From positions 1-64,000 of the forward strand of contig CANPXT010000004.1 of the NCBI GenBank assembly GCA_947586835.1: a DNA stretch of 64,000 nt, in the 5' to 3' direction. Positions 1 to 64,000 of the stretch are shown here, one piece after another (position 1 is the stretch's first letter; each line of letters opens with the position of its first letter). A program made the translations under genes and the position numbers. A model generated the notes under the pieces. That model worked only from the letters and a program-made list of their open reading frames with translations. It did not search any database and was not told the origin of the DNA. The stretch comes from an uncultured Alphaproteobacteria bacterium (GTDB lineage Bacteria > Pseudomonadota > Alphaproteobacteria > CAAHEQ01 > UBA3637).

Positions 1-44
1 TGACATTAGGGTATCATTTCAACTTTGATATCACCTCATTTTTC

Positions 45-73
45 TTGCAATAAAATATTATTTTTGGTATTTT
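45..73 (+). promoter_or_regulatory. Candidate sigma70 promoter of the Bro-N gene
   Basis: TTGCAA (45-50), a 17-base spacer, then TATTTT (68-73), about 50 bases before the gene. The same TTGCAA-N17-TATNNT pattern is seen before infA in this window. Read by eye only. Confidence 0.4.
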
Positions 74-127
74 ATTCACTATAAGCAACAACAAAGGTGT
101 GGAATGATGTTACCATAGAGGTGGATG

Positions 128-964
128 ATGAAAAACGAAATTAAACTTTTTGAACAAAACAAAATCCGTTCTGTTTATGATGAAGAAAAAGATTTGTGGT
201 ATTTTTCAATCGTAGATATTATTGCAATTTTAACTGAGAGTGAAAGACCAAGAAAATACTGGTCTGATTTAAAGAAAAAGCTGGTAAATGAAGGATATAT
301 TGAAGTGTCCGAAAAAATCGGACAGTTGAAAATGCTTGCCCCCGATGGCAAAATGCGTGAAACAGATGCCACAGATGCAGAAACGATGCTTCGTATTGTT
401 CAATCTGTTCCAAGTCCGAAAGCAGAACCGATTAAACAATGGTTGGCTCGTGTCGGTTATGAACGCATAAAAGAAACGACAGATCCGGCATTAAGCTTGA
501 ACAGAGCAAGAGAAAACTGGCAAAAGCTTGGGCATTCCGATAAATGGATTCAGCAACGAATGATGGGACAAGAAACTCGCAACAAGTTGACTGATTATTG
601 GAAAGATCATGAAATTACAAAGGATGAGGAATATGCTATACTCACAAACATTATCCATCAGGAATGGTCCGGTTTGTCGGTAAAAGAACATAAGCAACTT
701 AAAGGCTTAAAATCCCAAAATCTGCGTGATCACATGAGCGAAGCAGAACTCATCTTTACGGCTTTGGCCGAACTTTCTACTCGGCAAGTGGCTGAAAATA
801 ATAATGCCCGCGGTATGAATGAAAATAAAAAAGCAGCCAAAATCGGAGGTAATATTTCTAAACGAGCAAAAGAGGATTTTGAACAACGCACGGGGCATAA
901 AGTGGTTACCGGTGAGAATTATCTTCCTAAAAACACCCAAAAGAAACAAATTAAAGCAGAATAG
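128..964 (+). CDS. Bro-N (antirepressor-type) domain protein, DinD-like
   Basis: The N-terminal 110 residues have the layout of the BRO-N/antirepressor domain: a beta strand with 'DLWYFSIVDII', then the 'RPRKYWSDLKKKL' segment. The C-terminal part has the GGN-x-SKRAKEDFEQRTG-x-KVV pattern found in DinD-like DNA-damage-inducible proteins. Such proteins are known from phages, from mobile islands and as DinD; a DNA-binding or RecA-linked role is inferred from the family. I prefer the second of two adjacent ATGs because the GAGG at 118-121 then has a six-base spacing; 125 is the alternative. The gene stands alone on the plus strand at the left end of an accessory segment that ends at tRNA-Glu. 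No phage structural gene or integrase lies nearby, so it may be an orphan of a decayed element. Confidence 0.72.
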   Translation: MKNEIKLFEQNKIRSVYDEEKDLWYFSIVDIIAILTESERPRKYWSDLKKKLVNEGYIEVSEKIGQLKMLAPDGKMRETDATDAETMLRIVQSVPSPKAEPIKQWLARVGYERIKETTDPALSLNRARENWQKLGHSDKWIQQRMMGQETRNKLTDYWKDHEITKDEEYAILTNIIHQEWSGLSVKEHKQLKGLKSQNLRDHMSEAELIFTALAELSTRQVAENNNARGMNENKKAAKIGGNISKRAKEDFEQRTGHKVVTGENYLPKNTQKKQIKAE

Positions 965-1031
965 CTTTCTCAAAATATTGCCTAATCGTATCATTAAAAA
1001 AGCATCCTAATAATGATTTTTGCTCATTTAT

Positions 1032-1112
1032 AAAAATGAGAGAAATAGGCAATTATTTGAGAATATTGGGTCTTTAAGTTTAGGGTTAAGCACTGTAAAT
1101 TATTTGTATAAT
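1032..1112 (+). promoter_or_regulatory. Repeated operator-like element and promoter of the flavin reductase operon
   Basis: Bases 1032-1060 are identical to 4806-4834 (29 of 29), and partial similarity continues to about 1082 including 'taagttta'. A TATAAT hexamer lies at 1107-1112, just before the Shine-Dalgarno GAAAGGAG (1117-1124). The second copy lies between the araC-type gene and the destroyed gene at 4911, so I infer that the element is the binding site of that regulator plus promoter sequence. Confidence 0.55.
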
Positions 1113-1129
1113 GACAGAAAGGAGATTCT

Positions 1130-1699
1130 ATGCGGAAAGATTTTGGAAATGAAACAGTCGTTACACCATTACCGGTGCTTATTATTGCAACATACGATGA
1201 AAACGGTATGCCTAATGCCATGAATGCGGCTTGGGGTTGTCAAAGTAATTATCACGAAGTTATTTTTCATCTAAGTTCACACAAAACAACCGACAATTTG
1301 CAGCTTAAAAAGGCGTTTACTCTCAGTTTTGCTGATAGAAAAAATTTACTGATTGCCGATTATTTTGGAGTAGAAAGTGGTTATAAGGTCAACAAAATCG
1401 AAAAAGCAGGTGTTCATACGGTCAAAAGCAAATTCGTTGACGCACCGATTATTGAAGAATTTCCGTTAACTTTGGAGTGTAAAGTTACAGAAATAAGCAA
1501 AACGGCAAGCGGTGAATTTCGGGTTATCGGCGATGTTGTCAATATGAGTGCCGATGAAACAATATTAGATTCACAAGGTAAGATTGATTTAAGCAAACTT
1601 GAACCAATATCCTATGATTCAGCAAAACATTGCTATCGCGTTTTAGGAGGAATTGTCGGACAGGCTTTCCATGACGGGCTTAAAATTAAAAATATGTAA
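1130..1699 (+). CDS. Flavin reductase-like FMN-binding split-barrel protein
   Basis: 189 residues with the pattern of the flavin reductase-like/flavoredoxin family: an N-terminal 'TPLPVLIIATYDENGMPNA' strand pair, a central 'AFTLSFADRKNLLIADYFG' segment and a conserved 'GGIVGQAF' near the C-terminus. Members bind FMN and pass electrons from NAD(P)H or ferredoxin-type donors; the substrate here is not readable from sequence. It is cytoplasmic, with no signal peptide or membrane span. A strong GAAAGGAG lies six bases before the ATG. It is the first gene of a three-gene plus-strand operon with two exported hydrolases and lies downstream of the duplicated operator-like element, so it is probably controlled by the AraC-type regulator at 3863-4750. 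Confidence 0.82.
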   Translation: MRKDFGNETVVTPLPVLIIATYDENGMPNAMNAAWGCQSNYHEVIFHLSSHKTTDNLQLKKAFTLSFADRKNLLIADYFGVESGYKVNKIEKAGVHTVKSKFVDAPIIEEFPLTLECKVTEISKTASGEFRVIGDVVNMSADETILDSQGKIDLSKLEPISYDSAKHCYRVLGGIVGQAFHDGLKIKNM

Positions 1700-1714
1700 T
1701 TGGGAGATTTAAAA

Positions 1715-2764
1715 ATGAAAGGAATGATTATGAGTGCAATATTAAGTGCGAGTTTAATGACCGGAGCAAATGCAAAGGCTGCAGAAAATGTCAATCCGTT
1801 CGGATTGGTTTATGACGGAGCTATAACTGAGAATATCGCCGGAAAAGTCAATATTCATCCGACAACCTATAAATTGCACGGTTTGGATATTGCTGCCAAT
1901 GTTTATACACCGGCTGATTATGATGCCACGAAAAGCTATCCGGCGATTGTTGTTGCCCACCCGAACGGCGGTGTTAAGGAACAAGTTGCCGGTCTTTATG
2001 CCCAGCGTTTGGCTGAAAACGGTTATATTAGCATTGTGGCAGACGCTTCGTATCAAGGAGCAAGCGGCGGCGAACCCCGTCATATGGATAAACCGGCAAA
2101 TCGTGAAGAGGATATTCACGGTATGGTTGATTTTATTTCGCAATATCCGGGCGTAGATAATAGCAGAATCGGCATTTTAGGAATTTGCGGCGGTGGTGGT
2201 TATACGATAAAAACGGCACAATCAGACAAACGCTTAAAAGCCGTTGCTACATTGAGTATGTTTAACTCAGGACGCGTTCGCCGCAACGGTTATCAGGACA
2301 GCCAGCTTGATACGGTTCAGGAGCGTTTGGCAAAAGCTGTTGAAGCTCGAGCGGAAGCGGTTAAAACTGGCAAAGAAAGACTAGTCGGTTCAATGGCCGG
2401 AATTAGTGATGAACAAGCAGAAAAATTGCCGTTTGACTTGTATCGTGAGGGCTTTAAATATTATCTCAGAACTTATGCTCACCCGAATTCGACTTTTGAA
2501 TATACCGAAAGCAGTCTGATGGACTTGTTTGCTTGGGATGCCACCAACCAAATAGAACTTATTAACCAACCGCTATTGATGATTGCCGGCGAAAAGGCTG
2601 ATTCTCTTTATATGACACAGGACGCATTTAACAAAGCAACCGGAACGTCCGATAAAGAATTATTCCTTGTTCCGAATGCAACCCACATTCAGACTTACTA
2701 TGTTCCTGAATATGTCAATGCTATCAGCGATAAATTAGTTAAGTTTTACGGTGAAAAATTGTAA
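1715..2764 (+). CDS. Exported dienelactone hydrolase-like alpha/beta hydrolase
   Basis: The start is set at ATG 1715 because GGGAG at 1702-1706 gives normal spacing; an upstream in-frame TTG at 1700 directly follows the previous stop and is less likely. This gives 349 residues. Residues 1-20 form a signal peptide ending in ANA, so the enzyme is probably periplasmic. The alpha/beta hydrolase core begins with 'YPAIVVAHPNGG' (about 75-86). The nucleophile elbow is GICGGGG with Cys158, so the nucleophile would be cysteine as in dienelactone hydrolases rather than serine. 'NATHIQTY' near residue 324 supplies the likely catalytic histidine. The overall form resembles the YcjY/DLH-like group. The substrate is unknown. 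It sits between the flavin reductase and a second hydrolase, 14 bases from the latter. Confidence 0.78.
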   Translation: MKGMIMSAILSASLMTGANAKAAENVNPFGLVYDGAITENIAGKVNIHPTTYKLHGLDIAANVYTPADYDATKSYPAIVVAHPNGGVKEQVAGLYAQRLAENGYISIVADASYQGASGGEPRHMDKPANREEDIHGMVDFISQYPGVDNSRIGILGICGGGGYTIKTAQSDKRLKAVATLSMFNSGRVRRNGYQDSQLDTVQERLAKAVEARAEAVKTGKERLVGSMAGISDEQAEKLPFDLYREGFKYYLRTYAHPNSTFEYTESSLMDLFAWDATNQIELINQPLLMIAGEKADSLYMTQDAFNKATGTSDKELFLVPNATHIQTYYVPEYVNAISDKLVKFYGEKL

Positions 2765-2778
2765 TAAAGGGCAAAGAT

Positions 2779-3834
2779 ATGAATAAATTGACAGCTTCTT
2801 TACTGGCAGTTTTGATGACGGCGGCTTGTTCGGACAACGACATTAAAATTGCCAAACAGGGCAGCTTTGCTGTCGGCGGCACAACAATCCAGCGGGACGG
2901 AACATACGATAACTCAAAGTTTGTCGGTTGGGCTGAACAGATTGAAACCGGACAAAGCTATCACGGCGACCACGCTTTTATAAATTATCAAATTCCGGCC
3001 AAAGCCAATAAATATCCGTTGGTCTTCATTCACGGATACGGCGGTTCCGGCGTTTGTTGGGAAATGACACCGGATGGTCGGGACGGTTTTTCAACCTTAA
3101 TGCTTCGCAAAAAATATCCGACTTATGTGATGGATTTGCCGGGACGTGGACGTGCCGGACGCACAACGGCCGAAAACCACACCAAGCCCGTGGCAGACGA
3201 AATGTTTTGGTTCGACATCTGGCGGATTGGCCTGTGGCCGAACTATAACGAGGGTGTGCAATTTTCCAAAGACAGTGAATATATGGCGCAGTTTTTCCGC
3301 GAAATGACACCTGATTTGAGTAATCATACTCAGGACATTCCGGCTATCAACGCTTTGGCTGATAAGATAGGCGGCAATGTTTTGGTTACTCATTCTGCCG
3401 CCGGTTATCCGGGGTGGGCTGTTGCAATGCAAAACAGCAATGTTAAAGGCGTGGCGGCTTATGAACCCGGAGGGTATGTTTTCCCTAAAGGCGAAGCTCC
3501 CGAACCAATGCCCAGTCTGACGGGAACATTAAGCGGCGTGGAAGTTTCTGCAGAAGAATTTAAGAAACTGACGGAAATTCCGATTGTTATTTATTTTGGC
3601 GATTATATTCCTGAAGAACCGAGCAAAAACTTGGGCGATGAGAACTGGCGTGTTCGTTTGGCGATGGCTCGGAAATTTGTTGAAACCATCAACAAACACG
3701 GCGGCAACGCCACGCTTGTCGAACTTCCCAAACTCGGCATTAAAGGCAATACACACTTCTTAATGCAGGATTTGAACAACGATGTTATTGCTAATTTGTT
3801 TGATAAATGGCTTAAAGAAAACAAGCTGAAATAG
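2779..3834 (+). CDS. Lipoprotein alpha/beta hydrolase (esterase-like)
   Basis: 351 residues. A short signal peptide ends in a lipobox-like TAAC with Cys17, predicting a lipid-anchored envelope protein, although threonine at -3 is less common than leucine. The hydrolase fold shows an oxyanion loop 'HGYGGSG' (85-91), the strand 'YVMDLPGRGRAGR' and a nucleophile elbow 'THSAAG' with Ser206. 'KGNTHFLMQDLNN' near the C-terminus carries the probable catalytic histidine. The best general description is a serine esterase; the substrate is unknown. It is the last gene of the operon, and a strong hairpin follows at 3850-3896. Having two secreted hydrolases of different nucleophile type with a flavin reductase suggests processing of an imported or detoxified small ester, which is inference. 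Confidence 0.78.
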   Translation: MNKLTASLLAVLMTAACSDNDIKIAKQGSFAVGGTTIQRDGTYDNSKFVGWAEQIETGQSYHGDHAFINYQIPAKANKYPLVFIHGYGGSGVCWEMTPDGRDGFSTLMLRKKYPTYVMDLPGRGRAGRTTAENHTKPVADEMFWFDIWRIGLWPNYNEGVQFSKDSEYMAQFFREMTPDLSNHTQDIPAINALADKIGGNVLVTHSAAGYPGWAVAMQNSNVKGVAAYEPGGYVFPKGEAPEPMPSLTGTLSGVEVSAEEFKKLTEIPIVIYFGDYIPEEPSKNLGDENWRVRLAMARKFVETINKHGGNATLVELPKLGIKGNTHFLMQDLNNDVIANLFDKWLKENKLK

Positions 3835-3849
3835 AAATTTCAAACTCTA

Positions 3850-3896
3850 AAACAGACGTCAATCAGGTATTTTTTATCTGGTTGACGTTTGTTTTT
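3850..3896. terminator. Bidirectional terminator overlapping the 3' end of the AraC-type gene
   Basis: Long near-perfect inverted repeat: arms 3850-3866 and 3878-3894 pair over about 17 bases with few mismatches around an AT-rich loop, with T runs on both sides. It serves the converging hydrolase operon and the regulator. The regulator's stop codon (3863-3865) lies inside the hairpin. Confidence 0.8.
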
Positions 3897-4750
3897 GGCG
3901 GAGTGCCAAACATTCTTTTATATTCGCGATTGAACTGGCTGGCACTTTCATAGCCGACTTTGTAAGCCGCGTTTGCAGCATCAAAATTTTCCGATAACAT
4001 CAATCTTTGCGCTTCATAAAGGCGGAGTTGTTTTTGATATTGTAACGGGCTTAAACTGGTTACTTTGCTGAAATGACGGTAAAACGAAGATTCCGCCATA
4101 TTGAATTTTTGTGCCAATTTATCAATTTTTAAAGGTTCGCGGTAATTTTCCTTGAGCCAAGCAATGGCATTGGCAATTTGATTGTTATGCGACCCTTTGG
4201 TATTGACGGAACGGAGAATATCTCCCAAAGGCGAAGTCAGCAACAGATAATGAATCTCTTTAATAATCATCGGTGCCATAATCTTCTGCCGCTCGGGCTG
4301 GTCTAAAAGGGAAATCAGGCGGTAAAACGCATCTAAAATTGCTTCGTCGGTATCGGCAATTCCCATGCCCCGACGAGCGGCATCTGCTTGCGGGTAGTTG
4401 CTCTCTCTTAAAAGTTCGCTGATAATATGGCTGTCCAAGTCCAAAATCAGGGTCATAAACGGCTTTTCAGAACTTGCTTCAATAATGCTGCCGATGGTCG
4501 GAATATCAATAGAAGTTACAACCAACTGGTTTTCATTATAAGTAAACTTTTCCGAACCTAAGATCGTTTGTTTCTTTCCTTGCAAAACTACAATCGCTAT
4601 CGGTTTATAAAAACAATACTGGTTAAAAGTTGGGGCGGTTCTGAGAGAGGCACTAAAACCTTTAATGCCGGTTTGCAGGATTCCCGGCGTAGGGAAAAGC
4701 TCCTGTACTCTTGTTTTCAGCAAATTGCGTTTTTCTTCCAAACTATTCAT
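3863..4750 (-). CDS. AraC-family transcriptional regulator (YqhC-like N-terminal domain)
   Basis: 295 residues. The N-terminal half has the layout of the AraC_N sensor domain ('KPIAIVVLQGKKQTILG', then 'YNENQLVVTSIDIPTIG') found in YqhC-like regulators that control aldehyde or quinone reductases. Residues from about 195 to 290 form the double helix-turn-helix with 'PLKIDKLAQKFNMAESSFYRHF' type spacing and 'AANAAYKVGYESASQFNREYKRMFG', the classic AraC signature. The gene diverges from the remnant at 4911, with the second copy of the 29-base element between them, which is the normal placement for a regulator and its target. It probably also controls the operon beginning at 1130. The inducer is unknown; the family suggests a reactive small molecule. 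Confidence 0.88.
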   Translation of the reverse strand: MNSLEEKRNLLKTRVQELFPTPGILQTGIKGFSASLRTAPTFNQYCFYKPIAIVVLQGKKQTILGSEKFTYNENQLVVTSIDIPTIGSIIEASSEKPFMTLILDLDSHIISELLRESNYPQADAARRGMGIADTDEAILDAFYRLISLLDQPERQKIMAPMIIKEIHYLLLTSPLGDILRSVNTKGSHNNQIANAIAWLKENYREPLKIDKLAQKFNMAESSFYRHFSKVTSLSPLQYQKQLRLYEAQRLMLSENFDAANAAYKVGYESASQFNREYKRMFGTPPKTNVNQIKNT

Positions 4751-4805
4751 AAGCCCTCTCTTTCTATAATGAGAATATAAAGGTAATTTTTTATTATTGC
4801 AAATA

Positions 4806-4856
4806 AAAAATGAGAGAAATAGGCAATTATTTGAAAGAATAAGGACTGTAAGTTTA
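4806..4856 (+). promoter_or_regulatory. Second copy of the operator-like element
   Basis: 4806-4834 is identical to 1032-1060; similarity continues to 'taagttta' ending at 4856. The distance from the element's start to the next ATG is 105 bases here and 98 bases at copy one, so its position relative to the gene is conserved. Probable AraC-type regulator site for the now truncated gene at 4911. Confidence 0.55.
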
Positions 4857-4910
4857 TAAAAAGATAATTAGACTATATCATAGGAAATAAAATTTATGGG
4901 GAGAGAACAA

Positions 4911-4962
4911 ATGAAAGTTTTGTTGATTAACGGCTCACCGCACCACCACTTTCTGCCGAAAA
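4911..4962 (+). pseudogene. 5' remnant of an NADPH-dependent FMN reductase/flavodoxin-like gene
   Basis: After a GGGGAGAG ribosome site, the frame from ATG 4911 begins MKVLLINGSPH, the standard start of NAD(P)H-dependent FMN reductases and iron-sulfur flavoproteins (phosphate-binding loop GSPH). Similarity stops at about codon 11-13. The frame then runs into unrelated lysine-rich sequence and the rest of the roughly 180-200 residue enzyme is missing. The remnant keeps its promoter element and ribosome site, so the loss is probably a deletion or recombination joining this segment to the tRNA-Glu flank. The end given is approximate; the open frame continues to a TAA near 5066. Confidence 0.65.
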
Positions 4963-5102
4963 TAAAAGAAAAACCGAATATATCCCCGCTAAAAAACAAA
5001 CATCGACCGAAAATAGGAAAATCCCCAAAGCTTCTGTCTTTTTACTGCGCCATGCCGCAAACATAAACGAATAAATAATAAAAAAACACACACCCAAAAA
5101 AT

Positions 5103-5134
5103 AAAAAAACGCCTTCTTTAAAAGGCGTTTTTTT
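5103..5134 (-). terminator. Terminator of tRNA-Glu
   Basis: On the minus strand, AACGCCTT and AAGGCGTT pair around a six-base loop, followed by a T run. It directly adjoins the encoded CCA end of the tRNA. Confidence 0.85.
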
Positions 5135-5209
5135 GGCGACCCCAGCGAGAGTCGAACTCGCGTTACCGCCGTGAAAGGGCGATGTCCTGGGCCACTAGAC
5201 GATGGGGTC
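5134..5209 (-). tRNA. tRNA-Glu (anticodon UUC)
   Basis: 76 bases including an encoded CCA. The acceptor stem GACCCCA/TGGGGTC is fully paired, with discriminator G. The anticodon loop is CTTTCAC, giving UUC; the anticodon stem CCGCC/GGCGG-like pairing and the T arm GTTCGACTC are typical, and the body closely follows bacterial tRNA-Glu. It flanks the accessory segment to its left, a common place for island junctions. Confidence 0.97.
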
Positions 5210-5225
5210 ATTCACGTGTTTTTTC

Positions 5226-5254
5226 CTTATACTCTTTTTTGCTTAAAAAAGCAA
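5226..5254 (-). promoter_or_regulatory. Promoter of tRNA-Glu
   Basis: On the minus strand, TTGCTT (5254-5249), 17 bases, TATAAG (5231-5226), about 17 bases before the mature 5' end. The tRNA-Thr gene has the same arrangement. Confidence 0.7.
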
Positions 5255-5319
5255 GCATTTTTTTTATTTTTTATGTCTTTTTTTATTTCTCTTTGATTTT
5301 ATTGATTTTTTATGTTTCT

Positions 5320-7389
5320 CTACCGTTCATTTTCACGCTGTTCCCCATGAATCATAAACAATAGTGACAATTCTGAAATAATTTCAGGATGATATAAACA
5401 ATATTTTTCTTCCTCGGCAGACAATATCGGTATTGTTCCTCGGGTAAAACCCTGAATTTTTTGCTCGGCCTCATGAATGGTTTTTAATTCAAAATCAGGA
5501 ACAGGACCGTTCACCGAAAGTAAATAAATATGCATGGCCTGATATATCGGCTGATGAATCAATAAAGCCAATCCCGTTTCCTTCGGCGAAACATTTTCGA
5601 GCTCATTGAGCGCTTGTTTGGCCATTTTTAAAATAACAGGCGGATTATATTCTTCGGGCGTGATAAACAAATGATGTTTTTTCGTCCATAAACCCACACT
5701 TTCCCTTGAAGAATAAACCGACAACGGAATCGATAAAATTAAACCGACGGTAATCGGCAAAATCCAATAAAAAAGCGCTGGAATACATAAGTACACAAGC
5801 GCCGTTACGGCAATTCCCAACGCCGTATGCCAAAAATGACGCCGAAAAGCAAGCTGCCACGGCGTGCCGGCCTCATCACGATTTTGCGCTTTCCAACCGG
5901 CATCGTTTCCGATTAAAATATCAAAAACAATTTTTGTTTGAAACAACATCATAATCGGCGCCGTTAAGGCACTGAAAATAAACTCGATAATTAAAGTGAA
6001 CAATAAGCCGAAAAATCCACCGAATTCCCTTAACGGTCGATGTTGCACAAAAGCAATTAATCCGCCTAAAATTTTGGGAATAAATAACATACCCATTGAT
6101 AAAATAAACAAAGCTAACGTGCCAATTAAATCAAACACCGGCCATGTCGGAAACAAAGTTTTGGTATCGGAAAAATATTCCGGCGGAAAAAATTCCCGCC
6201 ATAATGCAAATGTTAATCCGCCCAGCAAAAACAAAAACCACAGCGGCGATGACAAATAAGACATAATACCCAACAAAAAATGTAACCGCGATACCGGATG
6301 AAGTTTTTGCGAAAACAAAATGCGCAAATGTTGTAAATTTCCTTGACACCAACGCCTGTCACGAATGGCAAAATCAAGCATGGACGGCGGACACTCCTCA
6401 TAACTGCCTTTTAATTCCGGCAACATCCACGCTAACCAACCGGCACGACGAATCAAAGCAGCTTCCACAAAATCATGACTTAAAATATGACCGCCGAACG
6501 GCGCCTGTCCCGGGAAAACGGGGAGCCCGCAACATTCCGTAAAGGCATGTGTTCGAATAATAGCATTATGTCCCCAATAGTTGCTGTCCCACACCTGCCA
6601 ATAAGCCAAACCGGCACTGACAATCGGACCGTACACCCGTCCGGCGAACTGTTGCACACGCGCAAAAAATGAATGTCGATTAATGATAATCGGCGGTGCT
6701 TGAATAATACCCGTTGTTTCGTTAACTTCCATTAATTGCGCCATAGTCACAACCGTTTCCGCCGCCATTAAACTATCAGCATCCAGCACAATCATATGAT
6801 CATAATTGGCACCCCAACGCACGCAAAAATCTTCAATATTTCCGCTTTTTCGCGCCGTATTTTTCGGACGATGCCGATAATAAAGGCGCATATTTTCGGG
6901 GAACAGTTTCTGTGTTTCAAGCCAAAGTGCTTCTTCTTGAATCCATACGCGCGGATTGGTCGTATCACTCAACACAAAAAAGTCAAACGCTTTTTCCTGC
7001 CCCGTTTTGCTCACATCGCGCGCCATGGCTAATAAATTTGCAAAAACACTTGTCGGATCTTCATTATAAACCGGCATTAAAATTGCCGTTTTTGTTGAAA
7101 GTTTTGTTTCATACGGTACCCGTTTAAGTGCTGGCATTTTCCGATGCCGAATAATCTCCCAAAAACCGAATAAACTCGACCAAAAATAAAGAGAAATCCA
7201 TGCAAATGTAATACAGAACAAAAATATCATACCGTATCGGGCTGCCGGTGACATATCCGTCGGCATAAAATCGGCCCACTTCACGGTTGCCAAAATCACA
7301 CTTGCCAACACAAGTCCGAACAGCTTAATGCGTCGCCACACAATTTGTCGTTTATTGATTTGGGATATAACAATATAATTCTCTGCCAT
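5320..7389 (-). CDS. opgH: Osmoregulated periplasmic glucan glucosyltransferase OpgH (MdoH)
   Basis: 689 residues, a membrane family-2 glycosyltransferase that polymerises UDP-glucose into the glucan backbone and moves it to the periplasm. Two N-terminal spans (about 20-40 and 50-75) precede the cytoplasmic catalytic domain: 'TAILMPVYNED' (101-111), 'FFVLSDTTN' (137-145), the metal-binding 'DADS' (203-206), and 'RDRRWCQGN', which matches the family's (Q/R)xxRW motif. Several C-terminal spans follow. It is shorter than the 847-residue E. coli protein, lacking much of the long N-terminal extension, as is common outside enterobacteria. Its ATG follows the stop of the preceding 154-residue gene by one base, implying coupled translation in the order opgG, unknown gene, opgH. 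Confidence 0.95.
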   Translation of the reverse strand: MAENYIVISQINKRQIVWRRIKLFGLVLASVILATVKWADFMPTDMSPAARYGMIFLFCITFAWISLYFWSSLFGFWEIIRHRKMPALKRVPYETKLSTKTAILMPVYNEDPTSVFANLLAMARDVSKTGQEKAFDFFVLSDTTNPRVWIQEEALWLETQKLFPENMRLYYRHRPKNTARKSGNIEDFCVRWGANYDHMIVLDADSLMAAETVVTMAQLMEVNETTGIIQAPPIIINRHSFFARVQQFAGRVYGPIVSAGLAYWQVWDSNYWGHNAIIRTHAFTECCGLPVFPGQAPFGGHILSHDFVEAALIRRAGWLAWMLPELKGSYEECPPSMLDFAIRDRRWCQGNLQHLRILFSQKLHPVSRLHFLLGIMSYLSSPLWFLFLLGGLTFALWREFFPPEYFSDTKTLFPTWPVFDLIGTLALFILSMGMLFIPKILGGLIAFVQHRPLREFGGFFGLLFTLIIEFIFSALTAPIMMLFQTKIVFDILIGNDAGWKAQNRDEAGTPWQLAFRRHFWHTALGIAVTALVYLCIPALFYWILPITVGLILSIPLSVYSSRESVGLWTKKHHLFITPEEYNPPVILKMAKQALNELENVSPKETGLALLIHQPIYQAMHIYLLSVNGPVPDFELKTIHEAEQKIQGFTRGTIPILSAEEEKYCLYHPEIISELSLLFMIHGEQRENER

Positions 7390-7390
7390 T

Positions 7391-7855
7391 TTATTTCTTC
7401 TTTACCGAATGAACCACCGCTTTTACGCCTTTGGCAAATGTTTTTTTCAAACGCCATAACGGATGATATGTCTTAATGCTTTGACGATGCATATCGGATA
7501 AAATTAAATCCGGCGCAGCCAAAAATTGATGAAAATAATGCGAAAGTTCTTCTTTTGAATTTTCTGAAAGATTTTCAAACAAAGAATACTTTAAAGAAAG
7601 GTGATGTGTTAAAAAAATCATTTTAAAATAATTGAGTTTTTGTAAATCATTGAGGCGATCACCTTGCAAATAATTGCCGATTTGATCCATAATTTTCTGA
7701 TTTAAAATTTTCACGATTTCATCAGGTTGTAAAGATTTTTTTTGTTTGAGCAATTCATTGCTTAATCGCGCCGTTAAGGCAGAATCATGATAGCCCCATT
7801 CTTTTAAATAAGCATACACCCACTCTTCAATCGTATAAAACTTAATCGTACTCAT
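7391..7855 (-). CDS. Unknown 154-residue protein inside the opgG-opgH operon
   Basis: I do not recognise the family. The protein is predicted soluble and largely helical, with no signal peptide or membrane span, a tryptophan- and tyrosine-rich N-terminus ('EEWVYAYLKEWGYHDSAL'), a middle region rich in Leu/Lys/His and a basic C-terminus ending KSVKKK-like (VKKK). It starts seven bases after opgG and ends one base before opgH, so it is made together with both. A cytoplasmic accessory role with OpgH is an inference from position only. The basic tail could favour contact with the inner membrane surface. Confidence 0.75.
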   Translation of the reverse strand: MSTIKFYTIEEWVYAYLKEWGYHDSALTARLSNELLKQKKSLQPDEIVKILNQKIMDQIGNYLQGDRLNDLQKLNYFKMIFLTHHLSLKYSLFENLSENSKEELSHYFHQFLAAPDLILSDMHRQSIKTYHPLWRLKKTFAKGVKAVVHSVKKK

Positions 7856-7862
7856 ACTTTTC

Positions 7863-9389
7863 CTATGGAATATATTGATAAGACCAAACTTCCGTGAGAA
7901 TTTCCGTCTGTTTTGTTTTTTGATTTTTTTGTTTTAATGAAGCTCGTAATTCGGCCGTTTTACTTTCCGGCTGAAAATCGAAAAACAATCGCACCGATTG
8001 ATCAATATCATTTCTTTGCACAATCACATTTCTGATTTGCCCGAAATCAACACTGACATCAGGAATTAAATCAGAAACATTTTTCACCTGCTTTAAAACC
8101 GAACCTTTAAAATCAATCACGAATTTAATCCATTTTTCATCAGGCTCGCCGGATACCCCCCCTACCCCACTGCGCGTGGCAATCACTTTGGCTTTCGGAA
8201 AAAGCGATTCATCTTCGGTTGAAATCCAGTGCATACGATATTTAAATGTGCGTTTTTGATTTTTTTTCAATGCCTCATCCGGCCACCAAAAAGCAACAAT
8301 ATTATCATGAATTTCTTTATCGGACGGAATTTCCACCAAATGCACCCGACCACTGCCGAAACCTTCCAGCGGTTCAATCCAAACACTCGGACGTTCTTGA
8401 TAATGTGCTTCCAAATCTTGATAATGATCGGCATTTCGATCTCGTTGCATTAAACCGAATCCTTTAGCATCACCGTCAGAAAACGAACTTAACCGTAATT
8501 GCGATGCATTATCCAACGGACGCCATAGCCATTCACCGTTTTCATTGTGAACCAATAACCCGTCACTGTCGTGCACCTCAAGACGATAATCAAAAAATCT
8601 GTTTTTGGTGTTTTCTCCGAATAAAAACATACTTGTTAACGGAGCAATACCTAATTTTTGAATGGTATCACGCGCATACAAAACGGCAGTCACATCAATT
8701 TTTGTATCGGTTCCCGGTTGAATGAAAAATGCATAAGCACCCGTAACACGCGGGCTGTCCAACAAGGCATAAACGGTTATATTTCTTTGCCGTTTCATGG
8801 GTTTTTTAATCCAAAACTCACGAAAAATCGGAAACTCTTCTCCAATGGCTTCTCCCGTATCAATGGCAAGCCCGCGCGCCGACAATCCGTATTTTTGATT
8901 CTTGCCCAAAGCGCGAAAATAACTGGCACCCAAAAAAGAAATCAACTCATCATAGTAACTGTCGCGATTAAGCGGATAATGCAACCGAAAACCGGCATAA
9001 TCAACAACATCGGGTATATCGGATAACGGCATATCGGCTTTGGTAAAAGCTTTGGAAACATAAGGAATGTAAACAGCTTCATTTCCGACAATCTGATGAA
9101 CACGCACGGCATTTTTATAAATCGAACCGATATGAAAAAATTGCAATTCAAACGGAATGTTTTGATGATACCAAGGACCCTCTTTTCGATCATATCTCAA
9201 AGAACGAAACGTATCATAATCCATTTCGGTTAATTCTTTTGGCAGATTCAATTTTTCTTGCCGATAAGGTTCTTGTGCCAGAGCTTCTGCCGCTTTCTTC
9301 ACTTCTTCAAACGTAAAGGGCGCACCGTAAGAAACAAAAGCCTTACCGATAAAAAAGAACAATCCGATGATGAATAATGTTTTTTTCAT
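7863..9389 (-). CDS. opgG: Periplasmic glucan biosynthesis protein OpgG (MdoG)
   Basis: 508 residues. Residues 1-22 are a signal peptide (hydrophobic 'LFIIGLFFFIG', cleavage near SYG-AP). The mature protein follows the OpgG/OpgD family: 'YDTFRSLRYDR', 'ELQFFHIGSIYK', 'SYFRALGKNQKYGLSARGLAIDTG' region (about 155-180) and 'DSPRVTGAYAFFIQPG' region (about 210-225). The family is needed in the periplasm for making or branching osmoregulated glucans. The first gene of the opgG-unknown-opgH operon; only a weak AAGAG lies before its ATG. A hairpin at 9427-9451 separates it from mscL, so the two probably form separate transcripts. Confidence 0.95.
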   Translation of the reverse strand: MKKTLFIIGLFFFIGKAFVSYGAPFTFEEVKKAAEALAQEPYRQEKLNLPKELTEMDYDTFRSLRYDRKEGPWYHQNIPFELQFFHIGSIYKNAVRVHQIVGNEAVYIPYVSKAFTKADMPLSDIPDVVDYAGFRLHYPLNRDSYYDELISFLGASYFRALGKNQKYGLSARGLAIDTGEAIGEEFPIFREFWIKKPMKRQRNITVYALLDSPRVTGAYAFFIQPGTDTKIDVTAVLYARDTIQKLGIAPLTSMFLFGENTKNRFFDYRLEVHDSDGLLVHNENGEWLWRPLDNASQLRLSSFSDGDAKGFGLMQRDRNADHYQDLEAHYQERPSVWIEPLEGFGSGRVHLVEIPSDKEIHDNIVAFWWPDEALKKNQKRTFKYRMHWISTEDESLFPKAKVIATRSGVGGVSGEPDEKWIKFVIDFKGSVLKQVKNVSDLIPDVSVDFGQIRNVIVQRNDIDQSVRLFFDFQPESKTAELRASLKQKNQKTKQTEILTEVWSYQYIP

Positions 9390-9426
9390 GTTTTACAAAA
9401 CTCTTTTTGCCTTGTCAAAGAGAAAT

Positions 9427-9451
9427 AAAGCCTGATAAGCAATCAGGCTTT
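9427..9451 (-). terminator. Hairpin terminator after mscL
   Basis: AAAGCCTGAT/ATCAGGCTTT-type perfect stem with a short loop between the mscL stop and the opgG start. On the minus strand the tail is 'TTTATTTCTC', so termination may be incomplete. Confidence 0.65.
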
Positions 9452-9462
9452 ACAAAAATTTT

Positions 9463-9939
9463 TTATTTTTTACTCTTTGTTAAATCTGCCGTACAATTCG
9501 GACATTTAATGGCAGCTACGTTAATTTCCGAACAACAAAAAGGACACGTTTTTGTTGTCGGCGCTGCATTTTTTTCGCTTCTGTCCAGCTTTTCTTGAAC
9601 CGTATTCATGGCTTTAATAAGCATAAACACGGCAAAAGCAACAATAATAAAGCTGATCACCGTATTAATAAATAAACCGAAATTAACGGTTACCGCACCG
9701 GCTGCTTGAGCGGCAGCTAACGAATCATACGGAGCTGTGGCATTCGGTCCGTCTTTAATAACGACAAACAAATTGGAAAAATCAACATTACCGAGCAACC
9801 ATCCGATCGGCGGCATAATCACATCTTTTACCAACGAATCGACAATTTTTCCGAAAGCGGCACCAATGATAATACCGACAGCCATGTCGAGCACATTGCC
9901 GCGCATGGCAAATTTTTTAAATTCCAATAAAAAGTTCAT
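9463..9939 (-). CDS. mscL: Large-conductance mechanosensitive channel MscL with C-terminal zinc-ribbon
   Basis: 158 residues. The N-terminus is typical of MscL: '[28 protein letters not shown]' covers the amphipathic helix and pore-lining first span, followed by the conserved '[20 protein letters not shown]'. The second span is about 90-110. The pentameric channel opens in the inner membrane during osmotic downshock. Unlike E. coli MscL, the C-terminus carries a Cys-x2-Cys ... Cys-x2-Cys module (CPFC...CPNC, about residues 135-152), a probable zinc ribbon known in a minority of MscL proteins. Its closeness to opgGH groups osmotic-response functions. Confidence 0.95.
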
Positions 9940-9958
9940 TTTTCTTTCCTTTCATAAA

Positions 9959-10861
9959 TCAGTTAAACAAATGAAACAATTCTTTGTAAGCCAATGAAAG
10001 TCCGATCATAAAATTGCTGCCTTTCTTTTGAGCTTCCCGCGACTTTGCCTGCCGATAAGAGATATACGGACCAAACGTAAAGTTTTTCGTCATATCAACA
10101 TCCATTCGCGCCGTTAAATTCAAATCATATTTTAAATCCGTACCGACATATTTACTGTACGCTAAATATTTTCTGAAATAACCGTCCGTGGACATTTTTA
10201 CTCCTTCTCGAACATCATACTCCAAACGCCAACCGGTTTCAAGTGCGAATTTTGTGGTTCGGTCATCGGAATAAGTAATATCATATTCGCCGACCGCCGC
10301 CAAATATAATTCTTTGATAATATCACCGCTGAACAACTTCGGACCTGTTTTGCCTCGAATAACTTTCATCCGCGGTGCTCCGTCATTGCTGGTGAACTCG
10401 GTTTGATAGGCAATGCTGGCAAAAGGACCTAAATCCATATCCCGAACTTTCATCATTTTATACATATAATCACTGGTCAACAAAATTTCATCTTCATTTT
10501 CCGTTGTTTCACTCGGTTGATTATACGGCTTGATTTTCGTTTTACCATAATTTAAGAATACACTGTTATCCCACCGCATATTTTCGCGTTCGTGTTCCAA
10601 CACAAAATCAAAAATACCATTAATTAATGTTTGACTGTCAGAGTTTAACGCTGACACGGGTGAATTTTGATATTCACCGGCATTATCAACTTCCGTTGAA
10701 GATATTTGTAATCCCAATCGGCGCATATTTGCTCGCCATTGCGGAGCCGTCACAACGGAAACAGCTTCCGATTCGTTTGTTGTCTCTTCAGCTGCAAAAG
10801 CTGATTGTGCAAATAACATACCTCCGACGAGAGTTATGGTGCTTAAAAGTTTTAAATTCAT
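9959..10861 (-). CDS. Predicted outer-membrane beta-barrel protein (DUF3078-like)
   Basis: The start is taken at 10861, where a GAGG site precedes MNLKLLST and a good signal peptide follows (cleavage near AFA-AE); further upstream in-frame codons lack these. The result is 300 residues. The mature protein has alternating aromatic/polar strands, for example 'MRWDNSVFLNYGKTK', 'LGPFASIAYQTEFTS', 'TFGPYISYRQA' and a final aromatic-rich strand ending in Phe-Asn. This suggests an outer-membrane barrel resembling the DUF3078 group; the family name is tentative. It lies 20 bases upstream of mscL on the same strand and diverges from guanine deaminase. Function unknown. Confidence 0.6.
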   Translation of the reverse strand: MNLKLLSTITLVGGMLFAQSAFAAEETTNESEAVSVVTAPQWRANMRRLGLQISSTEVDNAGEYQNSPVSALNSDSQTLINGIFDFVLEHERENMRWDNSVFLNYGKTKIKPYNQPSETTENEDEILLTSDYMYKMMKVRDMDLGPFASIAYQTEFTSNDGAPRMKVIRGKTGPKLFSGDIIKELYLAAVGEYDITYSDDRTTKFALETGWRLEYDVREGVKMSTDGYFRKYLAYSKYVGTDLKYDLNLTARMDVDMTKNFTFGPYISYRQAKSREAQKKGSNFMIGLSLAYKELFHLFN

Positions 10862-10982
10862 TTCATACCTCATTAACTGATTGATTAACACGTGCATATA
10901 AACATATATTGCCGTTAATTGCAAGTTTTTATTGCATTTCAAATTAATTTTTATAAAATAAAACAAGCTGAAAGGATAAAAG

Positions 10983-11432
10983 ATGAAAAATCACATTTAT
11001 TTTTTACAAAAAGCCGTTAAAGAAAGCGCACATTCCGTTCGTATCGGTTGTTCGCCTTTCGGAGCCGTGATTGTAAAAGACGGTATTATTGTTGCCAAAG
11101 CTCATAATCAAGTCATCTTTCATCAAGATCCCACGGCGCATGCAGAAGTATCTTGCATTCGCAAAGCTTGCCGTAAACTGAAAACACACGATTTAAGCGG
11201 TTGCATTTTATATTCATCCTGCGAGCCCTGCCCTATGTGTTTAAATGCTGCCAAATGGGCCAACATTACACAAATATTTTATGCGGCTTCCCGTGATGAT
11301 GCCGATGCCATCGGTTTTCGTGACAGAGTGTTTTATGAGGAATCCGTGGTTTCTTTAAATCACATTGACTTGAAAGATGCCCGTAAAATTATGGATGAAT
11401 GGTTTGCCAAAGCCGATAAAAAACCGTATTAA
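10983..11432 (+). CDS. guaD: Guanine deaminase (CMP/dCMP deaminase fold)
   Basis: 149 residues with the zinc deaminase motifs 'HAEVSCI' (His53, Glu55) and 'PCPMC' (Cys83, Cys86). The C-terminal 'FYAASRDDADAIGFRDRVFYEE' region has the pattern of Bacillus-type guanine deaminase rather than TadA, which should have a different C-terminus and tRNA-binding arginines. It would convert guanine to xanthine in the cytosol. The ribosome site AAAGGA lies before the ATG. It diverges from the barrel gene and converges on rimI with a three-base gap. TadA-like activity cannot be excluded by motif alone. Confidence 0.75.
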   Translation: MKNHIYFLQKAVKESAHSVRIGCSPFGAVIVKDGIIVAKAHNQVIFHQDPTAHAEVSCIRKACRKLKTHDLSGCILYSSCEPCPMCLNAAKWANITQIFYAASRDDADAIGFRDRVFYEESVVSLNHIDLKDARKIMDEWFAKADKKPY

Positions 11433-11435
11433 AGT

Positions 11436-11891
11436 TTAAAAAGTTTTTTCCATGCAAACGGCATCACAAAAACCGGTTTTTGTTTTATAATAATTTTTTC
11501 GTTGTCCGATTTGTCGAAATCCTTTTTTATCATATAAGTTTCGCGCCGCCGTATTCTGAACGGAAACCTCCAAAAATAAGCGATGAACACCTTGTTCGTC
11601 AGCATATCGAAACAAATAATCCAAAAACTTTTCGGCCAATCCCATTCTTCGAAAACACGGATCAACGCACAGTGTTAAAATTTCCATTTCATCGGCAACT
11701 TTCGAACAAACCAATAAAGCTTTTTCATCTATCCACCCGACTGTTGCAGGTAATGATACCAAAGCTTCAAATGATTCTTTCGACCACGGAAAATCAAAGC
11801 TTGTTTGATGCAAAAAAGCTGCTGTTTCACAAAAAGATAACGTTAATAAAACAGGCGTTAAAGAAAGCGGTATTTTATTTTTTTGAAGCAA
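11436..11891 (-). CDS. rimI: Ribosomal-protein-alanine N-acetyltransferase-like GNAT protein
   Basis: 151 residues of the GNAT fold: 'EILTLCVDPCFRRMGLAEKFL' contains the acetyl-CoA-binding R/Q-x-x-G-x-A loop (here RRMGLA), followed by 'LFLEVSVQNTAARNLYDKKGFRQIG', the standard RimI C-terminal pattern. RimI acetylates the N-terminus of ribosomal protein S18. The gene overlaps tsaB by 17 bases, the usual tsaB-rimI pairing, which supports the name. Confidence 0.85.
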   Translation of the reverse strand: MLQKNKIPLSLTPVLLTLSFCETAAFLHQTSFDFPWSKESFEALVSLPATVGWIDEKALLVCSKVADEMEILTLCVDPCFRRMGLAEKFLDYLFRYADEQGVHRLFLEVSVQNTAARNLYDKKGFRQIGQRKNYYKTKTGFCDAVCMEKTF

Positions 11892-12492
11892 GCGTCACCT
11901 CGGCATCTCGCATATAATAAGCAATGGGAGGTAACAAAACCTCTTTATGTGTTTGATAAATTGAAATCATTTGCTCGGCCGGCACGGCAGGAAACGGCAA
12001 CAATGTTACCGATGTGTTTGAAAACACTTCCGGCTTATCCGTTACAATCGGTAAATTCATTTTGATAATTTCATCCGTCTTTAAAATTTGCGGTGTGCCT
12101 GACTTTGATGATTGAAACAATTGTGTATAAAAATCACCGCGTCGCGTGTCCAATGCGACAAGGCAAGGTGTTTGAACATTTTCTGACGCGATATGAAAGC
12201 AAGAAATGCCCGAAAGCTCAATATCAAGTGCCAACGCCAATCCTTTGGCTGCCGCAAGACCGATTCGAACACCCGTAAACGATCCGGGTCCTACCGCTGC
12301 CACCAGTGCGGATAATTCATGAATTTCACGATGACTTTTTTCAAATAATTCTTGAATACGCGACATTAAAACTTCACTTTGTCCGCGTAAAACAGGAGCG
12401 CCGTAAGAAGCTAAAATCCGTTGTTCTTCTGCCAAAGCCACAGATAAGCATTCGCCCGATGTATCTATTGCCAAAACTAAATTTTTATTCAT
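11875..12492 (-). CDS. tsaB: tRNA threonylcarbamoyladenosine biosynthesis protein TsaB
   Basis: 205 residues with the ASKHA-fold motifs 'VLAIDTSGECLSVAL' at the N-terminus and 'AAVGPGSFTGVRIGLAAAKG' (about 65-85). TsaB works with TsaD and TsaE to place the threonylcarbamoyl group on A37 of ANN-decoding tRNAs. tsaD is not in the window. AAGGAAA precedes the ATG. It is translationally overlapped with rimI downstream. Confidence 0.93.
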   Translation of the reverse strand: MNKNLVLAIDTSGECLSVALAEEQRILASYGAPVLRGQSEVLMSRIQELFEKSHREIHELSALVAAVGPGSFTGVRIGLAAAKGLALALDIELSGISCFHIASENVQTPCLVALDTRRGDFYTQLFQSSKSGTPQILKTDEIIKMNLPIVTDKPEVFSNTSVTLLPFPAVPAEQMISIYQTHKEVLLPPIAYYMRDAEVTLASKK

Positions 12493-12620
12493 AAAATTAT
12501 TTCCTTAAACAAGATGAACAAAATTTACCACTTTTTTTGCGGGAAAGCAAGCCTGATTTTAAGGAAAATAAGCGAAAATAAAAACAAGAGAAGATATGGA
12601 ACAATATCGAATAAAAAAAA

Positions 12621-12696
<76 letters not shown>

Positions 12697-12707
12697 ACTG
12701 TTTGACT

Positions 12708-12736
12708 TTTATACACAACATTTAAAAAAAAAGCAA
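12708..12736 (-). promoter_or_regulatory. Promoter of tRNA-Thr
   Basis: On the minus strand, TTGCTT (12736-12731), 17 bases, TATAAA (12713-12708), about 11 bases before the mature 5' end. The -35 hexamer is identical to that of tRNA-Glu. Confidence 0.75.
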
Positions 12737-12920
12737 GTATTTTTTTTAAATTTACCGAATTTTTAAAAATATTTTTTATCTGTGCCCTCGTATGCTTCTT
12801 TCCAAAGCAATCTTTAAACCCGATCTTCATTTATTAAGGTGATTGTTCAATTAATCTATCCGTTGAATCGATACAATATAACATTTTCTTTAAATACGCT
12901 TTGAAAACCGATTAGAATCG

Positions 12921-13631
12921 CTAAAAGTCGCTTTGATTTAACGATGCTTCGGGCTTAAACGGCTCATCCGGCTCTGACTTAATAATTTTCTCTAACAGTT
13001 CTTTGTTATCTTGGGCGGACGTTTTATTTTTAGATTGATTTCCCTTCTCTTCTTTGGCGCTTTCTTTCTTTTCTTCTTTCGCTTCAGCGGAAACCTTCGC
13101 TTCTGCCGCATTTGCCGCCGCGGAAGCACCCATAATCAGCTTCTCCGTTACTTGATCGACCAACTCTGTATTTAACAAAACGGGATTTTGATTCAAATAC
13201 CATAAAATGGTTTCACCGCGTGCATCGGTGGCCATAATATCAACACCGGAATTCAAAATTAACTGCATAATGCTAACACTCGGCGCATGATAGGCTGCAA
13301 AAAATGCCAACGGAATTTCTTTGGGCGCACCCGGAATCGGATAATCCGTATTCGACACAAACACATCTACCGGTAGTTTGGAATTTTCAATTAAGGCTTT
13401 AACAATGGAACTGTTTCCTCGCAAAATAGCCAGCTGATAAACATTTCCTCCGCATTTGGGACGAATATTTAAATTAACGTTATTGTTAATCAGCTTCATC
13501 ACGTCTTCTTCTGTACGCGCCGTTCGAATCACTTGTTGAAGCGGTGAATAAGAACATTCTTTCACTGCACCGAAAGCAATCGTATTAACCAAACAAGCAG
13601 CTGTTGCTATAACTATTGATATTTTATTCAT
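12921..13631 (-). CDS. Secreted ankyrin-repeat-like protein
   Basis: 236 residues. A signal peptide (1-21, ends near AFG-AV) is followed by ankyrin-like helical pairs: 'VYQLAILRGNSSIVKALIEN', then 'FFAAYHAPSVSIMQLILNSGVDIMATDARGETILWYL' region (about 115-152), whose 'DARGETIL' matches the ankyrin turn and first helix. The last 70 residues are low-complexity Lys/Glu/Ala/Ser and probably disordered. Ankyrin modules bind proteins; here the partner would be periplasmic. A strong AAGGAG precedes the ATG. It is 11 bases downstream of lolA on the same strand, so it is probably cotranscribed with ftsK-lolA. About 220 bases of AT-rich sequence between it and tRNA-Thr hold no gene that I can support. 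Confidence 0.68.
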   Translation of the reverse strand: MNKISIVIATAACLVNTIAFGAVKECSYSPLQQVIRTARTEEDVMKLINNNVNLNIRPKCGGNVYQLAILRGNSSIVKALIENSKLPVDVFVSNTDYPIPGAPKEIPLAFFAAYHAPSVSIMQLILNSGVDIMATDARGETILWYLNQNPVLLNTELVDQVTEKLIMGASAAANAAEAKVSAEAKEEKKESAKEEKGNQSKNKTSAQDNKELLEKIIKSEPDEPFKPEASLNQSDF

Positions 13632-13642
13632 GGAATCACTCC

Positions 13643-14281
13643 TTATCTCTTTTTATACGGATTATGGAATAAAAATGTTTTTTTGTCAATAGGAACGTTA
13701 AATTGTGTATCAAAAAGTGAAACGGTTGACTTCACTCCTTCCATATCGACAACATCCCATTGTTTTAATTGCATACTGTCTTTATCAATAATAAGCGTTA
13801 AGCTGCCCAATTCCCGCGCATCTTTTTTAATGGCCGTCACATAATATTCATCTAACACCGTTCTGACATCGGTAACCAGAAATTCGGGATCGCTGAATTT
13901 GAGTTTTTCTTTTAAAATTAAGCTGACGGGCGTTTGCTGCAAACGAAAATAATTCACTTCTTTTAAATCTTTGTCATGATAAATCAAATAGCCGTTATGC
14001 GCATAAAATTCCAGCGGTGAACCTTTTTCATAAACCAGACGCATTTCCCCCGGACGCGATAAATAAAGCTCTCCGGTTTGCAAATCATCTTGCATTTTCG
14101 AGTTAAATTGCGCAAACTTGGCTTTTAAAGTTTTAATTTTATTATAAGCCGATTCGACTTTTTGCAAAATTTCGCGATTTTGCGGTGTATCAATTCGTTT
14201 ATCAATATCTGCCCGTGCCGAAACAGACACACCGAAAACAAAACTTGAAATCAATAAGCCGTATAAAAAACTTTTTTTCAT
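13643..14281 (-). CDS. lolA: Outer-membrane lipoprotein carrier protein LolA
   Basis: The start is set at 14281 (GGAG site, then a signal peptide ending ARA-D), removing an N-terminal extension that would run into ftsK. The 212-residue protein has the LolA core: 'AYNKIKTLKAKFAQFN', 'QTGELYLSRPGEMRLVYEKGSP', 'DKDLKEVNYF' and a C-terminal 'TLIIDKDSMQLKQWDVVDMEG'. It carries lipoproteins across the periplasm from LolCDE to the outer membrane. It follows ftsK by 16 bases, an arrangement common in proteobacteria (ftsK-lolA). Confidence 0.9.
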   Translation of the reverse strand: MKKSFLYGLLISSFVFGVSVSARADIDKRIDTPQNREILQKVESAYNKIKTLKAKFAQFNSKMQDDLQTGELYLSRPGEMRLVYEKGSPLEFYAHNGYLIYHDKDLKEVNYFRLQQTPVSLILKEKLKFSDPEFLVTDVRTVLDEYYVTAIKKDARELGSLTLIIDKDSMQLKQWDVVDMEGVKSTVSLFDTQFNVPIDKKTFLFHNPYKKR

Positions 14282-14297
14282 TTGTTCTCCTTTAACT

Positions 14298-16673
14298 TTA
14301 TGCATTATCCGTCGGCACAATAATTTCCCGTTTACCGGAAATGTTCGGCTTGGATATAACCCCTTCCGCTTCCATTCTGTCAATTAAATCGGCCGCTTTA
14401 TTATATCCGATTCGCAAAACGCGTTGTACATAACTGATGGTCGGTTTTTTGTCACGCAAAACAATGGCCACCGCCTTATCATATAAATCCCCCGATTCGG
14501 ATTCGCCAGTCCCGCTAAAGCTGATATTTGTCGAATCGTTTGCGGCATCGGGATCAGCAGTCACGGCTTCCACATATTCAGGCTCTGCCTGCATTTCCCA
14601 ATGATGCACCACGCGTTCCACATCGTTATCACTGACAAACGGTCCGTGAATGCGCTGCGGTGCGGAACCGGCCGGCATAAAGAGCATATCGCCCTTACCC
14701 AGTAACCGCTCGGCACCCGGCTCATCTAAAATGGTGCGCGAATCGATTTTACTGCGCACTTGGAAAGACATGCGTGACGGAAAATTCGATTTAATGGTGC
14801 CCGTAATCACATCAACCGACGGCCGTTGCGTTGCCAAAATTAAGTGAATACCGACCGCCCGCGCCATTTGCGCCAATCGTTGAATTAAAGGATCAACTTC
14901 TTTCCCGCATCTGCCCATTAAATCGGCCATTTCATCAACAATAATCACAATATACGGAATCGGCGTTAAATCAAACTGCTGTTCTTCAAAAATCGGCCGT
15001 CCCGTTTCGGGATCAAACCCGGTTTGAACCCTTCGTGTTAATTCTTTGCCTTCACGCGCCGCTTCCGCCAATTTTTGATTATAGCCGGAAATGTTACGCA
15101 CCCCCAACTGACTCATGGAACGATATCTGTCTTCCATTTCGCGCACTGCCCACTTTAATGCCACAACGGCCTTTTCCGGCTCGACAACAACCGGCGTTAA
15201 TAAATGCGGTATGCGATTATAAACCGATAATTCAACCATTTTCGGATCAACCATAATCATGCGACATTCTGCCGGCGTAAACCGATATAACAGCGACAGA
15301 ACCATGGTATTAATGGCAACCGATTTACCCGAACCCGTGGTACCGGCAACCAGCAAATGCGGCATTTTTGCCAAATCGGCAAAAACGGGCGCCCCACCGA
15401 TATTTTTCCCCAAGATAATGGGCAAAGCGCCGCTGTTTGTTTGAAAATTCACGTTTTCGATCATTTCCCGAATATAAACCGTTTCCCGTTGTTTATTCGG
15501 CATTTCGATACCGATGTAACACGTTCCGGGAATAACGGCTATTCGCACCGATTCCACACTCATTTTCATGGCAATATCATCTGCCAGCGAAATCACGCGC
15601 GAGGCCTTAATCCCGTCAGCCGGCAAAAATTCGTAAAGCGTTACCACCGGCCCGGGATGCGCCTGAATCACATTTCCTCTCACGTTAAACTGCAGCAACA
15701 CTTTTTCCAACGCACGAGAAACGGTGTCCATTGCCTCTTTGGAAAGCCCTTGAACATTACTGATCTTAACGGGATCTAACAAATCGGATGCCGGTAATTC
15801 CAACGTATTTTTTTCATTTGCTTCTTCATCAATTTCCGTTCTTTGCGAAGTTCGTTTCGAATCGGCACGCGTTTTCTGCAAACTGACGGGTTCCGTCGGC
15901 TTGATTTCCGATGTTTTTGATATCGGCGTTTCACGCTCACCGTTTAAAAAGGCGAACGAGGGCTCCACGCGTTCAACGGGCTCTGTTTTTTCTTTCTTTT
16001 TAAACAAGAAACGGCGTTTTTCTTCGGGTTGTGCTTTTGCTGTTTCCGCCTCATCCGATACTCTTTCGATAACGGCAGACGACACAGACGCCGCTACGGT
16101 CGCTTTTTGTTTTACATGAACATTTTTCACCATTTTCTTTAATTTATCCGTCGGAACGGCACGCACGGTTGCTGCCGCTTTTCGCGATAACAATATGACC
16201 GGCACTTTTAAAGAGAAAATCAGACATAACACCACAACACCGTAAGCAATAAAGCGATAAACACTTGATTGCAACACAAAAAAGCGATTAAAGAAATATC
16301 CGACATAACCGCCCTTGCCGGCTTTAAACCACGCGGAATCCAACGATGTTTGCAAATCACTTAACAACCAAACGGCCGTTAAAAAGGCGCATAAAAACAT
16401 CAAAAACCGAAAAGCCACCCATTTTGTCCGACGCCACAAGAACAATCCGAACACAATGAAAGCAATCGGAACAACAAAAGCCATCACGCCGAAAAGTTGC
16501 AATAACAAATCGGCCGTTAAGGCGCCGAACGCCCCGCACCAATTTTTAATGCCGAACGTGCCGGCAGCATTGAACGATGAATCGGTTACCTGATATGTCA
16601 CACACGCGACAAAAGCAAATAAGCCGAACAAAATTAACAATAAAGCAAATAATTTTCGTAAAAAGTTTTTCAT
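14298..16673 (-). CDS. ftsK: DNA translocase FtsK
   Basis: 791 residues. Four to five N-terminal membrane spans (within residues 1-180), then a short charged linker (about 190-300), then the motor: Walker A 'GTTGSGKS' near 443-450, 'VIIVDEMADLM' Walker B, and 'ATQRPSVDVITG'. The C-terminal winged-helix gamma domain contains 'SYVQRVLRIGYNKAADLIDRME'-type sequence, which reads KOPS sites and activates XerCD. The protein pumps chromosome DNA through the closing septum. An AGAGGA site precedes the ATG. It heads the ftsK-lolA-ankyrin run. Confidence 0.97.
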   Translation of the reverse strand: MKNFLRKLFALLLILFGLFAFVACVTYQVTDSSFNAAGTFGIKNWCGAFGALTADLLLQLFGVMAFVVPIAFIVFGLFLWRRTKWVAFRFLMFLCAFLTAVWLLSDLQTSLDSAWFKAGKGGYVGYFFNRFFVLQSSVYRFIAYGVVVLCLIFSLKVPVILLSRKAAATVRAVPTDKLKKMVKNVHVKQKATVAASVSSAVIERVSDEAETAKAQPEEKRRFLFKKKEKTEPVERVEPSFAFLNGERETPISKTSEIKPTEPVSLQKTRADSKRTSQRTEIDEEANEKNTLELPASDLLDPVKISNVQGLSKEAMDTVSRALEKVLLQFNVRGNVIQAHPGPVVTLYEFLPADGIKASRVISLADDIAMKMSVESVRIAVIPGTCYIGIEMPNKQRETVYIREMIENVNFQTNSGALPIILGKNIGGAPVFADLAKMPHLLVAGTTGSGKSVAINTMVLSLLYRFTPAECRMIMVDPKMVELSVYNRIPHLLTPVVVEPEKAVVALKWAVREMEDRYRSMSQLGVRNISGYNQKLAEAAREGKELTRRVQTGFDPETGRPIFEEQQFDLTPIPYIVIIVDEMADLMGRCGKEVDPLIQRLAQMARAVGIHLILATQRPSVDVITGTIKSNFPSRMSFQVRSKIDSRTILDEPGAERLLGKGDMLFMPAGSAPQRIHGPFVSDNDVERVVHHWEMQAEPEYVEAVTADPDAANDSTNISFSGTGESESGDLYDKAVAIVLRDKKPTISYVQRVLRIGYNKAADLIDRMEAEGVISKPNISGKREIIVPTDNA

Positions 16674-16823
16674 GTGATCCTCTTGTACTCATCATAACGA
16701 AAAACAAATATAAATACAAGTTTTTTTAACGAAAAATAACCTCGAAAATCAGTTTTTTCCCTCTTCTGCGTCATTTTTTGTCGTAGAAGTTTCATTTGAT
16801 TGTTTTTGTTATTTCGGGCAACA

Positions 16824-16856
16824 AAAAAGGCGGATGAATTATCTCCGCCTTTCTTT
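16824..16856 (-). terminator. Terminator after the autotransporter
   Basis: Stem AAAGGCGGA/TCCGCCTTT with a seven-base loop and T run on the minus strand, 15 bases after the autotransporter stop. Confidence 0.85.
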
Positions 16857-16870
16857 CGGTTCGGTTCATG

Positions 16871-19800
16871 CTAGAACTTGTACTTCAAGTTGGCAAGCCC
16901 TGTATGATTGGTGTAATCGCCTTTGAACAAACCTTCGTATTCGAGAGCGACTTCCGCTTTCCGATTGATATCCAACCCGATGCGGGCGCCGACTTCAATG
17001 CCGAAGCGATCCATATTCTCGGTTTTCACTTCATAGACACTGCCGTTCAGCAAATTGACACGCATTTTGGTATCGGGTTCCATGAAGTCATACGTTAAAG
17101 CAGCTCTCAATTCGGGATACCATGACAATGTCGGCGACAAGGTGTATCCGATGGTATATTGCGCACCCAAGATACCCGTTAAAGTGCTTCCGTCAGCTGA
17201 ACCGACGTTTTGACCGACCGAATCGGTATAGGCATGTTGTTTCGTATAGATATACCGTGCGCCGATTTCAGGTTTAATCACGCCTGTTGCCCAGTCATCG
17301 TTAACATAGGGGCCCATTTTCTGACCGATCATGAACTGAGCACCGAAAGCATCGACATTATAATTAGCTTTCACGTTATGATTGAACACTTTTTTGTCTT
17401 CATCATATTTCGAGCGTGTATACATCGCCAACCAGTTCGCATAGAAGCGATTCGGATTATAATTTCCGTAAATCATACCGGTATGGGATTTAATATCCGT
17501 ATCGCGTTGCACCGATTCGCCGCTTGAATTTGTGTAAGCATAGGCAATACCTAAGCGAACCGCCTCATTGACATGACCGTCAAACCCGACGGAAACGCCG
17601 CGATTATCCATATCCCAGCCCTTCCGGACATCATATTTTGATTTACCGTACAAGCCTTGAATCCACAAATTGGAGTGATGCCGCGGGAAACGATAGAAGC
17701 GTTTGCCCCGATGAATATAACCCGTGCGATCCATAGATTCGTAGAAACGATCGCTCACAATAGAGGCCAACCGTTGCGTAATTTCGGTTGCATGGGCTTG
17801 AATGAGCGGTGACACATCAGGCGCCAAGCCGTCCAAAGCATCTATTTGCTCCGAATCGGCTTCAAACAATCTTTGTTGAATATCGTAAGCATCGCTGTTT
17901 TGGGTGATATCATCGCCGTCAAGCCAGCCGTCATTGGTACTCACTTCATTTTCATCGCAACCCGGGCAAGCATTTTCGCCCTCACGCGAAATTTTATACC
18001 AACCGATGTCCTTCCCTTCAACGGCTTCGACCCGATAGTTTTTATGGTCGGGAATATTACTGAATTGAGTGGTCACATTGCCATCCAAGATTTGATATTC
18101 TTTACTTGTGCCTTTTTTCAAAGTACCCGAGCTCAAAACGACATCCAAGGTATTATTACCGTTAATATTAATATTATTTGCGGAAATTTTACCATGCGTA
18201 CCGTCAACTTTTTTCTTCACGTGAGTTTTAATGGTGGAATTATCCGAAATGGTAACCGTATTGCCATACATCACACCGGCACCTTCCACATCACTGCCGC
18301 CCAAGTCAACCGTTGAGCCGGTAATATTCACCGCACCGACTTTACGATCTCCGGTTACACCGGCACCGGCGTTAATACCTTGATGCAATTGCAAATTACT
18401 GTTTTTAATATTCATTGTACCGGCATTATAAATATCTTGTTTTTGATCGAACAAGGTATGCAACTCACCGGACGGACGCGGTGTTGTGCTGTCGGGATAA
18501 GGTTTATAATTCAAGTCGACCTGATCATCGGCACTTTCAATATTTACAACACCGCCCACGTCGTTATAAAGGTTTTGACCGACCGTAGCGTTATTGCCTT
18601 TAATGGTGACGCCACTGCCTTTAATGGTTAAATCCTGCTCATTATAGATACCGCCGCCGTTACCGCTTGCCGTATTACCGGAAATGGTGGTATTTCCTTC
18701 AATGGTCACATTGCTTCGATTGCTATTCGACGTTGTGGCATTCACGTTTGCCAAACCGCCGCCCTTTGCAGCCGTATTGCCGGAAATTACAGTGTCGATA
18801 ATATTGGTTTTTGCCGTACCGTTTGAGCTGCGAGCCATAATACCGCCGCCGCTGGCAGCAGCCGTATTGCCGGAAATGGTGGCACGGGTTAACGTGGTTG
18901 TACCGTTCGAGCCGATGGCACCGCCGTCTGTTGACGAAGAGTTGCCCGTAAAGGTATCGTCTGTAGAGTTCCATATACCGTTATCGTTATGAACGGCACC
19001 GCCGGCAACGGAATTTGCGCCCAAAACCTGATTGCCCGTAAATGTATTGCCTTCGGTGGTTAAGGTCGGATTTTCGCCGTCTCTGGCCGATATATCTTTA
19101 TAGATAACAATTGCACCGCCGGCACCTGTGTTGCTCGTTGCGGAAGCTGTTGCCGTATTTTCCTTAAATTGAGAATTTTTAATGGTCGCCGAACCTTTTT
19201 TCCAAATAGAAACAGCGCCACCATTGACCGCCTTGTTTTGATAAAACGTTGTATTATTGTCAATAGACTTAATTGAACCGTTTTCGATATAAATGGCACC
19301 GCCGCTTCCTGTTTTTGCCTCGTTACCTTGGAATTGAACACCGGAAATGGCACCACCGATTGTACCGTAATTATAAATGGCACCGCCGGCAGTTTCGGCA
19401 ACATTGTTTACAAATTTTAAGTTTTTAAGGTCAGAAATCGTACCGCTGTTATAAATGGCACCGCCACGTTTTGCCTGATTTTCCTCAAATTGATCAAAAA
19501 CAGTGCCGTAACCATCAATTGAAGTGATTTTTCCCCCTGTTTCAACAGAAATGGCACCGCCGTCTTCTTTTGCCTTATTATTATAAAACACTGTTTCATT
19601 AATACTGTCAACCGTACCGCCGATAATCAACGCACCACCGTTTTTCTCGGTTGCTTCGTTTCTGACAAAGAAATCGTGATTAAACGTGTTACCGGTACTT
19701 CCGTTTCCGTCGCTAACTTTGCCGGCAATATTAATTGCACCACCACCACGCGCTTTGTTGTCAAAATATATATTACTCTTACTTTCTAATGTTCCTTTTG

Positions 19801-20365
19801 CGCCGACATAAATAGCCCCCGGTGCAATATTTGATGAATTATTATTAACGGAGCTTGCAAAAACACTTTCTTCAATAACCAATTTAGCATTTCCTGTACT
19901 ACCTGCATAAAGTGCCGGATCATTAGAACCGTTCGGATGATCGCTTCCCTCATTGGTCCAGCCGGTTACTGCGTCATAGCTGCTACTGCTTCCGGCTTCT
20001 GTTGCATTTTTCCACTCTTTATAATTTTCATTTTGAAAATATCCGACATTTTTAACGGTTAACTGAGGCGTATCGCTATTTTCTCCTTGAACATGTAACG
20101 TACCTTTTAAATTTCTGAAATGATTGCTCGAATCAATTGTTAAAGAACCTTTTTTTAACGTTAATTTCGGATCATCTTTAATATCTGAATCTGCCGTGAG
20201 TGTAACGATTTTAGGTGTTTCACCATTATTGTTCAATGCATTAACGGCGCCTGCAATTGTTTTTTCATCATTCTCTTCAACGCCTTCGACTGCAGCTAAA
20301 GCAATACACGGCAGTATAAAAACCGTTGTACCTAACAAGAGAAAATTAAAAGTGTTTGAGCGCAT
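16871..20365 (-). CDS. Large autotransporter with Pmp-like GGAI repeats
   Basis: The start is set at 20365, because GGAGG then lies five bases before it; the ORF could begin four codons earlier. About 1164 residues. A signal peptide (1-25, ends near ALA-AV) leads to a long passenger predicted to be a beta-helix. It contains many copies of GGAI/GGAL/GGGI, often paired with N-x-A or FxxN motifs, the pattern of chlamydial polymorphic outer-membrane proteins. A linker with a close cysteine pair ('ACPGC') precedes the translocator beta-barrel, about the last 270 residues from 'SNLWIQGLYG' to the terminal aromatic YKF. Type V secretion to the cell surface is expected; adhesion is the usual role. 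It neighbours two repeat-rich membrane proteins, forming a surface-protein block. Confidence 0.9.
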   Translation of the reverse strand: MRSNTFNFLLLGTTVFILPCIALAAVEGVEENDEKTIAGAVNALNNNGETPKIVTLTADSDIKDDPKLTLKKGSLTIDSSNHFRNLKGTLHVQGENSDTPQLTVKNVGYFQNENYKEWKNATEAGSSSSYDAVTGWTNEGSDHPNGSNDPALYAGSTGNAKLVIEESVFASSVNNNSSNIAPGAIYVGAKGTLESKSNIYFDNKARGGGAINIAGKVSDGNGSTGNTFNHDFFVRNEATEKNGGALIIGGTVDSINETVFYNNKAKEDGGAISVETGGKITSIDGYGTVFDQFEENQAKRGGAIYNSGTISDLKNLKFVNNVAETAGGAIYNYGTIGGAISGVQFQGNEAKTGSGGAIYIENGSIKSIDNNTTFYQNKAVNGGAVSIWKKGSATIKNSQFKENTATASATSNTGAGGAIVIYKDISARDGENPTLTTEGNTFTGNQVLGANSVAGGAVHNDNGIWNSTDDTFTGNSSSTDGGAIGSNGTTTLTRATISGNTAAASGGGIMARSSNGTAKTNIIDTVISGNTAAKGGGLANVNATTSNSNRSNVTIEGNTTISGNTASGNGGGIYNEQDLTIKGSGVTIKGNNATVGQNLYNDVGGVVNIESADDQVDLNYKPYPDSTTPRPSGELHTLFDQKQDIYNAGTMNIKNSNLQLHQGINAGAGVTGDRKVGAVNITGSTVDLGGSDVEGAGVMYGNTVTISDNSTIKTHVKKKVDGTHGKISANNININGNNTLDVVLSSGTLKKGTSKEYQILDGNVTTQFSNIPDHKNYRVEAVEGKDIGWYKISREGENACPGCDENEVSTNDGWLDGDDITQNSDAYDIQQRLFEADSEQIDALDGLAPDVSPLIQAHATEITQRLASIVSDRFYESMDRTGYIHRGKRFYRFPRHHSNLWIQGLYGKSKYDVRKGWDMDNRGVSVGFDGHVNEAVRLGIAYAYTNSSGESVQRDTDIKSHTGMIYGNYNPNRFYANWLAMYTRSKYDEDKKVFNHNVKANYNVDAFGAQFMIGQKMGPYVNDDWATGVIKPEIGARYIYTKQHAYTDSVGQNVGSADGSTLTGILGAQYTIGYTLSPTLSWYPELRAALTYDFMEPDTKMRVNLLNGSVYEVKTENMDRFGIEVGARIGLDINRKAEVALEYEGLFKGDYTNHTGLANLKYKF

Positions 20366-20482
20366 ATTATCCTCCATTCAAATAAATTGCCCGTTCATTA
20401 TTTCTATGAGTATGCTTATATTAACACGTCTGAAAGCAAAAAGCAAGAAAAAAAATAACTTTCTGTCAGCACTTTTATTCAT

Positions 20483-20530
20483 TTTTAATTTCGGCTCATT
20501 CTTTGGTTTTAATTCCGGCTCATTCTATGG
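20483..20530. repeat. Two tandem 24-base repeats upstream of the autotransporter
   Basis: Units 20483-20506 and 20507-20530 match at 22 of 24 positions; the core reads CGGCTCATTCT. The location, about 120-165 bases before the autotransporter start, suggests a regulator site, but it could be a chance slip duplication. Confidence 0.6.
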
Positions 20531-20580
20531 CGTATTTTTAATTTTTATTTCTTTTGAATAACATCTGCACGCATTGCTTC

Positions 20581-20666
20581 AAAAACACCCGAACCGTTTC
20601 CGATTCGGGTGCTTTTGCATACACTCTTAATGATTATTCATAATCTTTCCCAACACCACCGATTGA
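20581..20666. repeat. Duplicated 3' end, copy 1 (terminator plus C-terminal codons)
   Basis: 20581-20653 is identical to 22391-22463, then after one mismatch identity continues to 20666/22476. The repeat spans the terminator, the spacer and the last codons of both paralogous genes (C-terminus IGG-V/I-GKDYE). It documents a segmental duplication or recent gene conversion. Confidence 0.9.
20586..20611 (-). terminator. Terminator of the 511-residue repeat protein gene
   Basis: On the minus strand an 11-base-pair stem (one U-G pair) with a GAAA tetraloop, followed by five T. Identical copy at 22396-22421. Confidence 0.88.
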
Positions 20667-22169
20667 GCCTCTGCTTCTTTCTTCCGGTTCTTCCGGCGGC
20701 TCAGGTGTTATGTTTGTTCCTGCTTTTTCCAAAATTCCCCCTGATTCTACCTGTGGTGCCGCCGGCACTGTCTTTACCGCCGGCGCTGTCTGTCCCCCCG
20801 TTGAACTTCCATCGGTGTAACCACCGCCACTGAGACCTTGGTCTACCCGTGGTGTCGCCGGCGCTGTATTCTGTACACCACCGCCACTGCGACCGGGTTC
20901 TAACCCTCCCCCTCCGGAACTGCCCACATGATCCCCGTAATCAGGATAATCATTCGGTGCAGGACTTACCTCTGTCACCGGCGGATCAACCGGTGCCGGT
21001 TCAACCGGTTCCGGTGTTTGCTCTGACTGGGGCGGGTTTATCCCTGTCTCCGGTGGAAGACCCTGTTCCGGTGTCGGTGCCGGTGCCGGTTCCGGCGCAT
21101 TCTGCGTCGGGTTATCCGGATTTGAGGTATCTATATTCGGTATCGTCGGTTTCTGTTCCGGTGCCGGATCCGGTGCCGGTGCAGGGTTTATCTCTGTCTT
21201 CGGTGGCAGATCTTGTCCCGGTTTCTGTTCCGGTGCCGGTGCCGGCGCATTCTGCGTCGAGCTATCCGGCTTTGACGTATCTATATTCGGTATCGTCGGT
21301 TTCTGTTCCGGTGTCGGCGTTTGTTGCTCTGACTGGGGCGGGTTTATCTGTGTCCCCGGTGCCGGTGCCGTATCCGGCTTTTGCCCCGTGTTATCCTGCG
21401 TGTTATCCGGTGTTTTATCCGTGGTTTTATCCGTGGTTTTATCCGTGGTTTTATCCGTTGTTTTATCCGGAGTCTTCTGATCTTGAGTCGATTTATCGGC
21501 AACTTTTGTCTCGTTTGTTGTTTGTGCCGCCTTTTGAGCTGCCGCTTTTTTCTTCTTCTTATTATGCCGATGCACCAAATAAGCAATCAAACCGCCGGCT
21601 ACCGCCAAACCGCCGATAACCGCCGTTAACCATTTCCAGTTTCTGCTCCACCAGCTGCCTTTCTCTTCATCTTTCTTTTTCTTTTCTTCTTCTTTCTTCT
21701 TTTGTTGAACAATTTGTGAGGGCGTTTTATCAAAATACATTTTATTACTGCCGTTCGGACCGATACCCTGACCTTGAATGTGGAACGGTTTTGCCTCTTC
21801 AACAACCTGCCCTTTATCATCAACCTTGGTGGCGTTTCGATATTGAATCTCGGAAATTAAAGCTTCGGCCGTATAAGGCTTTCCCGTGTTCGGATCAACC
21901 AATTTTTCACCGGTTTCAACATTAACAAACCCCTCGCACAATCCGCCATGCTTTGCGGCATATTTTCGAATGTTGTCAAATGCTTTGTTACGGTCAACCC
22001 CGGGCAAACTTTTTTTGACTTCAGTTTGCTTTTTATTATCATAACCGCTATATTTCTGGTGTTGAACACCCGTTGTTGAGACCTGAACAGGAGTGTTTTT
22101 CTTGGTAGCCGTCGTTTCGGCATTTTTCTGCGCTTTTGCCTCTTCAGCGTTTTTTTCTGTATCAGCCAT
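20634..22169 (-). CDS. Repeat-rich single-span membrane protein, paralog A
   Basis: 511 residues; family not recognised. Order: charged N-terminus without signal peptide; a small domain at about 52-105 with 'YAAKHGGLCEGF' and 'DPNTGKPYT'; a Lys/Glu coiled stretch; one membrane span after SWWSRNWKWL (about 185-205) flanked by HRHNKKKKK; then about 300 residues of Pro/Thr/Asp/Gln-rich repeats, including TTDK units and two copies of a roughly 45-residue block around EQKPTIPNIDTS; a glycine-rich region with DYPDYGDH; and the C-terminus GSIGGVGKDYE. The same order occurs in the neighbour at 22444-23580. A GGAG site supports the start. The extended repeats suggest a stalk or surface-exposed or periplasm-spanning region, but orientation is uncertain because both sides of the span are basic. 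Confidence 0.8.
   Translation of the reverse strand: MADTEKNAEEAKAQKNAETTATKKNTPVQVSTTGVQHQKYSGYDNKKQTEVKKSLPGVDRNKAFDNIRKYAAKHGGLCEGFVNVETGEKLVDPNTGKPYTAEALISEIQYRNATKVDDKGQVVEEAKPFHIQGQGIGPNGSNKMYFDKTPSQIVQQKKKEEEKKKKDEEKGSWWSRNWKWLTAVIGGLAVAGGLIAYLVHRHNKKKKKAAAQKAAQTTNETKVADKSTQDQKTPDKTTDKTTDKTTDKTTDKTPDNTQDNTGQKPDTAPAPGTQINPPQSEQQTPTPEQKPTIPNIDTSKPDSSTQNAPAPAPEQKPGQDLPPKTEINPAPAPDPAPEQKPTIPNIDTSNPDNPTQNAPEPAPAPTPEQGLPPETGINPPQSEQTPEPVEPAPVDPPVTEVSPAPNDYPDYGDHVGSSGGGGLEPGRSGGGVQNTAPATPRVDQGLSGGGYTDGSSTGGQTAPAVKTVPAAPQVESGGILEKAGTNITPEPPEEPEERSRGSIGGVGKDYE
21100..21300. repeat. Two imperfect long repeats inside paralog A
   Basis: The block encoding EQKPTIPNIDTS followed by TQNAP and a Pro/Ala-rich stretch occurs twice (around 21106-21160 and 21237-21310). 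Boundaries are approximate. Confidence 0.6.
21411..21470. repeat. 12-base tandem repeats encoding TTDK
   Basis: About five successive units of the type ttttatccgtgg (minus strand codes Thr-Thr-Asp-Lys, with two Pro variants). Near-identical units can change number by replication slippage. Confidence 0.8.
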
Positions 22170-22390
22170 ATCATTCTCCTTGCGTAAGTGGGTTAATTTG
22201 TTTGTTTATAAGTTAATTATACACCAAAAAAGAGGGTGAATCAACTATTTTTTCACTATTTTTCAAAAAATGTATTTTTTATGGGTTTCTCTATCCTTAA
22301 AACCGACCGATGAAAACACTGCCCCGATAACGGTTCGTTTTTTTTTAAAAATTGAGACAAAATAATTTAAACAACACCGATACAGACAAA

Positions 22391-22476
22391 AAAAACACCC
22401 GAACCGTTTCCGATTCGGGTGCTTTTGCATACACTCTTAATGATTATTCATAATCTTTCCCAATACCACCGATTGA
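22391..22476. repeat. Duplicated 3' end, copy 2
   Basis: Partner of 20581-20666, offset 1810 bases; 73 bases identical, then one mismatch (t for c at 22464) and identity to 22476. Confidence 0.9.
22396..22421 (-). terminator. Terminator of the 378-residue repeat protein gene
   Basis: Same 11-base-pair stem and GAAA loop as the terminator at 20586-20611, with a T run on the minus strand. Confidence 0.88.
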
Positions 22477-23580
22477 CGGTCTATCTCTGGGAGGTTCCTC
22501 TGTGTCATGGCCTGAACCACCGGTAATATTATCCCCCGGTATCTTACCGCCGCCGGTGCCTTCATTACCGCCGCCGGTGCCTTCGTTACCACCGCCGGTG
22601 CCTTCATTACCGCCGCCGGTGCCTTCGTTACCACCGCCGGTGCCTTCGTTACCACCGCCGGTGCCTTCGTTACCGCCGCCGGTGCCTTCATTACCACCAC
22701 CGGTGCCTTCATTACCGCCGCCGGTGCCTTCGTTACCACCGCCGGTGCCTTCGGAACCTGTGTTGCCACCGATACCCGGTTCTAACCCTCCCTGTCCGGA
22801 ACTGCCACCATGATCCCCGTAATCAGGATAATCACCTCCCGGGTTATCCGGATCTTTGCCCGGGTCCGGATCTTTGCCCGGATCCGGATCTTTGCCCGGG
22901 TCCGGATCTTTGCCCGGGTCCGGATCTTTGCCCGGATTATCAGGATCTTTACCCGGGTTGTCCGGATCTTTATCGCCACCCGGCGTCGGCGTTACCTGCG
23001 TATCAGGCGTTTTATCAATTTGACGATTGCTCTTTTTCTTCTTATTCCGATGCACCAACCACAAAACTAAACCGGTAACGGCGCCTAATCCGGCAATAAG
23101 TGTCGGCACAAACCATCCCCAGTTCCTGCTCCACCAACTGGCTTTCTTTTCTTCTTCTTTCTTCTTCGCTTCCTCAGTCGCCGGCTGACCGATAGCCGTT
23201 AATTTCCGATCGCCCACTTGAAGCGTCGGCGTTTTCACTGCCGTTGCCATGTGAGACAGTGACAACTCGCCCAATTGTTGCAAAAATGCATCAGGCGTGG
23301 GAGCCTTCCCCGTTTTCGGATCAATCAACGGATTGCCGGTGCGTAAATCGGTAAACCCTTCCAAAACACCGTTGTGCTTGGCAGCATATTCATCTAACGC
23401 CGCTTTTAATTGGGCTTGATCAGACGGACTCCATGTGCGAATGGATTGTTCGGCTTGAGAACCATATACAAATCCGGTAAACATGCCGTTTTTCTTGACG
23501 TTTTCAGCATATTCCGTCATAATTACTTTAAATTTTTCCGGAACCTTCTTTAAAGATGGATCATTTTTTAAATCAGCCAT
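22444..23580 (-). CDS. Repeat-rich single-span membrane protein, paralog B
   Basis: 378 residues; family not recognised. The N-terminal part holds two related units: 'YAENVKKNGMFTGFVYG' (about 29-45) and 'YAAKHNGVLEGFTDLRTG' with 'LIDPKTGKAPT' (about 68-100), the second matching paralog A. One span follows SWWSRNWGW (about 150-175), with HRNKKKKS after it. Next come PDPGKD hexapeptide repeats, a DYPDYGDHGGSS segment also present in A, then nine GGGNEGT heptapeptides plus a SEGTGGG variant, and the C-terminus PSIGGIGKDYE. The GGAGG site fits the start. The C-terminal region is very acidic and glycine-rich. A and B clearly arose by duplication, while their repeat regions diverged. A surface or envelope role is inferred from composition and the autotransporter neighbour. 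Confidence 0.8.
   Translation of the reverse strand: MADLKNDPSLKKVPEKFKVIMTEYAENVKKNGMFTGFVYGSQAEQSIRTWSPSDQAQLKAALDEYAAKHNGVLEGFTDLRTGNPLIDPKTGKAPTPDAFLQQLGELSLSHMATAVKTPTLQVGDRKLTAIGQPATEEAKKKEEEKKASWWSRNWGWFVPTLIAGLGAVTGLVLWLVHRNKKKKSNRQIDKTPDTQVTPTPGGDKDPDNPGKDPDNPGKDPDPGKDPDPGKDPDPGKDPDPGKDPDNPGGDYPDYGDHGGSSGQGGLEPGIGGNTGSEGTGGGNEGTGGGNEGTGGGNEGTGGGNEGTGGGNEGTGGGNEGTGGGNEGTGGGNEGTGGGNEGTGGGKIPGDNITGGSGHDTEEPPRDRPSIGGIGKDYE
22540..22755. repeat. 21-base tandem repeats encoding GGGNEGT
   Basis: Nine units differing mainly at a few third positions (att/gtt, gcc/acc), plus one degenerate unit reading SEGT at the upstream end. In frame, so copy-number change alters length by seven residues without frameshift. 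Confidence 0.92.
22840..22965. repeat. 18- to 21-base tandem repeats encoding PDPGKD
   Basis: Six or seven units encoding Pro-Asp-(Asn)-Pro-Gly-Lys-Asp inside paralog B; adjacent units are nearly identical at DNA level. Confidence 0.85.
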
Positions 23581-23844
23581 TTTTTTCCTCCGTTGTTAAT
23601 GTTGATTTCCAGCTTTTCTTCTAATATAACATAAAAACTTACATAAAGCAACAAAAAAATAAACATTATTACAAATATTTTGTCTAAAAATTAAATAAAA
23701 ATCATATTTTTCTTTTTTTATCAGCGTATTATGAAAAATTTTACCTCAATTTCGTTTTCATCGCTTTTTTCCCTTGATTTTCATGCGCTTTGGGCTTATA
23801 TTTGTGAGTGTTATTTGTTTAAACTTCATTTTCAGGAGGTTATC

Positions 23845-24219
23845 ATGAAAAAATTATTAACTCTCACCGCCGTTTGCGCTTTATTCGCTACCGGCGCACA
23901 AGCACAGTTTGTCGGAGGAGCTCAAGCCCCCGCCGGCGGGTTTAAAGGCCCGGGTTTGAGCGTTTCTACCGTTGCTCAGGCGTTGGATATGCACGATGAT
24001 TCGCCCGTCGTCTTGCAAGGAACCATCGAACAAAACTTGGGCGATGAAAAATATCTCTTTAAAGACGCAACCGGTTCCGTCATTGCCGATATTGATAATA
24101 AATATTGGGCAGGTCAAACCGTTACACCCGAAAATACCGTCGAAATTTCAGGGACCGTCGATAAAGAGTTTATGGAAAAAACAGAAATCGATGTGAAAAG
24201 TTTACGAATCGTTAAATAA
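23845..24219 (+). CDS. Periplasmic YgiW/YdeI-family OB-fold stress protein
   Basis: The start is set at 23845, where AGGAGGT lies four bases upstream and a clear signal peptide begins (MKKLLTLTAVCALFATGAQA, 20 residues). The mature part, about 104 residues, matches the bacterial OB-fold (BOF) family: 'STVAQALDMHDDSPVVLQGTI', 'YLFKDATGSVIADID', 'NTVEISGTVDKEFMEKTEIDVKSLRIV' in the usual order. Relatives (YgiW, YdeI, VisP) are linked to hydrogen peroxide, cadmium, acid or antimicrobial peptide stress. It is a single-gene unit with its own terminator. The exact ligand is unknown. Confidence 0.88.
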   Translation: MKKLLTLTAVCALFATGAQAQFVGGAQAPAGGFKGPGLSVSTVAQALDMHDDSPVVLQGTIEQNLGDEKYLFKDATGSVIADIDNKYWAGQTVTPENTVEISGTVDKEFMEKTEIDVKSLRIVK

Positions 24220-24248
24220 TAACAACTCGTTGACTTTTAATAAAAAAA

Positions 24249-24284
24249 TGCCTTTTACATTCGCTGTGAAAGGCTTTTTTTCAT
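24249..24284 (+). terminator. Terminator of the YgiW-like gene
   Basis: GCCTTTTACA/TGTGAAAGGC stem (one wobble), five-base loop, then seven T. Confidence 0.85.
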
Positions 24285-24365
24285 GAACTTTATCCTTTTT
24301 TCCGAACAGAAATAAAACGAATCGCTTTAAAAAAAATAAACAAATAAATTCATACTCTTGTATGT

Positions 24366-24402
24366 AAAAAGCCTGCTTAAAATTTATTAAACAGGCTTTT
24401 TA
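24366..24402 (-). terminator. Terminator of the antiporter gene
   Basis: AAAAAGCCTG/CAGGCTTTTT stem with an AT-rich loop 17 bases after the permease stop; T run on the minus strand. Confidence 0.75.
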
Positions 24403-24418
24403 TAATGCGAAACTTCGG

Positions 24419-25951
24419 CTATAACGTTACCAATCCGCGTGCAAAGGCGTAGACGGCAATTAAGGCAACAATGATAATCACGCTGCACAAAATCTTTTCG
24501 CCCGTCGTAAACCATGCCCGTTGATATGCCATCGTGTTCCGATTGACCTCAACGCGATTCGCCACGCTTCGATTTCCGGTAATAATGTCGCGTTCTTCAC
24601 ACCGCGCCCAAATGTAAAACGGAATTCCTAACGCGATAAACACAACTGCCATCAATAAATATGTCAAGCCGGCAGCATAAAGTAACCAAATGGCATAAAT
24701 TGTGCCCAACATGCCCGTCACTATCGCCGTAAACCGACTGACACCCGTGTTCATCGGAAATTCGTGATCTTCGCAGATTTTCCATAAATATAAACACGAA
24801 ACCAAATAAGCCGGTAAAACCATTACACCCGTAATGGATAACATTGTGTTCCACGCGTTACCCGCAAAATAAACCAACAACATTGCCAGCTGCATTAATC
24901 CGCTTGTAATGAACAACGACACGCTCGGCGATCCGAACCGATTCTCTTTCGCGAAAAAGTTTGGAAAAGCGCCGTTCTTCGCCATGGCATACGGCATTTC
25001 TGCTACAATCATCGTCCAAGAAAGCCAGCTCGCCAAAATGGCAACGATAACGCCGATATTCATCAGCCATGAACCCCACGCACCGACAATGCTTTCCAAT
25101 ACACCCGCCGTTGACGGATTCGGAATTGCAGCCAGCTGTTCTTGTGTCATCACACCGAACGGCAAAACGGATAACAAAACATAAATGGCCAAACAACCCA
25201 AAAAGCCGATTAAAGTTGCCCGTCCGACATCGTTTTGATTCTCTGCCCGTCCCGATAACACCACCGCGCCTTCAATACCGATAAACGCCCACAATGTGAC
25301 AAGCATCGTGTTTTTAATTTGCGTGGGCACATCGCCCAGCTTTGCCATATTCATCCGTCCCCAAATATCGGCATCAAACCGATCGAATCTGAAAACGGCG
25401 GCAACAATAATAATGAAGATAATCAACGGAACAATTTTCGCAATCGTTACGACAAGGTTAATCAATGTTGCCTGTTTCACGCCACGCAACACCAAAAAGT
25501 TGAAAAACCATATTAAAATCGATCCGCCGATAATGGAATACAAATTGTTTCCGCCCGTAAAAACACCGGGAAAGAAATAATTGAGCGCATCCATGGTTAT
25601 AACGGCATAGCCCACGTTTCCGCAAATCTGACACAGCCAATAACTCCATCCGATGTTAAAGCCCATATAGTTACCGAAACCCGCCTTGGCATAAAGGTAA
25701 ATGCCGGTTGTTAAATCCGGTCGGGCATTTGATAAAATGCGAAACGTGTTGGCAATAAAATACATACCGATGCCCGTAATAACCCACGCGAGTACAACTG
25801 CACCGATAGCAGCACTTTGCGCCATATTCTGCGGCAGTGAGAAAATGCCCCCGCCGACCATGGAACTGACAACAATACCTGCCAATCCGAACACACCCAA
25901 CGTACCGCCGGAAACAAGTTTTCCCCGCCCTTGTTTTTGTTGCTGTAACAT
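24419..25951 (-). CDS. aaxC: APC-family arginine/agmatine-type antiporter (AaxC-like)
   Basis: 510 residues with about 12-13 predicted spans. The first contains '[20 protein letters not shown]', the helix-breaking GGGIF substrate loop of APC amino acid/polyamine antiporters (ArcD, AdiC, AaxC group). '[29 protein letters not shown]' (about 225-250) is the second family signature, with Trp-Ala-Phe-x-Gly in span 6. Such proteins exchange external arginine for agmatine or ornithine. The next gene upstream is a pyruvoyl arginine decarboxylase, the same pair as chlamydial aaxB-aaxC, so arginine/agmatine exchange is the likeliest function. AAGGAG precedes the ATG. A hairpin between the two genes may reduce its transcription. 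Confidence 0.82.
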
Positions 25952-25972
25952 TTTTTAACTCCTTATATGTTC

Positions 25973-26010
25973 AAAAAGGTGACGCCCTATTAAAAAAAGC
26001 GTCAACCTTT
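25973..26010 (-). terminator. Intercistronic hairpin, possible attenuator
   Basis: Minus-strand stem AAAGGTTGACGC/GCGTCACCTTT (one bulged base), loop of about 14, then a T run, between the decarboxylase and antiporter genes. Both genes have the same orientation, so this probably gives partial termination or marks a 3' end that is read through. Confidence 0.65.
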
Positions 26011-26019
26011 CATTCATTT

Positions 26020-26607
26020 TTATTTTTTCAATTCAACGGCAGGGGCATATTCAAAGTTTAAGAATCCGAGAGCCGTTAACGAATAGCCGAATGCCTGTGT
26101 AATATTTACAAAATTGTGATAAAATTGGAAATCACTGTGCTGTTCCACATCCCGTAATTCCAATTCGTGAGTCAATGATTTTTTCAGCCACATTTGTGCA
26201 TGGGCTTCGGCAATTTCATCATCAATGAACGTATCAAAATATTCAACATATTCTGCTGCCCATCCGCCGATGAATTTACCCGATTTATCCTTGCCCCAAA
26301 CAATACCGACACCGGTTGCAATAGCTTTATGTTCTTCTCTGCGCGCACCGTTTCCCGCCATAATCACTTCCAGCACGGCACCATGTTTAAATGTATGTGC
26401 CACTTCGTCTACCGGCACAATATTATTAAATAATTCCGGCGGTAAAACCGATGTATAAGGAACAACATTAAAATCTTGAATTTTTGCTTGCGACAATGCC
26501 GAATCGTAACAAAATGTTTCAAACGGTTGCGGCGGAATACCGTCTTCTGCCAATCCGGCACCACCGGTGTGAAATGCGAGTGTGGGATATCTTGTTCCTA
26601 CTGTCAT
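26020..26607 (-). CDS. aaxB: Pyruvoyl-dependent arginine decarboxylase, AaxB-like
   Basis: The start is set at 26607 because AAGGAGG is seven bases before it; this gives 195 residues. The proenzyme cleaves itself: '[13 protein letters not shown]' places Thr52-Ser53 at the processing site, where Ser53 becomes the pyruvoyl group. In the Chlamydia enzyme the site is also Thr-Ser, whereas the Methanocaldococcus enzyme has Ser-Ser. '[27 protein letters not shown]' (about 90-117) contains the conserved Glu of the active site (E in LEVIMA) and the beta-core. It makes agmatine and CO2 from arginine, consuming a proton. With the antiporter it would form an arginine import and acid-tolerance cycle, or deplete host arginine, as in Chlamydia. 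Confidence 0.92.
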
Positions 26608-26853
26608 AATAAATCCTCCTTCAAAAGTTAATTGATTAAAAATTAAAATTGCACCATGCAATTCATTTGTGATATAAGGGGTAACACGCCAAAATCAACT
26701 CAAAACAGCCGTGAGTCTAACATAGCGAGGTATTTATTTTATTAAAAACCGCCTTTTGAACAGATTGAAACACTTTGCTTTTCTGCCCATATCCGTTGAG
26801 AGCGGACAAAAGTCACCGTTCGGAATTTAATCAATATTTTTAAGGAGAAAATT

Positions 26854-27168
26854 ATGAAAAAATTATTATTACCTGCTGTCGCGGCAACCATTGCTTTCAC
26901 CACATTAAACGTACATGCTGAAACCATGAAAGGCAAAATCGTTTCTAAGCAAAACAATACCATTCAAGTTCAAGGCGAAGGGGACTCTTCCACGAAAACA
27001 CTTAAAACAAACAGCAATACGCATTATTATGTGAAAAAAAGATTGAATAAAAACGGTATGCGCAGCGATGATATGCCGGAAGTCAATGAAATCGTTGAAA
27101 TTATTTACACAATTGATCCGGCAACAAATGAAATGATTATTGATGAAATTATTATGATGGTTGATTAA
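26854..27168 (+). CDS. Small exported protein of unknown function
   Basis: 104 residues. A clear signal peptide (MKKLLLPAVAATIAFTTLNV... ends near VHA-E) is followed by an 82-residue domain: 'MKGKIVSKQNNTIQVQGEGD' then 'NEIVEIIYTIDPATNEMIIDEI'. The alternation of short strands looks like a small beta-barrel (OB- or DUF5666-like), a tentative reading. TAAGGAG precedes the ATG. It is monocistronic with a strong terminator. It diverges from the decarboxylase gene; shared regulation is possible but unproven. Confidence 0.7.
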   Translation: MKKLLLPAVAATIAFTTLNVHAETMKGKIVSKQNNTIQVQGEGDSSTKTLKTNSNTHYYVKKRLNKNGMRSDDMPEVNEIVEIIYTIDPATNEMIIDEIIMMVD

Positions 27169-27191
27169 AGATCAGTGTTATAACGCAAAAG

Positions 27192-27222
27192 CGAATCCGT
27201 TTTTTTTGAAACGGATTCGTTT
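27192..27222 (+). terminator. Terminator of the small exported protein gene
   Basis: CGAATCCGTTT/AAACGGATTCG perfect stem with short loop and T run. Confidence 0.9.
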
Positions 27223-27290
27223 TTTATATCAACACTTATTCATGTTTTCAACAAAATACTAAAAAAAACATAAATTAATCAGACAAAAAA

Positions 27291-29279
27291 CTAAATATCC
27301 AAATTTTCAATAAACTTGGCATGTTCTTGAATGAATTGAAAACGCAATTCCGGCTTGTTTCCCATAAGTCTTTCAACCATTTGCGCCGTATATGCGACTT
27401 CTTCCGCCTCCTCTTCGGTTGTTTTGTGCGGAATCATCACGCGCAACAATGTACGTTTTTGCGGATCCATCGTTGTTTCTTTCAGTTGATGCGGCGGCAT
27501 TTCACCTAACCCTTTAAAGCGGGAAATATCAACATTTTTCGCATTTTTAAACACTGTTTTCAACAATGTGTCTTTTTCATCATCATCGGCGGCATAAACC
27601 GATTTTCCGCCCTGCGTCAACCGATACAAAGGCGGTAACGCAATAAACAAATGACCGTTTTCAATCAACTGCGGCATTTCCTGGTAGAAAAACGACATTA
27701 AAAGCGAAGCAATATGTGCTCCGTCAACATCGGCATCGGTCATAATAATAATTTTTTCATAACGCAACGCTTCTTCGTTGTATTTATCACGCCGACCACA
27801 TCCCAACGCTTCCGTCATATCCTTAATTTCTTCATTTGCCAATATTTTATCGTTTGATGCACTGATTACATTTAAAATTTTACCCCGTAACGGCAAAATA
27901 GCCTGATGAACTCTGTCGCGTGCCTGTTTCGCCGAACCGCCCGCCGAATCACCTTCCACCAAAAAAATTTCCGTACCGGCTGTTTCTTTATGCGAACAAT
28001 CGGCCAATTTTCCGGGTAGACGCAATTTTTTCGTGGCACTGGCACGCGCTGTTTCCAACGTTTTTTTCCGACGCTTTCTCTCTTCCGCCCGCTCAATTAT
28101 ATAATCCAACAACGCATTAGCCGATTTAATATCGCGACTGAGCCAATGATCAAACGGATCTTTCACGGCATTTTCAACCAATCGGGCAGCCGCAGGTGTA
28201 ACCAATCGTTCTTTCGTTTGCCCTTGAAACTGCGGATCTTTAATAAAAACAGACAACATAACACCTGCCGTATTTAAAATATCATCTGCCGTAATATCGG
28301 CTGCCTTTTTGTTACCGCTCATATCGGCAAAAGCACGTAACGATTTTGTTAATCCGGCACGCAGACCCGTTTCGTGTGTACCGCCCAGCGGTGTAACAAT
28401 GGTATTGCAATAAGAATAAGAAAAACCGTCTTTATAATCGTCCGGCCAACAAATAGCCCACTCAACGGCACCCTCGTTATCGGGCAAATCAACTCGTCCC
28501 GAAAACGGACGCGGCGTGACGACCGATCTGTCTTTCATTAAATAATCCAAAAAGTCGGCAACACCGTTCGGATACTTCAAAATTTGCTCAACGGGCGTTT
28601 TATCATCTTCTCCGATTAAAGAGGCATCACACGACCAACGAATCTCCACCCCACGAAACAAAAAAGCTTTCGTTCGCGCCATACGAAACAAAGTTTGCGG
28701 TTTAAAACGCACCGATTCACCGAAAATTTCCGTATCGGGCAGAAAAGAAATACTTGTTCCGCGCCGATTGCTGACCGTACCGATCACCGTTAACGGCGTG
28801 ACGGGTTTTCCCTGCCGATATTCTTGCCGATATAGTTTTTTATCGCGGGCAATTTCCACAATTAAGTGAGCCGACAACGCATTAACCGCCGATAATCCGA
28901 CACCGTGCAATCCGCCGGAAATCACATAAGCATTGCCGCCGAATTTTCCGCCCGAATGCAATGTTGTCATAATCACTTCCAGCGCCGATTTATCGGGAAA
29001 GCGCGGATGCGGATCAATGGGAATTCCCCGCCCGTTATCTTTAACGCTGACATAACCGTCTGCGCTTAAATGCACTTCAATGTTGGAGGCATATCCCGCA
29101 ACGGCTTCGTCCATGGCATTATCGATAATTTCAGCCACCAGATGATGGTAAGCGCGCTCGTCAATACCGCCGATATACATACCCGGTCTTTTTCGGACAG
29201 GATCCAATCCTTCCAAAACTTCAATATCTTTAGCGGAATAACCGTTTTGCACGGTTGGTGTAGAAAATAAATCAGACAT
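27291..29279 (-). CDS. parE: DNA topoisomerase IV subunit B (ParE)
   Basis: The start is set at 29279 (MSDLFS...), removing a hydrophobic 30-residue extension that overlaps the divergent promoter. 662 residues, the usual ParE length and clearly shorter than most GyrB. GHKL ATPase motifs: 'EIIDNAMDEAVAG', 'VKDNGRGIPID', 'SGGLHGVGLSAVNALS'. The TOPRIM domain has 'EGDSAGGSAKQ' and 'DADVDGAHI'. 'PQKRTLLRV' near the end is typical. ParE with ParC decatenates daughter chromosomes. No Shine-Dalgarno sequence is visible before the ATG (upstream reads TTTATTGTTTCCCC), so start recognition may be unusual. parC is not in the window. Confidence 0.93.
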   Translation of the reverse strand: MSDLFSTPTVQNGYSAKDIEVLEGLDPVRKRPGMYIGGIDERAYHHLVAEIIDNAMDEAVAGYASNIEVHLSADGYVSVKDNGRGIPIDPHPRFPDKSALEVIMTTLHSGGKFGGNAYVISGGLHGVGLSAVNALSAHLIVEIARDKKLYRQEYRQGKPVTPLTVIGTVSNRRGTSISFLPDTEIFGESVRFKPQTLFRMARTKAFLFRGVEIRWSCDASLIGEDDKTPVEQILKYPNGVADFLDYLMKDRSVVTPRPFSGRVDLPDNEGAVEWAICWPDDYKDGFSYSYCNTIVTPLGGTHETGLRAGLTKSLRAFADMSGNKKAADITADDILNTAGVMLSVFIKDPQFQGQTKERLVTPAAARLVENAVKDPFDHWLSRDIKSANALLDYIIERAEERKRRKKTLETARASATKKLRLPGKLADCSHKETAGTEIFLVEGDSAGGSAKQARDRVHQAILPLRGKILNVISASNDKILANEEIKDMTEALGCGRRDKYNEEALRYEKIIIMTDADVDGAHIASLLMSFFYQEMPQLIENGHLFIALPPLYRLTQGGKSVYAADDDEKDTLLKTVFKNAKNVDISRFKGLGEMPPHQLKETTMDPQKRTLLRVMIPHKTTEEEAEEVAYTAQMVERLMGNKPELRFQFIQEHAKFIENLDI

Positions 29280-29355
29280 GGGGAAACAATAAAAGATTTT
29301 CAAGCAAAAATCAAGTAAAAAAAAGTCTAAAGGCTTAAAAAAAACAAAGAAATGT

Positions 29356-29384
29356 TTGACAATCGACATATTTTTGTGTATAAA
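29356..29384 (+). promoter_or_regulatory. Consensus sigma70 promoter of gltX
   Basis: TTGACA (29356-29361), exactly 17 bases, TATAAA (29379-29384). The ATG follows about 45 bases later. It is the best promoter match in the window. Confidence 0.85.
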
Positions 29385-29429
29385 AAAGTCAAATCAAATC
29401 AGAAGATCAATCAAAAAACAAAGGAATGA

Positions 29430-31079
29430 ATGATGACACCTGAAATTATTGCAAAAATCTTTCCGAATGAACTGCCGAGCATTGAAGAAATCGAGAAAAA
29501 ATATCCGCCGCGCGCTTTACAACCCGGGCAAAAAGTCACACGGGTAGCACCCAGCCCCACGGGCTTTATGCATGTCGGTTCTTTATATGCGGCACTGGTT
29601 TCCGAACGCGCTGCACATCAAAGCGGCGGCGTATTCTATCTGCGCGTGGAAGATACCGATCAAAAACGCAAGGTGGAGGGTGCCGTTGAAGTCATTTGCA
29701 AATCGTTGGCGCGTTACGGCATTGTTGCCGATGAGGGCGTGAATGAAAATAATCAGGATTACGGTCCTTATGCGCCTTATACGCAAAGCGAACGCAAAGA
29801 AATTTATCAGGCTTATGCCAAAAAACTGTTAACGGAAGGCTTGGCTTATCCCTGCTTTTGCGGTGCCGAAGAGTTGGATTTAATGCGCAAAATTCAAGAA
29901 AAGCAAGGACAACGCCCGGGCTATTACGGCAAATACGCACACTGTCGCCATTTAACCGATGCGCAGATTTTGGAAAATTTAAATGCCGGCAAACCGTGGA
30001 TTTTAAGATTTAAATCTATGGGTGATAACAATAAACGGATGCTCATTAAAGACCTTTTAAAAGGCGATGTCAATATGCCGGAAAACGATTTGGATATTGT
30101 TATTTTAAAAAGTGACGGCTTGCCCACTTATCACTTTGCGCACGCCGTTGATGATCATTTAATGGGTACAACGCATGTGTTGCGCGGCGATGAATGGCTT
30201 TCTTCCGTACCGTTACACATTCAACTGTTTGTGGCACTCGGTTGGAAAGCGCCGAAATACGGGCATATTGCGCCGCTTCAAAAATCGGATAACGGGAATA
30301 AGCGCAAATTATCCAAACGATATGATCCCGAAGCCAACATTACTTATTTTTGGGAAAAAGGGTATCCCGAAAAGGCTTTGATTGAATATTTGCTGAACTT
30401 AATTAACGCCTCGTTTGAAGATTGGCGACGCACCAATCCCGATAAAGATGCCTTTGATTTTCCGTTGAACTTTAATAAAGTTTCAAACTCGGCAGGCGCT
30501 TTGTTTGATTTTCAAAAATTGAACAGCATTTCCAAAGAAGTGATTGCCCGCATGACGGCCGATGAGGTTTATCAGGCGTTGTCAGCTTGGGCAAAAACGT
30601 ATAACCCTGCGTTTGCCGACAGATTAAGCACCAACAAAGATTATTATTTGCATATTTTAAACATTGAGCGCAATATCGGTAAAAAATCACGCAAAGATTT
30701 TATTAAATGGTCGGATATTGAAGCCGATACCGCTTATTTCTTTGATGACACTTTCACGCGCGACTTGGACTCTTTTGCCAAAGAAATTAACTTGTCCATT
30801 GAAGAATTAAAATCCGTTGCCGCGGAATTTAAAGCCGTTTATCGGGCGGAAGATGATAAAAACACATGGTTTGAAAAAATTAAAGTTATTGCAGAAAAAC
30901 ACGGATTCGCTTCGGATATGAAATCTTATCGCGAAACACCCGAAAAATTCAAAGGCAGCATTTCCGATATTTCAAACGTGTTACGCATTTTCATCACGGG
31001 ACGCACGCAAAGCCCCGACTTGCACGCCATTATGCAGGTGATGGGCACAAATCGGGTTTTAAGCCGATTAGAGGCATAA
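29430..31079 (+). CDS. gltX: Glutamate--tRNA ligase, long clostridial-type form
   Basis: 549 residues. The class I motifs are 'PSPTGFMHVGS' (HIGH equivalent HVGS at 48-51) and 'KLSKR' (about 292-296, KMSKS equivalent). The 30-residue N-terminal lead with 'YPPRAL' before the catalytic core, 'EDTDQKRKVEGAVEVI' and 'CFCGAEELDLMRKIQEKQ' match the 540-560 residue GluRS subgroup that I know from Clostridia and related anaerobes, not the roughly 470-residue alphaproteobacterial enzymes. It charges tRNA-Glu, and possibly tRNA-Gln if a GatCAB route exists. Two adjacent ATGs (29430, 29433) are both compatible with AAGGA. It is monocistronic and converges on rlmH with a five-base gap. Confidence 0.93.
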   Translation: MMTPEIIAKIFPNELPSIEEIEKKYPPRALQPGQKVTRVAPSPTGFMHVGSLYAALVSERAAHQSGGVFYLRVEDTDQKRKVEGAVEVICKSLARYGIVADEGVNENNQDYGPYAPYTQSERKEIYQAYAKKLLTEGLAYPCFCGAEELDLMRKIQEKQGQRPGYYGKYAHCRHLTDAQILENLNAGKPWILRFKSMGDNNKRMLIKDLLKGDVNMPENDLDIVILKSDGLPTYHFAHAVDDHLMGTTHVLRGDEWLSSVPLHIQLFVALGWKAPKYGHIAPLQKSDNGNKRKLSKRYDPEANITYFWEKGYPEKALIEYLLNLINASFEDWRRTNPDKDAFDFPLNFNKVSNSAGALFDFQKLNSISKEVIARMTADEVYQALSAWAKTYNPAFADRLSTNKDYYLHILNIERNIGKKSRKDFIKWSDIEADTAYFFDDTFTRDLDSFAKEINLSIEELKSVAAEFKAVYRAEDDKNTWFEKIKVIAEKHGFASDMKSYRETPEKFKGSISDISNVLRIFITGRTQSPDLHAIMQVMGTNRVLSRLEA

Positions 31080-31084
31080 AAAAA

Positions 31085-31546
31085 TTAATCACGATGATAG
31101 GGGTGATTATCCCAAATGGTTTTGGCGCGGTAAAGCTGTTCCGCCAAAACAACACGAGCTAAAAAATGCGGCAATGTCATCCGCCCGAATGACAATTTAT
31201 AATCAGCTTTTTGCTTTAAAAAATCGGCGTGTCCGTCCGCACCGCCAATTAAAAACGCCACGCAAGAAACACCTTCCTCCCGCCAATTTTGAAGTAGCGC
31301 CGCAAAGGCACGTGACGTAGGTGTTTGTCCGCTTTCATCCATCACAACAATTTTAGCCCCCGGGGGTATAGCCTGATATAACAATTTTGATTCGGCCGTC
31401 TTTAAAGCCTCTCCCGATAAAGACTTTTTTTCTTCCAATTCTTTAACGACAATCGGCAGACGCGATTTTTTAATATACTCTTCAATCAACACCGCTTCGG
31501 GTGCGTTTTTTTTCAATTTTCCGATAGCGGCAATAATTATTTGCAT
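31085..31546 (-). CDS. rlmH: 23S rRNA pseudouridine-1915 N3-methyltransferase RlmH
   Basis: 153 residues of the SPOUT family: 'MQIIIAAIGKLK' at the start, 'IVVMDESGQTPTSRAFAALL' mid-protein, 'FLIGGADGH' (about 97-105, AdoMet-binding knot) and 'LSFGRMTLPHFLARVVLAEQLYRA' with the C-terminal 'HPYHRD', all diagnostic of RlmH. It methylates the pseudouridine in helix 69 of mature 70S ribosomes. The start overlaps cdd by 10 bases, and it is the last gene of the mlaE-to-rlmH run. Confidence 0.96.
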   Translation of the reverse strand: MQIIIAAIGKLKKNAPEAVLIEEYIKKSRLPIVVKELEEKKSLSGEALKTAESKLLYQAIPPGAKIVVMDESGQTPTSRAFAALLQNWREEGVSCVAFLIGGADGHADFLKQKADYKLSFGRMTLPHFLARVVLAEQLYRAKTIWDNHPYHRD

Positions 31547-31959
31547 TCACAGGCTCTTTTACGATACTTGTTCGGCAACAGTGAAGCAATATCAACAATT
31601 TCCCAATCGGTATCATCGGCATTCGGCACAATCACTTTGGCTTGTCCCTGACTGTAATCGGCAATATATTCCCGACACCGACCGCACGGAGAAATCACAT
31701 AACCGTTTTCACCTCGAACAGCCACGATAGTGTCAATTTCCATATTTTTTTCTTGTGTCATGGCAATGCCGATGGTAATAATTTCCGCGCAAGTTGCTAA
31801 AGAAGGTTGTGTTAATCCGATGTGCAATCCGGCATATAAATGACCGCTTTTTGTTGTGAGTGCCGCCGCCACAACGATATGATGTCCTTCTTTTTCATAT
31901 CTGTCTTTTAAAAGCGTTCGCGCCGCTTCAATAATTTCTTCCGGTGTATATTTTGTCAT
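31537..31959 (-). CDS. cdd: Cytidine deaminase-family protein
   Basis: 140 residues. Zinc site 'TCAEIITIG' (Cys57, Glu59) and 'PCGRCRE' (Cys92, Cys95), the CAE + PCxxC arrangement of the tetrameric cytidine deaminases. It lacks 'FTGCNVEN' in standard form; the equivalent region reads 'LYAGLHIGL', as in blasticidin-S-deaminase-like members, so the substrate may differ from cytidine. The ATG overlaps the cvpA stop by one base and its end overlaps rlmH, indicating tight coupling. Confidence 0.78.
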   Translation of the reverse strand: MTKYTPEEIIEAARTLLKDRYEKEGHHIVVAAALTTKSGHLYAGLHIGLTQPSLATCAEIITIGIAMTQEKNMEIDTIVAVRGENGYVISPCGRCREYIADYSQGQAKVIVPNADDTDWEIVDIASLLPNKYRKRACECK

Positions 31960-32759
31960 TATTCATTTCCTTTTTCCATAATTTGTTCAACCATATTATC
32001 TAAAGATTCTCTTTCCTTTAAGTTATATTGTGGCACAGGCGAAACAGTTGATACGGCGTTAACGTCGGAAGCGGCTTTTTCCGATTTTTCCGCCTCTTTT
32101 TTCAATTGATCCGTTGTTTTACTCGATGATGTTGACGGTTTTTCTTTAATTTCTTCCACAAGATTCTTTAAAGCTTTCTGATGTGATTTTTCAGGCAGTT
32201 TATGATCTCGTTTTAAATCGGTTCCGATCTTTTTATTTTCCTTATTTTCAGCTTCTTCTCCGATTCCCAAATCATTTTGAACATTTTGCGGAACAAACTT
32301 CTTTAAAAATTCTGCCGTATGACGAATATAAGCCATGGAAACATTTTCTTTTTCCATATCTCTCAAAGCCGGCTCGGATAAGGCCACAACCGCTCCCATA
32401 TAAAGCAAAGCCATTAATAAAACGGCGCGCAAAACACCAAAAATCATTCCCAAAATTCTATCTAAACCGCTCAAAGAACTTTGCCTTAACTTTTGATTAA
32501 TATGTGCGTTAATTAATGTCATAATCACCAAAATACCCAACGCCACCAAAATGGAACCGCACAATCCTGCCAATTTTTCATTTTCAATCACTTTTCCCAT
32601 AATCGATTGCATGGGCGTATAGCTGTAAATTGCCCCGAAACACGCCAAAATCCAAGAAGAAATCCCCAGTAATTCGGTGACCAATCCCCGATATAAGGCA
32701 AACAAAATGGAAAAAATCATAATACATAAAGCAATGGTGTCTATTACGCCGATACTCAT
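31959..32759 (-). CDS. cvpA: CvpA-family inner-membrane protein
   Basis: The start at 32759 has AAGGAG at normal spacing; two codons further upstream is possible. 266 residues. Four spans in the first 130 residues with 'DTIALCIMIFSILFALYRGLV' and 'LSGLDRILGMIFGVLRAVLLMALLY', the CvpA signature. The last 110 residues are Lys/Glu/Ser-rich and probably cytoplasmic and disordered. CvpA is known from colicin V production and envelope integrity phenotypes; its mechanism is unclear. It sits between radA and cdd in one operon, 13 bases from radA. Confidence 0.87.
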   Translation of the reverse strand: MSIGVIDTIALCIMIFSILFALYRGLVTELLGISSWILACFGAIYSYTPMQSIMGKVIENEKLAGLCGSILVALGILVIMTLINAHINQKLRQSSLSGLDRILGMIFGVLRAVLLMALLYMGAVVALSEPALRDMEKENVSMAYIRHTAEFLKKFVPQNVQNDLGIGEEAENKENKKIGTDLKRDHKLPEKSHQKALKNLVEEIKEKPSTSSSKTTDQLKKEAEKSEKAASDVNAVSTVSPVPQYNLKERESLDNMVEQIMEKGNE

Positions 32760-32771
32760 TTTCATACTCCT

Positions 32772-34160
32772 TTATGATCCGCAAAACGTTTCAATCAATG
32801 TTTTTAAGTGTCCGATATGAACCACACGCAATCCTGTTATTTTCATTTTTTTCTCTTGACGAAACGGCGGAATTAATGCGCGTTCAAACCCCAATTTTTC
32901 GGCTTCTTTTAACCGTAAATCCGGTTGCGAAACCGCTCGTACTTCGCCCGATAATCCGATTTCGCCGAAAATAATTGTATCAGCCGGCACGGCGTGTTGC
33001 GTTAAAGAAGAAACAATCGCCGTTGCCACTGCCATATCACACGCCGGTTCCGTTACACGCATCCCGCCTGCCACATTTAAATAAATATCTTTATTTGCCA
33101 ACGAAATGCCGCATCGTGCCTCCAAAACCGCCAATACCATTGCCAATCGGTTGGAATCCCACCCGACAACGGCGCGTCGCGGTGCTGCCCCGCTTTGAGG
33201 CGCCACCAGTGCTTGTATTTCCACCAACATCGGTCGGGATCCTTCAATTCCCGCATATACACAACTGCCGGCAATATTTCCCCGTCGTTCCGCCAAAAAC
33301 AACGCTGACGGATTCGGCACTTCCCGTAACCCTTCTTCGCCCATTTCGAAAACGCCGATTTCATCGGTGGCTCCGAAGCGGTTTTTAACCGACCGTAAAA
33401 TGCGAAAATGATGTCCTCTGTCACCTTCAAAATATAAAACCGTATCAACCATGTGTTCCAAAACACGCGGACCGGCCAATGTGCCTTCTTTTGTGACGTG
33501 TCCTACCAAAAACAAAACAAAATTTCTCCGTTTTGCCAACCGAATTAATTCATGACCCGAGGCACGCACCTGTCCGACCGTACCGGGCGCCGAATCGATT
33601 GTATCGGTAAACATGGTTTGAATGGAATCTATCACGACAATATCGGCGGAATCGGATCTGTCCAAAGTAGCAACAATATCTCGCACATTTGCCGTTGCAG
33701 CTAAATCAACAGCTTCTTGCGCCAATCCTAAACGCATGGCACGCAAACGTACCTGATCAACCGATTCTTCACCAGAAATGTAAACACATTTTGTCGGTAC
33801 GCCGGCTTTATTGACACCGCGCGATAATTTAGCAACGGCTTGTAAAAGCAAGGTTGATTTTCCGATTCCCGGATCACCGCCGACCAAAATGACAGAACCC
33901 GGCACCAATCCGCCGCCGCAAACTCTGTCAAGCTCCGCGATTTGCGATTTTAATCGAAACAACGTTTCGGGTGCCCCGCGTAAATCGGAAAATTGAATTT
34001 GTTTACCCCCTTGTCCCCCTGTTGCCGTGGGACTTGTTTTTTCCGGCAATTCTTCTTCAATAATGGTATTCCATTCACCGCAGGAATCACATTTTCCCGC
34101 CCAGCGCGGATAAATGCTGCCGCAATTTTGACACACGAACCGTGATGTTTTTTTTGCCAT
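32772..34160 (-). CDS. radA: DNA repair protein RadA (Sms)
   Basis: 462 residues. Zinc finger C-x2-C-x10-C-x2-C (Cys10, 13, 24, 27), RecA-like ATPase Walker A 'GGDPGIGKST' (about 94-103), the RadA-specific 'KNRFG' motif (about 254-258) and a C-terminal Lon-like domain with 'GWDSNRLAMVLAVLEARCG'. RadA is a DnaB-type helicase promoting branch migration in recombination. TAATG links it to mlaF: the mlaF stop and radA start share one base, so translation is coupled although functions differ. Confidence 0.97.
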   Translation of the reverse strand: MAKKTSRFVCQNCGSIYPRWAGKCDSCGEWNTIIEEELPEKTSPTATGGQGGKQIQFSDLRGAPETLFRLKSQIAELDRVCGGGLVPGSVILVGGDPGIGKSTLLLQAVAKLSRGVNKAGVPTKCVYISGEESVDQVRLRAMRLGLAQEAVDLAATANVRDIVATLDRSDSADIVVIDSIQTMFTDTIDSAPGTVGQVRASGHELIRLAKRRNFVLFLVGHVTKEGTLAGPRVLEHMVDTVLYFEGDRGHHFRILRSVKNRFGATDEIGVFEMGEEGLREVPNPSALFLAERRGNIAGSCVYAGIEGSRPMLVEIQALVAPQSGAAPRRAVVGWDSNRLAMVLAVLEARCGISLANKDIYLNVAGGMRVTEPACDMAVATAIVSSLTQHAVPADTIIFGEIGLSGEVRAVSQPDLRLKEAEKLGFERALIPPFRQEKKMKITGLRVVHIGHLKTLIETFCGS

Positions 34161-34963
34161 TATTTTTCGGCCCTTACTTCCACATTAATCGGACCATTCG
34201 CATTGCCCGCCACAAACTGACGCACATAAGGATTTGTTGTTTTATCCAATTCCTTCACGGTACCGACCCAAATAATTTTCCCTTCGTACAACATGGCAAT
34301 TCGATCGGCAATTTTACGCGCGGAACTCATATCATGCGTGATGGTTAACGCTGTTGCACCTAAAGTTTTAACGGTTGAAACGATTAATTCGTTAATCACG
34401 TCCGACATAATCGGATCTAACCCCGTCGTCGGTTCATCAAAGAAAATAACCGCCGGATTTGTGGCAATGGCGCGCGCTAATCCGACACGCTTTTTCATTC
34501 CGCCCGATAAATCGGCAGGATATACCTCGGCAACCGATTTGTTTAAGCCGACCGCCGCTAATTTTTCAATAGCAATTTCTTTGGCTTTGTCTCGATTGAG
34601 TTTTTGATTTTGCAACAAGGAAAAAGCAACATTTTCCCAAACATTTAAGCTGTCAAACAACGCTCCGCTCTGAAACAACATACCGATTTGCGCCCGTAAA
34701 ATTTCTTGCTCTTTTTGCGGCAATGTATTTATTTTTTGACCGTCAATTTCAATGTGTCCGCCATCCGGATTTAACAAGCCCAAAATACATTTTAACGTGA
34801 CGGATTTACCGGTACCCGATCCGCCGATAATCACGACCGATTCACCTTCATAAATCTCTAAATCAACACCATCCAATACCTTCTTGTCCCCAAAACTTTT
34901 TTTCACGTTCACCAATTTGATTTTGGGTTTTTGAATCGTTTTTGTTTTTTTAAAAAAAGCCAT
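34160..34963 (-). CDS. mlaF: Phospholipid-transport ABC ATPase MlaF
   Basis: 267 residues. Walker A 'GGSGTGKS' (47-54), Q-loop 'GMLFQSGALFDSLNVWENVAF', signature 'LSGGMKKRVGLARA' (ABC motif with the MlaF-type GMKKR), Walker B 'AVIFFDEPTTGLDP' and switch His in 'TITHDM'. MlaF powers lipid movement between the inner membrane and MlaD to keep outer-membrane asymmetry. It follows mlaE by nine bases. mlaD, mlaC and mlaB do not follow in this window. Confidence 0.93.
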   Translation of the reverse strand: MAFFKKTKTIQKPKIKLVNVKKSFGDKKVLDGVDLEIYEGESVVIIGGSGTGKSVTLKCILGLLNPDGGHIEIDGQKINTLPQKEQEILRAQIGMLFQSGALFDSLNVWENVAFSLLQNQKLNRDKAKEIAIEKLAAVGLNKSVAEVYPADLSGGMKKRVGLARAIATNPAVIFFDEPTTGLDPIMSDVINELIVSTVKTLGATALTITHDMSSARKIADRIAMLYEGKIIWVGTVKELDKTTNPYVRQFVAGNANGPINVEVRAEK

Positions 34964-34972
34964 TAAAGCCTC

Positions 34973-35758
34973 CTAAACGGAAAAGAACAATTCTGTTAAA
35001 ATGTAGTTAAAAATTAAAATTAAAATACTGGAAGAAACAACGGCATTCGTGGTTGCCTGCCCGACTCCCTGTGCACCGCCCTGTGAATGAAAACCGTTAT
35101 AACAACCGAGCAAAGTAATAATAAATCCGAAAACGGAAGCTTTCGTCAAGCCGGAAATAATATCCATCGGTTTTAAATATTGCCAAGTGCTGATTAAATA
35201 GGTTGACGCATTAAAATCAAGCTTGGAAACGCCAATCATATAACCGCCGCAAATACCGATAACGTCGCCGATTAATACCAACACCGGCAACATCACAATG
35301 CCGGCAATCACACGCGGCACAATTAAGTATTTAAACGGATTGGTGGAAAGCGTTGCCAACGCATCAATTTGTTCGGTAACACGCATTGTGCCGATTTCCG
35401 CCGCCATAGCTGCCCCGATTCGTCCGGCAACCATTAATCCGGCCATAACGGGAGCCAATTCGCGCGTAACGGCAACCAAAACCACCATGGCGACGGCTCC
35501 TTCGGCCGAAAATTGCGAAAAACCCGAATATGTTTGTAACGCAATAACCATACCGGCAAAAAGCGTTGTTAATGCAACGACCGGCAAAGAATAAAACCCG
35601 ATCTCAATAAACTGTTTAAAAAACGCTTTTCCGTAAAAAGGCGGTGTAACACAGTGATGTATTGTTTCAAAGGCAAATAAACCTAACTCACCGGCCGATT
35701 TTAGAAACTTTAAAACGACGTGCCCCAACTTATTGATAAACTGTATTGTTTTTCTCAC
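34973..35758 (-). CDS. mlaE: Phospholipid-transport permease MlaE
   Basis: 261 residues, GTG start with AGGA upstream. Five spans and the family motifs 'GFSQFSAEGAVAMVVLVAVTRELAPVMAGLMVAGRIGAAMAAEIGTMRVTEQIDAL' region (about 100-150; key motif ELAPV...GR-GAA-AAEIG-M-V-EQIDAL) and 'GAQGVGQATTNAVVSS' near the C-terminus. MlaE is the inner-membrane permease partner of MlaF. First gene of the mlaE-mlaF-radA-cvpA-cdd-rlmH run. Confidence 0.93.
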   Translation of the reverse strand: MRKTIQFINKLGHVVLKFLKSAGELGLFAFETIHHCVTPPFYGKAFFKQFIEIGFYSLPVVALTTLFAGMVIALQTYSGFSQFSAEGAVAMVVLVAVTRELAPVMAGLMVAGRIGAAMAAEIGTMRVTEQIDALATLSTNPFKYLIVPRVIAGIVMLPVLVLIGDVIGICGGYMIGVSKLDFNASTYLISTWQYLKPMDIISGLTKASVFGFIITLLGCYNGFHSQGGAQGVGQATTNAVVSSSILILIFNYILTELFFSV

Positions 35759-35842
35759 GAATCAATCCTTTCCTTTTTTCAAAACTATACCCTCACTTCT
35801 TAAAAAAAGCAAACAAAAAGTGAAAAAAGTATCAAAAAACAC

Positions 35843-35865
35843 GCTTAAAAAATCTTTTTTTAAGC
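35843..35865 (-). terminator. AT-rich hairpin after pgm
   Basis: GCTTAAAAAA/TTTTTTTAAGC stem with a two-base centre, 30 bases beyond the pgm stop. The stem is mostly A-T, so its strength as a terminator is doubtful. Confidence 0.4.
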
Positions 35866-35894
35866 TTAAAAAACGCATGAAAAATCACTTTTCA

Positions 35895-37526
35895 TTAAGT
35901 CATCACATCAGGATGTGTACGCCCCGTATATGTTTCCATGCGAACCAAGCGCGTAAAAAGTTCTTGCAACGGTTGCAAATAATTCACGGCATTTTCATGC
36001 ATTTGCGCCGGATTTTTCTCATGTTTCATATAATAAACACGCAGGGTTGCACCCGAACTGCCCGTTCCGGACAAACGCCAGAAAATACGGCTGTTATCTT
36101 CAAACAAAATATAATTTCCCTGATTTTGTGCCGTTTCTTGCGTTATGGGATCCGTGTAATTAAAAACCCCGACTTCTTTAATTTGATGATTATTCACGCT
36201 CGTACCGACAAGATCGGTCGCACCGGCTTCATAAGCGGAAAACATTTCCTGCACGGTTGCTTTATCCAATCCTTCATAACTTTGCGTAGATGTATAAACC
36301 CGTCCGAATTGACGCCACAATTCCTCATTCAATTCCTGCACTGACTTACGGGTTACGGCCAAAATATTTAACCAAAACAAAACAGCCCAAATACCGTCTT
36401 TTTCACACAAGTGGAACGATCCCGAACCGAAACTTTCTTCACCGCAAAACGAAATTTTACGGGCATTCAAAAGAGAGGAAAAATACTTCCATCCCGTCGG
36501 CGTTGCATAGCAGGGCAGATTTTTTTGCGCTGCCACAAAATCAACAGCATTTGCCGTAGGCATTGAACGAGCCACACCGTAAATACGACCGGCATAAAAC
36601 GGTATTTGATCGGCATATTGCATTAAAATGGCCAAACTATCCGAAGGCGCTACAAAAAACTTTTTGCCCAAAATCATATATCGATCACCATCCCCGTCGG
36701 AAGCCGCACCAAAATCCGGTGCATCATCGGCGTACATTGTTTCAACAAACGCGCGGGCATACGTTAAGTTCGGTTCGGGATGAAGTCCGCCGAAATCAGG
36801 CAACGGTTTTGCATGAACAACAGTTCCGGCCGGTGCACCGAGCAGTTTTTCGAAAATATGAACGGCATACGGTCCCGTGACGGCATTTAAAGCATCATAA
36901 GTCATTCGAAACCCGCGTTGAAACAAGTTTTGAATTGCTTGAAAATCAAAAATTTCTTGCATATAAAGGGCATAATCTTCAACTGAATCAACCACTTCAA
37001 TCACGGTTGAGCCGATGAGTTGTTCGCCGATTTCAGATAAATTAACATCGGGTATATCGCAGGTCCAATAATGGTCAATCACTTTTGCTTTTTCCGATAT
37101 TTTGTCCGTCACGGCTTGCGGAGCGGGTGCACCTTGCGCCGTATCAAACTTAATACCCACATCACCCTCCGATCCGCCCGGATTATGACTGGCCGATAAA
37201 ATAATACCGCCGAAAGCTTTTCGTTTTACAATTAAATGTGAGGCCGCCGGTGTTGATAAAATACCGTTTTGACCGATAATCAATCGCCCGAATTGATTAG
37301 CCACGGCCAAACGAATAATTGACTGAACGGCAATATCGTTAAAATAACGTCCGTCACCGCCGATAACCAATGTTTTTCCTTCAATATCGTTTAAAGCATT
37401 AAAAATGGACTGCACAAAGTTTTCAAGATAATTCTTTTGTTTAAAAACACTTGTTTTTTTTCTTAAACCCGATGTTCCGCACACTTGATCGGCATAGGGA
37501 GTTGTTTGAATTGTTTTAATTTCCAT
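35895..37526 (-). CDS. pgm: Phosphoglucomutase (alpha-D-glucose type)
   Basis: The start at 37526 has a strong AGGAGG; the open frame extends further but lacks a better start. 543 residues. Active-site phosphoserine loop 'SASHNPGG' (Ser113), metal loop 'DGDGDR' in the middle, sugar-binding 'CGEESFGSGS', and a C-terminal 'RLSGTGSSGATLRVY' phosphate-binding loop. 'GTSGLRKK' near the N-terminus is typical of the eukaryote-like PGM1 group also found in alphaproteobacteria. It interconverts glucose-1- and glucose-6-phosphate, feeding UDP-glucose for the OpgH product. It follows mipZ by 40 bases. Confidence 0.95.
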   Translation of the reverse strand: MEIKTIQTTPYADQVCGTSGLRKKTSVFKQKNYLENFVQSIFNALNDIEGKTLVIGGDGRYFNDIAVQSIIRLAVANQFGRLIIGQNGILSTPAASHLIVKRKAFGGIILSASHNPGGSEGDVGIKFDTAQGAPAPQAVTDKISEKAKVIDHYWTCDIPDVNLSEIGEQLIGSTVIEVVDSVEDYALYMQEIFDFQAIQNLFQRGFRMTYDALNAVTGPYAVHIFEKLLGAPAGTVVHAKPLPDFGGLHPEPNLTYARAFVETMYADDAPDFGAASDGDGDRYMILGKKFFVAPSDSLAILMQYADQIPFYAGRIYGVARSMPTANAVDFVAAQKNLPCYATPTGWKYFSSLLNARKISFCGEESFGSGSFHLCEKDGIWAVLFWLNILAVTRKSVQELNEELWRQFGRVYTSTQSYEGLDKATVQEMFSAYEAGATDLVGTSVNNHQIKEVGVFNYTDPITQETAQNQGNYILFEDNSRIFWRLSGTGSSGATLRVYYMKHEKNPAQMHENAVNYLQPLQELFTRLVRMETYTGRTHPDVMT

Positions 37527-37566
37527 TTTTTCCTCCTGTTTTTGATTTCTCTTTTTTATATTGCTG

Positions 37567-38355
37567 TTAAGCGATATTATCAACCTCGTTCAGAAAAATA
37601 TTTTGCAAAAGAGCCGTAATTTCCTGCTTTGCCGTTAAAGCCGACGGCGATGCAGGCATATTCAATCCGTTTTCTTTTAAATCAAGCATTGTTAAACCTT
37701 TTAAGAATAATTCCCGATAAATCACCCGCTCGGATATGCCTTTGGCAACAGTATAATGAATTCGGCGTGACAACGCATTTAACAAAACAATCATCAATTG
37801 CGTGTTACGGCTTTTGATATGTGTTAATCGATTACGAACAATCACCCAATGCAAAGACGGCTTTCGCTCTAACATACGCTGCTGACGCAACGACCATACG
37901 ACTTGTGAAAAATGACTGGGTCCTTTAATTTTTAAAGTGTTGGTATCCACTTGCGCCAATACGTCTAAATCAATTAAACTGTCATTTAAAGGCGTAACCA
38001 AAATATCGGCGAATTTAATAGCTTCCTGCGTTAAATCATTCACATTACCGGGCGTGTCGATTACAATAAAATCCACCGCATTTTTAACTTTTTCGATTTC
38101 CCCTTTTAAAGTATAAATTCGGGCAGTTTCCTCATTCCAAATCATATGTTGCGAAAGCGGCAACGACACTTGTTGCGTTTGCGCAAAAGCTTTGCGATTT
38201 TCCATATAATGCGAAAGCGATGCTTGCGGAAAATCCAAATCGAACGATGCGACTTTTTTACCAAGTCGCAAAAGCGCCACAATTACATGCATTGCGAGCG
38301 TTGATTTTCCCGTACCGCCTTTTTCATTTGCGAAAACAATAATGTGAGCTGACAT
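37567..38355 (-). CDS. mipZ: Division-site positioning ATPase MipZ
   Basis: The start at 38355 is preceded by GAGGT and matches the family start; the long upstream frame is not used. 262 residues. Deviant Walker A 'EKGGTGKST' (11-19), 'FDLDFPQASLSHYMENR' (switch-like region), 'IVIDTPGN' Walker B and 'HWVIVRNRLTHIKSRN'. The last feature and 'VTPLNDSLIDLDVLAQVD' separate MipZ from ParA. MipZ forms a gradient from the ParB-bound pole and inhibits FtsZ, placing the ring at midcell. It is an alphaproteobacterial hallmark and the main basis for the taxonomic guess. FtsK is also in the window. Confidence 0.92.
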   Translation of the reverse strand: MSAHIIVFANEKGGTGKSTLAMHVIVALLRLGKKVASFDLDFPQASLSHYMENRKAFAQTQQVSLPLSQHMIWNEETARIYTLKGEIEKVKNAVDFIVIDTPGNVNDLTQEAIKFADILVTPLNDSLIDLDVLAQVDTNTLKIKGPSHFSQVVWSLRQQRMLERKPSLHWVIVRNRLTHIKSRNTQLMIVLLNALSRRIHYTVAKGISERVIYRELFLKGLTMLDLKENGLNMPASPSALTAKQEITALLQNIFLNEVDNIA

Positions 38356-38452
38356 TTTTTTACCTCTTTTGTTCATTTTTTTTTCATAGTATTTGATGAT
38401 ATTTAATTTTTCATTCTTTGTCAAGCATTCTGCTGAAAAAACATTTTTTTTA

Positions 38453-38480
38453 TTGACTTTTAAGAGCTGACTGATATAAT
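38453..38480 (+). promoter_or_regulatory. Promoter of the HAD phosphatase gene
   Basis: TTGACT (38453-38458), 16 bases, TATAAT (38475-38480), 35 bases before the ATG. Confidence 0.75.
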
Positions 38481-38515
38481 AAAACCGTTTAATAACACAA
38501 ACGAAAGGATTTATT

Positions 38516-39133
38516 ATGACAAAATTGATTTTATGGGATTGGGATAACACGCTTGTTGACACATTCGGGGCTATTTTTGCCGCGCAGAATGTAATGCGAC
38601 AAACATTCGGTTTAGCGCCCTGGACAAAAGAAGAATCGGCGGCGGCCATGAATAAGTCGGGGCGGAATCTCATTAAAGATATTTTCGGTGAAGAAAAAGC
38701 GGCAGAAGCCCGTACCGTTTATTTAAATGCTTATGCCAAAAGTGCTTCTCAAATCAGTTTAAAGCCAAATGCTATTCCCGTATTGGAAAAAGCCAAGGCA
38801 AACGGTTATATCAATGTTTTGGCCAGCAATAAAGCCGGCAGCATTTTAAGAAATGAAGCGCACACTTTAAACGTCGATCATTATTTTGATCGCATTATCG
38901 GTGCGGAAGACACATCGAACGATAAGCCCTCCAAACCGTTTACCGATGCCGCCATTGAAGGATATAATCCGACGGAAATTATCAGCATCGGTGACGGTAA
39001 AGCCGATATTCAAATGGGGCATAATTATGCCAACGGAAAAGGCATATTGATTTCTCCGAACACCACATCGGAAACGGCGTTATCGGCCGAAGAAGTGTTT
39101 ACCGATTTGTTTCAATTGGAAGCTTATTTATAG
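38516..39133 (+). CDS. HAD-family phosphatase (phosphoglycolate phosphatase-like)
   Basis: 205 residues. Motif I 'DWDNTLVDT' (Asp8, Asp10), motif II Ser/Asn in 'VLASNKAG', a motif III lysine in 'NDKPSKPF' and motif IV 'SIGDGKADIQMG'. The cap region between motif I and II is helical (type C1). Such enzymes dephosphorylate small phosphates such as phosphoglycolate or nucleotides; the exact substrate is unknown. AAAGGA precedes the ATG. A 5'-nucleotidase-like gene follows 44 bases later on the same strand, so both may serve phosphate salvage. Confidence 0.85.
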   Translation: MTKLILWDWDNTLVDTFGAIFAAQNVMRQTFGLAPWTKEESAAAMNKSGRNLIKDIFGEEKAAEARTVYLNAYAKSASQISLKPNAIPVLEKAKANGYINVLASNKAGSILRNEAHTLNVDHYFDRIIGAEDTSNDKPSKPFTDAAIEGYNPTEIISIGDGKADIQMGHNYANGKGILISPNTTSETALSAEEVFTDLFQLEAYL

Positions 39134-39177
39134 AAAATATTTTATTTAAACAAACATTCAACGAGGGGGCTTAAACC

Positions 39178-40776
39178 ATGCGCTTCAAAGCAATAGTAAC
39201 GGGTATTTGTTTTTTGGGATTTGGTTTAGCCCTCCTCGGCGGCGGATATGGCGGATATGTTTATTTAACACAACCGGCTTATGAAATGCATTTTGTTCAC
39301 ACCAACGATTTGCATGCGCATTTGCTTCCGTTTCGAGCGGAAAAGCCGGTATGCGCTTATGATGAAAAAGAGTGTCATGGCGGGTTTGCCCGTTTGTTTT
39401 CTTTTATTAAGTCATATCGGGAAAAATATCCCGATGCCGTTTTATTGGACGGCGGTGATCGATTTTCGGGCACATTTTTTTATACGCTGCATAAAGGGGC
39501 TGATATTATCCGTTTGATGAATCAAATGAATTACGACGCCGTTACACTCGGAAATCATGATTTTGATGACGGCTTGAAAGAAATTGAAAAAATGATGGCC
39601 ACAATCAAGGCACCTGTTGTTTCCGCTAATGTTATTTTCCCGCAAACCTTTTCGTCGAAAAACTTGATTAAGTCTGCCATTGTTTTAAATAAAAATGGAG
39701 TTAAAATCGGTGTAATCGGCTTATTAACGCCTGATATTAAAACCGAAACGAAGGGGGGTGGGGGTATAGAATTACGCCCATTGATGCAAACGCTTCAAGC
39801 GCAAATCAGTGCATTAAGAAAAGAAGGCGTTCAAATTATTGTGTTGTTATCTCATACGGGTGATGAAACGGAAGAACGCCTTGCCAAAGAAGTGACAGAT
39901 GTTGATGTTATCATCGGGGCTCATTCCCATACGAAAAAGTTTGAACACTTTGTTGGAAAAGACGGGCAAACGGTTTTGGTTTCATCTGCCGGTTACGGCG
40001 GTGAAAATATCGGTGCTTTTACGGCGGTATTTAATCGATTGGGAAAAATCGTCGCGTTTAAAAATGAAGCCAAAATCGTTGACTATACGCTTTCGCCCGA
40101 TAAAAAAATGCAAACGGAAATTGATGTGTTGCGTACCGAATTAAATGAAATTACCCGAAAACCGGTCACGTTTTCCGAAACACCCGTATGGGCAAAAAAA
40201 CCGCAAGATACACCCAGGATATCTGAATCAACCAATCAAAAATATGAACCGTGTTTGGAAGAATGCTATATCGGTGAAGTGTTGTCCGATGCGCTTTTAA
40301 GAACAATGCCGTCTGCCGATTTTGCGTTCATTAACAGCGGGGCCGTTCGCGCGGGATTACCGCAAGGCGATGTAACGGTCGGTGATTTAATTGAATCTTT
40401 TCCGTTTGATTCTTCTATTGTCTCCGTTCAAATGACGGGCACAGAAATTGAAAACTATATCAAGCACGGATTAAGCACCTTTCAAAAGGGACGCGCCAAC
40501 GGTTTCATTCAAGCGGCAGGACTTTCTTACACGTTTGATCAGGATTACACAAAATCACCCGTCATTCACTTATCAACGGGAGCTTTGGATTCCTTAAAAA
40601 CATATACCGTTTTAATTCCGAGTTTTTTAGCGGAAGGCGGTGACGGTTTTCCGGTTTTTCAAGACCCAAAAGAAATAGCACCGAGTTTCAGAAACGCCGT
40701 TATTGAAGTGATGCGTCAAGAAAATTATAAAATACCGTCTTTTGAAAAACGAATTCAAAAAACAAAGACAGAATAA
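39178..40776 (+). CDS. Membrane-anchored 5'-nucleotidase/2',3'-cyclic phosphodiesterase-like protein
   Basis: 532 residues. A hydrophobic N-terminus (about 8-30, without a clear cleavage site) suggests a signal anchor. The metallophosphatase domain has 'HTNDLHAHLLP', 'LLDGGDRFSG', 'VTLGNHDFDDG' and 'VIIGAHSHT', the five metal-ligand blocks of the UshA/CpdB family. The C-terminal 5'-nucleotidase domain (from about 350) has 'SGAVRAGLPQGDVTVGDL' and 'FLAEGGDGFPVF'. It would release nucleosides and phosphate from nucleotides in the periplasm. GAGGGGG precedes the ATG. It is followed by a bidirectional terminator. Confidence 0.92.
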   Translation: MRFKAIVTGICFLGFGLALLGGGYGGYVYLTQPAYEMHFVHTNDLHAHLLPFRAEKPVCAYDEKECHGGFARLFSFIKSYREKYPDAVLLDGGDRFSGTFFYTLHKGADIIRLMNQMNYDAVTLGNHDFDDGLKEIEKMMATIKAPVVSANVIFPQTFSSKNLIKSAIVLNKNGVKIGVIGLLTPDIKTETKGGGGIELRPLMQTLQAQISALRKEGVQIIVLLSHTGDETEERLAKEVTDVDVIIGAHSHTKKFEHFVGKDGQTVLVSSAGYGGENIGAFTAVFNRLGKIVAFKNEAKIVDYTLSPDKKMQTEIDVLRTELNEITRKPVTFSETPVWAKKPQDTPRISESTNQKYEPCLEECYIGEVLSDALLRTMPSADFAFINSGAVRAGLPQGDVTVGDLIESFPFDSSIVSVQMTGTEIENYIKHGLSTFQKGRANGFIQAAGLSYTFDQDYTKSPVIHLSTGALDSLKTYTVLIPSFLAEGGDGFPVFQDPKEIAPSFRNAVIEVMRQENYKIPSFEKRIQKTKTE

Positions 40777-40790
40777 CCTTTCATTTATAA

Positions 40791-40822
40791 AAAAAACCGC
40801 CTGTCAACCACAGACGGTTTTT
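40791..40822. terminator. Bidirectional terminator
   Basis: AAAACCGTCTG/CAGGCGGTTTT stem (wobble tolerated) with a seven-base loop and A/T runs on both sides, serving the converging nucleotidase and repeat-protein genes. Confidence 0.85.
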
Positions 40823-40836
40823 TTAATATTCTTCCC

Positions 40837-41919
40837 TTACCTGCTGCCTTCATTATTTACTGTATCATATACTTTTATAGAGGTTAGGGATTGCGTGTCG
40901 TCCTCCTTCAACACAAGTTTCCCATTTTCTCCAAGAGTAAGCGTTGTTCCGTATCGTACATTGTCTACCGATTGTTGTGCCGAAGAAAGTTCCTGCTTTC
41001 CACCTGCATTTCCCAACGTCTTTTTCCCCGTCTCCGAAGAAATTTCTTTATGAGACGGAACTGTAGGCACTCCTATAAGATGATTTTCTTCTCGTTCCCG
41101 ATCAACCGCAGGTATTTGTGACGCACTTACAGGCGGTTCCACAGCAAGCTTCCCATCGACTAACCGGCTCTGACTTGCTGCATGCGCAGGATTTTCTTTT
41201 TTTGCCTCTTTCTGATCAACCGCAGGTATTTGTGACGCACCTATAGACGGATCCACAACAAGCTTCCCATCGACTAACCGACTCTGACCTGCTGCATACA
41301 CAGGATTTACTTCTTGTTCCTCTCTCGAAGCAACCTCTTGTTCCTTTCTCAAATCAACTTTTTGTTCTTCTCTCGAAGCAACTTCGAGTTTTTCCAGCTT
41401 TCCTATACCATTAATCGGTTCCAAAACAATCTGTCCATCTTTTAACGCAAGCTGGTATGATACATTCTCGGAACCCGCTTCTTCTTCCTTTCTCGAATTA
41501 ACCGCGGATTGTGGCACTGCCCTTGCCGTCGTCGGTGGTTGTACCCCTCTGCGATCCCGTGACGATGCTGCCCGCGTCGAAGCTTTCCGTGTTGCCCGTG
41601 TCGAAGCTTTCCGCGCCGGTGCGGCGGTTCGTTGTGCCGATACTTGTTTTGCCATCGTTTGCGGCGTATTTTCTGCTGCCGCAACCTGTGCAGCCGCTTG
41701 AGCCTGCTGCATCTGTTTTAATTGGGCATTTGTATTTGCTTCTTCTTTATCTGCCAAGCCGAACCAACGACCTATCATCGAGTTTTTAAAGAACCCCCAA
41801 AACCAGCCCACAAAACCGGGTTCATTATTTCCTTCATCTTGTAAACCGAACGTACGACCCAGCATGGAATTTCTTAACCAGCTGAACCAACTTTCCGATT
41901 TTTCTTCATTCTCAGCCAT
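40837..41919 (-). CDS. Repeat-rich cytoplasmic or membrane-associated protein, unknown family
   Basis: 360 residues; not recognised. The N-terminus carries two copies of an aromatic amphipathic segment: 'SWFSWLRNSMLGRTFGLQDE' and the 'GWFWGFFKNSMIGRWFGLADK' version (about 9-57), which could lie on or dip into a membrane. Then come Ala/Gln-rich and Arg/Thr/Ser-rich stretches, 'SREEQ' units and two copies of a 38-residue block containing QSRLVDGKL and ASQIPAVD. 'DGQIVLEP', 'DGKLVVDP', 'DGKLAVEP' and 'NGKLVLKE' recur as a short motif, perhaps a beta-hairpin. There is no signal peptide. A GGAG site precedes the ATG. It differs in sequence from the repeat proteins at 20.6-23.6 kb but is similar in style. 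Confidence 0.75.
   Translation of the reverse strand: MAENEEKSESWFSWLRNSMLGRTFGLQDEGNNEPGFVGWFWGFFKNSMIGRWFGLADKEEANTNAQLKQMQQAQAAAQVAAAENTPQTMAKQVSAQRTAAPARKASTRATRKASTRAASSRDRRGVQPPTTARAVPQSAVNSRKEEEAGSENVSYQLALKDGQIVLEPINGIGKLEKLEVASREEQKVDLRKEQEVASREEQEVNPVYAAGQSRLVDGKLVVDPSIGASQIPAVDQKEAKKENPAHAASQSRLVDGKLAVEPPVSASQIPAVDREREENHLIGVPTVPSHKEISSETGKKTLGNAGGKQELSSAQQSVDNVRYGTTLTLGENGKLVLKEDDTQSLTSIKVYDTVNNEGSR
41100..41308. repeat. 114-base tandem repeat inside the 360-residue gene
   Basis: The stretch from 41100 recurs from 41214 with few differences (for example gatcaaccgcaggtatttg in both). In frame, 38 codons. A third, shortened and more diverged version may precede it. Confidence 0.85.
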
Positions 41920-42059
41920 ATTTATCTCCTTTTTTATTGTTTATCGTATCCTTATGAGTAGATTATATCACAAAATAATGCTTCATGCAATAAAAAACGA
42001 TATTCATATATAATGTTTTTTTTAAAAATCTGTTTTCATTCCACAGATATAATAAAAAA

Positions 42060-42126
42060 ACGGGATCGTTCTTTTTAAATCTTTTTTAAACACCAAAAAA
42101 ATGCCTATAAGAAACGACCCGTTAAT
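42060..42126. other. Long-loop inverted repeat upstream of infA
   Basis: AACGGGATCGTTCTT (about 42060-42074) can pair with AAGAAACGACCCGTT (about 42110-42124) apart from two bulges, across a loop of about 35 AT-rich bases. It lies between diverging genes, so it is not an obvious terminator of either. Function unknown. Confidence 0.5.
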
Positions 42127-42134
42127 ATTTTTTC

Positions 42135-42163
42135 TTGCAATTTGAAAAAAAAAAGATTATTCT
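42135..42163 (+). promoter_or_regulatory. Promoter of infA
   Basis: TTGCAA (42135-42140), 17 bases, TATTCT (42158-42163), 31 bases before the ATG. Confidence 0.65.
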
Positions 42164-42194
42164 ACTTCCGTTTCGTTCATTTTAAGGAGTTTTT

Positions 42195-42416
42195 ATGGCA
42201 AAAGAAGAAGTCTTGCAATTTACGGGAACAGTTACCGAAGCATTGCCGAACGCCATGTTTCGGGTAACGCTTGAAAACGGCCATGAAATCATTGCTCATA
42301 CATCCGGAAAAATGCGTAAGTTTCGCATTCGCGTCATGGTCGGTGATAAGGTTGAAATTGAAATGACCCCGTATGATTTGTCAAAAGGGCGCATTGCCTT
42401 TCGACATAAAGCATAA
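42195..42416 (+). CDS. infA: Translation initiation factor IF-1
   Basis: 73 residues, a single S1-like OB fold: '[30 protein letters not shown]', '[34 protein letters not shown]' in the standard order (segments of the well-conserved family). It binds the ribosomal A site during initiation. AAGGAG precedes the ATG and a recognisable promoter is present. A 54-base gap separates it from the membrane gene downstream, which is probably cotranscribed. Confidence 0.97.
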
Positions 42417-42470
42417 TTTTTAAAATCATTTCGGCGCGCCGTTTAAACTTCATTCAAAAGGAGAAGAACC

Positions 42471-43700
42471 ATGGCAACATTTATCAGCGTTTTGCTTTTC
42501 ATCGGAGGACTTTTATATTTAGGGACTCGATTGATATTGTTCCCGTCATTGACGAAGGATTCTTCTCATACCGTTACGCCAATCGTTTATTCATGGCTCA
42601 TTGCCTGTCTTTCGTTCAGTGCTTTATTCGGCGTTTATTGCATTTATTATATTTGCGGATATTTTCTTCCCGGCATGGATGATCCCTGTCTTTTTTCGGG
42701 CGAGTGCGTCATTTATTTAATAATCGGTGCCGTTGCCTTATTGTTAATGCCTTTTTTTCGAAATAAATCATTGCCGATTCAGTTAATTGCTTTATTCGCT
42801 TTCTTTTTGATCGGCAGCACATGCATTCCGGCACCCGCTTATATGAATCCGTGGCTTTTTTATATCTTGTCAGCACTTGTTTGGACAGGCATTTGTCTGA
42901 TACAAACAATCATTGACAGAATTCCCTTAATTTCATATATTTGCAACAGCGCCATCACAATTATACTTGCCTTGGCTTCCAGCAGTTTGTTTAATATGTT
43001 GCCCCCTGTTCTATTTTTTCTGTTTTTAAGCGCATTATTTATTCATATGCTTATTTTCGGATTTATGAAAAAGGCAAATATGTTATTTGAATTTTTTCCG
43101 ATTATCTTTTTAATGAATTGGATAATCGGTTACGGATTTATAACCTTTGCCGCACAAGGACATTTGATTTATTTACCCATTTTCTTCGGATATTCGCTTA
43201 TGGAAACAGGCCTGATTTTAATAACGCGGTTGCTTTTTAAAAACAAATTACCGCTTTTTACCGTTGAAAAAGCATTTTCGAACGGAGCACCCGTAAAAGC
43301 CGTCACACAAAAAGTGTTTTATGCCATTTTATTATTGGGTTTAATCTCTTTGGCGGGAATGAAATCAGAAATAACAACAAAATATTGTTTGGTTGTTTAC
43401 GGTATGGCACTTATCGTTCTTTACAATCTGTATTTGACATTAATTCATAATATGACGAAAGTTACCTTGCGTTCTTCTTTGCAAGATATTATGATGGGAT
43501 TCAAAACATTATTAAACGTTGGACAATCGTGGGTTAAAGAAACAAAAAAAGAAATCGATGATAAAAACTTTATTCCGACAAACACAAACGGCACACAATC
43601 GACATCTTCAAAAACCATGCCGAAAGCAAGTGCTTCAAAAACTTTTGCTCATTCAAAAAAACCAACAACCGAACGTGTCCGAAAACCTAAAAAAAGATAA
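42471..43700 (+). CDS. Polytopic membrane protein of unknown function
   Basis: 409 residues with about ten predicted spans between residues 1 and 325 and a Lys/Thr/Ser-rich C-terminal tail (about 345-409) expected in the cytoplasm. No family motif recognised; the even spacing of hydrophobic segments and few charged residues recall DUF2339-like proteins, a weak resemblance. GGAG precedes the ATG. It lies between infA and uvrB, 12 bases from uvrB, so it is probably part of that transcript. Confidence 0.75.
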   Translation: MATFISVLLFIGGLLYLGTRLILFPSLTKDSSHTVTPIVYSWLIACLSFSALFGVYCIYYICGYFLPGMDDPCLFSGECVIYLIIGAVALLLMPFFRNKSLPIQLIALFAFFLIGSTCIPAPAYMNPWLFYILSALVWTGICLIQTIIDRIPLISYICNSAITIILALASSSLFNMLPPVLFFLFLSALFIHMLIFGFMKKANMLFEFFPIIFLMNWIIGYGFITFAAQGHLIYLPIFFGYSLMETGLILITRLLFKNKLPLFTVEKAFSNGAPVKAVTQKVFYAILLLGLISLAGMKSEITTKYCLVVYGMALIVLYNLYLTLIHNMTKVTLRSSLQDIMMGFKTLLNVGQSWVKETKKEIDDKNFIPTNTNGTQSTSSKTMPKASASKTFAHSKKPTTERVRKPKKR

Positions 43701-43712
43701 TCGAAAACAACA

Positions 43713-45728
43713 ATGATTCCTTTGTATGAACGACCGAATTTAACCGGCGATGCCGATTTTCATTTACACTCCCCGTTTTTACCTGCCGGCGATCAACCGC
43801 AGGCAATTGCCGAGCTTGTGAAAGGCTTAAAAGAAAATAAAAAAAATCAGGTTTTGCTTGGCATTACGGGATCGGGTAAAACATTTACCATGGCGCACAT
43901 TATTTATGAATTAAAGCGTCCGACACTTATTTTGGCACACAATAAAACATTAGCTGCACAGCTTTATTCGGAAATGAAAACGTTTTTTCCCGAAAATGCC
44001 GTGGAATATTTTGTTTCGTATTATGATTATTATCAACCGGAAGCTTATATTCCCCGAACCGATACTTATATTGAAAAAGATTCGGCAATCAATGAGCAGA
44101 TTGATCGGTTACGTCATGCGGCGACACGGCATATTTTGGAACGACGCGATGTGATTATTGTTTCGTCCGTATCGTGTATTTACGGTATCGGCGATGCGGA
44201 ATCTTATTCTTCCATGGCGTTTTCTTTAAGAAAAAACGAAACAATCGATGCGGATGAAATTAAAAAACGCTTGGTTGACTTGCAATATAAACGGAACGAT
44301 TTATCATTCGAGCGTGGTTGTTTTCGCGCAACGGGCGATACATTGGATATTTTTCCGTCGCATTATGAAGATTTGGCATGGCGCATTGCCTTGTTCGGCG
44401 ATGAAATTGAAAGCATTTATGAGTTTGATCCTTTAACGGGTAAAAAAAAGTTAGAGTTAAATGAAATCAGCGTTTTTCCTGCCAGTCATTATGTAACACC
44501 GCGACCGGCTTTATCACAAGCTATTAAAACCATTAAAGAAGAATTAAAAGAACGCTTGGCATTTTTTGAATCGAACGGACAATTATTGGAAGCGGAAAGA
44601 TTATCTCAACGCACAAAATATGACTTGGAAATGTTGGAGGCAACCGGTTCTTGTAAAGGTATTGAAAATTATTCGCGCCATTTAACCGGTCGTAAAGCAG
44701 GTGAAGCACCGCCGACGTTATTTGAATACTTACCGCCCGATGCATTGGTTTTTGTAGATGAAAGCCATGTGACCGTTCCTCAATTAGGAGCTATGTATCG
44801 CGGTGATTTATCGCGTAAATCAACTTTGTCGGAATATGGTTTTCGTTTGCCAAGTTGCAAAGATAATCGTCCGTTAAAGTTCGAAGAATGGAATGTTATG
44901 CGTCCGCGAACTATTTTTGTATCGGCCACACCCGGGCCTTTTGAATTGAATGAAACAAAAGGCGTTTTTACCGAGCAAATTATTCGTCCGACCGGCTTAT
45001 TGGATCCCGAGTGTATTATTCGACCCGTGAAAAATCAAGTGGAAGATTTGATGGCTGAGTGCTTGGAAACGGCAAAACAAGGCGGTCGCGTTTTGGTAAC
45101 AACGCTGACAAAAAAAATGGCGGAGGATTTAACCGAATATTTGCGTGAAAACGGTATTAAAGTGCGTTATTTACATTCGGATATCGATACCTTGGAGCGC
45201 ATTCAAATTATCCGCGATTTACGAATCGGCACGTTTGATGTACTGGTGGGTATTAATCTGCTGCGTGAAGGATTGGATATTCCCGAAGTGGCATTGGTCG
45301 CCATATTAGATGCCGATAAAGAGGGTTTTTTGCGCTCAACGACTTCACTGATTCAAACCATCGGACGGGCGGCACGAAATGTCAACGGTCGCGTTATTTT
45401 ATATGCCGACAAAATGACCAACTCCATTGAAACGGCAGTATCGGAAACAAACCGACGGCGTACGAAGCAACAAGCCTTTAACGCAGAGCATCATATCACA
45501 CCGAAAGGCATTCAAAAAGCTGTTCCGGATTTAATTAAAAACTTTAATGATCTGGTCGGCGGTTCGGATAATAAGACCGATGAAATGACGGGTGATTTTG
45601 ATGAAAACATTGCCGAAGTTATTCAGGCAACACGTAAACAAATGTTGCAAGCGGCGGAAAACTTGAATTTTGAAGAAGCGGCCCTGCTTAGAGATAAAAT
45701 TCACAAACTGGAATCTTTGTTGACTTAA
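43713..45728 (+). CDS. uvrB: Excinuclease ABC subunit UvrB
   Basis: 671 residues. Walker A 'GITGSGKT' (50-57), the DNA-gripping beta-hairpin '[21 protein letters not shown]' region (key residues [10 protein letters not shown]), 'DESH' of helicase motif II (about 350), 'SATPG' and 'QTIGRAARN' motif VI. The C-terminal UVR domain ('LRDKIHKLE') binds UvrC. UvrB verifies damage after loading by UvrA. There is no good Shine-Dalgarno sequence ('gaaaacaaca'), so translation may depend on coupling to the upstream membrane gene 12 bases away. Confidence 0.98.
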
Positions 45729-45768
45729 TTCTTGTTTTTTGATATGTTCGGCATGACAGGAGTTTTCT

Positions 45769-46587
45769 ATGCCAAAAGTTTGTAAAAAGTGCGGTTCTGT
45801 TCTTGGCTTTTTCATTTTACTTTACGGACTTTTTTTGTTCGGATTGTATCAATATCAGGATCACCTGCTTTTTCATCCGGCACCGCGTCAGGTTGCGGGT
45901 CTTTTAACCGAAATGCCGGAACTGAAAGAGGTTCATTATTCTTTTCCGAACGGTGACAGAGTTTATGCGTGGTATAAAAAACCTCAAAACAACAAACCGA
46001 CATTGATTTATTTTCACGGAAACGTTTTGTTTGCCGAATATCATGCCGTTCGATTAAAACCGCTTTATGAGGCAGGCTTCGGTTTACTCATTCCCGAATA
46101 TCGCGGTTTCGGCGATTTAAAAGGAACTCCGTCACAAAGCAGTATGGAAGAAGATGCTTTAACGGCCGTCAAATATTTGTTAAGTACGGGAACAAAAGCC
46201 GATAAAATTATTGTTTACGGTCATTCGCTCGGCACATACGCTGCCGTTTTTGCAGCAGTCAATCAGGAAAAACCTTTGGGCGGTGTTGTGTTGGAAGCCC
46301 CGTTTTTATCGATTGAAAAACTGGCGGAAGAACGCTATCAACCGTTTGTACCCGTATCATTATTATTAAAAAATAAATATCCGACGGAAAAGTATATCGA
46401 CAAAATCAAAACACGTCTTTTTTTGGCACACGGAAAACTTGATGCAACCATTCCTTATCATCACGGATGGACATTATACGAAAAAGCTGAAAATCCGAAA
46501 CTATTTTATGCTTCCGATAAGGCAAATCATTCCGATTTACCTGATTTCGGCTTTATGAAAGCCTTAATTGATTGGCTGAACGAATAG
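45769..46587 (+). CDS. Membrane-anchored alpha/beta hydrolase, Bem46/ABHD13-like
   Basis: 272 residues. A N-terminal span (about 12-29) is followed by 'DHLLFHPAPRQ', typical of the Bem46/YfhR/ABHD13-like family, then 'LIYFHGN' (oxyanion region), 'IPEYRGFG', nucleophile elbow 'YGHSLG' (Ser about 151) and a C-terminal 'ANHSDLPD' histidine. 'LFLAHGKLDATIPYHHG' carries the catalytic Asp. The catalytic domain is probably periplasmic. The physiological substrate is unknown even in studied relatives. AGGAG precedes the ATG. Confidence 0.86.
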   Translation: MPKVCKKCGSVLGFFILLYGLFLFGLYQYQDHLLFHPAPRQVAGLLTEMPELKEVHYSFPNGDRVYAWYKKPQNNKPTLIYFHGNVLFAEYHAVRLKPLYEAGFGLLIPEYRGFGDLKGTPSQSSMEEDALTAVKYLLSTGTKADKIIVYGHSLGTYAAVFAAVNQEKPLGGVVLEAPFLSIEKLAEERYQPFVPVSLLLKNKYPTEKYIDKIKTRLFLAHGKLDATIPYHHGWTLYEKAENPKLFYASDKANHSDLPDFGFMKALIDWLNE

Positions 46588-46692
46588 ATTATGCTTTTAC
46601 AGCGTGCACGAAAAATAATCAATATACTCAAATCAAAAATACTTGCCAATCGGAATAAAAAATGATATTCTTTAAAAGCAAAGGGGATAAAA

Positions 46693-46860
46693 ATGGCTCT
46701 TTTTTATATTTTGCTTCTTTGGTTACTGATTATGTATATCAACAAGAAAAATCATGCCGAACAAACGGATTCTGGAAAAACCGCTCAACGTTCTTTTACT
46801 TCGAATACGACAAAATCGGATGATTCGGAAGATGATTTATATTTCAATGATATGTTTTAG
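46693..46860 (+). CDS. Small single-span membrane protein (55 residues)
   Basis: AAGGGG lies nine bases before ATG 46693. The 55-residue product begins with a hydrophobic helix ('FYILLLWLLIMYI', about 3-16) followed by a Ser/Asp/Glu-rich tail ending in 'DDLYFNDMF'. Hydrophobicity, ribosome site and lack of overlap favour a real small gene. Not recognised. It may be in the uvrB-hydrolase transcript or separate; the metallophosphoesterase gene converges on it. Confidence 0.6.
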   Translation: MALFYILLLWLLIMYINKKNHAEQTDSGKTAQRSFTSNTTKSDDSEDDLYFNDMF

Positions 46861-46873
46861 CCGGCAAATTAAA

Positions 46874-47998
46874 TTATTCCACAAGTTTTCGCCGCAATTT
46901 CAACACCGTAATTTCCGACGGTGCTAAAAAGCGCATTTGCGGACCCCATTGCCCCGACCCGCGCGAAACATATACATTTTTACCGATTTTCAGCCGATAT
47001 AATCCCGCCAACAATCTTGAATTATAATACCAACTGAAAATATGAAACGGAAAAATCTGCCCGCCGTGCGTATGTCCCGAGATAATTAAATCGGCGCTGT
47101 TGGTTTCATTCGGAAAAATCGGTTTATGTGATAACAAAATACGATATTGATCTTCATTTTGACACACCGTTGACCAATTAACAGGCACCTTGAAACGCGC
47201 TGCCGACGGAATATCGGGAATGCCGGCCAGGCAAATGGAACCAAATGAAAGTTTGACATTATCCAAATTAATAAAACCTATCGATTCCAATTGTTTCATA
47301 CTTTGCTGATAGCCCACATAAAATTCATGATTACCGCTTGTAAAATAAACGCCTTCTTTGGCTTTCAAGCGACTTAACAATTGCAAAAGCGGTTGTGTAT
47401 AAACTTTATCATCATCAACGGTATCACCCGGCAGAACAATAATATCGGGATTTAAAGCATTCACCCTTTCCACAAGGCCTTTAATTTTGTCGGGAAGAAT
47501 ACTGCGCGACAAATGAATGTCACTTAACACGACCACGGTTTTATCTTGCTCAATTTTATAGGATTCAATGACCTGCTCTTTCACACGCGGCACTTTCATT
47601 CCTTCATATAAAGCACTCACGGCACACAAAAAAGCCACACCGATTGTGATAAGATTCAACACATTCAACCAATGTACGTTAAACGGCGACGGAATTGCTT
47701 TCACAAATAAAGCACCTATCGTCCAAAGTGCATCTCGAAACAGGGTCAAAACAAGTAAAATAACAGCCGTAACATAAATAAAATAAAGCACATATTGTAC
47801 CACGCGCGTATATTTACCGAAATTACCTGCCATTTCCGGCATGGCAAAAACAGGTAATGCCGCCACGATCAGGCTGAAAAAGAATAAAAGCACTTTGACG
47901 AAAAAATTCACGTTTAACGCATAACCGTATCGAAAAAACAACGGTAACGTTACACAACATCCCATTAAGGACACGGTCGTTGCTATAGCAAAATTCAT
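46874..47998 (-). CDS. Membrane metallophosphoesterase (YkuE/YaeI-like)
   Basis: The start is set at 47998, where AAGGGGA gives normal spacing; the frame could begin seven codons earlier. 374 residues. Four spans occupy residues 1-135. The phosphoesterase domain has 'VVLSDIHLSRS' (metal-binding D-x-H), 'LPGDTVDD', 'TSGNHEFY' and 'SGHTHGGQ', the calcineurin-like blocks in order, ending with 'YVSRGSGQWGPQMRFLAPSEITVL', characteristic of the YkuE/YaeI group (UDP-diacylglucosamine-like or lipid substrates suspected). Catalysis is probably at the membrane surface. Confidence 0.9.
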   Translation of the reverse strand: MNFAIATTVSLMGCCVTLPLFFRYGYALNVNFFVKVLLFFFSLIVAALPVFAMPEMAGNFGKYTRVVQYVLYFIYVTAVILLVLTLFRDALWTIGALFVKAIPSPFNVHWLNVLNLITIGVAFLCAVSALYEGMKVPRVKEQVIESYKIEQDKTVVVLSDIHLSRSILPDKIKGLVERVNALNPDIIVLPGDTVDDDKVYTQPLLQLLSRLKAKEGVYFTSGNHEFYVGYQQSMKQLESIGFINLDNVKLSFGSICLAGIPDIPSAARFKVPVNWSTVCQNEDQYRILLSHKPIFPNETNSADLIISGHTHGGQIFPFHIFSWYYNSRLLAGLYRLKIGKNVYVSRGSGQWGPQMRFLAPSEITVLKLRRKLVE

Positions 47999-48067
47999 CT
48001 TTAAATCCCCTTCAATCAATGTTTATCACAAAAAAGAGTGTGAAAGTCAAGCGTTTTTATCATCGAT

Positions 48068-48730
48068 TTAATGATTCTTTTCTTGAACTTCTTCCGATTG
48101 TTTATTTAATAATTGTTTTAAATGCTCCGCAACCGATTTATCCGCAGGGCTTAACAGCTGCGCGCGCTCTAAATATTCTTTGGCTTTTTGATATTCTTTT
48201 TTCTCTAAATAATACACGCCCAAGTTATCTAAATTCATTACATTATCGGGATAATAAGATAAAATTAATTCGGCATTTTTTTGAAACGCCTCATCTTCCC
48301 TTGCTTGCCATAAGTTTTTTTGAAACGCTTGAAAGCGCGACAACATAAACCGTTTACCGCGTCGTTCATCGGTACCCCATTGCCAATGATGATCATTTTT
48401 TTGTGCTTGCGCCAACGTTTCGGCAATCCCTTTTGTCATACAATCGACATCACCGATGATTTGACAAAAATGAATTTCGCCCAAACGCAACTCCAACCGA
48501 TCGGGAAACAAAGAAATGCCTTTGCGCACAATGCGCAACGTTTTTTGCGTTTGCTTTTGCGCGGTTGATTGATGAAAACGTTGCATTTCAATAAAAACCC
48601 GCCGGGCAGAAAGCATAAAATCGTTTAAAACGGTATCAGCCGTCACGGGCGGACGCGTCAACGCGCCATAAGTCAACAAAAAAAGACCGACTATTAAAAA
48701 AACACTTAAAATTTGCTGTAATTTTGTCAT
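48068..48730 (-). CDS. TPR-repeat protein with N-terminal membrane anchor
   Basis: 220 residues. An N-terminal hydrophobic segment (about 8-25) acts as anchor or uncleaved signal. The C-terminal half has a clear tetratricopeptide pair: 'DNVMNLDNLGVYYLEKKEYQKAKEYLERAQLLSP', residues about 165-200, with the alpha-alpha packing positions (Leu, Gly, Tyr, Ala) present. Probably a periplasmic protein-interaction module. GAGG precedes the ATG. It is 15 bases downstream of the histidine kinase and could be cotranscribed. Confidence 0.78.
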   Translation of the reverse strand: MTKLQQILSVFLIVGLFLLTYGALTRPPVTADTVLNDFMLSARRVFIEMQRFHQSTAQKQTQKTLRIVRKGISLFPDRLELRLGEIHFCQIIGDVDCMTKGIAETLAQAQKNDHHWQWGTDERRGKRFMLSRFQAFQKNLWQAREDEAFQKNAELILSYYPDNVMNLDNLGVYYLEKKEYQKAKEYLERAQLLSPADKSVAEHLKQLLNKQSEEVQEKNH

Positions 48731-48745
48731 TAAATCCTCATACTT

Positions 48746-50146
48746 TTATAAATCAATCGGTAAATAAACCTTAAATGTTGTTCCTTTTTCCATAGAACTT
48801 TCAACATCAATTAAGCCATCGTGATCATATACGATTTGTTGCGCAATGCCCAATCCCAAGCCGGTTCCTTCCACCGATTTTGAACGCAATGAATCGATGC
48901 GATAAAAGCGCTCAAACAATCGATTGATATTTTTCGGCATAATCGGATTACCGATATTATGAACACTGACCAAAACAACTTGTCGAATATCAGACAAATA
49001 TTTATCCGATTTCTGGGGAAATCCGTTACAAAGCTGAACTCCGACCGTTATTTTGGAATGTGTACTGCCATATTTGACGGCATTATCAATTAAATTTTGA
49101 AACACCTGCACCAACAATGTTTTATTCCCCTTGATACGCGGAATATCATGCGAGAGTTTTAAATCAATCGTTTGATGATTATTTTGTGCCTTTACATAAA
49201 GACTGTCTATCACGCTTTTTAACAAATCAGGCAATAAAATCACATCGGTCTGCAAATTTTTCTGCATCATTCTTTCTTTAGAAAGCGCCAATAAATCTTT
49301 GACCAGATGAGTCATCCGCTGTGTTTGTTCCGCAATGAGATTCAAAAACTTATCACGTGCTACTTCATCATCGCGTGCGGGACCCTGCAACGTTTCAATA
49401 CTGCCGGAAATAATGGTTAAAGGGGTTTTAAGTTCATGACTGGCATTGGCAAAAAAATCCGCCTGTTGCTCTTTAAATAATTTCAGTTGCGTAATGTCAT
49501 GTAACATTAACATAATCACGGCTTCATTTCTGGCAGGTGCCGGTAAACTTTCGATGCGCAATTGAAATGTATGCGGTTGCTCGTCGTGATACGACCATTC
49601 CAACCATTCTCTCTTAGATTGTTTTTGACTGACCCTGTTCATGGCCTGTCGAAACGCAGGATCGTTAAAAAAATCATCGGCTGACTGATGCAACACCGTA
49701 TTTCCGAAAAAATTAAGTGCCGTTTTATTGGCAAATACAATTTTTAAATCGGCATTTGTCATTAAAAGCAAATCGGGTAAATTTTCCAAAATGGCCGCAT
49801 CGGATAATGTTTGATTCGACCATAAATTTTTAACGGATAAAAACGCATCGGCCAATCGAAACGAACCGAATATGCCTTTATGAAAGCGCGGTACTTCAAT
49901 TTCCTGTCCCTGCGCCAAGGTGCGTAAATAAGCAATAAACTTCTCCAATTCGTGAAACACGCAAAACATAATAACGGCGGTAATAATAAACACGCCGATA
50001 AAAATGCCCCCCGCCACCGACCAATCAATGCGATGTAACGCTAACATAATTCCCAAAACAAATATAATGGGAATATTTAAAACAACCGTTCGCGCCAAAA
50101 AGCGAAAGAAGCGAAAAAATGTTTTTTGTGCTTTATTTTTTTTCAT
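48746..50146 (-). CDS. PhoR-like sensor histidine kinase
   Basis: The start is set at 50146 (MKKNKAQ...), because the frame before it is not membrane- or kinase-like and overlaps mutS. 466 residues. Two spans (about 20-65), a linker, a PAS domain (about 110-220), HisKA with 'FFANASHELKTPLTIISGS' (phospho-His) and HATPase with N box 'QNLIDNAVKYG', 'GTGLGLGIAQQIV'. The overall plan is that of PhoR, a phosphate-related kinase, but no phoB-type response regulator lies nearby, so the partner is unknown. No Shine-Dalgarno sequence; instead TATAAT lies six bases before the ATG, suggesting a leaderless message. Confidence 0.85.
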   Translation of the reverse strand: MKKNKAQKTFFRFFRFLARTVVLNIPIIFVLGIMLALHRIDWSVAGGIFIGVFIITAVIMFCVFHELEKFIAYLRTLAQGQEIEVPRFHKGIFGSFRLADAFLSVKNLWSNQTLSDAAILENLPDLLLMTNADLKIVFANKTALNFFGNTVLHQSADDFFNDPAFRQAMNRVSQKQSKREWLEWSYHDEQPHTFQLRIESLPAPARNEAVIMLMLHDITQLKLFKEQQADFFANASHELKTPLTIISGSIETLQGPARDDEVARDKFLNLIAEQTQRMTHLVKDLLALSKERMMQKNLQTDVILLPDLLKSVIDSLYVKAQNNHQTIDLKLSHDIPRIKGNKTLLVQVFQNLIDNAVKYGSTHSKITVGVQLCNGFPQKSDKYLSDIRQVVLVSVHNIGNPIMPKNINRLFERFYRIDSLRSKSVEGTGLGLGIAQQIVYDHDGLIDVESSMEKGTTFKVYLPIDL

Positions 50147-50151
50147 AAATC

Positions 50152-50157
50152 GATTAT
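50152..50157 (-). promoter_or_regulatory. Candidate -10 box placing the kinase on a leaderless mRNA
   Basis: Reading the minus strand, TATAAT is followed by six bases and then the kinase ATG, so transcription would begin at or next to the start codon. The -35 region is only a T-rich stretch. By-eye assignment. Confidence 0.4.
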
Positions 50158-50188
50158 ACTTTAAAAAAATAAAAAAAGGAACAGAAAA

Positions 50189-52804
50189 ATGACAGCTAAA
50201 AAAACACCGATGCTCGAACAATATTTTCGTATCAAAGAACAATATCCCGATTGTCTGCTTTTTTTTCGATTGGGTGACTTTTACGAATTGTTTTTTGAAG
50301 ATGCTCGCATTGCCTCTCAAAACTTAAATTTAGTCTTAACCTTTCGCGGCTATTATAACGAGAAAGAAGTTCCCATGTGCGGCGTACCGTTTCACGCTTA
50401 TGAAAATTATTTGGTACGCTTAATTAAGTGCGGATATAAAGTGGCAATCTGCGAACAGATTGAATCACCTCAAGAAGCCAAAAAACGCGGCAGTGCTTCC
50501 ATTGTGAAAAGAGATGTTATTCGCATTGTCACTTCCGGAACGCTGACGGAAGAGGCCATGCTTGATAAAAAACAAAATAATTTTTTAATGGCAATCGTGT
50601 CTGCCGGTCCGGAATTCGGTTTTGCTTGGGCTGATATTTCTACGGGTGAATTTTTAACACAAACGGCTTCCAAAGAAATATTTCAAAGCGTGATTGAACG
50701 CGTTAATCCGGTAGAAATTTTAATTGCCGATAATTTTTCGACTGTTCATCCCGATTTATTGAAAAATGCATCGTGCCGAATTGAACAATTACCGACCTCA
50801 AAGTTCGATCTGAGCGAAAATCAACAAGAATTATGCACGTTTTTTAATACCGACAATCACTCTTTTAACTATTTAACCAAAAGCGAAATGATTGCCTCCG
50901 GCGTAATTTTATCTTATTTACTCAATACGCAAAAAGGCGAATGTCCGGCCGTTTCAAAGCCGCAAAAAATTCAAACGGACGCCTATATGTCCATTGATGC
51001 GGCAACACGGCGCAATTTAGAGTTAATGACATCTCAAAACGTAACGGGCAAAAGCACTTCTTTATTCAAGTGTATCGATAAAACTTTAACGGGATCGGGC
51101 GGCAGAACATTAGCCGCATGGCTCGGTACACCGTTATTGGACGTAAAAGCCATTAATGCGCGATTGGATAAAGTTGATTATTTTGTTCAAAATGCATCCG
51201 TATGCAATTCCGTTCGAAGCACTTTAAAATTGTTTCCCGATATTGAACGATCCTTATCTCGACTGGTTGTGGGACGCGGCGGTCCGCGTGATATGAAAGA
51301 TATTGCCTTAGGTTTAAGAAACATTCCTTCAATTCGCAATCAAATAACCGGCCTTGTTCCCGATTCACTTCAAAATGACTTACGTCTGCTCGGTGACCAT
51401 TCTGATTTGGTCGCACAAATCTGTGCCGCTATTGATTTTGAGAAAGCACCGCTTTTGGCTCGTGACGGCGGCTTTATTAAGCAGGGCTATTATGCTCCGC
51501 TTGATGAACAATATCATGCCCGTGAAAACGCACGTCGCATGGCGTTACAATTACAATTAAAATATAGTCAAGAGACAAAAATTAACGGCTTAAAAATTAC
51601 TTTCAACAACTTATCCGGTTACAGCATTGAAGTGCCGACACGTTTTGCCGAGCCGTTGCTGATTAACAAAGAATTGGGCTTTATTCATAAACAAACGCTC
51701 ACAAATGTCGTACGATTCACAACTGCCGAGCTGTCCGATTTAGAGCAAAAAGTTTTACATTCCGATGAACTGGCTTTGGCAATAGAACTTGATTTATTTG
51801 AACAACTGCGTCAAAAAATATTAGCACACAACGAATCTGTTTGCACGACCTGCGCCGCCGTCGGGCGCATTGACATTGCTGCCGCTTTTGCCGTTAATGC
51901 CGTACAAAATAATTGGATTCGTCCGATTTTGACAAATGATACGACGTTTGACGTCAAAAACGCGCGTCACCCCGTTGTCGAAGCAGCATTAACGGAAAGT
52001 CATCAAAAGTTTATTCCCAATAATTGCTTTATGGACGAAGATAATGATCGTCTTTGGATTTTAACCGGTCCGAACATGGCAGGAAAAAGCACTTTTATGC
52101 GTCAAAATGCGCTGCTTGTCATTATGGCACAAACGGGCTGCTTCGTTCCGGCGGATTATGCTAAAATCGGCATTGTTGATAAATTATTTTCCCGCGTCGG
52201 CGCCAGTGATGATTTAGCCAAAGGACAATCAACTTTTATGGTGGAAATGACGGAAGTGGCTTATATTTTACAAAATGCAACCAATCGTTCGTTTGTGATT
52301 TTTGATGAAGTCGGTCGCGGCACGGCAACGTATGACGGCCTTTCCATTGCTTGGGCAGTTGTGGAATATTTGCATGATAAAATTAATTGTCGTACTTTAT
52401 TTGCAACGCATTATCACGAATTAACGGCACTGGCCAATCGGTTATCCCGTGTCTCACTGCACACACTGCGGGTTCGCCAGTGGCAGGGAGAAATTGTATT
52501 TATGCACGAAGTCGATACGGGCGCAACCGATCGATCGTACGGCATTCATGTAGCAAAATTGGCCGGCATTCCGACACCGGTTTTGTTACGATCCGAAGAA
52601 ATTTTAAACTCATTGGAAGAAAAACGACAAAATCAAGAGCCTTTATTTGACGACCTGCCCTTGTTTTCACAACTTTCACATCCTACATCTATCCAAAAGG
52701 CATCGCCGATTGAAAATGAATTAAAATCTGTGGATATTGATTCGCTTTCGCCGCGCGAGGCATTAGATATGTTATATCGATTAAAATCTATGACGGAGGC
52801 TTAA
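50189..52804 (+). CDS. mutS: DNA mismatch repair protein MutS
   Basis: 871 residues. The mismatch-reading motif 'FFRLGDFYELFF' (about 23-34, Phe-x-Glu form is FYE), connector and lever domains, then the ATPase: Walker A 'GPNMAGKSTFM', 'FSRVGASDDLAKGQSTFMVEM', Walker B 'FVIFDEVGRGTATYDG' and 'TLFATHYHEL'. The standard MutS1 domain order is complete. AAAGGAACAG precedes the ATG. It diverges from the kinase gene with only 42 bases between start codons, so promoters overlap coding sequence. mutL is not in the window. Confidence 0.98.
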   Translation: MTAKKTPMLEQYFRIKEQYPDCLLFFRLGDFYELFFEDARIASQNLNLVLTFRGYYNEKEVPMCGVPFHAYENYLVRLIKCGYKVAICEQIESPQEAKKRGSASIVKRDVIRIVTSGTLTEEAMLDKKQNNFLMAIVSAGPEFGFAWADISTGEFLTQTASKEIFQSVIERVNPVEILIADNFSTVHPDLLKNASCRIEQLPTSKFDLSENQQELCTFFNTDNHSFNYLTKSEMIASGVILSYLLNTQKGECPAVSKPQKIQTDAYMSIDAATRRNLELMTSQNVTGKSTSLFKCIDKTLTGSGGRTLAAWLGTPLLDVKAINARLDKVDYFVQNASVCNSVRSTLKLFPDIERSLSRLVVGRGGPRDMKDIALGLRNIPSIRNQITGLVPDSLQNDLRLLGDHSDLVAQICAAIDFEKAPLLARDGGFIKQGYYAPLDEQYHARENARRMALQLQLKYSQETKINGLKITFNNLSGYSIEVPTRFAEPLLINKELGFIHKQTLTNVVRFTTAELSDLEQKVLHSDELALAIELDLFEQLRQKILAHNESVCTTCAAVGRIDIAAAFAVNAVQNNWIRPILTNDTTFDVKNARHPVVEAALTESHQKFIPNNCFMDEDNDRLWILTGPNMAGKSTFMRQNALLVIMAQTGCFVPADYAKIGIVDKLFSRVGASDDLAKGQSTFMVEMTEVAYILQNATNRSFVIFDEVGRGTATYDGLSIAWAVVEYLHDKINCRTLFATHYHELTALANRLSRVSLHTLRVRQWQGEIVFMHEVDTGATDRSYGIHVAKLAGIPTPVLLRSEEILNSLEEKRQNQEPLFDDLPLFSQLSHPTSIQKASPIENELKSVDIDSLSPREALDMLYRLKSMTEA

Positions 52805-52806
52805 AG

Positions 52807-53055
52807 ATGACTTTATTTCAAAGTATTATCGGTGTTATTTTTTCAATGGGCTTTTTAATTTTACTCTCTGTGCTCATCGGCTATATTGCCTTACCGGTTT
52901 TTTTAATTATCATTGCTTTCGGCTTGTTTAATTACTTTCGACACGGAAAATTATTTGCCCGCGTTAATCAAGAACAAATCACACCGTTTCGTAAAACGGG
53001 CAATCGAAGAAAAAACGATAAAATCATCGATGTAGACTATACGGAATTGCCTTAA
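52807..53055 (+). CDS. Small membrane protein of unknown function
   Basis: 82 residues. Two adjacent hydrophobic stretches (about 6-25 and 26-43) followed by a basic, soluble tail ('RKTGNRRKNDK' then 'IIDVDYTELP'). The end 'IDVDYxE(L/V)' is a pattern I have seen in small proteobacterial membrane proteins beside other genes, but I cannot name the family. It begins two bases after the mutS stop and is probably translated by coupling (GGAGG of 'acggaggct' also sits in place). Function unknown. Confidence 0.72.
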   Translation: MTLFQSIIGVIFSMGFLILLSVLIGYIALPVFLIIIAFGLFNYFRHGKLFARVNQEQITPFRKTGNRRKNDKIIDVDYTELP

Positions 53056-53062
53056 AAAAACA

Positions 53063-53662
53063 TTATAACCATTTAATCAATACAAAGCCGCCGACCAACA
53101 ACAGAAAAAACAAGACCGAGAGCCATCCTAAATTTTTTTCAATATAGTTTTTCATCGGTTCTCCGAATTTTTGAAGTAACCCGGCAATTAAATAAAAGCG
53201 AATGCCGCGTGCAATGATCGACGCCACAATAAACACCGTTAAGTTTAAATGCGTAACCCCGCTGGCAATGGTAATAATTTTATACGGAAACGGTGTAATA
53301 CCTGCCCCGAACACAATCCACGCACCCCAATCATTATACAAGTGTCGAAACTCCTCAAACTTTTGAGTATAATGAAAAAAGTTTAATATGGCAATACCAA
53401 CCGTATCGTACAAAAAATAACCGATAAAATAACCGAACAAACCACCGACAACACTCGATAAAGTTGTCCAAAAGGCAATTTTCAAAGCAGCTTTCCTTTG
53501 CGCCAAAACGAGCGGGATTAATAAAATATCAGGCGGAATCGGAAAAAAAGAACTTTCAACAAAAGAAACAACGCAAAGCGCCGGCAAAGCATATTTGCCC
53601 GATACTAAACGCATGCACCAATCATAAATATTTTTAACAAATTTATTCCATAATTTAATCAT
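53063..53662 (-). CDS. DedA/VTT-family membrane protein (YqaA-like)
   Basis: The start is taken at 53662 (MIKLWNKF...), since the upstream frame overlaps the divergent lipoprotein. 199 residues. 'VVSFVESSFFPIPPDILLIPLVLAQ' shows the family's E-(x)-F-P-I/V-P motif; 'GGLFGYFIGYFLYDTVG' and 'FGAGITPFPYKIITIASGVTHLN' match the YqaA/SNARE-associated group (the F/R-P-x-P re-entrant loop). Such proteins are lipid scramblase-like transporters implicated in carrier lipid or phospholipid recycling. Its ribosome site is weak. It converges on the small gene after mutS. Confidence 0.88.
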   Translation of the reverse strand: MIKLWNKFVKNIYDWCMRLVSGKYALPALCVVSFVESSFFPIPPDILLIPLVLAQRKAALKIAFWTTLSSVVGGLFGYFIGYFLYDTVGIAILNFFHYTQKFEEFRHLYNDWGAWIVFGAGITPFPYKIITIASGVTHLNLTVFIVASIIARGIRFYLIAGLLQKFGEPMKNYIEKNLGWLSVLFFLLLVGGFVLIKWL

Positions 53663-53732
53663 TATTTGACTTTCATTTTTTTTAGCGTTATTATTTAGAG
53701 TGTTAGAATAACTTTTTTTGAAAGGAAAAGCA

Positions 53733-54206
53733 ATGAAAAAATTTTTAACGGTTATTTTTAGCGCTTTTTTGTTAACGGCATGTGGCGTAGGAAATACCAA
53801 CACAACATATCAAAGCTATCAATTAGGCTCTCAAGGCGTGATTGAAAAAGGACGCATTTTGGAAATGAATCCCGTTCAAATTAAAGGCGATAATGCCATC
53901 GGCACATTAGCCGGCGCGGGCATCGGCGGTGCAGCAGGGTCCATGATTGGCGGAAATACGGCCGTGAACATTATCGGCGGTATTGCCGGTGCGGTTGTCG
54001 GCGGCATGGTCGGCAGTGCGGCCGAACAAGCCATTACCAAAGACACAGCCTATGAGTTTGTTGTGGAAAAAAGCAACGGACAGCTTGTTTCCGTTGTTCA
54101 AACAAATGAGTTGAATTTACGACCGGGTGATTATGTTTTATTAAATCGCATTGACGGCTCAACCCGCATTCGCTCACGTTTGCAAACAAGCAATTATTAT
54201 CGATAA
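53733..54206 (+). CDS. Glycine-zipper outer-membrane lipoprotein, SlyB-like
   Basis: The start at 53733 is preceded by AAAGGA. 157 residues. Lipobox LTAC with Cys17 (mature protein starts CGVGN). A glycine-zipper segment at about 55-105 with 'AGAGIGGAAGSMIGG' and 'IIGGIAGAVVGGMVGSAAEQ' forms two membrane-active helices; a short beta-rich C-terminal domain follows ('GDYVLLNRIDGSTRIR'). SlyB-type lipoproteins stabilise the outer membrane and are often under PhoPQ or stress control. It is a single gene with its own terminator. Confidence 0.88.
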   Translation: MKKFLTVIFSAFLLTACGVGNTNTTYQSYQLGSQGVIEKGRILEMNPVQIKGDNAIGTLAGAGIGGAAGSMIGGNTAVNIIGGIAGAVVGGMVGSAAEQAITKDTAYEFVVEKSNGQLVSVVQTNELNLRPGDYVLLNRIDGSTRIRSRLQTSNYYR

Positions 54207-54222
54207 CACGATTTTAAAAAAG

Positions 54223-54257
54223 AAAAATCCTCTGTTTTAAAGGCAGGGGATTTTTTT
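54223..54257 (+). terminator. Terminator of the glycine-zipper lipoprotein gene
   Basis: AAAAATCCTCTG/CAGGGGATTTTT stem (one wobble) and T run. Confidence 0.82.
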
Positions 54258-54270
54258 ACATAAAATTTTA

Positions 54271-54298
54271 TTGACAATTTTTGAAGGTGTAGTATTTT
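54271..54298 (+). promoter_or_regulatory. Promoter of rubrerythrin
   Basis: TTGACA (54271-54276), 16 bases, TATTTT (54293-54298), about 60 bases before the ATG. Confidence 0.65.
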
Positions 54299-54308
54299 AA
54301 ATACCGTC

Positions 54309-54324
54309 GGGAAAATTATTTCCC
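54309..54324. promoter_or_regulatory. Palindromic operator candidate before rubrerythrin
   Basis: GGGAAA and TTTCCC arms (54309-54314, 54319-54324) around ATTA, just after the expected transcription start. The position suits a repressor. The regulator is unknown; a peroxide-, iron- or Rrf2-type protein would fit the target gene. Confidence 0.45.
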
Positions 54325-54361
54325 TAACTGATGTCAAACTTAAAAAAAAGGAATAAAAAAA

Positions 54362-54910
54362 ATGTCTACACCGGAATTAAAAGGAACAAAAACAGAAGCG
54401 AATTTGCAAACGGCTTTTGCCGGCGAATCGCAAGCGCGAAACAAATATACATATTATGCCTCAAAAGCCAAAAAAGACGGATACGTTCAAATTTCAAAAA
54501 TCTTTGAAGAAACGGCAGGTAATGAAAAAGAGCATGCGGAAATTTGGTTTAAACTGTTGCACGGCGGAAAAATTCCCTCAACGGAAGAAAACTTGTTGGA
54601 TGCTGCCAACGGTGAAAATTATGAATGGACGGATATGTATGCCGGTTTTGCCAAAACCGCTCGTGAAGAAGGCTTTGAAAAAATTGCCGTTTTATTTGAA
54701 ATGGTCGGAAAAATCGAAAAAGAACATGAAGAAAGATATCGTAAACTGTTATCCAACGTTGAAAACGGTCTTGTTTTCTCGCGCGACGGGGACATGATTT
54801 GGCAATGTTCCAACTGCGGTCATATCGTTATCGGCAAAAAAGCACCGGAAATATGTCCCGTTTGCGAACACGCCCGCTCTTATTTTCAATTAAAAGCTGA
54901 AAATTATTAA
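54362..54910 (+). CDS. rbr: Rubrerythrin
   Basis: 182 residues. The ferritin-like diiron domain has '[24 protein letters not shown]' (key E-x-A-x-x-Y), '[18 protein letters not shown]' (EKEHAE) and '[18 protein letters not shown]', giving the four-helix iron site. The C-terminal rubredoxin-like site has 'CSNCG' and 'CPVC'. The protein reduces hydrogen peroxide with electrons from rubredoxin-type donors and is widespread in anaerobes. The gene is monocistronic with its own promoter, an upstream palindrome and a terminator, consistent with stress control. Confidence 0.96.
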
Positions 54911-54932
54911 GTTGAAACAGAATCGATTCGGA

Positions 54933-54970
54933 AAAAAAATATCCGTTTGAAAAAAGCGGATATTTTTTTG
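54933..54970 (+). terminator. Terminator of rubrerythrin
   Basis: AAAAATATCCG/CGGATATTTTT stem with an 11-base loop and T run. Confidence 0.85.
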
Positions 54971-55134
54971 TATTGAAATTATGACTGATTTATGACTGCT
55001 TTTCGGCTTTTTTTTCCAAAAAACGGGGGCAGATTCACATTCCTAATCAAAAAATGTTTTTTTTCTTCTTTTTTTTAAAAAAACCTTTGCCTTTTTAAGA
55101 TTATTTCAATAGAGTAATCATAAAGGAGTATTGA

Positions 55135-55590
55135 ATGCTTTATTGTGATTTAGACGGTGTTTTGGCCGACTTTAACAATAAAATTTATGAGCTGACGGGA
55201 AAATATCCGCCGGAACTGACGCGTAAAGAAATGTGGACAACGGTTGAAAATACGCCCGATTACTGGGCATCGCTTCAAAAAATGCCCGATGCCGATGTGT
55301 TGCTCGATTATTTAAAAAATATTCCTTATCAAATTTTAACGGGTTTACCCAAACAAGGCTATCAAAAAGCGAAAATTGAAAAAAGGCAATGGGTTAACCG
55401 CTATATTTCACCCGAAATGAAAATGATTTGTTGTTTGGGCAAAGAAAAAACACGCTATTGTCAAAAAGGTGATGTGCTGATTGATGATTATGCTCCCAAC
55501 ATTGAGCGGTGGAATGAGGCCGGCGGTATCGGCATTTTGCATACCACTGCCCAATCAACCATTTTGCAATTAAAAAAAGCGGGCTTTTAA
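55135..55590 (+). CDS. 5'(3')-deoxyribonucleotidase-like HAD protein (NT5C type)
   Basis: 151 residues. Motif I 'YCDLDGVLADF' (Asp5, Asp7), motif II threonine in 'QILTGLP', and motif IV 'DVLIDDYAPNIERWNEAGG', the layout of the NT5C family. These enzymes remove phosphate from deoxyribonucleoside monophosphates and have been found in phages and bacteria. AAGGAG precedes the ATG. It stands alone, converging on anmK with a four-base gap. Confidence 0.82.
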   Translation: MLYCDLDGVLADFNNKIYELTGKYPPELTRKEMWTTVENTPDYWASLQKMPDADVLLDYLKNIPYQILTGLPKQGYQKAKIEKRQWVNRYISPEMKMICCLGKEKTRYCQKGDVLIDDYAPNIERWNEAGGIGILHTTAQSTILQLKKAGF

Positions 55591-55594
55591 AAAT

Positions 55595-56887
55595 TTAAAA
55601 ACAAGCTCGACATAACTTATCGGTATAAACAAGGCGCGTTTCATCGGAAACGGCTTCAATACCGCACACGCTCGGAAAGCGACAACCCGTTAATTGCGGT
55701 GTTGTCCACGGCTTTTTTAAATCAAAATAAGCACCCATCAAAGCCATCAACAAACTTTCGGTTGCTTGCGCCTGTTCATCAAGTTGAATGAGAGGCTTCC
55801 CCGTTAAGCGATTGCGAATTTCTTGAAAAACGGCCGCATGTTCTTTTAAAACAACCCCTTTTCCGAACAACAACCGTTCGAATGTTTCTTTTAAAACGGG
55901 ATTTTTCCACCCGCCGCCGAATAACAGAAACCGATGCGGAATCGCTCCTTGAATAAACCGCAAGCCGTAAACCATTAAATATGCGGCAAAATAAACGGCC
56001 GTATGCACTTTATCCGCCAGATTTTCCGATGAGCAAAATGCCGGAATGCTTTGTGTGTTATAAATGGCCGGATCACCGGATCTCGGTGGCATTGTTTCAT
56101 AAAAAGACTGCCCTTGACAAAACAATGTGTGCAATAAAGGAACATCAAGATTGCCCTGCTTGGCAAATAATCCGTTTTCATCAAACGGAAATGCCGTATA
56201 CGTTCGCATTAAATAATCGACATATTCATTACACGGACCCAAATCAAACCCGCTGACAGCTTCTCCGTTTTGAATTAAGCTTAAATTTGAAGTATTCCCG
56301 GCATTAATATCCACGCGATTTTGCACATCACTCATCCGCGCTTGAAAAGCGTTTAGAACGGGTGCTAACGGTGCCCCTTCACCACCGTTTAGCATATCAT
56401 CGGAACGAAAATCATAAATAACGCGAATCGGAACCGTTTTTTCGCTTATTTCCCGCTTTAAATGCCGATAAAGACAATCGGCTAACATTTGTCCCGATCC
56501 CATTTGAACGGTATACGGCGTTTTACGATTCGTTTTATCTTTTCGAGAAGGCGGATAATGATCCAGCGTTTTACCGTGAAAACAAACGGCGGCTATTTTC
56601 GCGGGTGTTATTTTAAAGCGCTTGATAAAATCAATAAGGCAAGCAACAATTTGATCGATATATGCCTGGTGTACTTTTTCAAACAACGGCAAGCGCTCAA
56701 TATCCGCTCGTGTTTGACATGTCGTTAATTGTATGCGTAACGCAGCGGTATCTTTTTGCATTTTATCTGAAAAAGCATAAGAATGAAAGCCATGTTCTTT
56801 CAGAAAAGTGACTCCGTCGGTTTCTGCAAAAACCACATCAATGGCATCCATTGAATTTCCGGTCATAATCCCGATATAAAAAGGCAT
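55595..56887 (-). CDS. anmK: Anhydro-N-acetylmuramic acid kinase AnmK
   Basis: 430 residues of the ASKHA kinase fold. The N-terminal phosphate loop reads 'GIMTGNSMDAIDVVFAE' (usual form G-x-MSGTS-x-DGID, so Gly-Thr-Ser is changed to Gly-Asn-Ser here). 'AAVCFHGKTLDHYP' matches the G-H-D/G-Q-T region, 'RVIYDFRSDDMLNGGEGAPLAPVLN' is strongly diagnostic, and 'NAGNTSNLSL' and 'DLGPCNEYVDYLM' follow in order. It phosphorylates anhydroMurNAc during cell-wall recycling. The changes in the first loop and DFRSDD are unusual but keep the charged residues. GGAG precedes the ATG. Confidence 0.88.
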   Translation of the reverse strand: MPFYIGIMTGNSMDAIDVVFAETDGVTFLKEHGFHSYAFSDKMQKDTAALRIQLTTCQTRADIERLPLFEKVHQAYIDQIVACLIDFIKRFKITPAKIAAVCFHGKTLDHYPPSRKDKTNRKTPYTVQMGSGQMLADCLYRHLKREISEKTVPIRVIYDFRSDDMLNGGEGAPLAPVLNAFQARMSDVQNRVDINAGNTSNLSLIQNGEAVSGFDLGPCNEYVDYLMRTYTAFPFDENGLFAKQGNLDVPLLHTLFCQGQSFYETMPPRSGDPAIYNTQSIPAFCSSENLADKVHTAVYFAAYLMVYGLRFIQGAIPHRFLLFGGGWKNPVLKETFERLLFGKGVVLKEHAAVFQEIRNRLTGKPLIQLDEQAQATESLLMALMGAYFDLKKPWTTPQLTGCRFPSVCGIEAVSDETRLVYTDKLCRACF

Positions 56888-57040
56888 TTTTTTCTCCGAA
56901 TTTTTACTTAATTACTTTATCCGATATTTAACAAAATGTCAATTTCTTCGATTTGTTTTTTAAAGATTAAAATAATAGTTGATTTTTTTAAAAAATTGTT
57001 TAGAATACTTTTGTCTTGATTTTTTATGAAAGGGTATTTT

Positions 57041-57853
57041 ATGATTAAAATTTTACTTAAATTAGTTTTGGCTGTTATTGTTCTTGTCTTAATTGCGGCA
57101 GGCGGCATTTATTACTATGCTGGTACCATTATTAAAACAGCGGTTGAAAAATATGCTCCGCAAGTAACACAAACAGCCGTAAACCTGAACAGCATTGACT
57201 TATCGTTATTGAAAGGAAAAATTTCTTTAAACGGATTAAGCGTTGCAAACCCCAAAGATTACGGTTCTGCCAAAGCTTTCGGATTAGGCGGCATTACCGT
57301 TTCGTTTGATCCCAAAAGCTTATTGTCAAACAAAATCGTCATCAATCAAATTATTATTGATAAAACGGCTGTTGATGTTGAAGCCACATATAAAGACGGA
57401 CAAATCACTTCCAATTTAACGGAAATTCAAAAAAACGTTGAAACGTTTATTGCTAAAAATACGTCTGCTTCCTCACAAAAAGAAAAAAATCAATCGGCAC
57501 AATCGCCAGCCGAAGAATCGGCTCCTGCCAAACAGGTTGTCATTCGTGATTTACAAATTAACAACACTCAATTAACCGTCGGGGTGTTGAAAAAAACAAT
57601 CACAATTCCGTTGCCGGATATCCATCAAAAAAATATCGGTGAACAAGGCAGTCAAATGAGTTGGCAAGACAGCATTGCTTATATCTTTAATCTCATTTCT
57701 ACCGAATCGGTAAAAGAAACGGCAAATGCGGTTCAAAAAGCCGTTCAAGATGCCGCATTGGAAGCCGTTAATATTTCCGGTGCCACAATTGAGGGTGTAA
57801 AAGAATCGGCTGACGGTATTTTAAGTAATGTCAAAGGTCTTTTTGATAATTAA
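57041..57853 (+). CDS. AsmA-like membrane-anchored periplasmic protein
   Basis: The start at 57041 has AAAGGG at normal spacing. 270 residues. An N-terminal span (about 5-25) anchors the protein. 'DLSLLKGKISLNGLSVANPKDYGSAKAFGLGGITVSFDPKSLLSNKIVINQI'-type sequence (residues about 53-105; key elements L-x-x-GKISLNGL-x-V-x-NP and ITVSFD-x-xSLL) is the AsmA/TamB-like N-terminal repeat. Such proteins bridge inner and outer membranes for phospholipid movement in larger forms; this small version lacks the long groove. The C-terminal part is helical and low in complexity. It has its own terminator before frr. Confidence 0.75.
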   Translation: MIKILLKLVLAVIVLVLIAAGGIYYYAGTIIKTAVEKYAPQVTQTAVNLNSIDLSLLKGKISLNGLSVANPKDYGSAKAFGLGGITVSFDPKSLLSNKIVINQIIIDKTAVDVEATYKDGQITSNLTEIQKNVETFIAKNTSASSQKEKNQSAQSPAEESAPAKQVVIRDLQINNTQLTVGVLKKTITIPLPDIHQKNIGEQGSQMSWQDSIAYIFNLISTESVKETANAVQKAVQDAALEAVNISGATIEGVKESADGILSNVKGLFDN

Positions 57854-57867
57854 ATACCTTTTCTGAT

Positions 57868-57898
57868 AAAAAAGGGCGCTTTTTTAAGGCGCCCTTTT
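57868..57898 (+). terminator. Terminator of the AsmA-like gene
   Basis: AAAAGGGCGC/GCGCCCTTTT stem, loop of about eight bases, T run. Confidence 0.85.
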
Positions 57899-57967
57899 AA
57901 AAACGGTTGATTTTCAACGCGCTTTGTGCTAATGTTTTTTTATCATCAACAACAAAATGAGGAACAA

Positions 57968-58528
57968 ATGAGTTATACAGAAATAAAAACCGATATGCAA
58001 ACACGATTGGGAAAAACCGTTGAAGCATTAAAAAAAGATTTTTCGGGTCTTCGAACCGGTCGAGCAACAACCGCTTTATTAGACGGCATTATGGTTGAAT
58101 CATACGGCACCGTCGTACCTTTAAATCAGGTTGGAAACGTAGCGGTTTCCGATGCACGAATGTTAAGTGTAACAGTATGGGATAAATCGCTATTAAAAAA
58201 GGTGGAAAAAGCCATTATTGAATCGGGCTTGGGATTAAATCCCATGAATGACGGCGTTGTGATTCGCATTCCCATTCCACCCTTATCGGAAGAAAGACGC
58301 ATTGAACTTACAAAAATTGCCGGTCGTTATACCGAAACGGCGCGCGTGTCCGTTCGTAATTTACGGCGCGATGCGTTGGATGGTATTAAAAAGCTTAAAA
58401 ATGCCAATGAAATTTCCGAAGATGACCAAAAACGCTATGAAACGGAAATTCAAAAATTAACCGATGAAGGTATTAAGGAACTTGACGAATTATTGAAAAC
58501 AAAAGAAACGGAAATTCATCAAGTTTAA
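57968..58528 (+). CDS. frr: Ribosome recycling factor
   Basis: The start at 57968 follows GAGGA and gives the normal 186-residue length. 'LKKDFSGLRTGRATTALLDGIMVE', 'LNQVGNVAVSDARMLSVTVWD', 'LNPMNDGVVIRIPIPPLSEERR' and the long C-terminal helix 'RRDALDGIKKLKN' are all in place. RRF with EF-G splits post-termination ribosomes. It is separated from the usual rpsB-tsf-pyrH cluster and has its own terminator. Confidence 0.97.
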   Translation: MSYTEIKTDMQTRLGKTVEALKKDFSGLRTGRATTALLDGIMVESYGTVVPLNQVGNVAVSDARMLSVTVWDKSLLKKVEKAIIESGLGLNPMNDGVVIRIPIPPLSEERRIELTKIAGRYTETARVSVRNLRRDALDGIKKLKNANEISEDDQKRYETEIQKLTDEGIKELDELLKTKETEIHQV

Positions 58529-58540
58529 TCGAAAAAAAGT

Positions 58541-58573
58541 CAAAAAAACACCGTTTAAAAAAGCGGTGTTTTT
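58541..58573 (+). terminator. Terminator of frr
   Basis: AAAAACACCG/CGGTGTTTTTT stem with an AT-rich loop and T run. Confidence 0.85.
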
Positions 58574-58578
58574 TATTA

Positions 58579-58980
58579 TTAAATTCTGCCGAAACCCGAT
58601 TGAGCCCTCAAAAATCTTTCAAACGGTTTTTGGGATTTTTCTTCGTTTTTCTGAAAATAAAGTTGAGCGGCATATCCTTTAATTCGGGTATCATAACTGT
58701 CAGCAGTGGCAACAAATGAACCGGATACGTTTCGTTCTTTTAATTTTTTGTTATATTGCGTACACAGGCTGCCTAAAGCATGCATAAAGTTTAAAAAACG
58801 ATAGGAATGACAGGAAAAAGATTCGTAACTTTTTTCCGCTTTCACCGGAACCACAAAATAATCTTTTTCCGTCGGCTTTTTTTGAACCAGTAAGAAATTT
58901 TCATTTTGCATCACCACGTTTGACTGCGGATAAATTGTACGAATAGAGTCAACCGTATCATTCTGAATTGTTTTTTCCAT
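58579..58980 (-). CDS. Unknown 133-residue protein
   Basis: Not recognised. Predicted soluble alpha/beta protein without signal peptide: an N-terminal segment with short strands ('NVVMQNENFLLVQKK', 'DYFVVPVKAEKSY'), a histidine/cysteine-containing 'SFSCHSYRFLNFMHALGSLC' stretch, then 'GYAAQLYFQ' and a Lys/Arg-rich end. Two Cys and one His close together (about 57-72) might bind metal, but this is not a known motif. AAAGGA precedes the ATG. It is a single gene between frr and a divergently transcribed secreted protein. Confidence 0.65.
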   Translation of the reverse strand: MEKTIQNDTVDSIRTIYPQSNVVMQNENFLLVQKKPTEKDYFVVPVKAEKSYESFSCHSYRFLNFMHALGSLCTQYNKKLKERNVSGSFVATADSYDTRIKGYAAQLYFQKNEEKSQKPFERFLRAQSGFGRI

Positions 58981-59132
58981 CTTTTATTCCTTTCATTATA
59001 CCTTAATTATACATGAAAAATCAGTTTTGTCAATATTTTTTTAACATTTTCTCATAAAAAAGTGTTTCTTTTTTGTAAATTTCACTTATAATGAAATGGT
59101 TTCAACATAACAATTTATGAAAAGGAGTTAAA

Positions 59133-59483
59133 ATGAAAAAATTACTTGTTCTATCCACAGCCCTTTTTCTTTCAACTACAGCTGTTGCCGGTTTAACCGA
59201 TGTGTATAATGCCGTTAATTCCAATCCGGGCACTTCGGCAACAAAAGTCGATCAAAAAGCAGCGGAAATTAAAAATAAACTAGATGCAAAACTCGGCGGT
59301 ATTCAAGATAAAATTGCCGCTCAAAAAGATGAAAGCAATACCAAACAAGAAGCCTTAAAAGCTCAACTGGAAGAGAAGTTGGCGGAATTAAAGAAAAACG
59401 GTGAAGGCGACAGCTCGAAAGCTGCCGACATTAAAGCAGAAATCGAATCCATTCAAAAATTGATTGATGCGGCTAAAAAATAA
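59133..59483 (+). CDS. Small secreted coiled-coil protein
   Basis: 116 residues. A clear signal peptide (MKKLLVLSTALFLSTTAVAG, about 19) precedes a charged helical domain rich in Lys/Glu/Ala/Gln with heptad-like spacing ('AAEIKNKLDAKLGGIQDKIAAQKDE' region and 'EALKAQLEEKLAELKKN'), a likely periplasmic coiled coil. No Cys, so not a lipoprotein. AAGGAG precedes the ATG. Lpp-like or chaperone roles are possible but unsupported. Its terminator is shared with the channel gene opposite. Confidence 0.72.
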   Translation: MKKLLVLSTALFLSTTAVAGLTDVYNAVNSNPGTSATKVDQKAAEIKNKLDAKLGGIQDKIAAQKDESNTKQEALKAQLEEKLAELKKNGEGDSSKAADIKAEIESIQKLIDAAKK

Positions 59484-59509
59484 AAAAAACAGCATTTTTC
59501 CATGAAAAA

Positions 59510-59539
59510 AAACAGGTAAAACAATTTACCTGTTTTTTT
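59510..59539. terminator. Bidirectional terminator
   Basis: AAACAGGTAAA/TTTACCTGTTT stem with a four-base loop, T runs on both sides, between converging genes. Confidence 0.88.
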
Positions 59540-59556
59540 ATATTTAATAAAAATCG

Positions 59557-62010
59557 TTATTTTTCGGCAGATTTCTTATGCGTTTCAACCCGCACTTCTA
59601 CCGGCTGACTTTCCGTATGCAAATAGACCACACGTTGCGGAAAAGGAATGTTAATATTTTCTTCCCGAAAACGTTTGATAATGTTTTCCCGAATTGAATT
59701 AGAAATATTCACTTTGTTAAACACATCTTGCGTATAGCATCTTAATTGAAAGTTCAAGCTGCTGTCCGCCATTTCCACAAACGCTACAACCGGTTCGGGT
59801 GATGAAAGAATATTTTTTGTATGCGTTGCGATATCCATCAAAACTTTTTTGACCAAATCAATATCGCTTTCATAGCCGACACCGACATCAATATCAATTC
59901 GGGCGCTTTTGTTCTTATATGTCATATTGACTAAATTATTTGATAAAATACTGGCGTTAGGAATAATCACATCGGCCTTGTTAAAGGTTTCAATGACCGT
60001 TGAGCGAATGTTAATTTGCTTCACCGTTCCTTCAAAATCGTTAATAATAACCCAATCACCGATTTTAATAGGACGTTCAAACAATAAAATAAAGCCCGAA
60101 ACAAAATTGTTCACAATATTTTGCAAACCCAAACCGGCACCGATGGATAGAGCACCTGCCATGATGGCTAAACCTTTTAAACTGCCGCCCATAACGGTAA
60201 TACCGATAAGACAGGAAATAATAATGCCGACAAAACCGATACCGGCCGCTAACGAATTACGAACACCGATATCCATATCAATTTTACTGAGTTTTCCGTT
60301 CAAAAGGCTGTTTTTAATCATTTTCACGATAAATAATGAAATGAAGAAAAAGATAATACCCAAGAAAATGGAAACAATGGAAACATGCATACCGCCAATA
60401 TCAAAACCCATTAAAAACTTTTTCACGTTATGTAATAAAATATCAACGGAAATACCCCATACCGCCAACAAAATAATGGCACATAAGCAGTATAAAATCG
60501 GCGTAATGATTAATCCGAACCAAAAAACTGCTTTATCCGATTGTTTCTTGGTAATATGAAAATCTTTCAGCCATATTTTAAAAGAAACAAACTGACGGAA
60601 TAAAACCATTAAGGCTTTTTGAATAATATAAAATACACCGATGATTAAAATCGATGAAATAAATCGATTATAAACATATTCGGAAAATAAAATATAACCG
60701 AATAACGAAAAACCTAACACAATCAACGTTAATCCGGAAATAAGCAAACTGATTTTTGATGATACAGATAATCCTTGAATATCGGTATCTTCCGAATCTT
60801 CTTCAAGCGATTTTTTCAGCTCTTCTTCCGTTAAAGCACGATTGTTATACAACGCCCGATTGGCAATCAAAATAATACAAAAAGCTTTCACGCAATTCGA
60901 CAACAGCTTTAAGGAAAACACAATATCATCAGAATATTCCAGCCGAATTGCCAACACTTGGAAATAGGAAAAAACACAAATAATCGTAATTGAAAAAATA
61001 AGGGCAAAACATAATGATGTGGCTTTGTCATCATTCACTTCAATCAATCGCCATTTCGGATGTTGCGGGGCAAATAAAACTAATACAACGGCACTCGATA
61101 AAAACAAATATAACAAATAAAGCAGCCCAACCCTTAACGTCAATCCGAACGCACCGGAAAAAACGGCTTGATGCACATGCAGCCAAAACCACAAAGCACC
61201 GGCTAAAACCGAAGGCATAATACCACGCGCAAAAAGCGTAACAAAGGCAGCATATATTTTTTGCATATAGTTCGGTTTTTCATCTTCCCGATACCCCCAT
61301 TTACGCCGAATGATTCCGCTGGCAAAACCGGCCAAAACAATACCGATAAGAGCCACAAAACCTAAAATAAACAATTGATGTAAAATATCCAATCTTTGAT
61401 CAGGCGAAAACTTTTGATACCATGCGTACGGTGAGGCGCAAACTTCATATAAAAATGATGTAAAACTCACAATCGATTTCCAAAAATTTTGTACGTTCAA
61501 AATCGATTCGCGTTTAACCATAATTTGTTCAACCAATTGTTGATTGCGCATTTTAATAATAGATGAATTGATTTCATCAATTTGCTCCAAAGCCAAATCG
61601 GCAGAAGCAATACGCGCTTTAATTTCATCGGACCGCTTGGTGAATTCTTGCCGTTGTTTTGTTATTTCTTCGGGTTCGGTTTCACCTTCGGCGGTTAACG
61701 CCGCCAACGCTGATATTTTTTTGGAAAGACCGTTTAATTCTTCCGTATCTTTTATTTTTAAGGACGTAAGTTGCGTATGATAAGCATTTAATTCTTTAAT
61801 ATGTTCCTGCGTTTTGTTTTGAGAGAGTGAATAAGATTGTAAATCTTCACTGATTTTCTTTAAATCTTTATCAATTTGCGTAACATCAACCGTTTCTTCT
61901 TTTACTTCAACGGCAACATTTGTATCCGACGCTTCTTTTTGCGCCCATCCGAATGCGGATTGAACACAAAGAACAAACAAAATACCCAAAAACAGAATAA
62001 TTCGACGCAT
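59557..62010 (-). CDS. Large MscS-family mechanosensitive channel
   Basis: 817 residues. Signal peptide (1-23, near QSAFG-W), then a periplasmic coiled-coil region (about 30-165, heptad pattern with Leu/Ile), then about 10-11 spans from 200 to 600, then the MscS core: pore helix 'GAGLGLQNIVNNFVSGFILLFERPIKIGDWVIIND' (key motif GLQNIVNNF...RPIKIGDWV) and the cytoplasmic domain 'INIRSTVIETFNKADVIIPNASILSNNLVNMT'. It belongs with MscK/YbdG/MscM-type large channels. It opens under membrane tension in hypo-osmotic shock, complementing MscL at 9.5 kb. AAAGGAG precedes the ATG. Confidence 0.93.
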   Translation of the reverse strand: MRRIILFLGILFVLCVQSAFGWAQKEASDTNVAVEVKEETVDVTQIDKDLKKISEDLQSYSLSQNKTQEHIKELNAYHTQLTSLKIKDTEELNGLSKKISALAALTAEGETEPEEITKQRQEFTKRSDEIKARIASADLALEQIDEINSSIIKMRNQQLVEQIMVKRESILNVQNFWKSIVSFTSFLYEVCASPYAWYQKFSPDQRLDILHQLFILGFVALIGIVLAGFASGIIRRKWGYREDEKPNYMQKIYAAFVTLFARGIMPSVLAGALWFWLHVHQAVFSGAFGLTLRVGLLYLLYLFLSSAVVLVLFAPQHPKWRLIEVNDDKATSLCFALIFSITIICVFSYFQVLAIRLEYSDDIVFSLKLLSNCVKAFCIILIANRALYNNRALTEEELKKSLEEDSEDTDIQGLSVSSKISLLISGLTLIVLGFSLFGYILFSEYVYNRFISSILIIGVFYIIQKALMVLFRQFVSFKIWLKDFHITKKQSDKAVFWFGLIITPILYCLCAIILLAVWGISVDILLHNVKKFLMGFDIGGMHVSIVSIFLGIIFFFISLFIVKMIKNSLLNGKLSKIDMDIGVRNSLAAGIGFVGIIISCLIGITVMGGSLKGLAIMAGALSIGAGLGLQNIVNNFVSGFILLFERPIKIGDWVIINDFEGTVKQINIRSTVIETFNKADVIIPNASILSNNLVNMTYKNKSARIDIDVGVGYESDIDLVKKVLMDIATHTKNILSSPEPVVAFVEMADSSLNFQLRCYTQDVFNKVNISNSIRENIIKRFREENINIPFPQRVVYLHTESQPVEVRVETHKKSAEK

Positions 62011-62127
62011 ATGTACTCCTTTATAAAAGTTTGTACATTTTATAGCGTTTCACACCTCTTTTTGTCAAGGAAAAACTCAAAAAAACAAAATAAAAATAAC
62101 AAAATACCCGTTTAAAATTATAGAGGT

Positions 62128-63459
62128 CTAGCCGTTTTGACGCCGTCTGACACGACTGATTATCGATTTTTTATATTGTGCTTTTTTCTGACTGATTTTT
62201 TGTGCCTTAAGCTCACCGGCGATTTTCTTTTTGTTTTTCTCCCGTTTTTCCGTCGGCGTTAAAGCATCTCGCCTGATTTGAGATAATTCTTTCTTTTTCT
62301 GGCTTTTCAAATAATGAACTGCTCGGTTATGCTCAATGCGCAATAACTTTTGCTGACGTCGTTCTTCCAATTCCACAACCGATAAATTTTCCTCAATCGA
62401 AATTGATGTTAAATGTTGCTGTTCGGCAGCTTCTTTTTTACGCGCATCAATAACCTCTTTTTGAGCTTGCGCTTCCTGCTCAACCGCAAGACGATTTTTC
62501 TTTTCTTGTCTTTTTTGCGCGCTTTCCCGATGTCTTTTTTCTTCATTTGTTATCGCACGATCTTCCAACATTTTATATATTGTTTTTAACACGCGTTTCA
62601 TTTTGGGCATAGCCATTCTTGAATCAAATAATGCCGATTCGATTTTGGCAACAAAACTGCGAATCACATCAATCCCGACACCTTGCCGATGACGCGGCAT
62701 TTTTCTGATTTTCTCAGAAACTTCTATCAAATGCGTGGCACCGTCATAAATTTCCTGCGAAGTTATATTTTTTGTAATCATATTATAACTCAGTGACAAA
62801 GATATTTCCTTTGCCTGATTAATTACCCTGTTATCTTCATTTTCTCTTTTTTTATTTTCCGAAACGCTTGATTCTTCCGAATAAACATTTACATCTTTGT
62901 TATGAAGCCGCATTAATAAATGTTGATAAAAAATTCGATGTATCTTTAAATTATCCTGTTGATTTAATTTTTCAATCAATTCATTTTTAACAATATTCAA
63001 TCGTTTTTGAGATAATTCGGCAAATGAACAAGGTGAATCGGTTTTAATTTTTTTACTAAGATTTTCAGCCACCGCCATAAAAGCTTTTTCGGTTTCTGCT
63101 CTTAACACAATCTTATCATATAAAGGCGTATTTTTAAATTTTGTTAAATCCGTGAAAGATTGCGTTTCAACATCCGTCATGGAAAAACAACATACGTCAA
63201 TGTCATTTTGCATTAAAAATTGTTCAATCATTTCCGTCGGTATGGTTTCCGCATTAACGGGAGCCGGATAACAGATTACTTGGGGTTTCCACGCCGGATA
63301 TGCCTTTAAACACGCATTCACTTTTGCCAAATTTTTCGACTCTTCCACCAAAATCGTCGGTAAATTTTTTCCTTTTTTCAAAGCACGAAACAACTGCGTA
63401 TCTTCCAATCGATCGGGTAATCCGAATTGGCAAATGCGATTTGGTTTTAATATTTTCAT
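62128..63459 (-). CDS. Unknown protein with C-terminal basic coiled coil
   Basis: The start is set at 63459, where GGGAG gives good spacing; six codons further upstream is possible. 443 residues, family not recognised. The N-terminal ~150 residues look like a small alpha/beta fold ('LPTILVEESKNLAKVNACLK', 'VCCFSMTDVETQSFTDL'). The middle is helical. From about 290 to the end it is extremely Lys/Arg/Glu/Gln-rich, a long charged helix or coiled coil ending 'SRVRRRQNG', which could bind nucleic acid. No signal peptide or span. It is the gene next to hydG, with 96 bases between, and the direction is the same. Confidence 0.65.
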   Translation of the reverse strand: MKILKPNRICQFGLPDRLEDTQLFRALKKGKNLPTILVEESKNLAKVNACLKAYPAWKPQVICYPAPVNAETIPTEMIEQFLMQNDIDVCCFSMTDVETQSFTDLTKFKNTPLYDKIVLRAETEKAFMAVAENLSKKIKTDSPCSFAELSQKRLNIVKNELIEKLNQQDNLKIHRIFYQHLLMRLHNKDVNVYSEESSVSENKKRENEDNRVINQAKEISLSLSYNMITKNITSQEIYDGATHLIEVSEKIRKMPRHRQGVGIDVIRSFVAKIESALFDSRMAMPKMKRVLKTIYKMLEDRAITNEEKRHRESAQKRQEKKNRLAVEQEAQAQKEVIDARKKEAAEQQHLTSISIEENLSVVELEERRQQKLLRIEHNRAVHYLKSQKKKELSQIRRDALTPTEKREKNKKKIAGELKAQKISQKKAQYKKSIISRVRRRQNG

Positions 63460-63572
63460 GGCAATCTCCCTCGACAAAATGATTTTTTTTTATTTATACG
63501 AAGTATATCTGAAAAAATATTTTTTGTCAAGAATATTTTTTAAAAAACAAAACAAAATTTTAACTCTTTGAA

Positions 63573-64000
63573 TTAAAATCGAAAATCACGTTTTCCGTTT
63601 TGAATGTCAAGCAATCTTTCTTGTACGATTTTTCTGACTTTTTCATTCGGAATATTCATAATTTCCTTTTGAATCAACGACTCACCGACCGTGGCCGTTC
63701 GTCCCGAGGCATAATCAATTAAATATTCTTTCAACGTCATCAATGCATTGGGCAAACAACAATTATGAATTTGCCGATTTTTGCACAATGCCATAAATCG
63801 ATCACCGGTTCGGCCTTCACGATAACAAGCCGTGCAAAAGCTGGGAATATAGCCCATTTCCATCAACCAACACACCACTTCATCCAATGAACGGGTATCA
63901 ATCACATCAAACTGCTCGGAACGATCATCTTCCGCTTCCGGATGAACATAACCGCCGACACTGGTTTTGGATCCGCCGCTGATTTGTGAAATACCGTAAT
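63573..64000 (-). CDS. hydG: [FeFe]-hydrogenase maturase HydG, C-terminal part (cut by window edge)
   Basis: The frame is open from 64000 to the stop at 63573; the N-terminal radical-SAM part lies outside. The visible 141 residues match HydG: 'GISQISGGSKTSVGGY', 'QFDVIDTRSLDEVVCWLMEMGYIPSFCTACYR' region with the diagnostic cluster motif C-x2-C-x22-C (CTAC ... second Cys of NCC), 'PNALMTLKEYLIDYAS' and the C-terminus GKRDFRF. HydG cleaves tyrosine to make the CO and CN ligands of the [FeFe]-hydrogenase H cluster on the auxiliary iron-sulfur cluster held by this C-terminal motif. ThiH, its relative, lacks that motif, so the name is secure. It implies hydrogen metabolism in this organism; hydE and hydF are not visible. 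Confidence 0.95.
   Translation of the reverse strand, partial: YGISQISGGSKTSVGGYVHPEAEDDRSEQFDVIDTRSLDEVVCWLMEMGYIPSFCTACYREGRTGDRFMALCKNRQIHNCCLPNALMTLKEYLIDYASGRTATVGESLIQKEIMNIPNEKVRKIVQERLLDIQNGKRDFRF

What the first reader, a model, noticed from the sequence alone, without database searches (positions are those of the whole stretch)
20634..23580. Two paralogous repeat proteins built on an unrecognised N-terminal domain
Both genes encode the same order: a small domain with YAAKH-x-G-x2-EGF and DP-x-TGK, the span preceded by SWWSRNW, a variable tandem-repeat region, DYPDYGDH and the C-terminus IGG-(V/I)-GKDYE. Paralog B shows a second, diverged copy of the domain. I know no named family with this layout. 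It may be a lineage-specific surface or periplasm-spanning system.
Basis: partly seen in the sequence, partly recalled or inferred. Interest (0 to 1): 0.68.

Follow-up and report, generated by a model that had tools for sequence, protein, structure and literature searches.

The report
Genus-specific single-pass membrane protein pair
Two neighbouring genes of a gut alphaproteobacterium encode members of an undescribed, genus-specific family in which one tryptophan-rich membrane anchor is joined to many different front ends; the most likely reading, not yet shown, is that they are delivered by the cell's type IV secretion machine.

Summary
Proteins B (22444-23580, minus, 378 aa) and A (20634-22169, minus, 511 aa) share an N-terminal domain, a WWSRNW-TM-basic module, repeat-rich tails and C-terminal motifs. 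Both are real genes: orthologues lie in the same gene order in related species, with dN/dS about 0.1-0.3 over the N-domains. No Pfam, NCBIfam, PHROG or PDB relative was found.

Two corrections. (1) DYPDYGDH and IGG(V/I)GKDYE are not an ancestral layout. They sit in DNA tracts shared between A and B in this strain only; one (86 bp, 98.8%) runs through the stop codon and terminator. Orthologues end differently. (2) The family-defining unit is the membrane module: it occurs in all 10 held genomes of the genus, on proteins with unrelated N-terminal regions (including ankyrin repeats), and is nearly absent elsewhere.

Mechanism is inferred. No export signal is visible, the TM is moderately hydrophobic with a basic C-side, and every genome carries a chromosomal VirB/VirD4-type secretion system. 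I favour secreted transmembrane effectors (about 0.4) over inner-membrane envelope proteins (about 0.35). A surface or periplasm-spanning role is neither shown nor excluded.

The parts
22444..23580 (-). protein B, 378 aa
   Evidence: ORF; orthologues in G007, G008, G009; dN/dS 0.16-0.32 over its first 130 codons
20634..22169 (-). protein A, 511 aa
   Evidence: ORF; orthologues in G007, G008, G009; dN/dS 0.12-0.29 over 98 codons of its domain
21708..21998 (-). N-terminal domain of A
   Evidence: AlphaFold2 block means 81-93 over fragment residues 11-90
23269..23412 (-). N-terminal domain of B (copy matching A)
   Evidence: score 112 against at most 46 in 2000 shuffles
23425..23535 (-). possible diverged half-copy of the domain in B
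   Evidence: marginal, 2 of 2000 shuffles reach its score
22990..23163 (-). WWSRNW-TM-basic module of B (TM at 23053-23109)
   Evidence: profile E 2.2e-24; hydropathy
21534..21680 (-). WWSRNW-TM-basic module of A (TM at 21573-21629)
   Evidence: profile E 1.5e-20; hydropathy
22847..22935 (-). 18-bp tandem repeat (DPDPGK-type units) in B's tail
22544..22753 (-). 21-bp x 10 tandem repeat (EGTGGGN units) in B's tail
21391..21469 (-). 12-bp tandem repeat (TTDK units) in A's tail
21034..21317 (-). 150-bp x 1.9 tandem repeat in A's tail
20581..20666 (-). 3' tract of A (IGGVGKDYE, stop codon, terminator-like hairpin), 98.8% identical to the tract of B
22391..22476 (-). 3' tract of B (IGGIGKDYE, stop codon, terminator-like hairpin)
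20883..20952 (-). DYPDYGDH tract of A, 88.6% identical at DNA level to that of B
22765..22834 (-). DYPDYGDH tract of B
16871..20377 (-). PMP-type autotransporter, conserved downstream neighbour
   Evidence: PF03797 E 2.7e-32 and PF02415; same neighbour in G001, G005, G008, G009
23845..24219 (+). BOF-family gene, conserved upstream neighbour
   Evidence: PF04076 E 8.1e-29

Best explanation
Shown by sequence: A and B belong to a fast-evolving, mosaic protein family confined almost entirely to one genus of small-genome gut Alphaproteobacteria. The family is defined by a module (aromatic W-x-RNW motif, one moderately hydrophobic TM helix, a basic cluster, and in most members a short coiled-coil-like stretch) that usually lies 65-150 residues before the C-terminus (about 200-310 in A and B of this strain) and is joined to different N-terminal regions. 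The tails of A and B are low-complexity and partly homogenised by local DNA exchange. Inferred: they are transmembrane effectors made without a Sec signal, recognised by the conserved chromosomal VirB/VirD4-type T4SS through their C-terminal region, and inserted by the module into a membrane of another cell.
For: Module in all 10 genus genomes, 1-8 matches each at E<=1e-4, against 1 of 33 other genomes of the family. N-terminal regions differ between members and include ankyrin repeats. Every genus genome tested has VirB4 and VirD4, and 8 of 9 VirB10; the G000 locus also has two VirB8, VirB9 and VirB11. No N-terminal signal sequence is visible in A or B. TM hydropathy is lower than in 11 native anchors (median 2.07 against 2.42, p 0.003), as reported for T3SS/T4SS membrane effectors (PMC6110835). 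The C-side flank is more positive than the N-side in 37 of 41 members. C-termini are enriched in Ser/Asn (p 5e-5).
Against: Secretion rests on co-occurrence and anatomy only. No module gene lies in the T4SS loci fetched (profile scan of all loci). VirB4 is in 39 of 40 family genomes while the module is almost genus-restricted, so the two do not track each other. A cytoplasmic C-terminus with one TM implies N-out in the bacterium, which is awkward; Rickettsia single-pass effectors are predicted mostly N-in/C-out (PMC12981334). The native anchors were hand-picked and the module proteins are related, so the p values are rough. No eukaryotic partner is known.
Confidence: 0.4

Rival explanations
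1. Inner-membrane anchored envelope proteins of the bacterium: the N-terminal domain is cytoplasmic and the disordered Pro/Asp/Gly-rich tail (coiled coil in paralogues) lies in the periplasm, perhaps spanning it or touching the wall. This is.
For: One TM plus a long Pro- or Gly-rich acidic tail; weak profile resemblance of paralogues to FtsL-like, HemX and TolA proteins, all below curated cut-offs.
Against: The 15 residues after the TM are strongly basic (net +6 in B, +7 in A), which disfavours their translocation. No periplasmic, peptidoglycan-binding or TonB-type domain was found.
Confidence: 0.35
2. Accessory or co-regulated partners of the neighbouring PMP-type autotransporter, for example an assembly, anchoring or variable-surface partner.
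For: Same neighbours in G000, G001, G005, G008 and G009; in G001 the module gene ends a few bases before the autotransporter start.
Against: Most module proteins of the genus lie elsewhere in the genome without an autotransporter beside them. In the window a terminator-like hairpin separates A from the autotransporter.
Confidence: 0.15
3. Not real genes: chance frames in GC-rich repeats.
For: Low-complexity repeats open several overlapping frames.
Against: dN is well below dS in both N-terminal regions, gene order is conserved, and ribosome-binding-site-like sequences precede both ATG codons.
Confidence: 0.01

Closest known systems
Transmembrane effectors of type IV secretion systems (Legionella, Coxiella, Brucella, Rickettsia)
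   Same: No visible Sec signal, one TM of intermediate hydrophobicity, C-terminal tail often over 70 residues, ankyrin-repeat relatives, T4SS in the genome (PMC12981334, PMC6110835, PMC11602083)
   Different: No secretion shown; one shared TM module across many members; no sequence match to a named effector for A or B
C-terminal sorting signals (LPXTG, PEP-CTERM)
   Same: Short motif, TM and basic cluster in that order on many different proteins (from general knowledge)
   Different: No signal peptide in A or B, and a long tail follows the basic cluster
TonB/TolA-type periplasm-spanning proteins
   Same: One TM and a long Pro-rich stretch
   Different: The TM lies at residues 158-199 behind a folded N-terminal domain, and no TonB or TolA C-terminal domain was found

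Membership tests
T4SS transmembrane effectors | A T4SS with coupling protein is encoded in the genome | tested here: met
T4SS transmembrane effectors | No cleavable Sec signal at the N-terminus (usual, not universal) | tested here: met
   By inspection of A and B: the first 40 residues are hydrophilic; SignalP could not be run
T4SS transmembrane effectors | TM segment of intermediate hydrophobicity | tested here: inconclusive
   Lower than 11 hand-picked native anchors, simple hydropathy only
T4SS transmembrane effectors | C-terminal translocation signal | tested here: inconclusive
   C-termini enriched in Ser/Asn; no defined signal for this system is known
T4SS transmembrane effectors | T4SS-dependent translocation into another cell | not testable with these tools
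   needs an experiment
TonB/TolA-type periplasm-spanning proteins | N-terminal TM with a short cytoplasmic N-tail | tested here: not met
   TM starts at residue 158 in B and 181 in A
TonB/TolA-type periplasm-spanning proteins | TonB or TolA C-terminal domain | tested here: not met
   no such Pfam or NCBIfam match in A or B
LPXTG or PEP-CTERM sorted surface proteins | N-terminal signal peptide and TM at the extreme C-terminus | tested here: not met
   No signal sequence seen; about 200 (B) and 312 (A) residues follow the TM
U-box-like E3 ligases (considered because of the DP-x-TGKPYTAEAL pattern) | U-box sequence profile | tested here: inconclusive

The most novel reading that the evidence does not exclude
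The WWSRNW-TM-basic-coil module is a portable C-terminal export-and-anchoring unit that marks many otherwise unrelated proteins of one gut genus for delivery by its type IV secretion system into a membrane of another cell.
Probability: 0.25. Interest if true: 0.75.

Novelty: new variant of a known kind. Interest (0 to 1): 0.5.

Why it matters
If the reading is right, gut Alphaproteobacteria with small genomes carry a set of transmembrane effectors recognisable by one shared module, which would make their interaction with other cells testable. Even without that, the work shows that the striking shared ends of the two proteins reflect recent DNA exchange, and replaces them with a module that does define a family.

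Tried and rejected
Pfam, NCBIfam and PHROG scans of A and B gave nothing above curated cut-offs. A PDB sequence search found nothing below E 0.2. Foldseek against PDB and BFVD had no hit with E <= 0.001, and VIA-align 2 gave Z 2.7 at best; this does not show that the fold is new. A U-box link, suggested by the DP...TGKPYTAEAL pattern, gave hhalign probability 1.8%. Viral contigs and plasmids held no relative of B's N-terminal region. A T3SS or flagellar export gate was not found. The model of B was of low confidence (mean pLDDT 54.8) and was not used. Literature searches found no description of this family, within the limits of the library. A first attempt to hand in this report was malformed and not accepted.

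Full report
What is there. The window lies in a 1.32 Mb MAG, 83% complete. The closest named relative found is an uncultured Alphaproteobacteria MAG, isolate Lapin-024__bin64. Proteins B (22444-23580, minus) and A (20634-22169, minus) lie in the order FtsK - autotransporter - A - B - BOF - permease. The same order is seen in G008, and autotransporter, A, B, BOF and permease are colinear in G009. In G001 and G005 two diverged module genes occupy the place beside the autotransporter. The G007 contig ends inside A, so the autotransporter could not be seen there.

Are they genes? Yes. The first 130 codons of B differ between species with dN 0.05-0.08 and dS 0.16-0.33, the domain of A with dN 0.07-0.22 and dS 0.58-1.0. 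The permease at the same locus has dN 0.01 and dS 0.37 between G000 and G009, so A and B evolve quickly but under constraint.

The N-terminal domain. A and B clearly share it (score 112 against a best of 46 in 2000 shuffles). By single-sequence search it is found only in four species; a G001 protein at the same locus aligns remotely. AlphaFold2 predicts the A domain well (fragment mean pLDDT 74.3, block means 81-93 over residues 11-90); B is poorly predicted. No known fold stood out, which leaves the question open. The half-copy at the start of B is marginal.

The C-terminal motifs are not an ancestral layout. The GKDYE ends sit in an 86-bp tract, 98.8% identical between A and B, that runs through the stop codon into a terminator-like hairpin; the DYPDYGDH blocks sit in a 70-bp tract, 88.6% identical; the TM region is only 71.6% identical. 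The 3' tract occurs exactly twice in the window, and neither motif's DNA occurs in loci of other species fetched. In G009, A and B share a different block, PSYDGG...AGNDNKGPS, again at about 91% DNA identity. I infer repeated local exchange (gene conversion) between the paralogues; a recent copy of the 3' end would look the same.

The module. A profile of the W-x-RNW-TM-basic region finds members in every genus genome. With an extended profile all ten genus genomes are hit, with 1-8 matches each at E <= 1e-4, against one of 33 other genomes of the family; in 385 genomes of the class five weak further hits appear, which may be chance. Members differ in their N-terminal regions: long helical proteins, ankyrin repeats (L080, L070), a Gly-rich type (L005), and a type seen in several species (L024, L075, L077, L078, L079). 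Most have a coiled-coil-like stretch after the basic cluster; A and B have repeats there instead.

Mechanism. No Sec signal is visible in A or B. The 15 residues after the TM are more positive than those before it in 37 of 41 members, which predicts a cytoplasmic tail; but the N-terminal regions, up to about 1400 residues, have no evident means to cross the inner membrane. One way out is that the TM is not meant for the bacterial inner membrane. The genomes carry a T4SS: VirB4, VirD4 in two copies, a giant protein ending in a VirB10-type domain, and in the G000 locus two VirB8, VirB9 and VirB11. VirB4 is present in 39 of 40 family genomes. Published work on T4SS membrane effectors fits the anatomy in part: intermediate hydrophobicity (PMC6110835), few TMs and long tails (PMC12981334), a C-terminal signal facing the cytoplasm (PMC11602083). 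Rickettsia single-pass effectors are instead predicted mostly N-in/C-out, so topology does not decide. The step from co-occurrence to secretion is inference; I put it at about 0.4.

Limits. Charge, hydropathy and C-terminal counts use related proteins, so they are not independent; the native anchors and the background C-termini were hand-picked; the hydropathy energy scale was a simplified one from memory. Searches covered the held genomes only.

Noticed in passing
L098 (G000:C12:15000-34000), 7243-14478: VirB10-type TrbI domain at the end of a 2411-aa protein otherwise built of beta-flower-like (PF21785/PF21784) repeats, inside a locus with two VirB8, VirB9 and VirB11.
   Followed up: partly
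L099 7284-9467 and L100 6905-9136: Two different VirD4-like coupling proteins at separate places in each genus genome tested.
   Followed up: partly
window 40837-41919, minus: 360-aa protein with a repeated Trp-rich stretch (SWFSWLRNSMLGRTFGL / GWFWGFFKNSMIGRWFGL) and a charged low-complexity rest; not identified.
   Followed up: no
window 16871-20377, minus: Autotransporter with Chlamydia-type PMP repeats in a gut alphaproteobacterium.
   Followed up: no
window 20634-22169 against G008 and G009: dS of A's domain (0.76-1.0) is two to three times that of B, the permease and the autotransporter barrel (0.2-0.37), suggesting recombination of A with a more distant allele.
   Followed up: partly
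L070 2539-5238: A module paralogue with an HExxH-like stretch (RHELRHLVNS) plus weak ankyrin repeats; a possible peptidase, not tested.
   Followed up: no
L079 52-2013, L075 4101-6080, L083 2905-4155: Ankyrin-type repeat proteins without the module lie near module genes in several genomes (Pfam match for L079).
   Followed up: no
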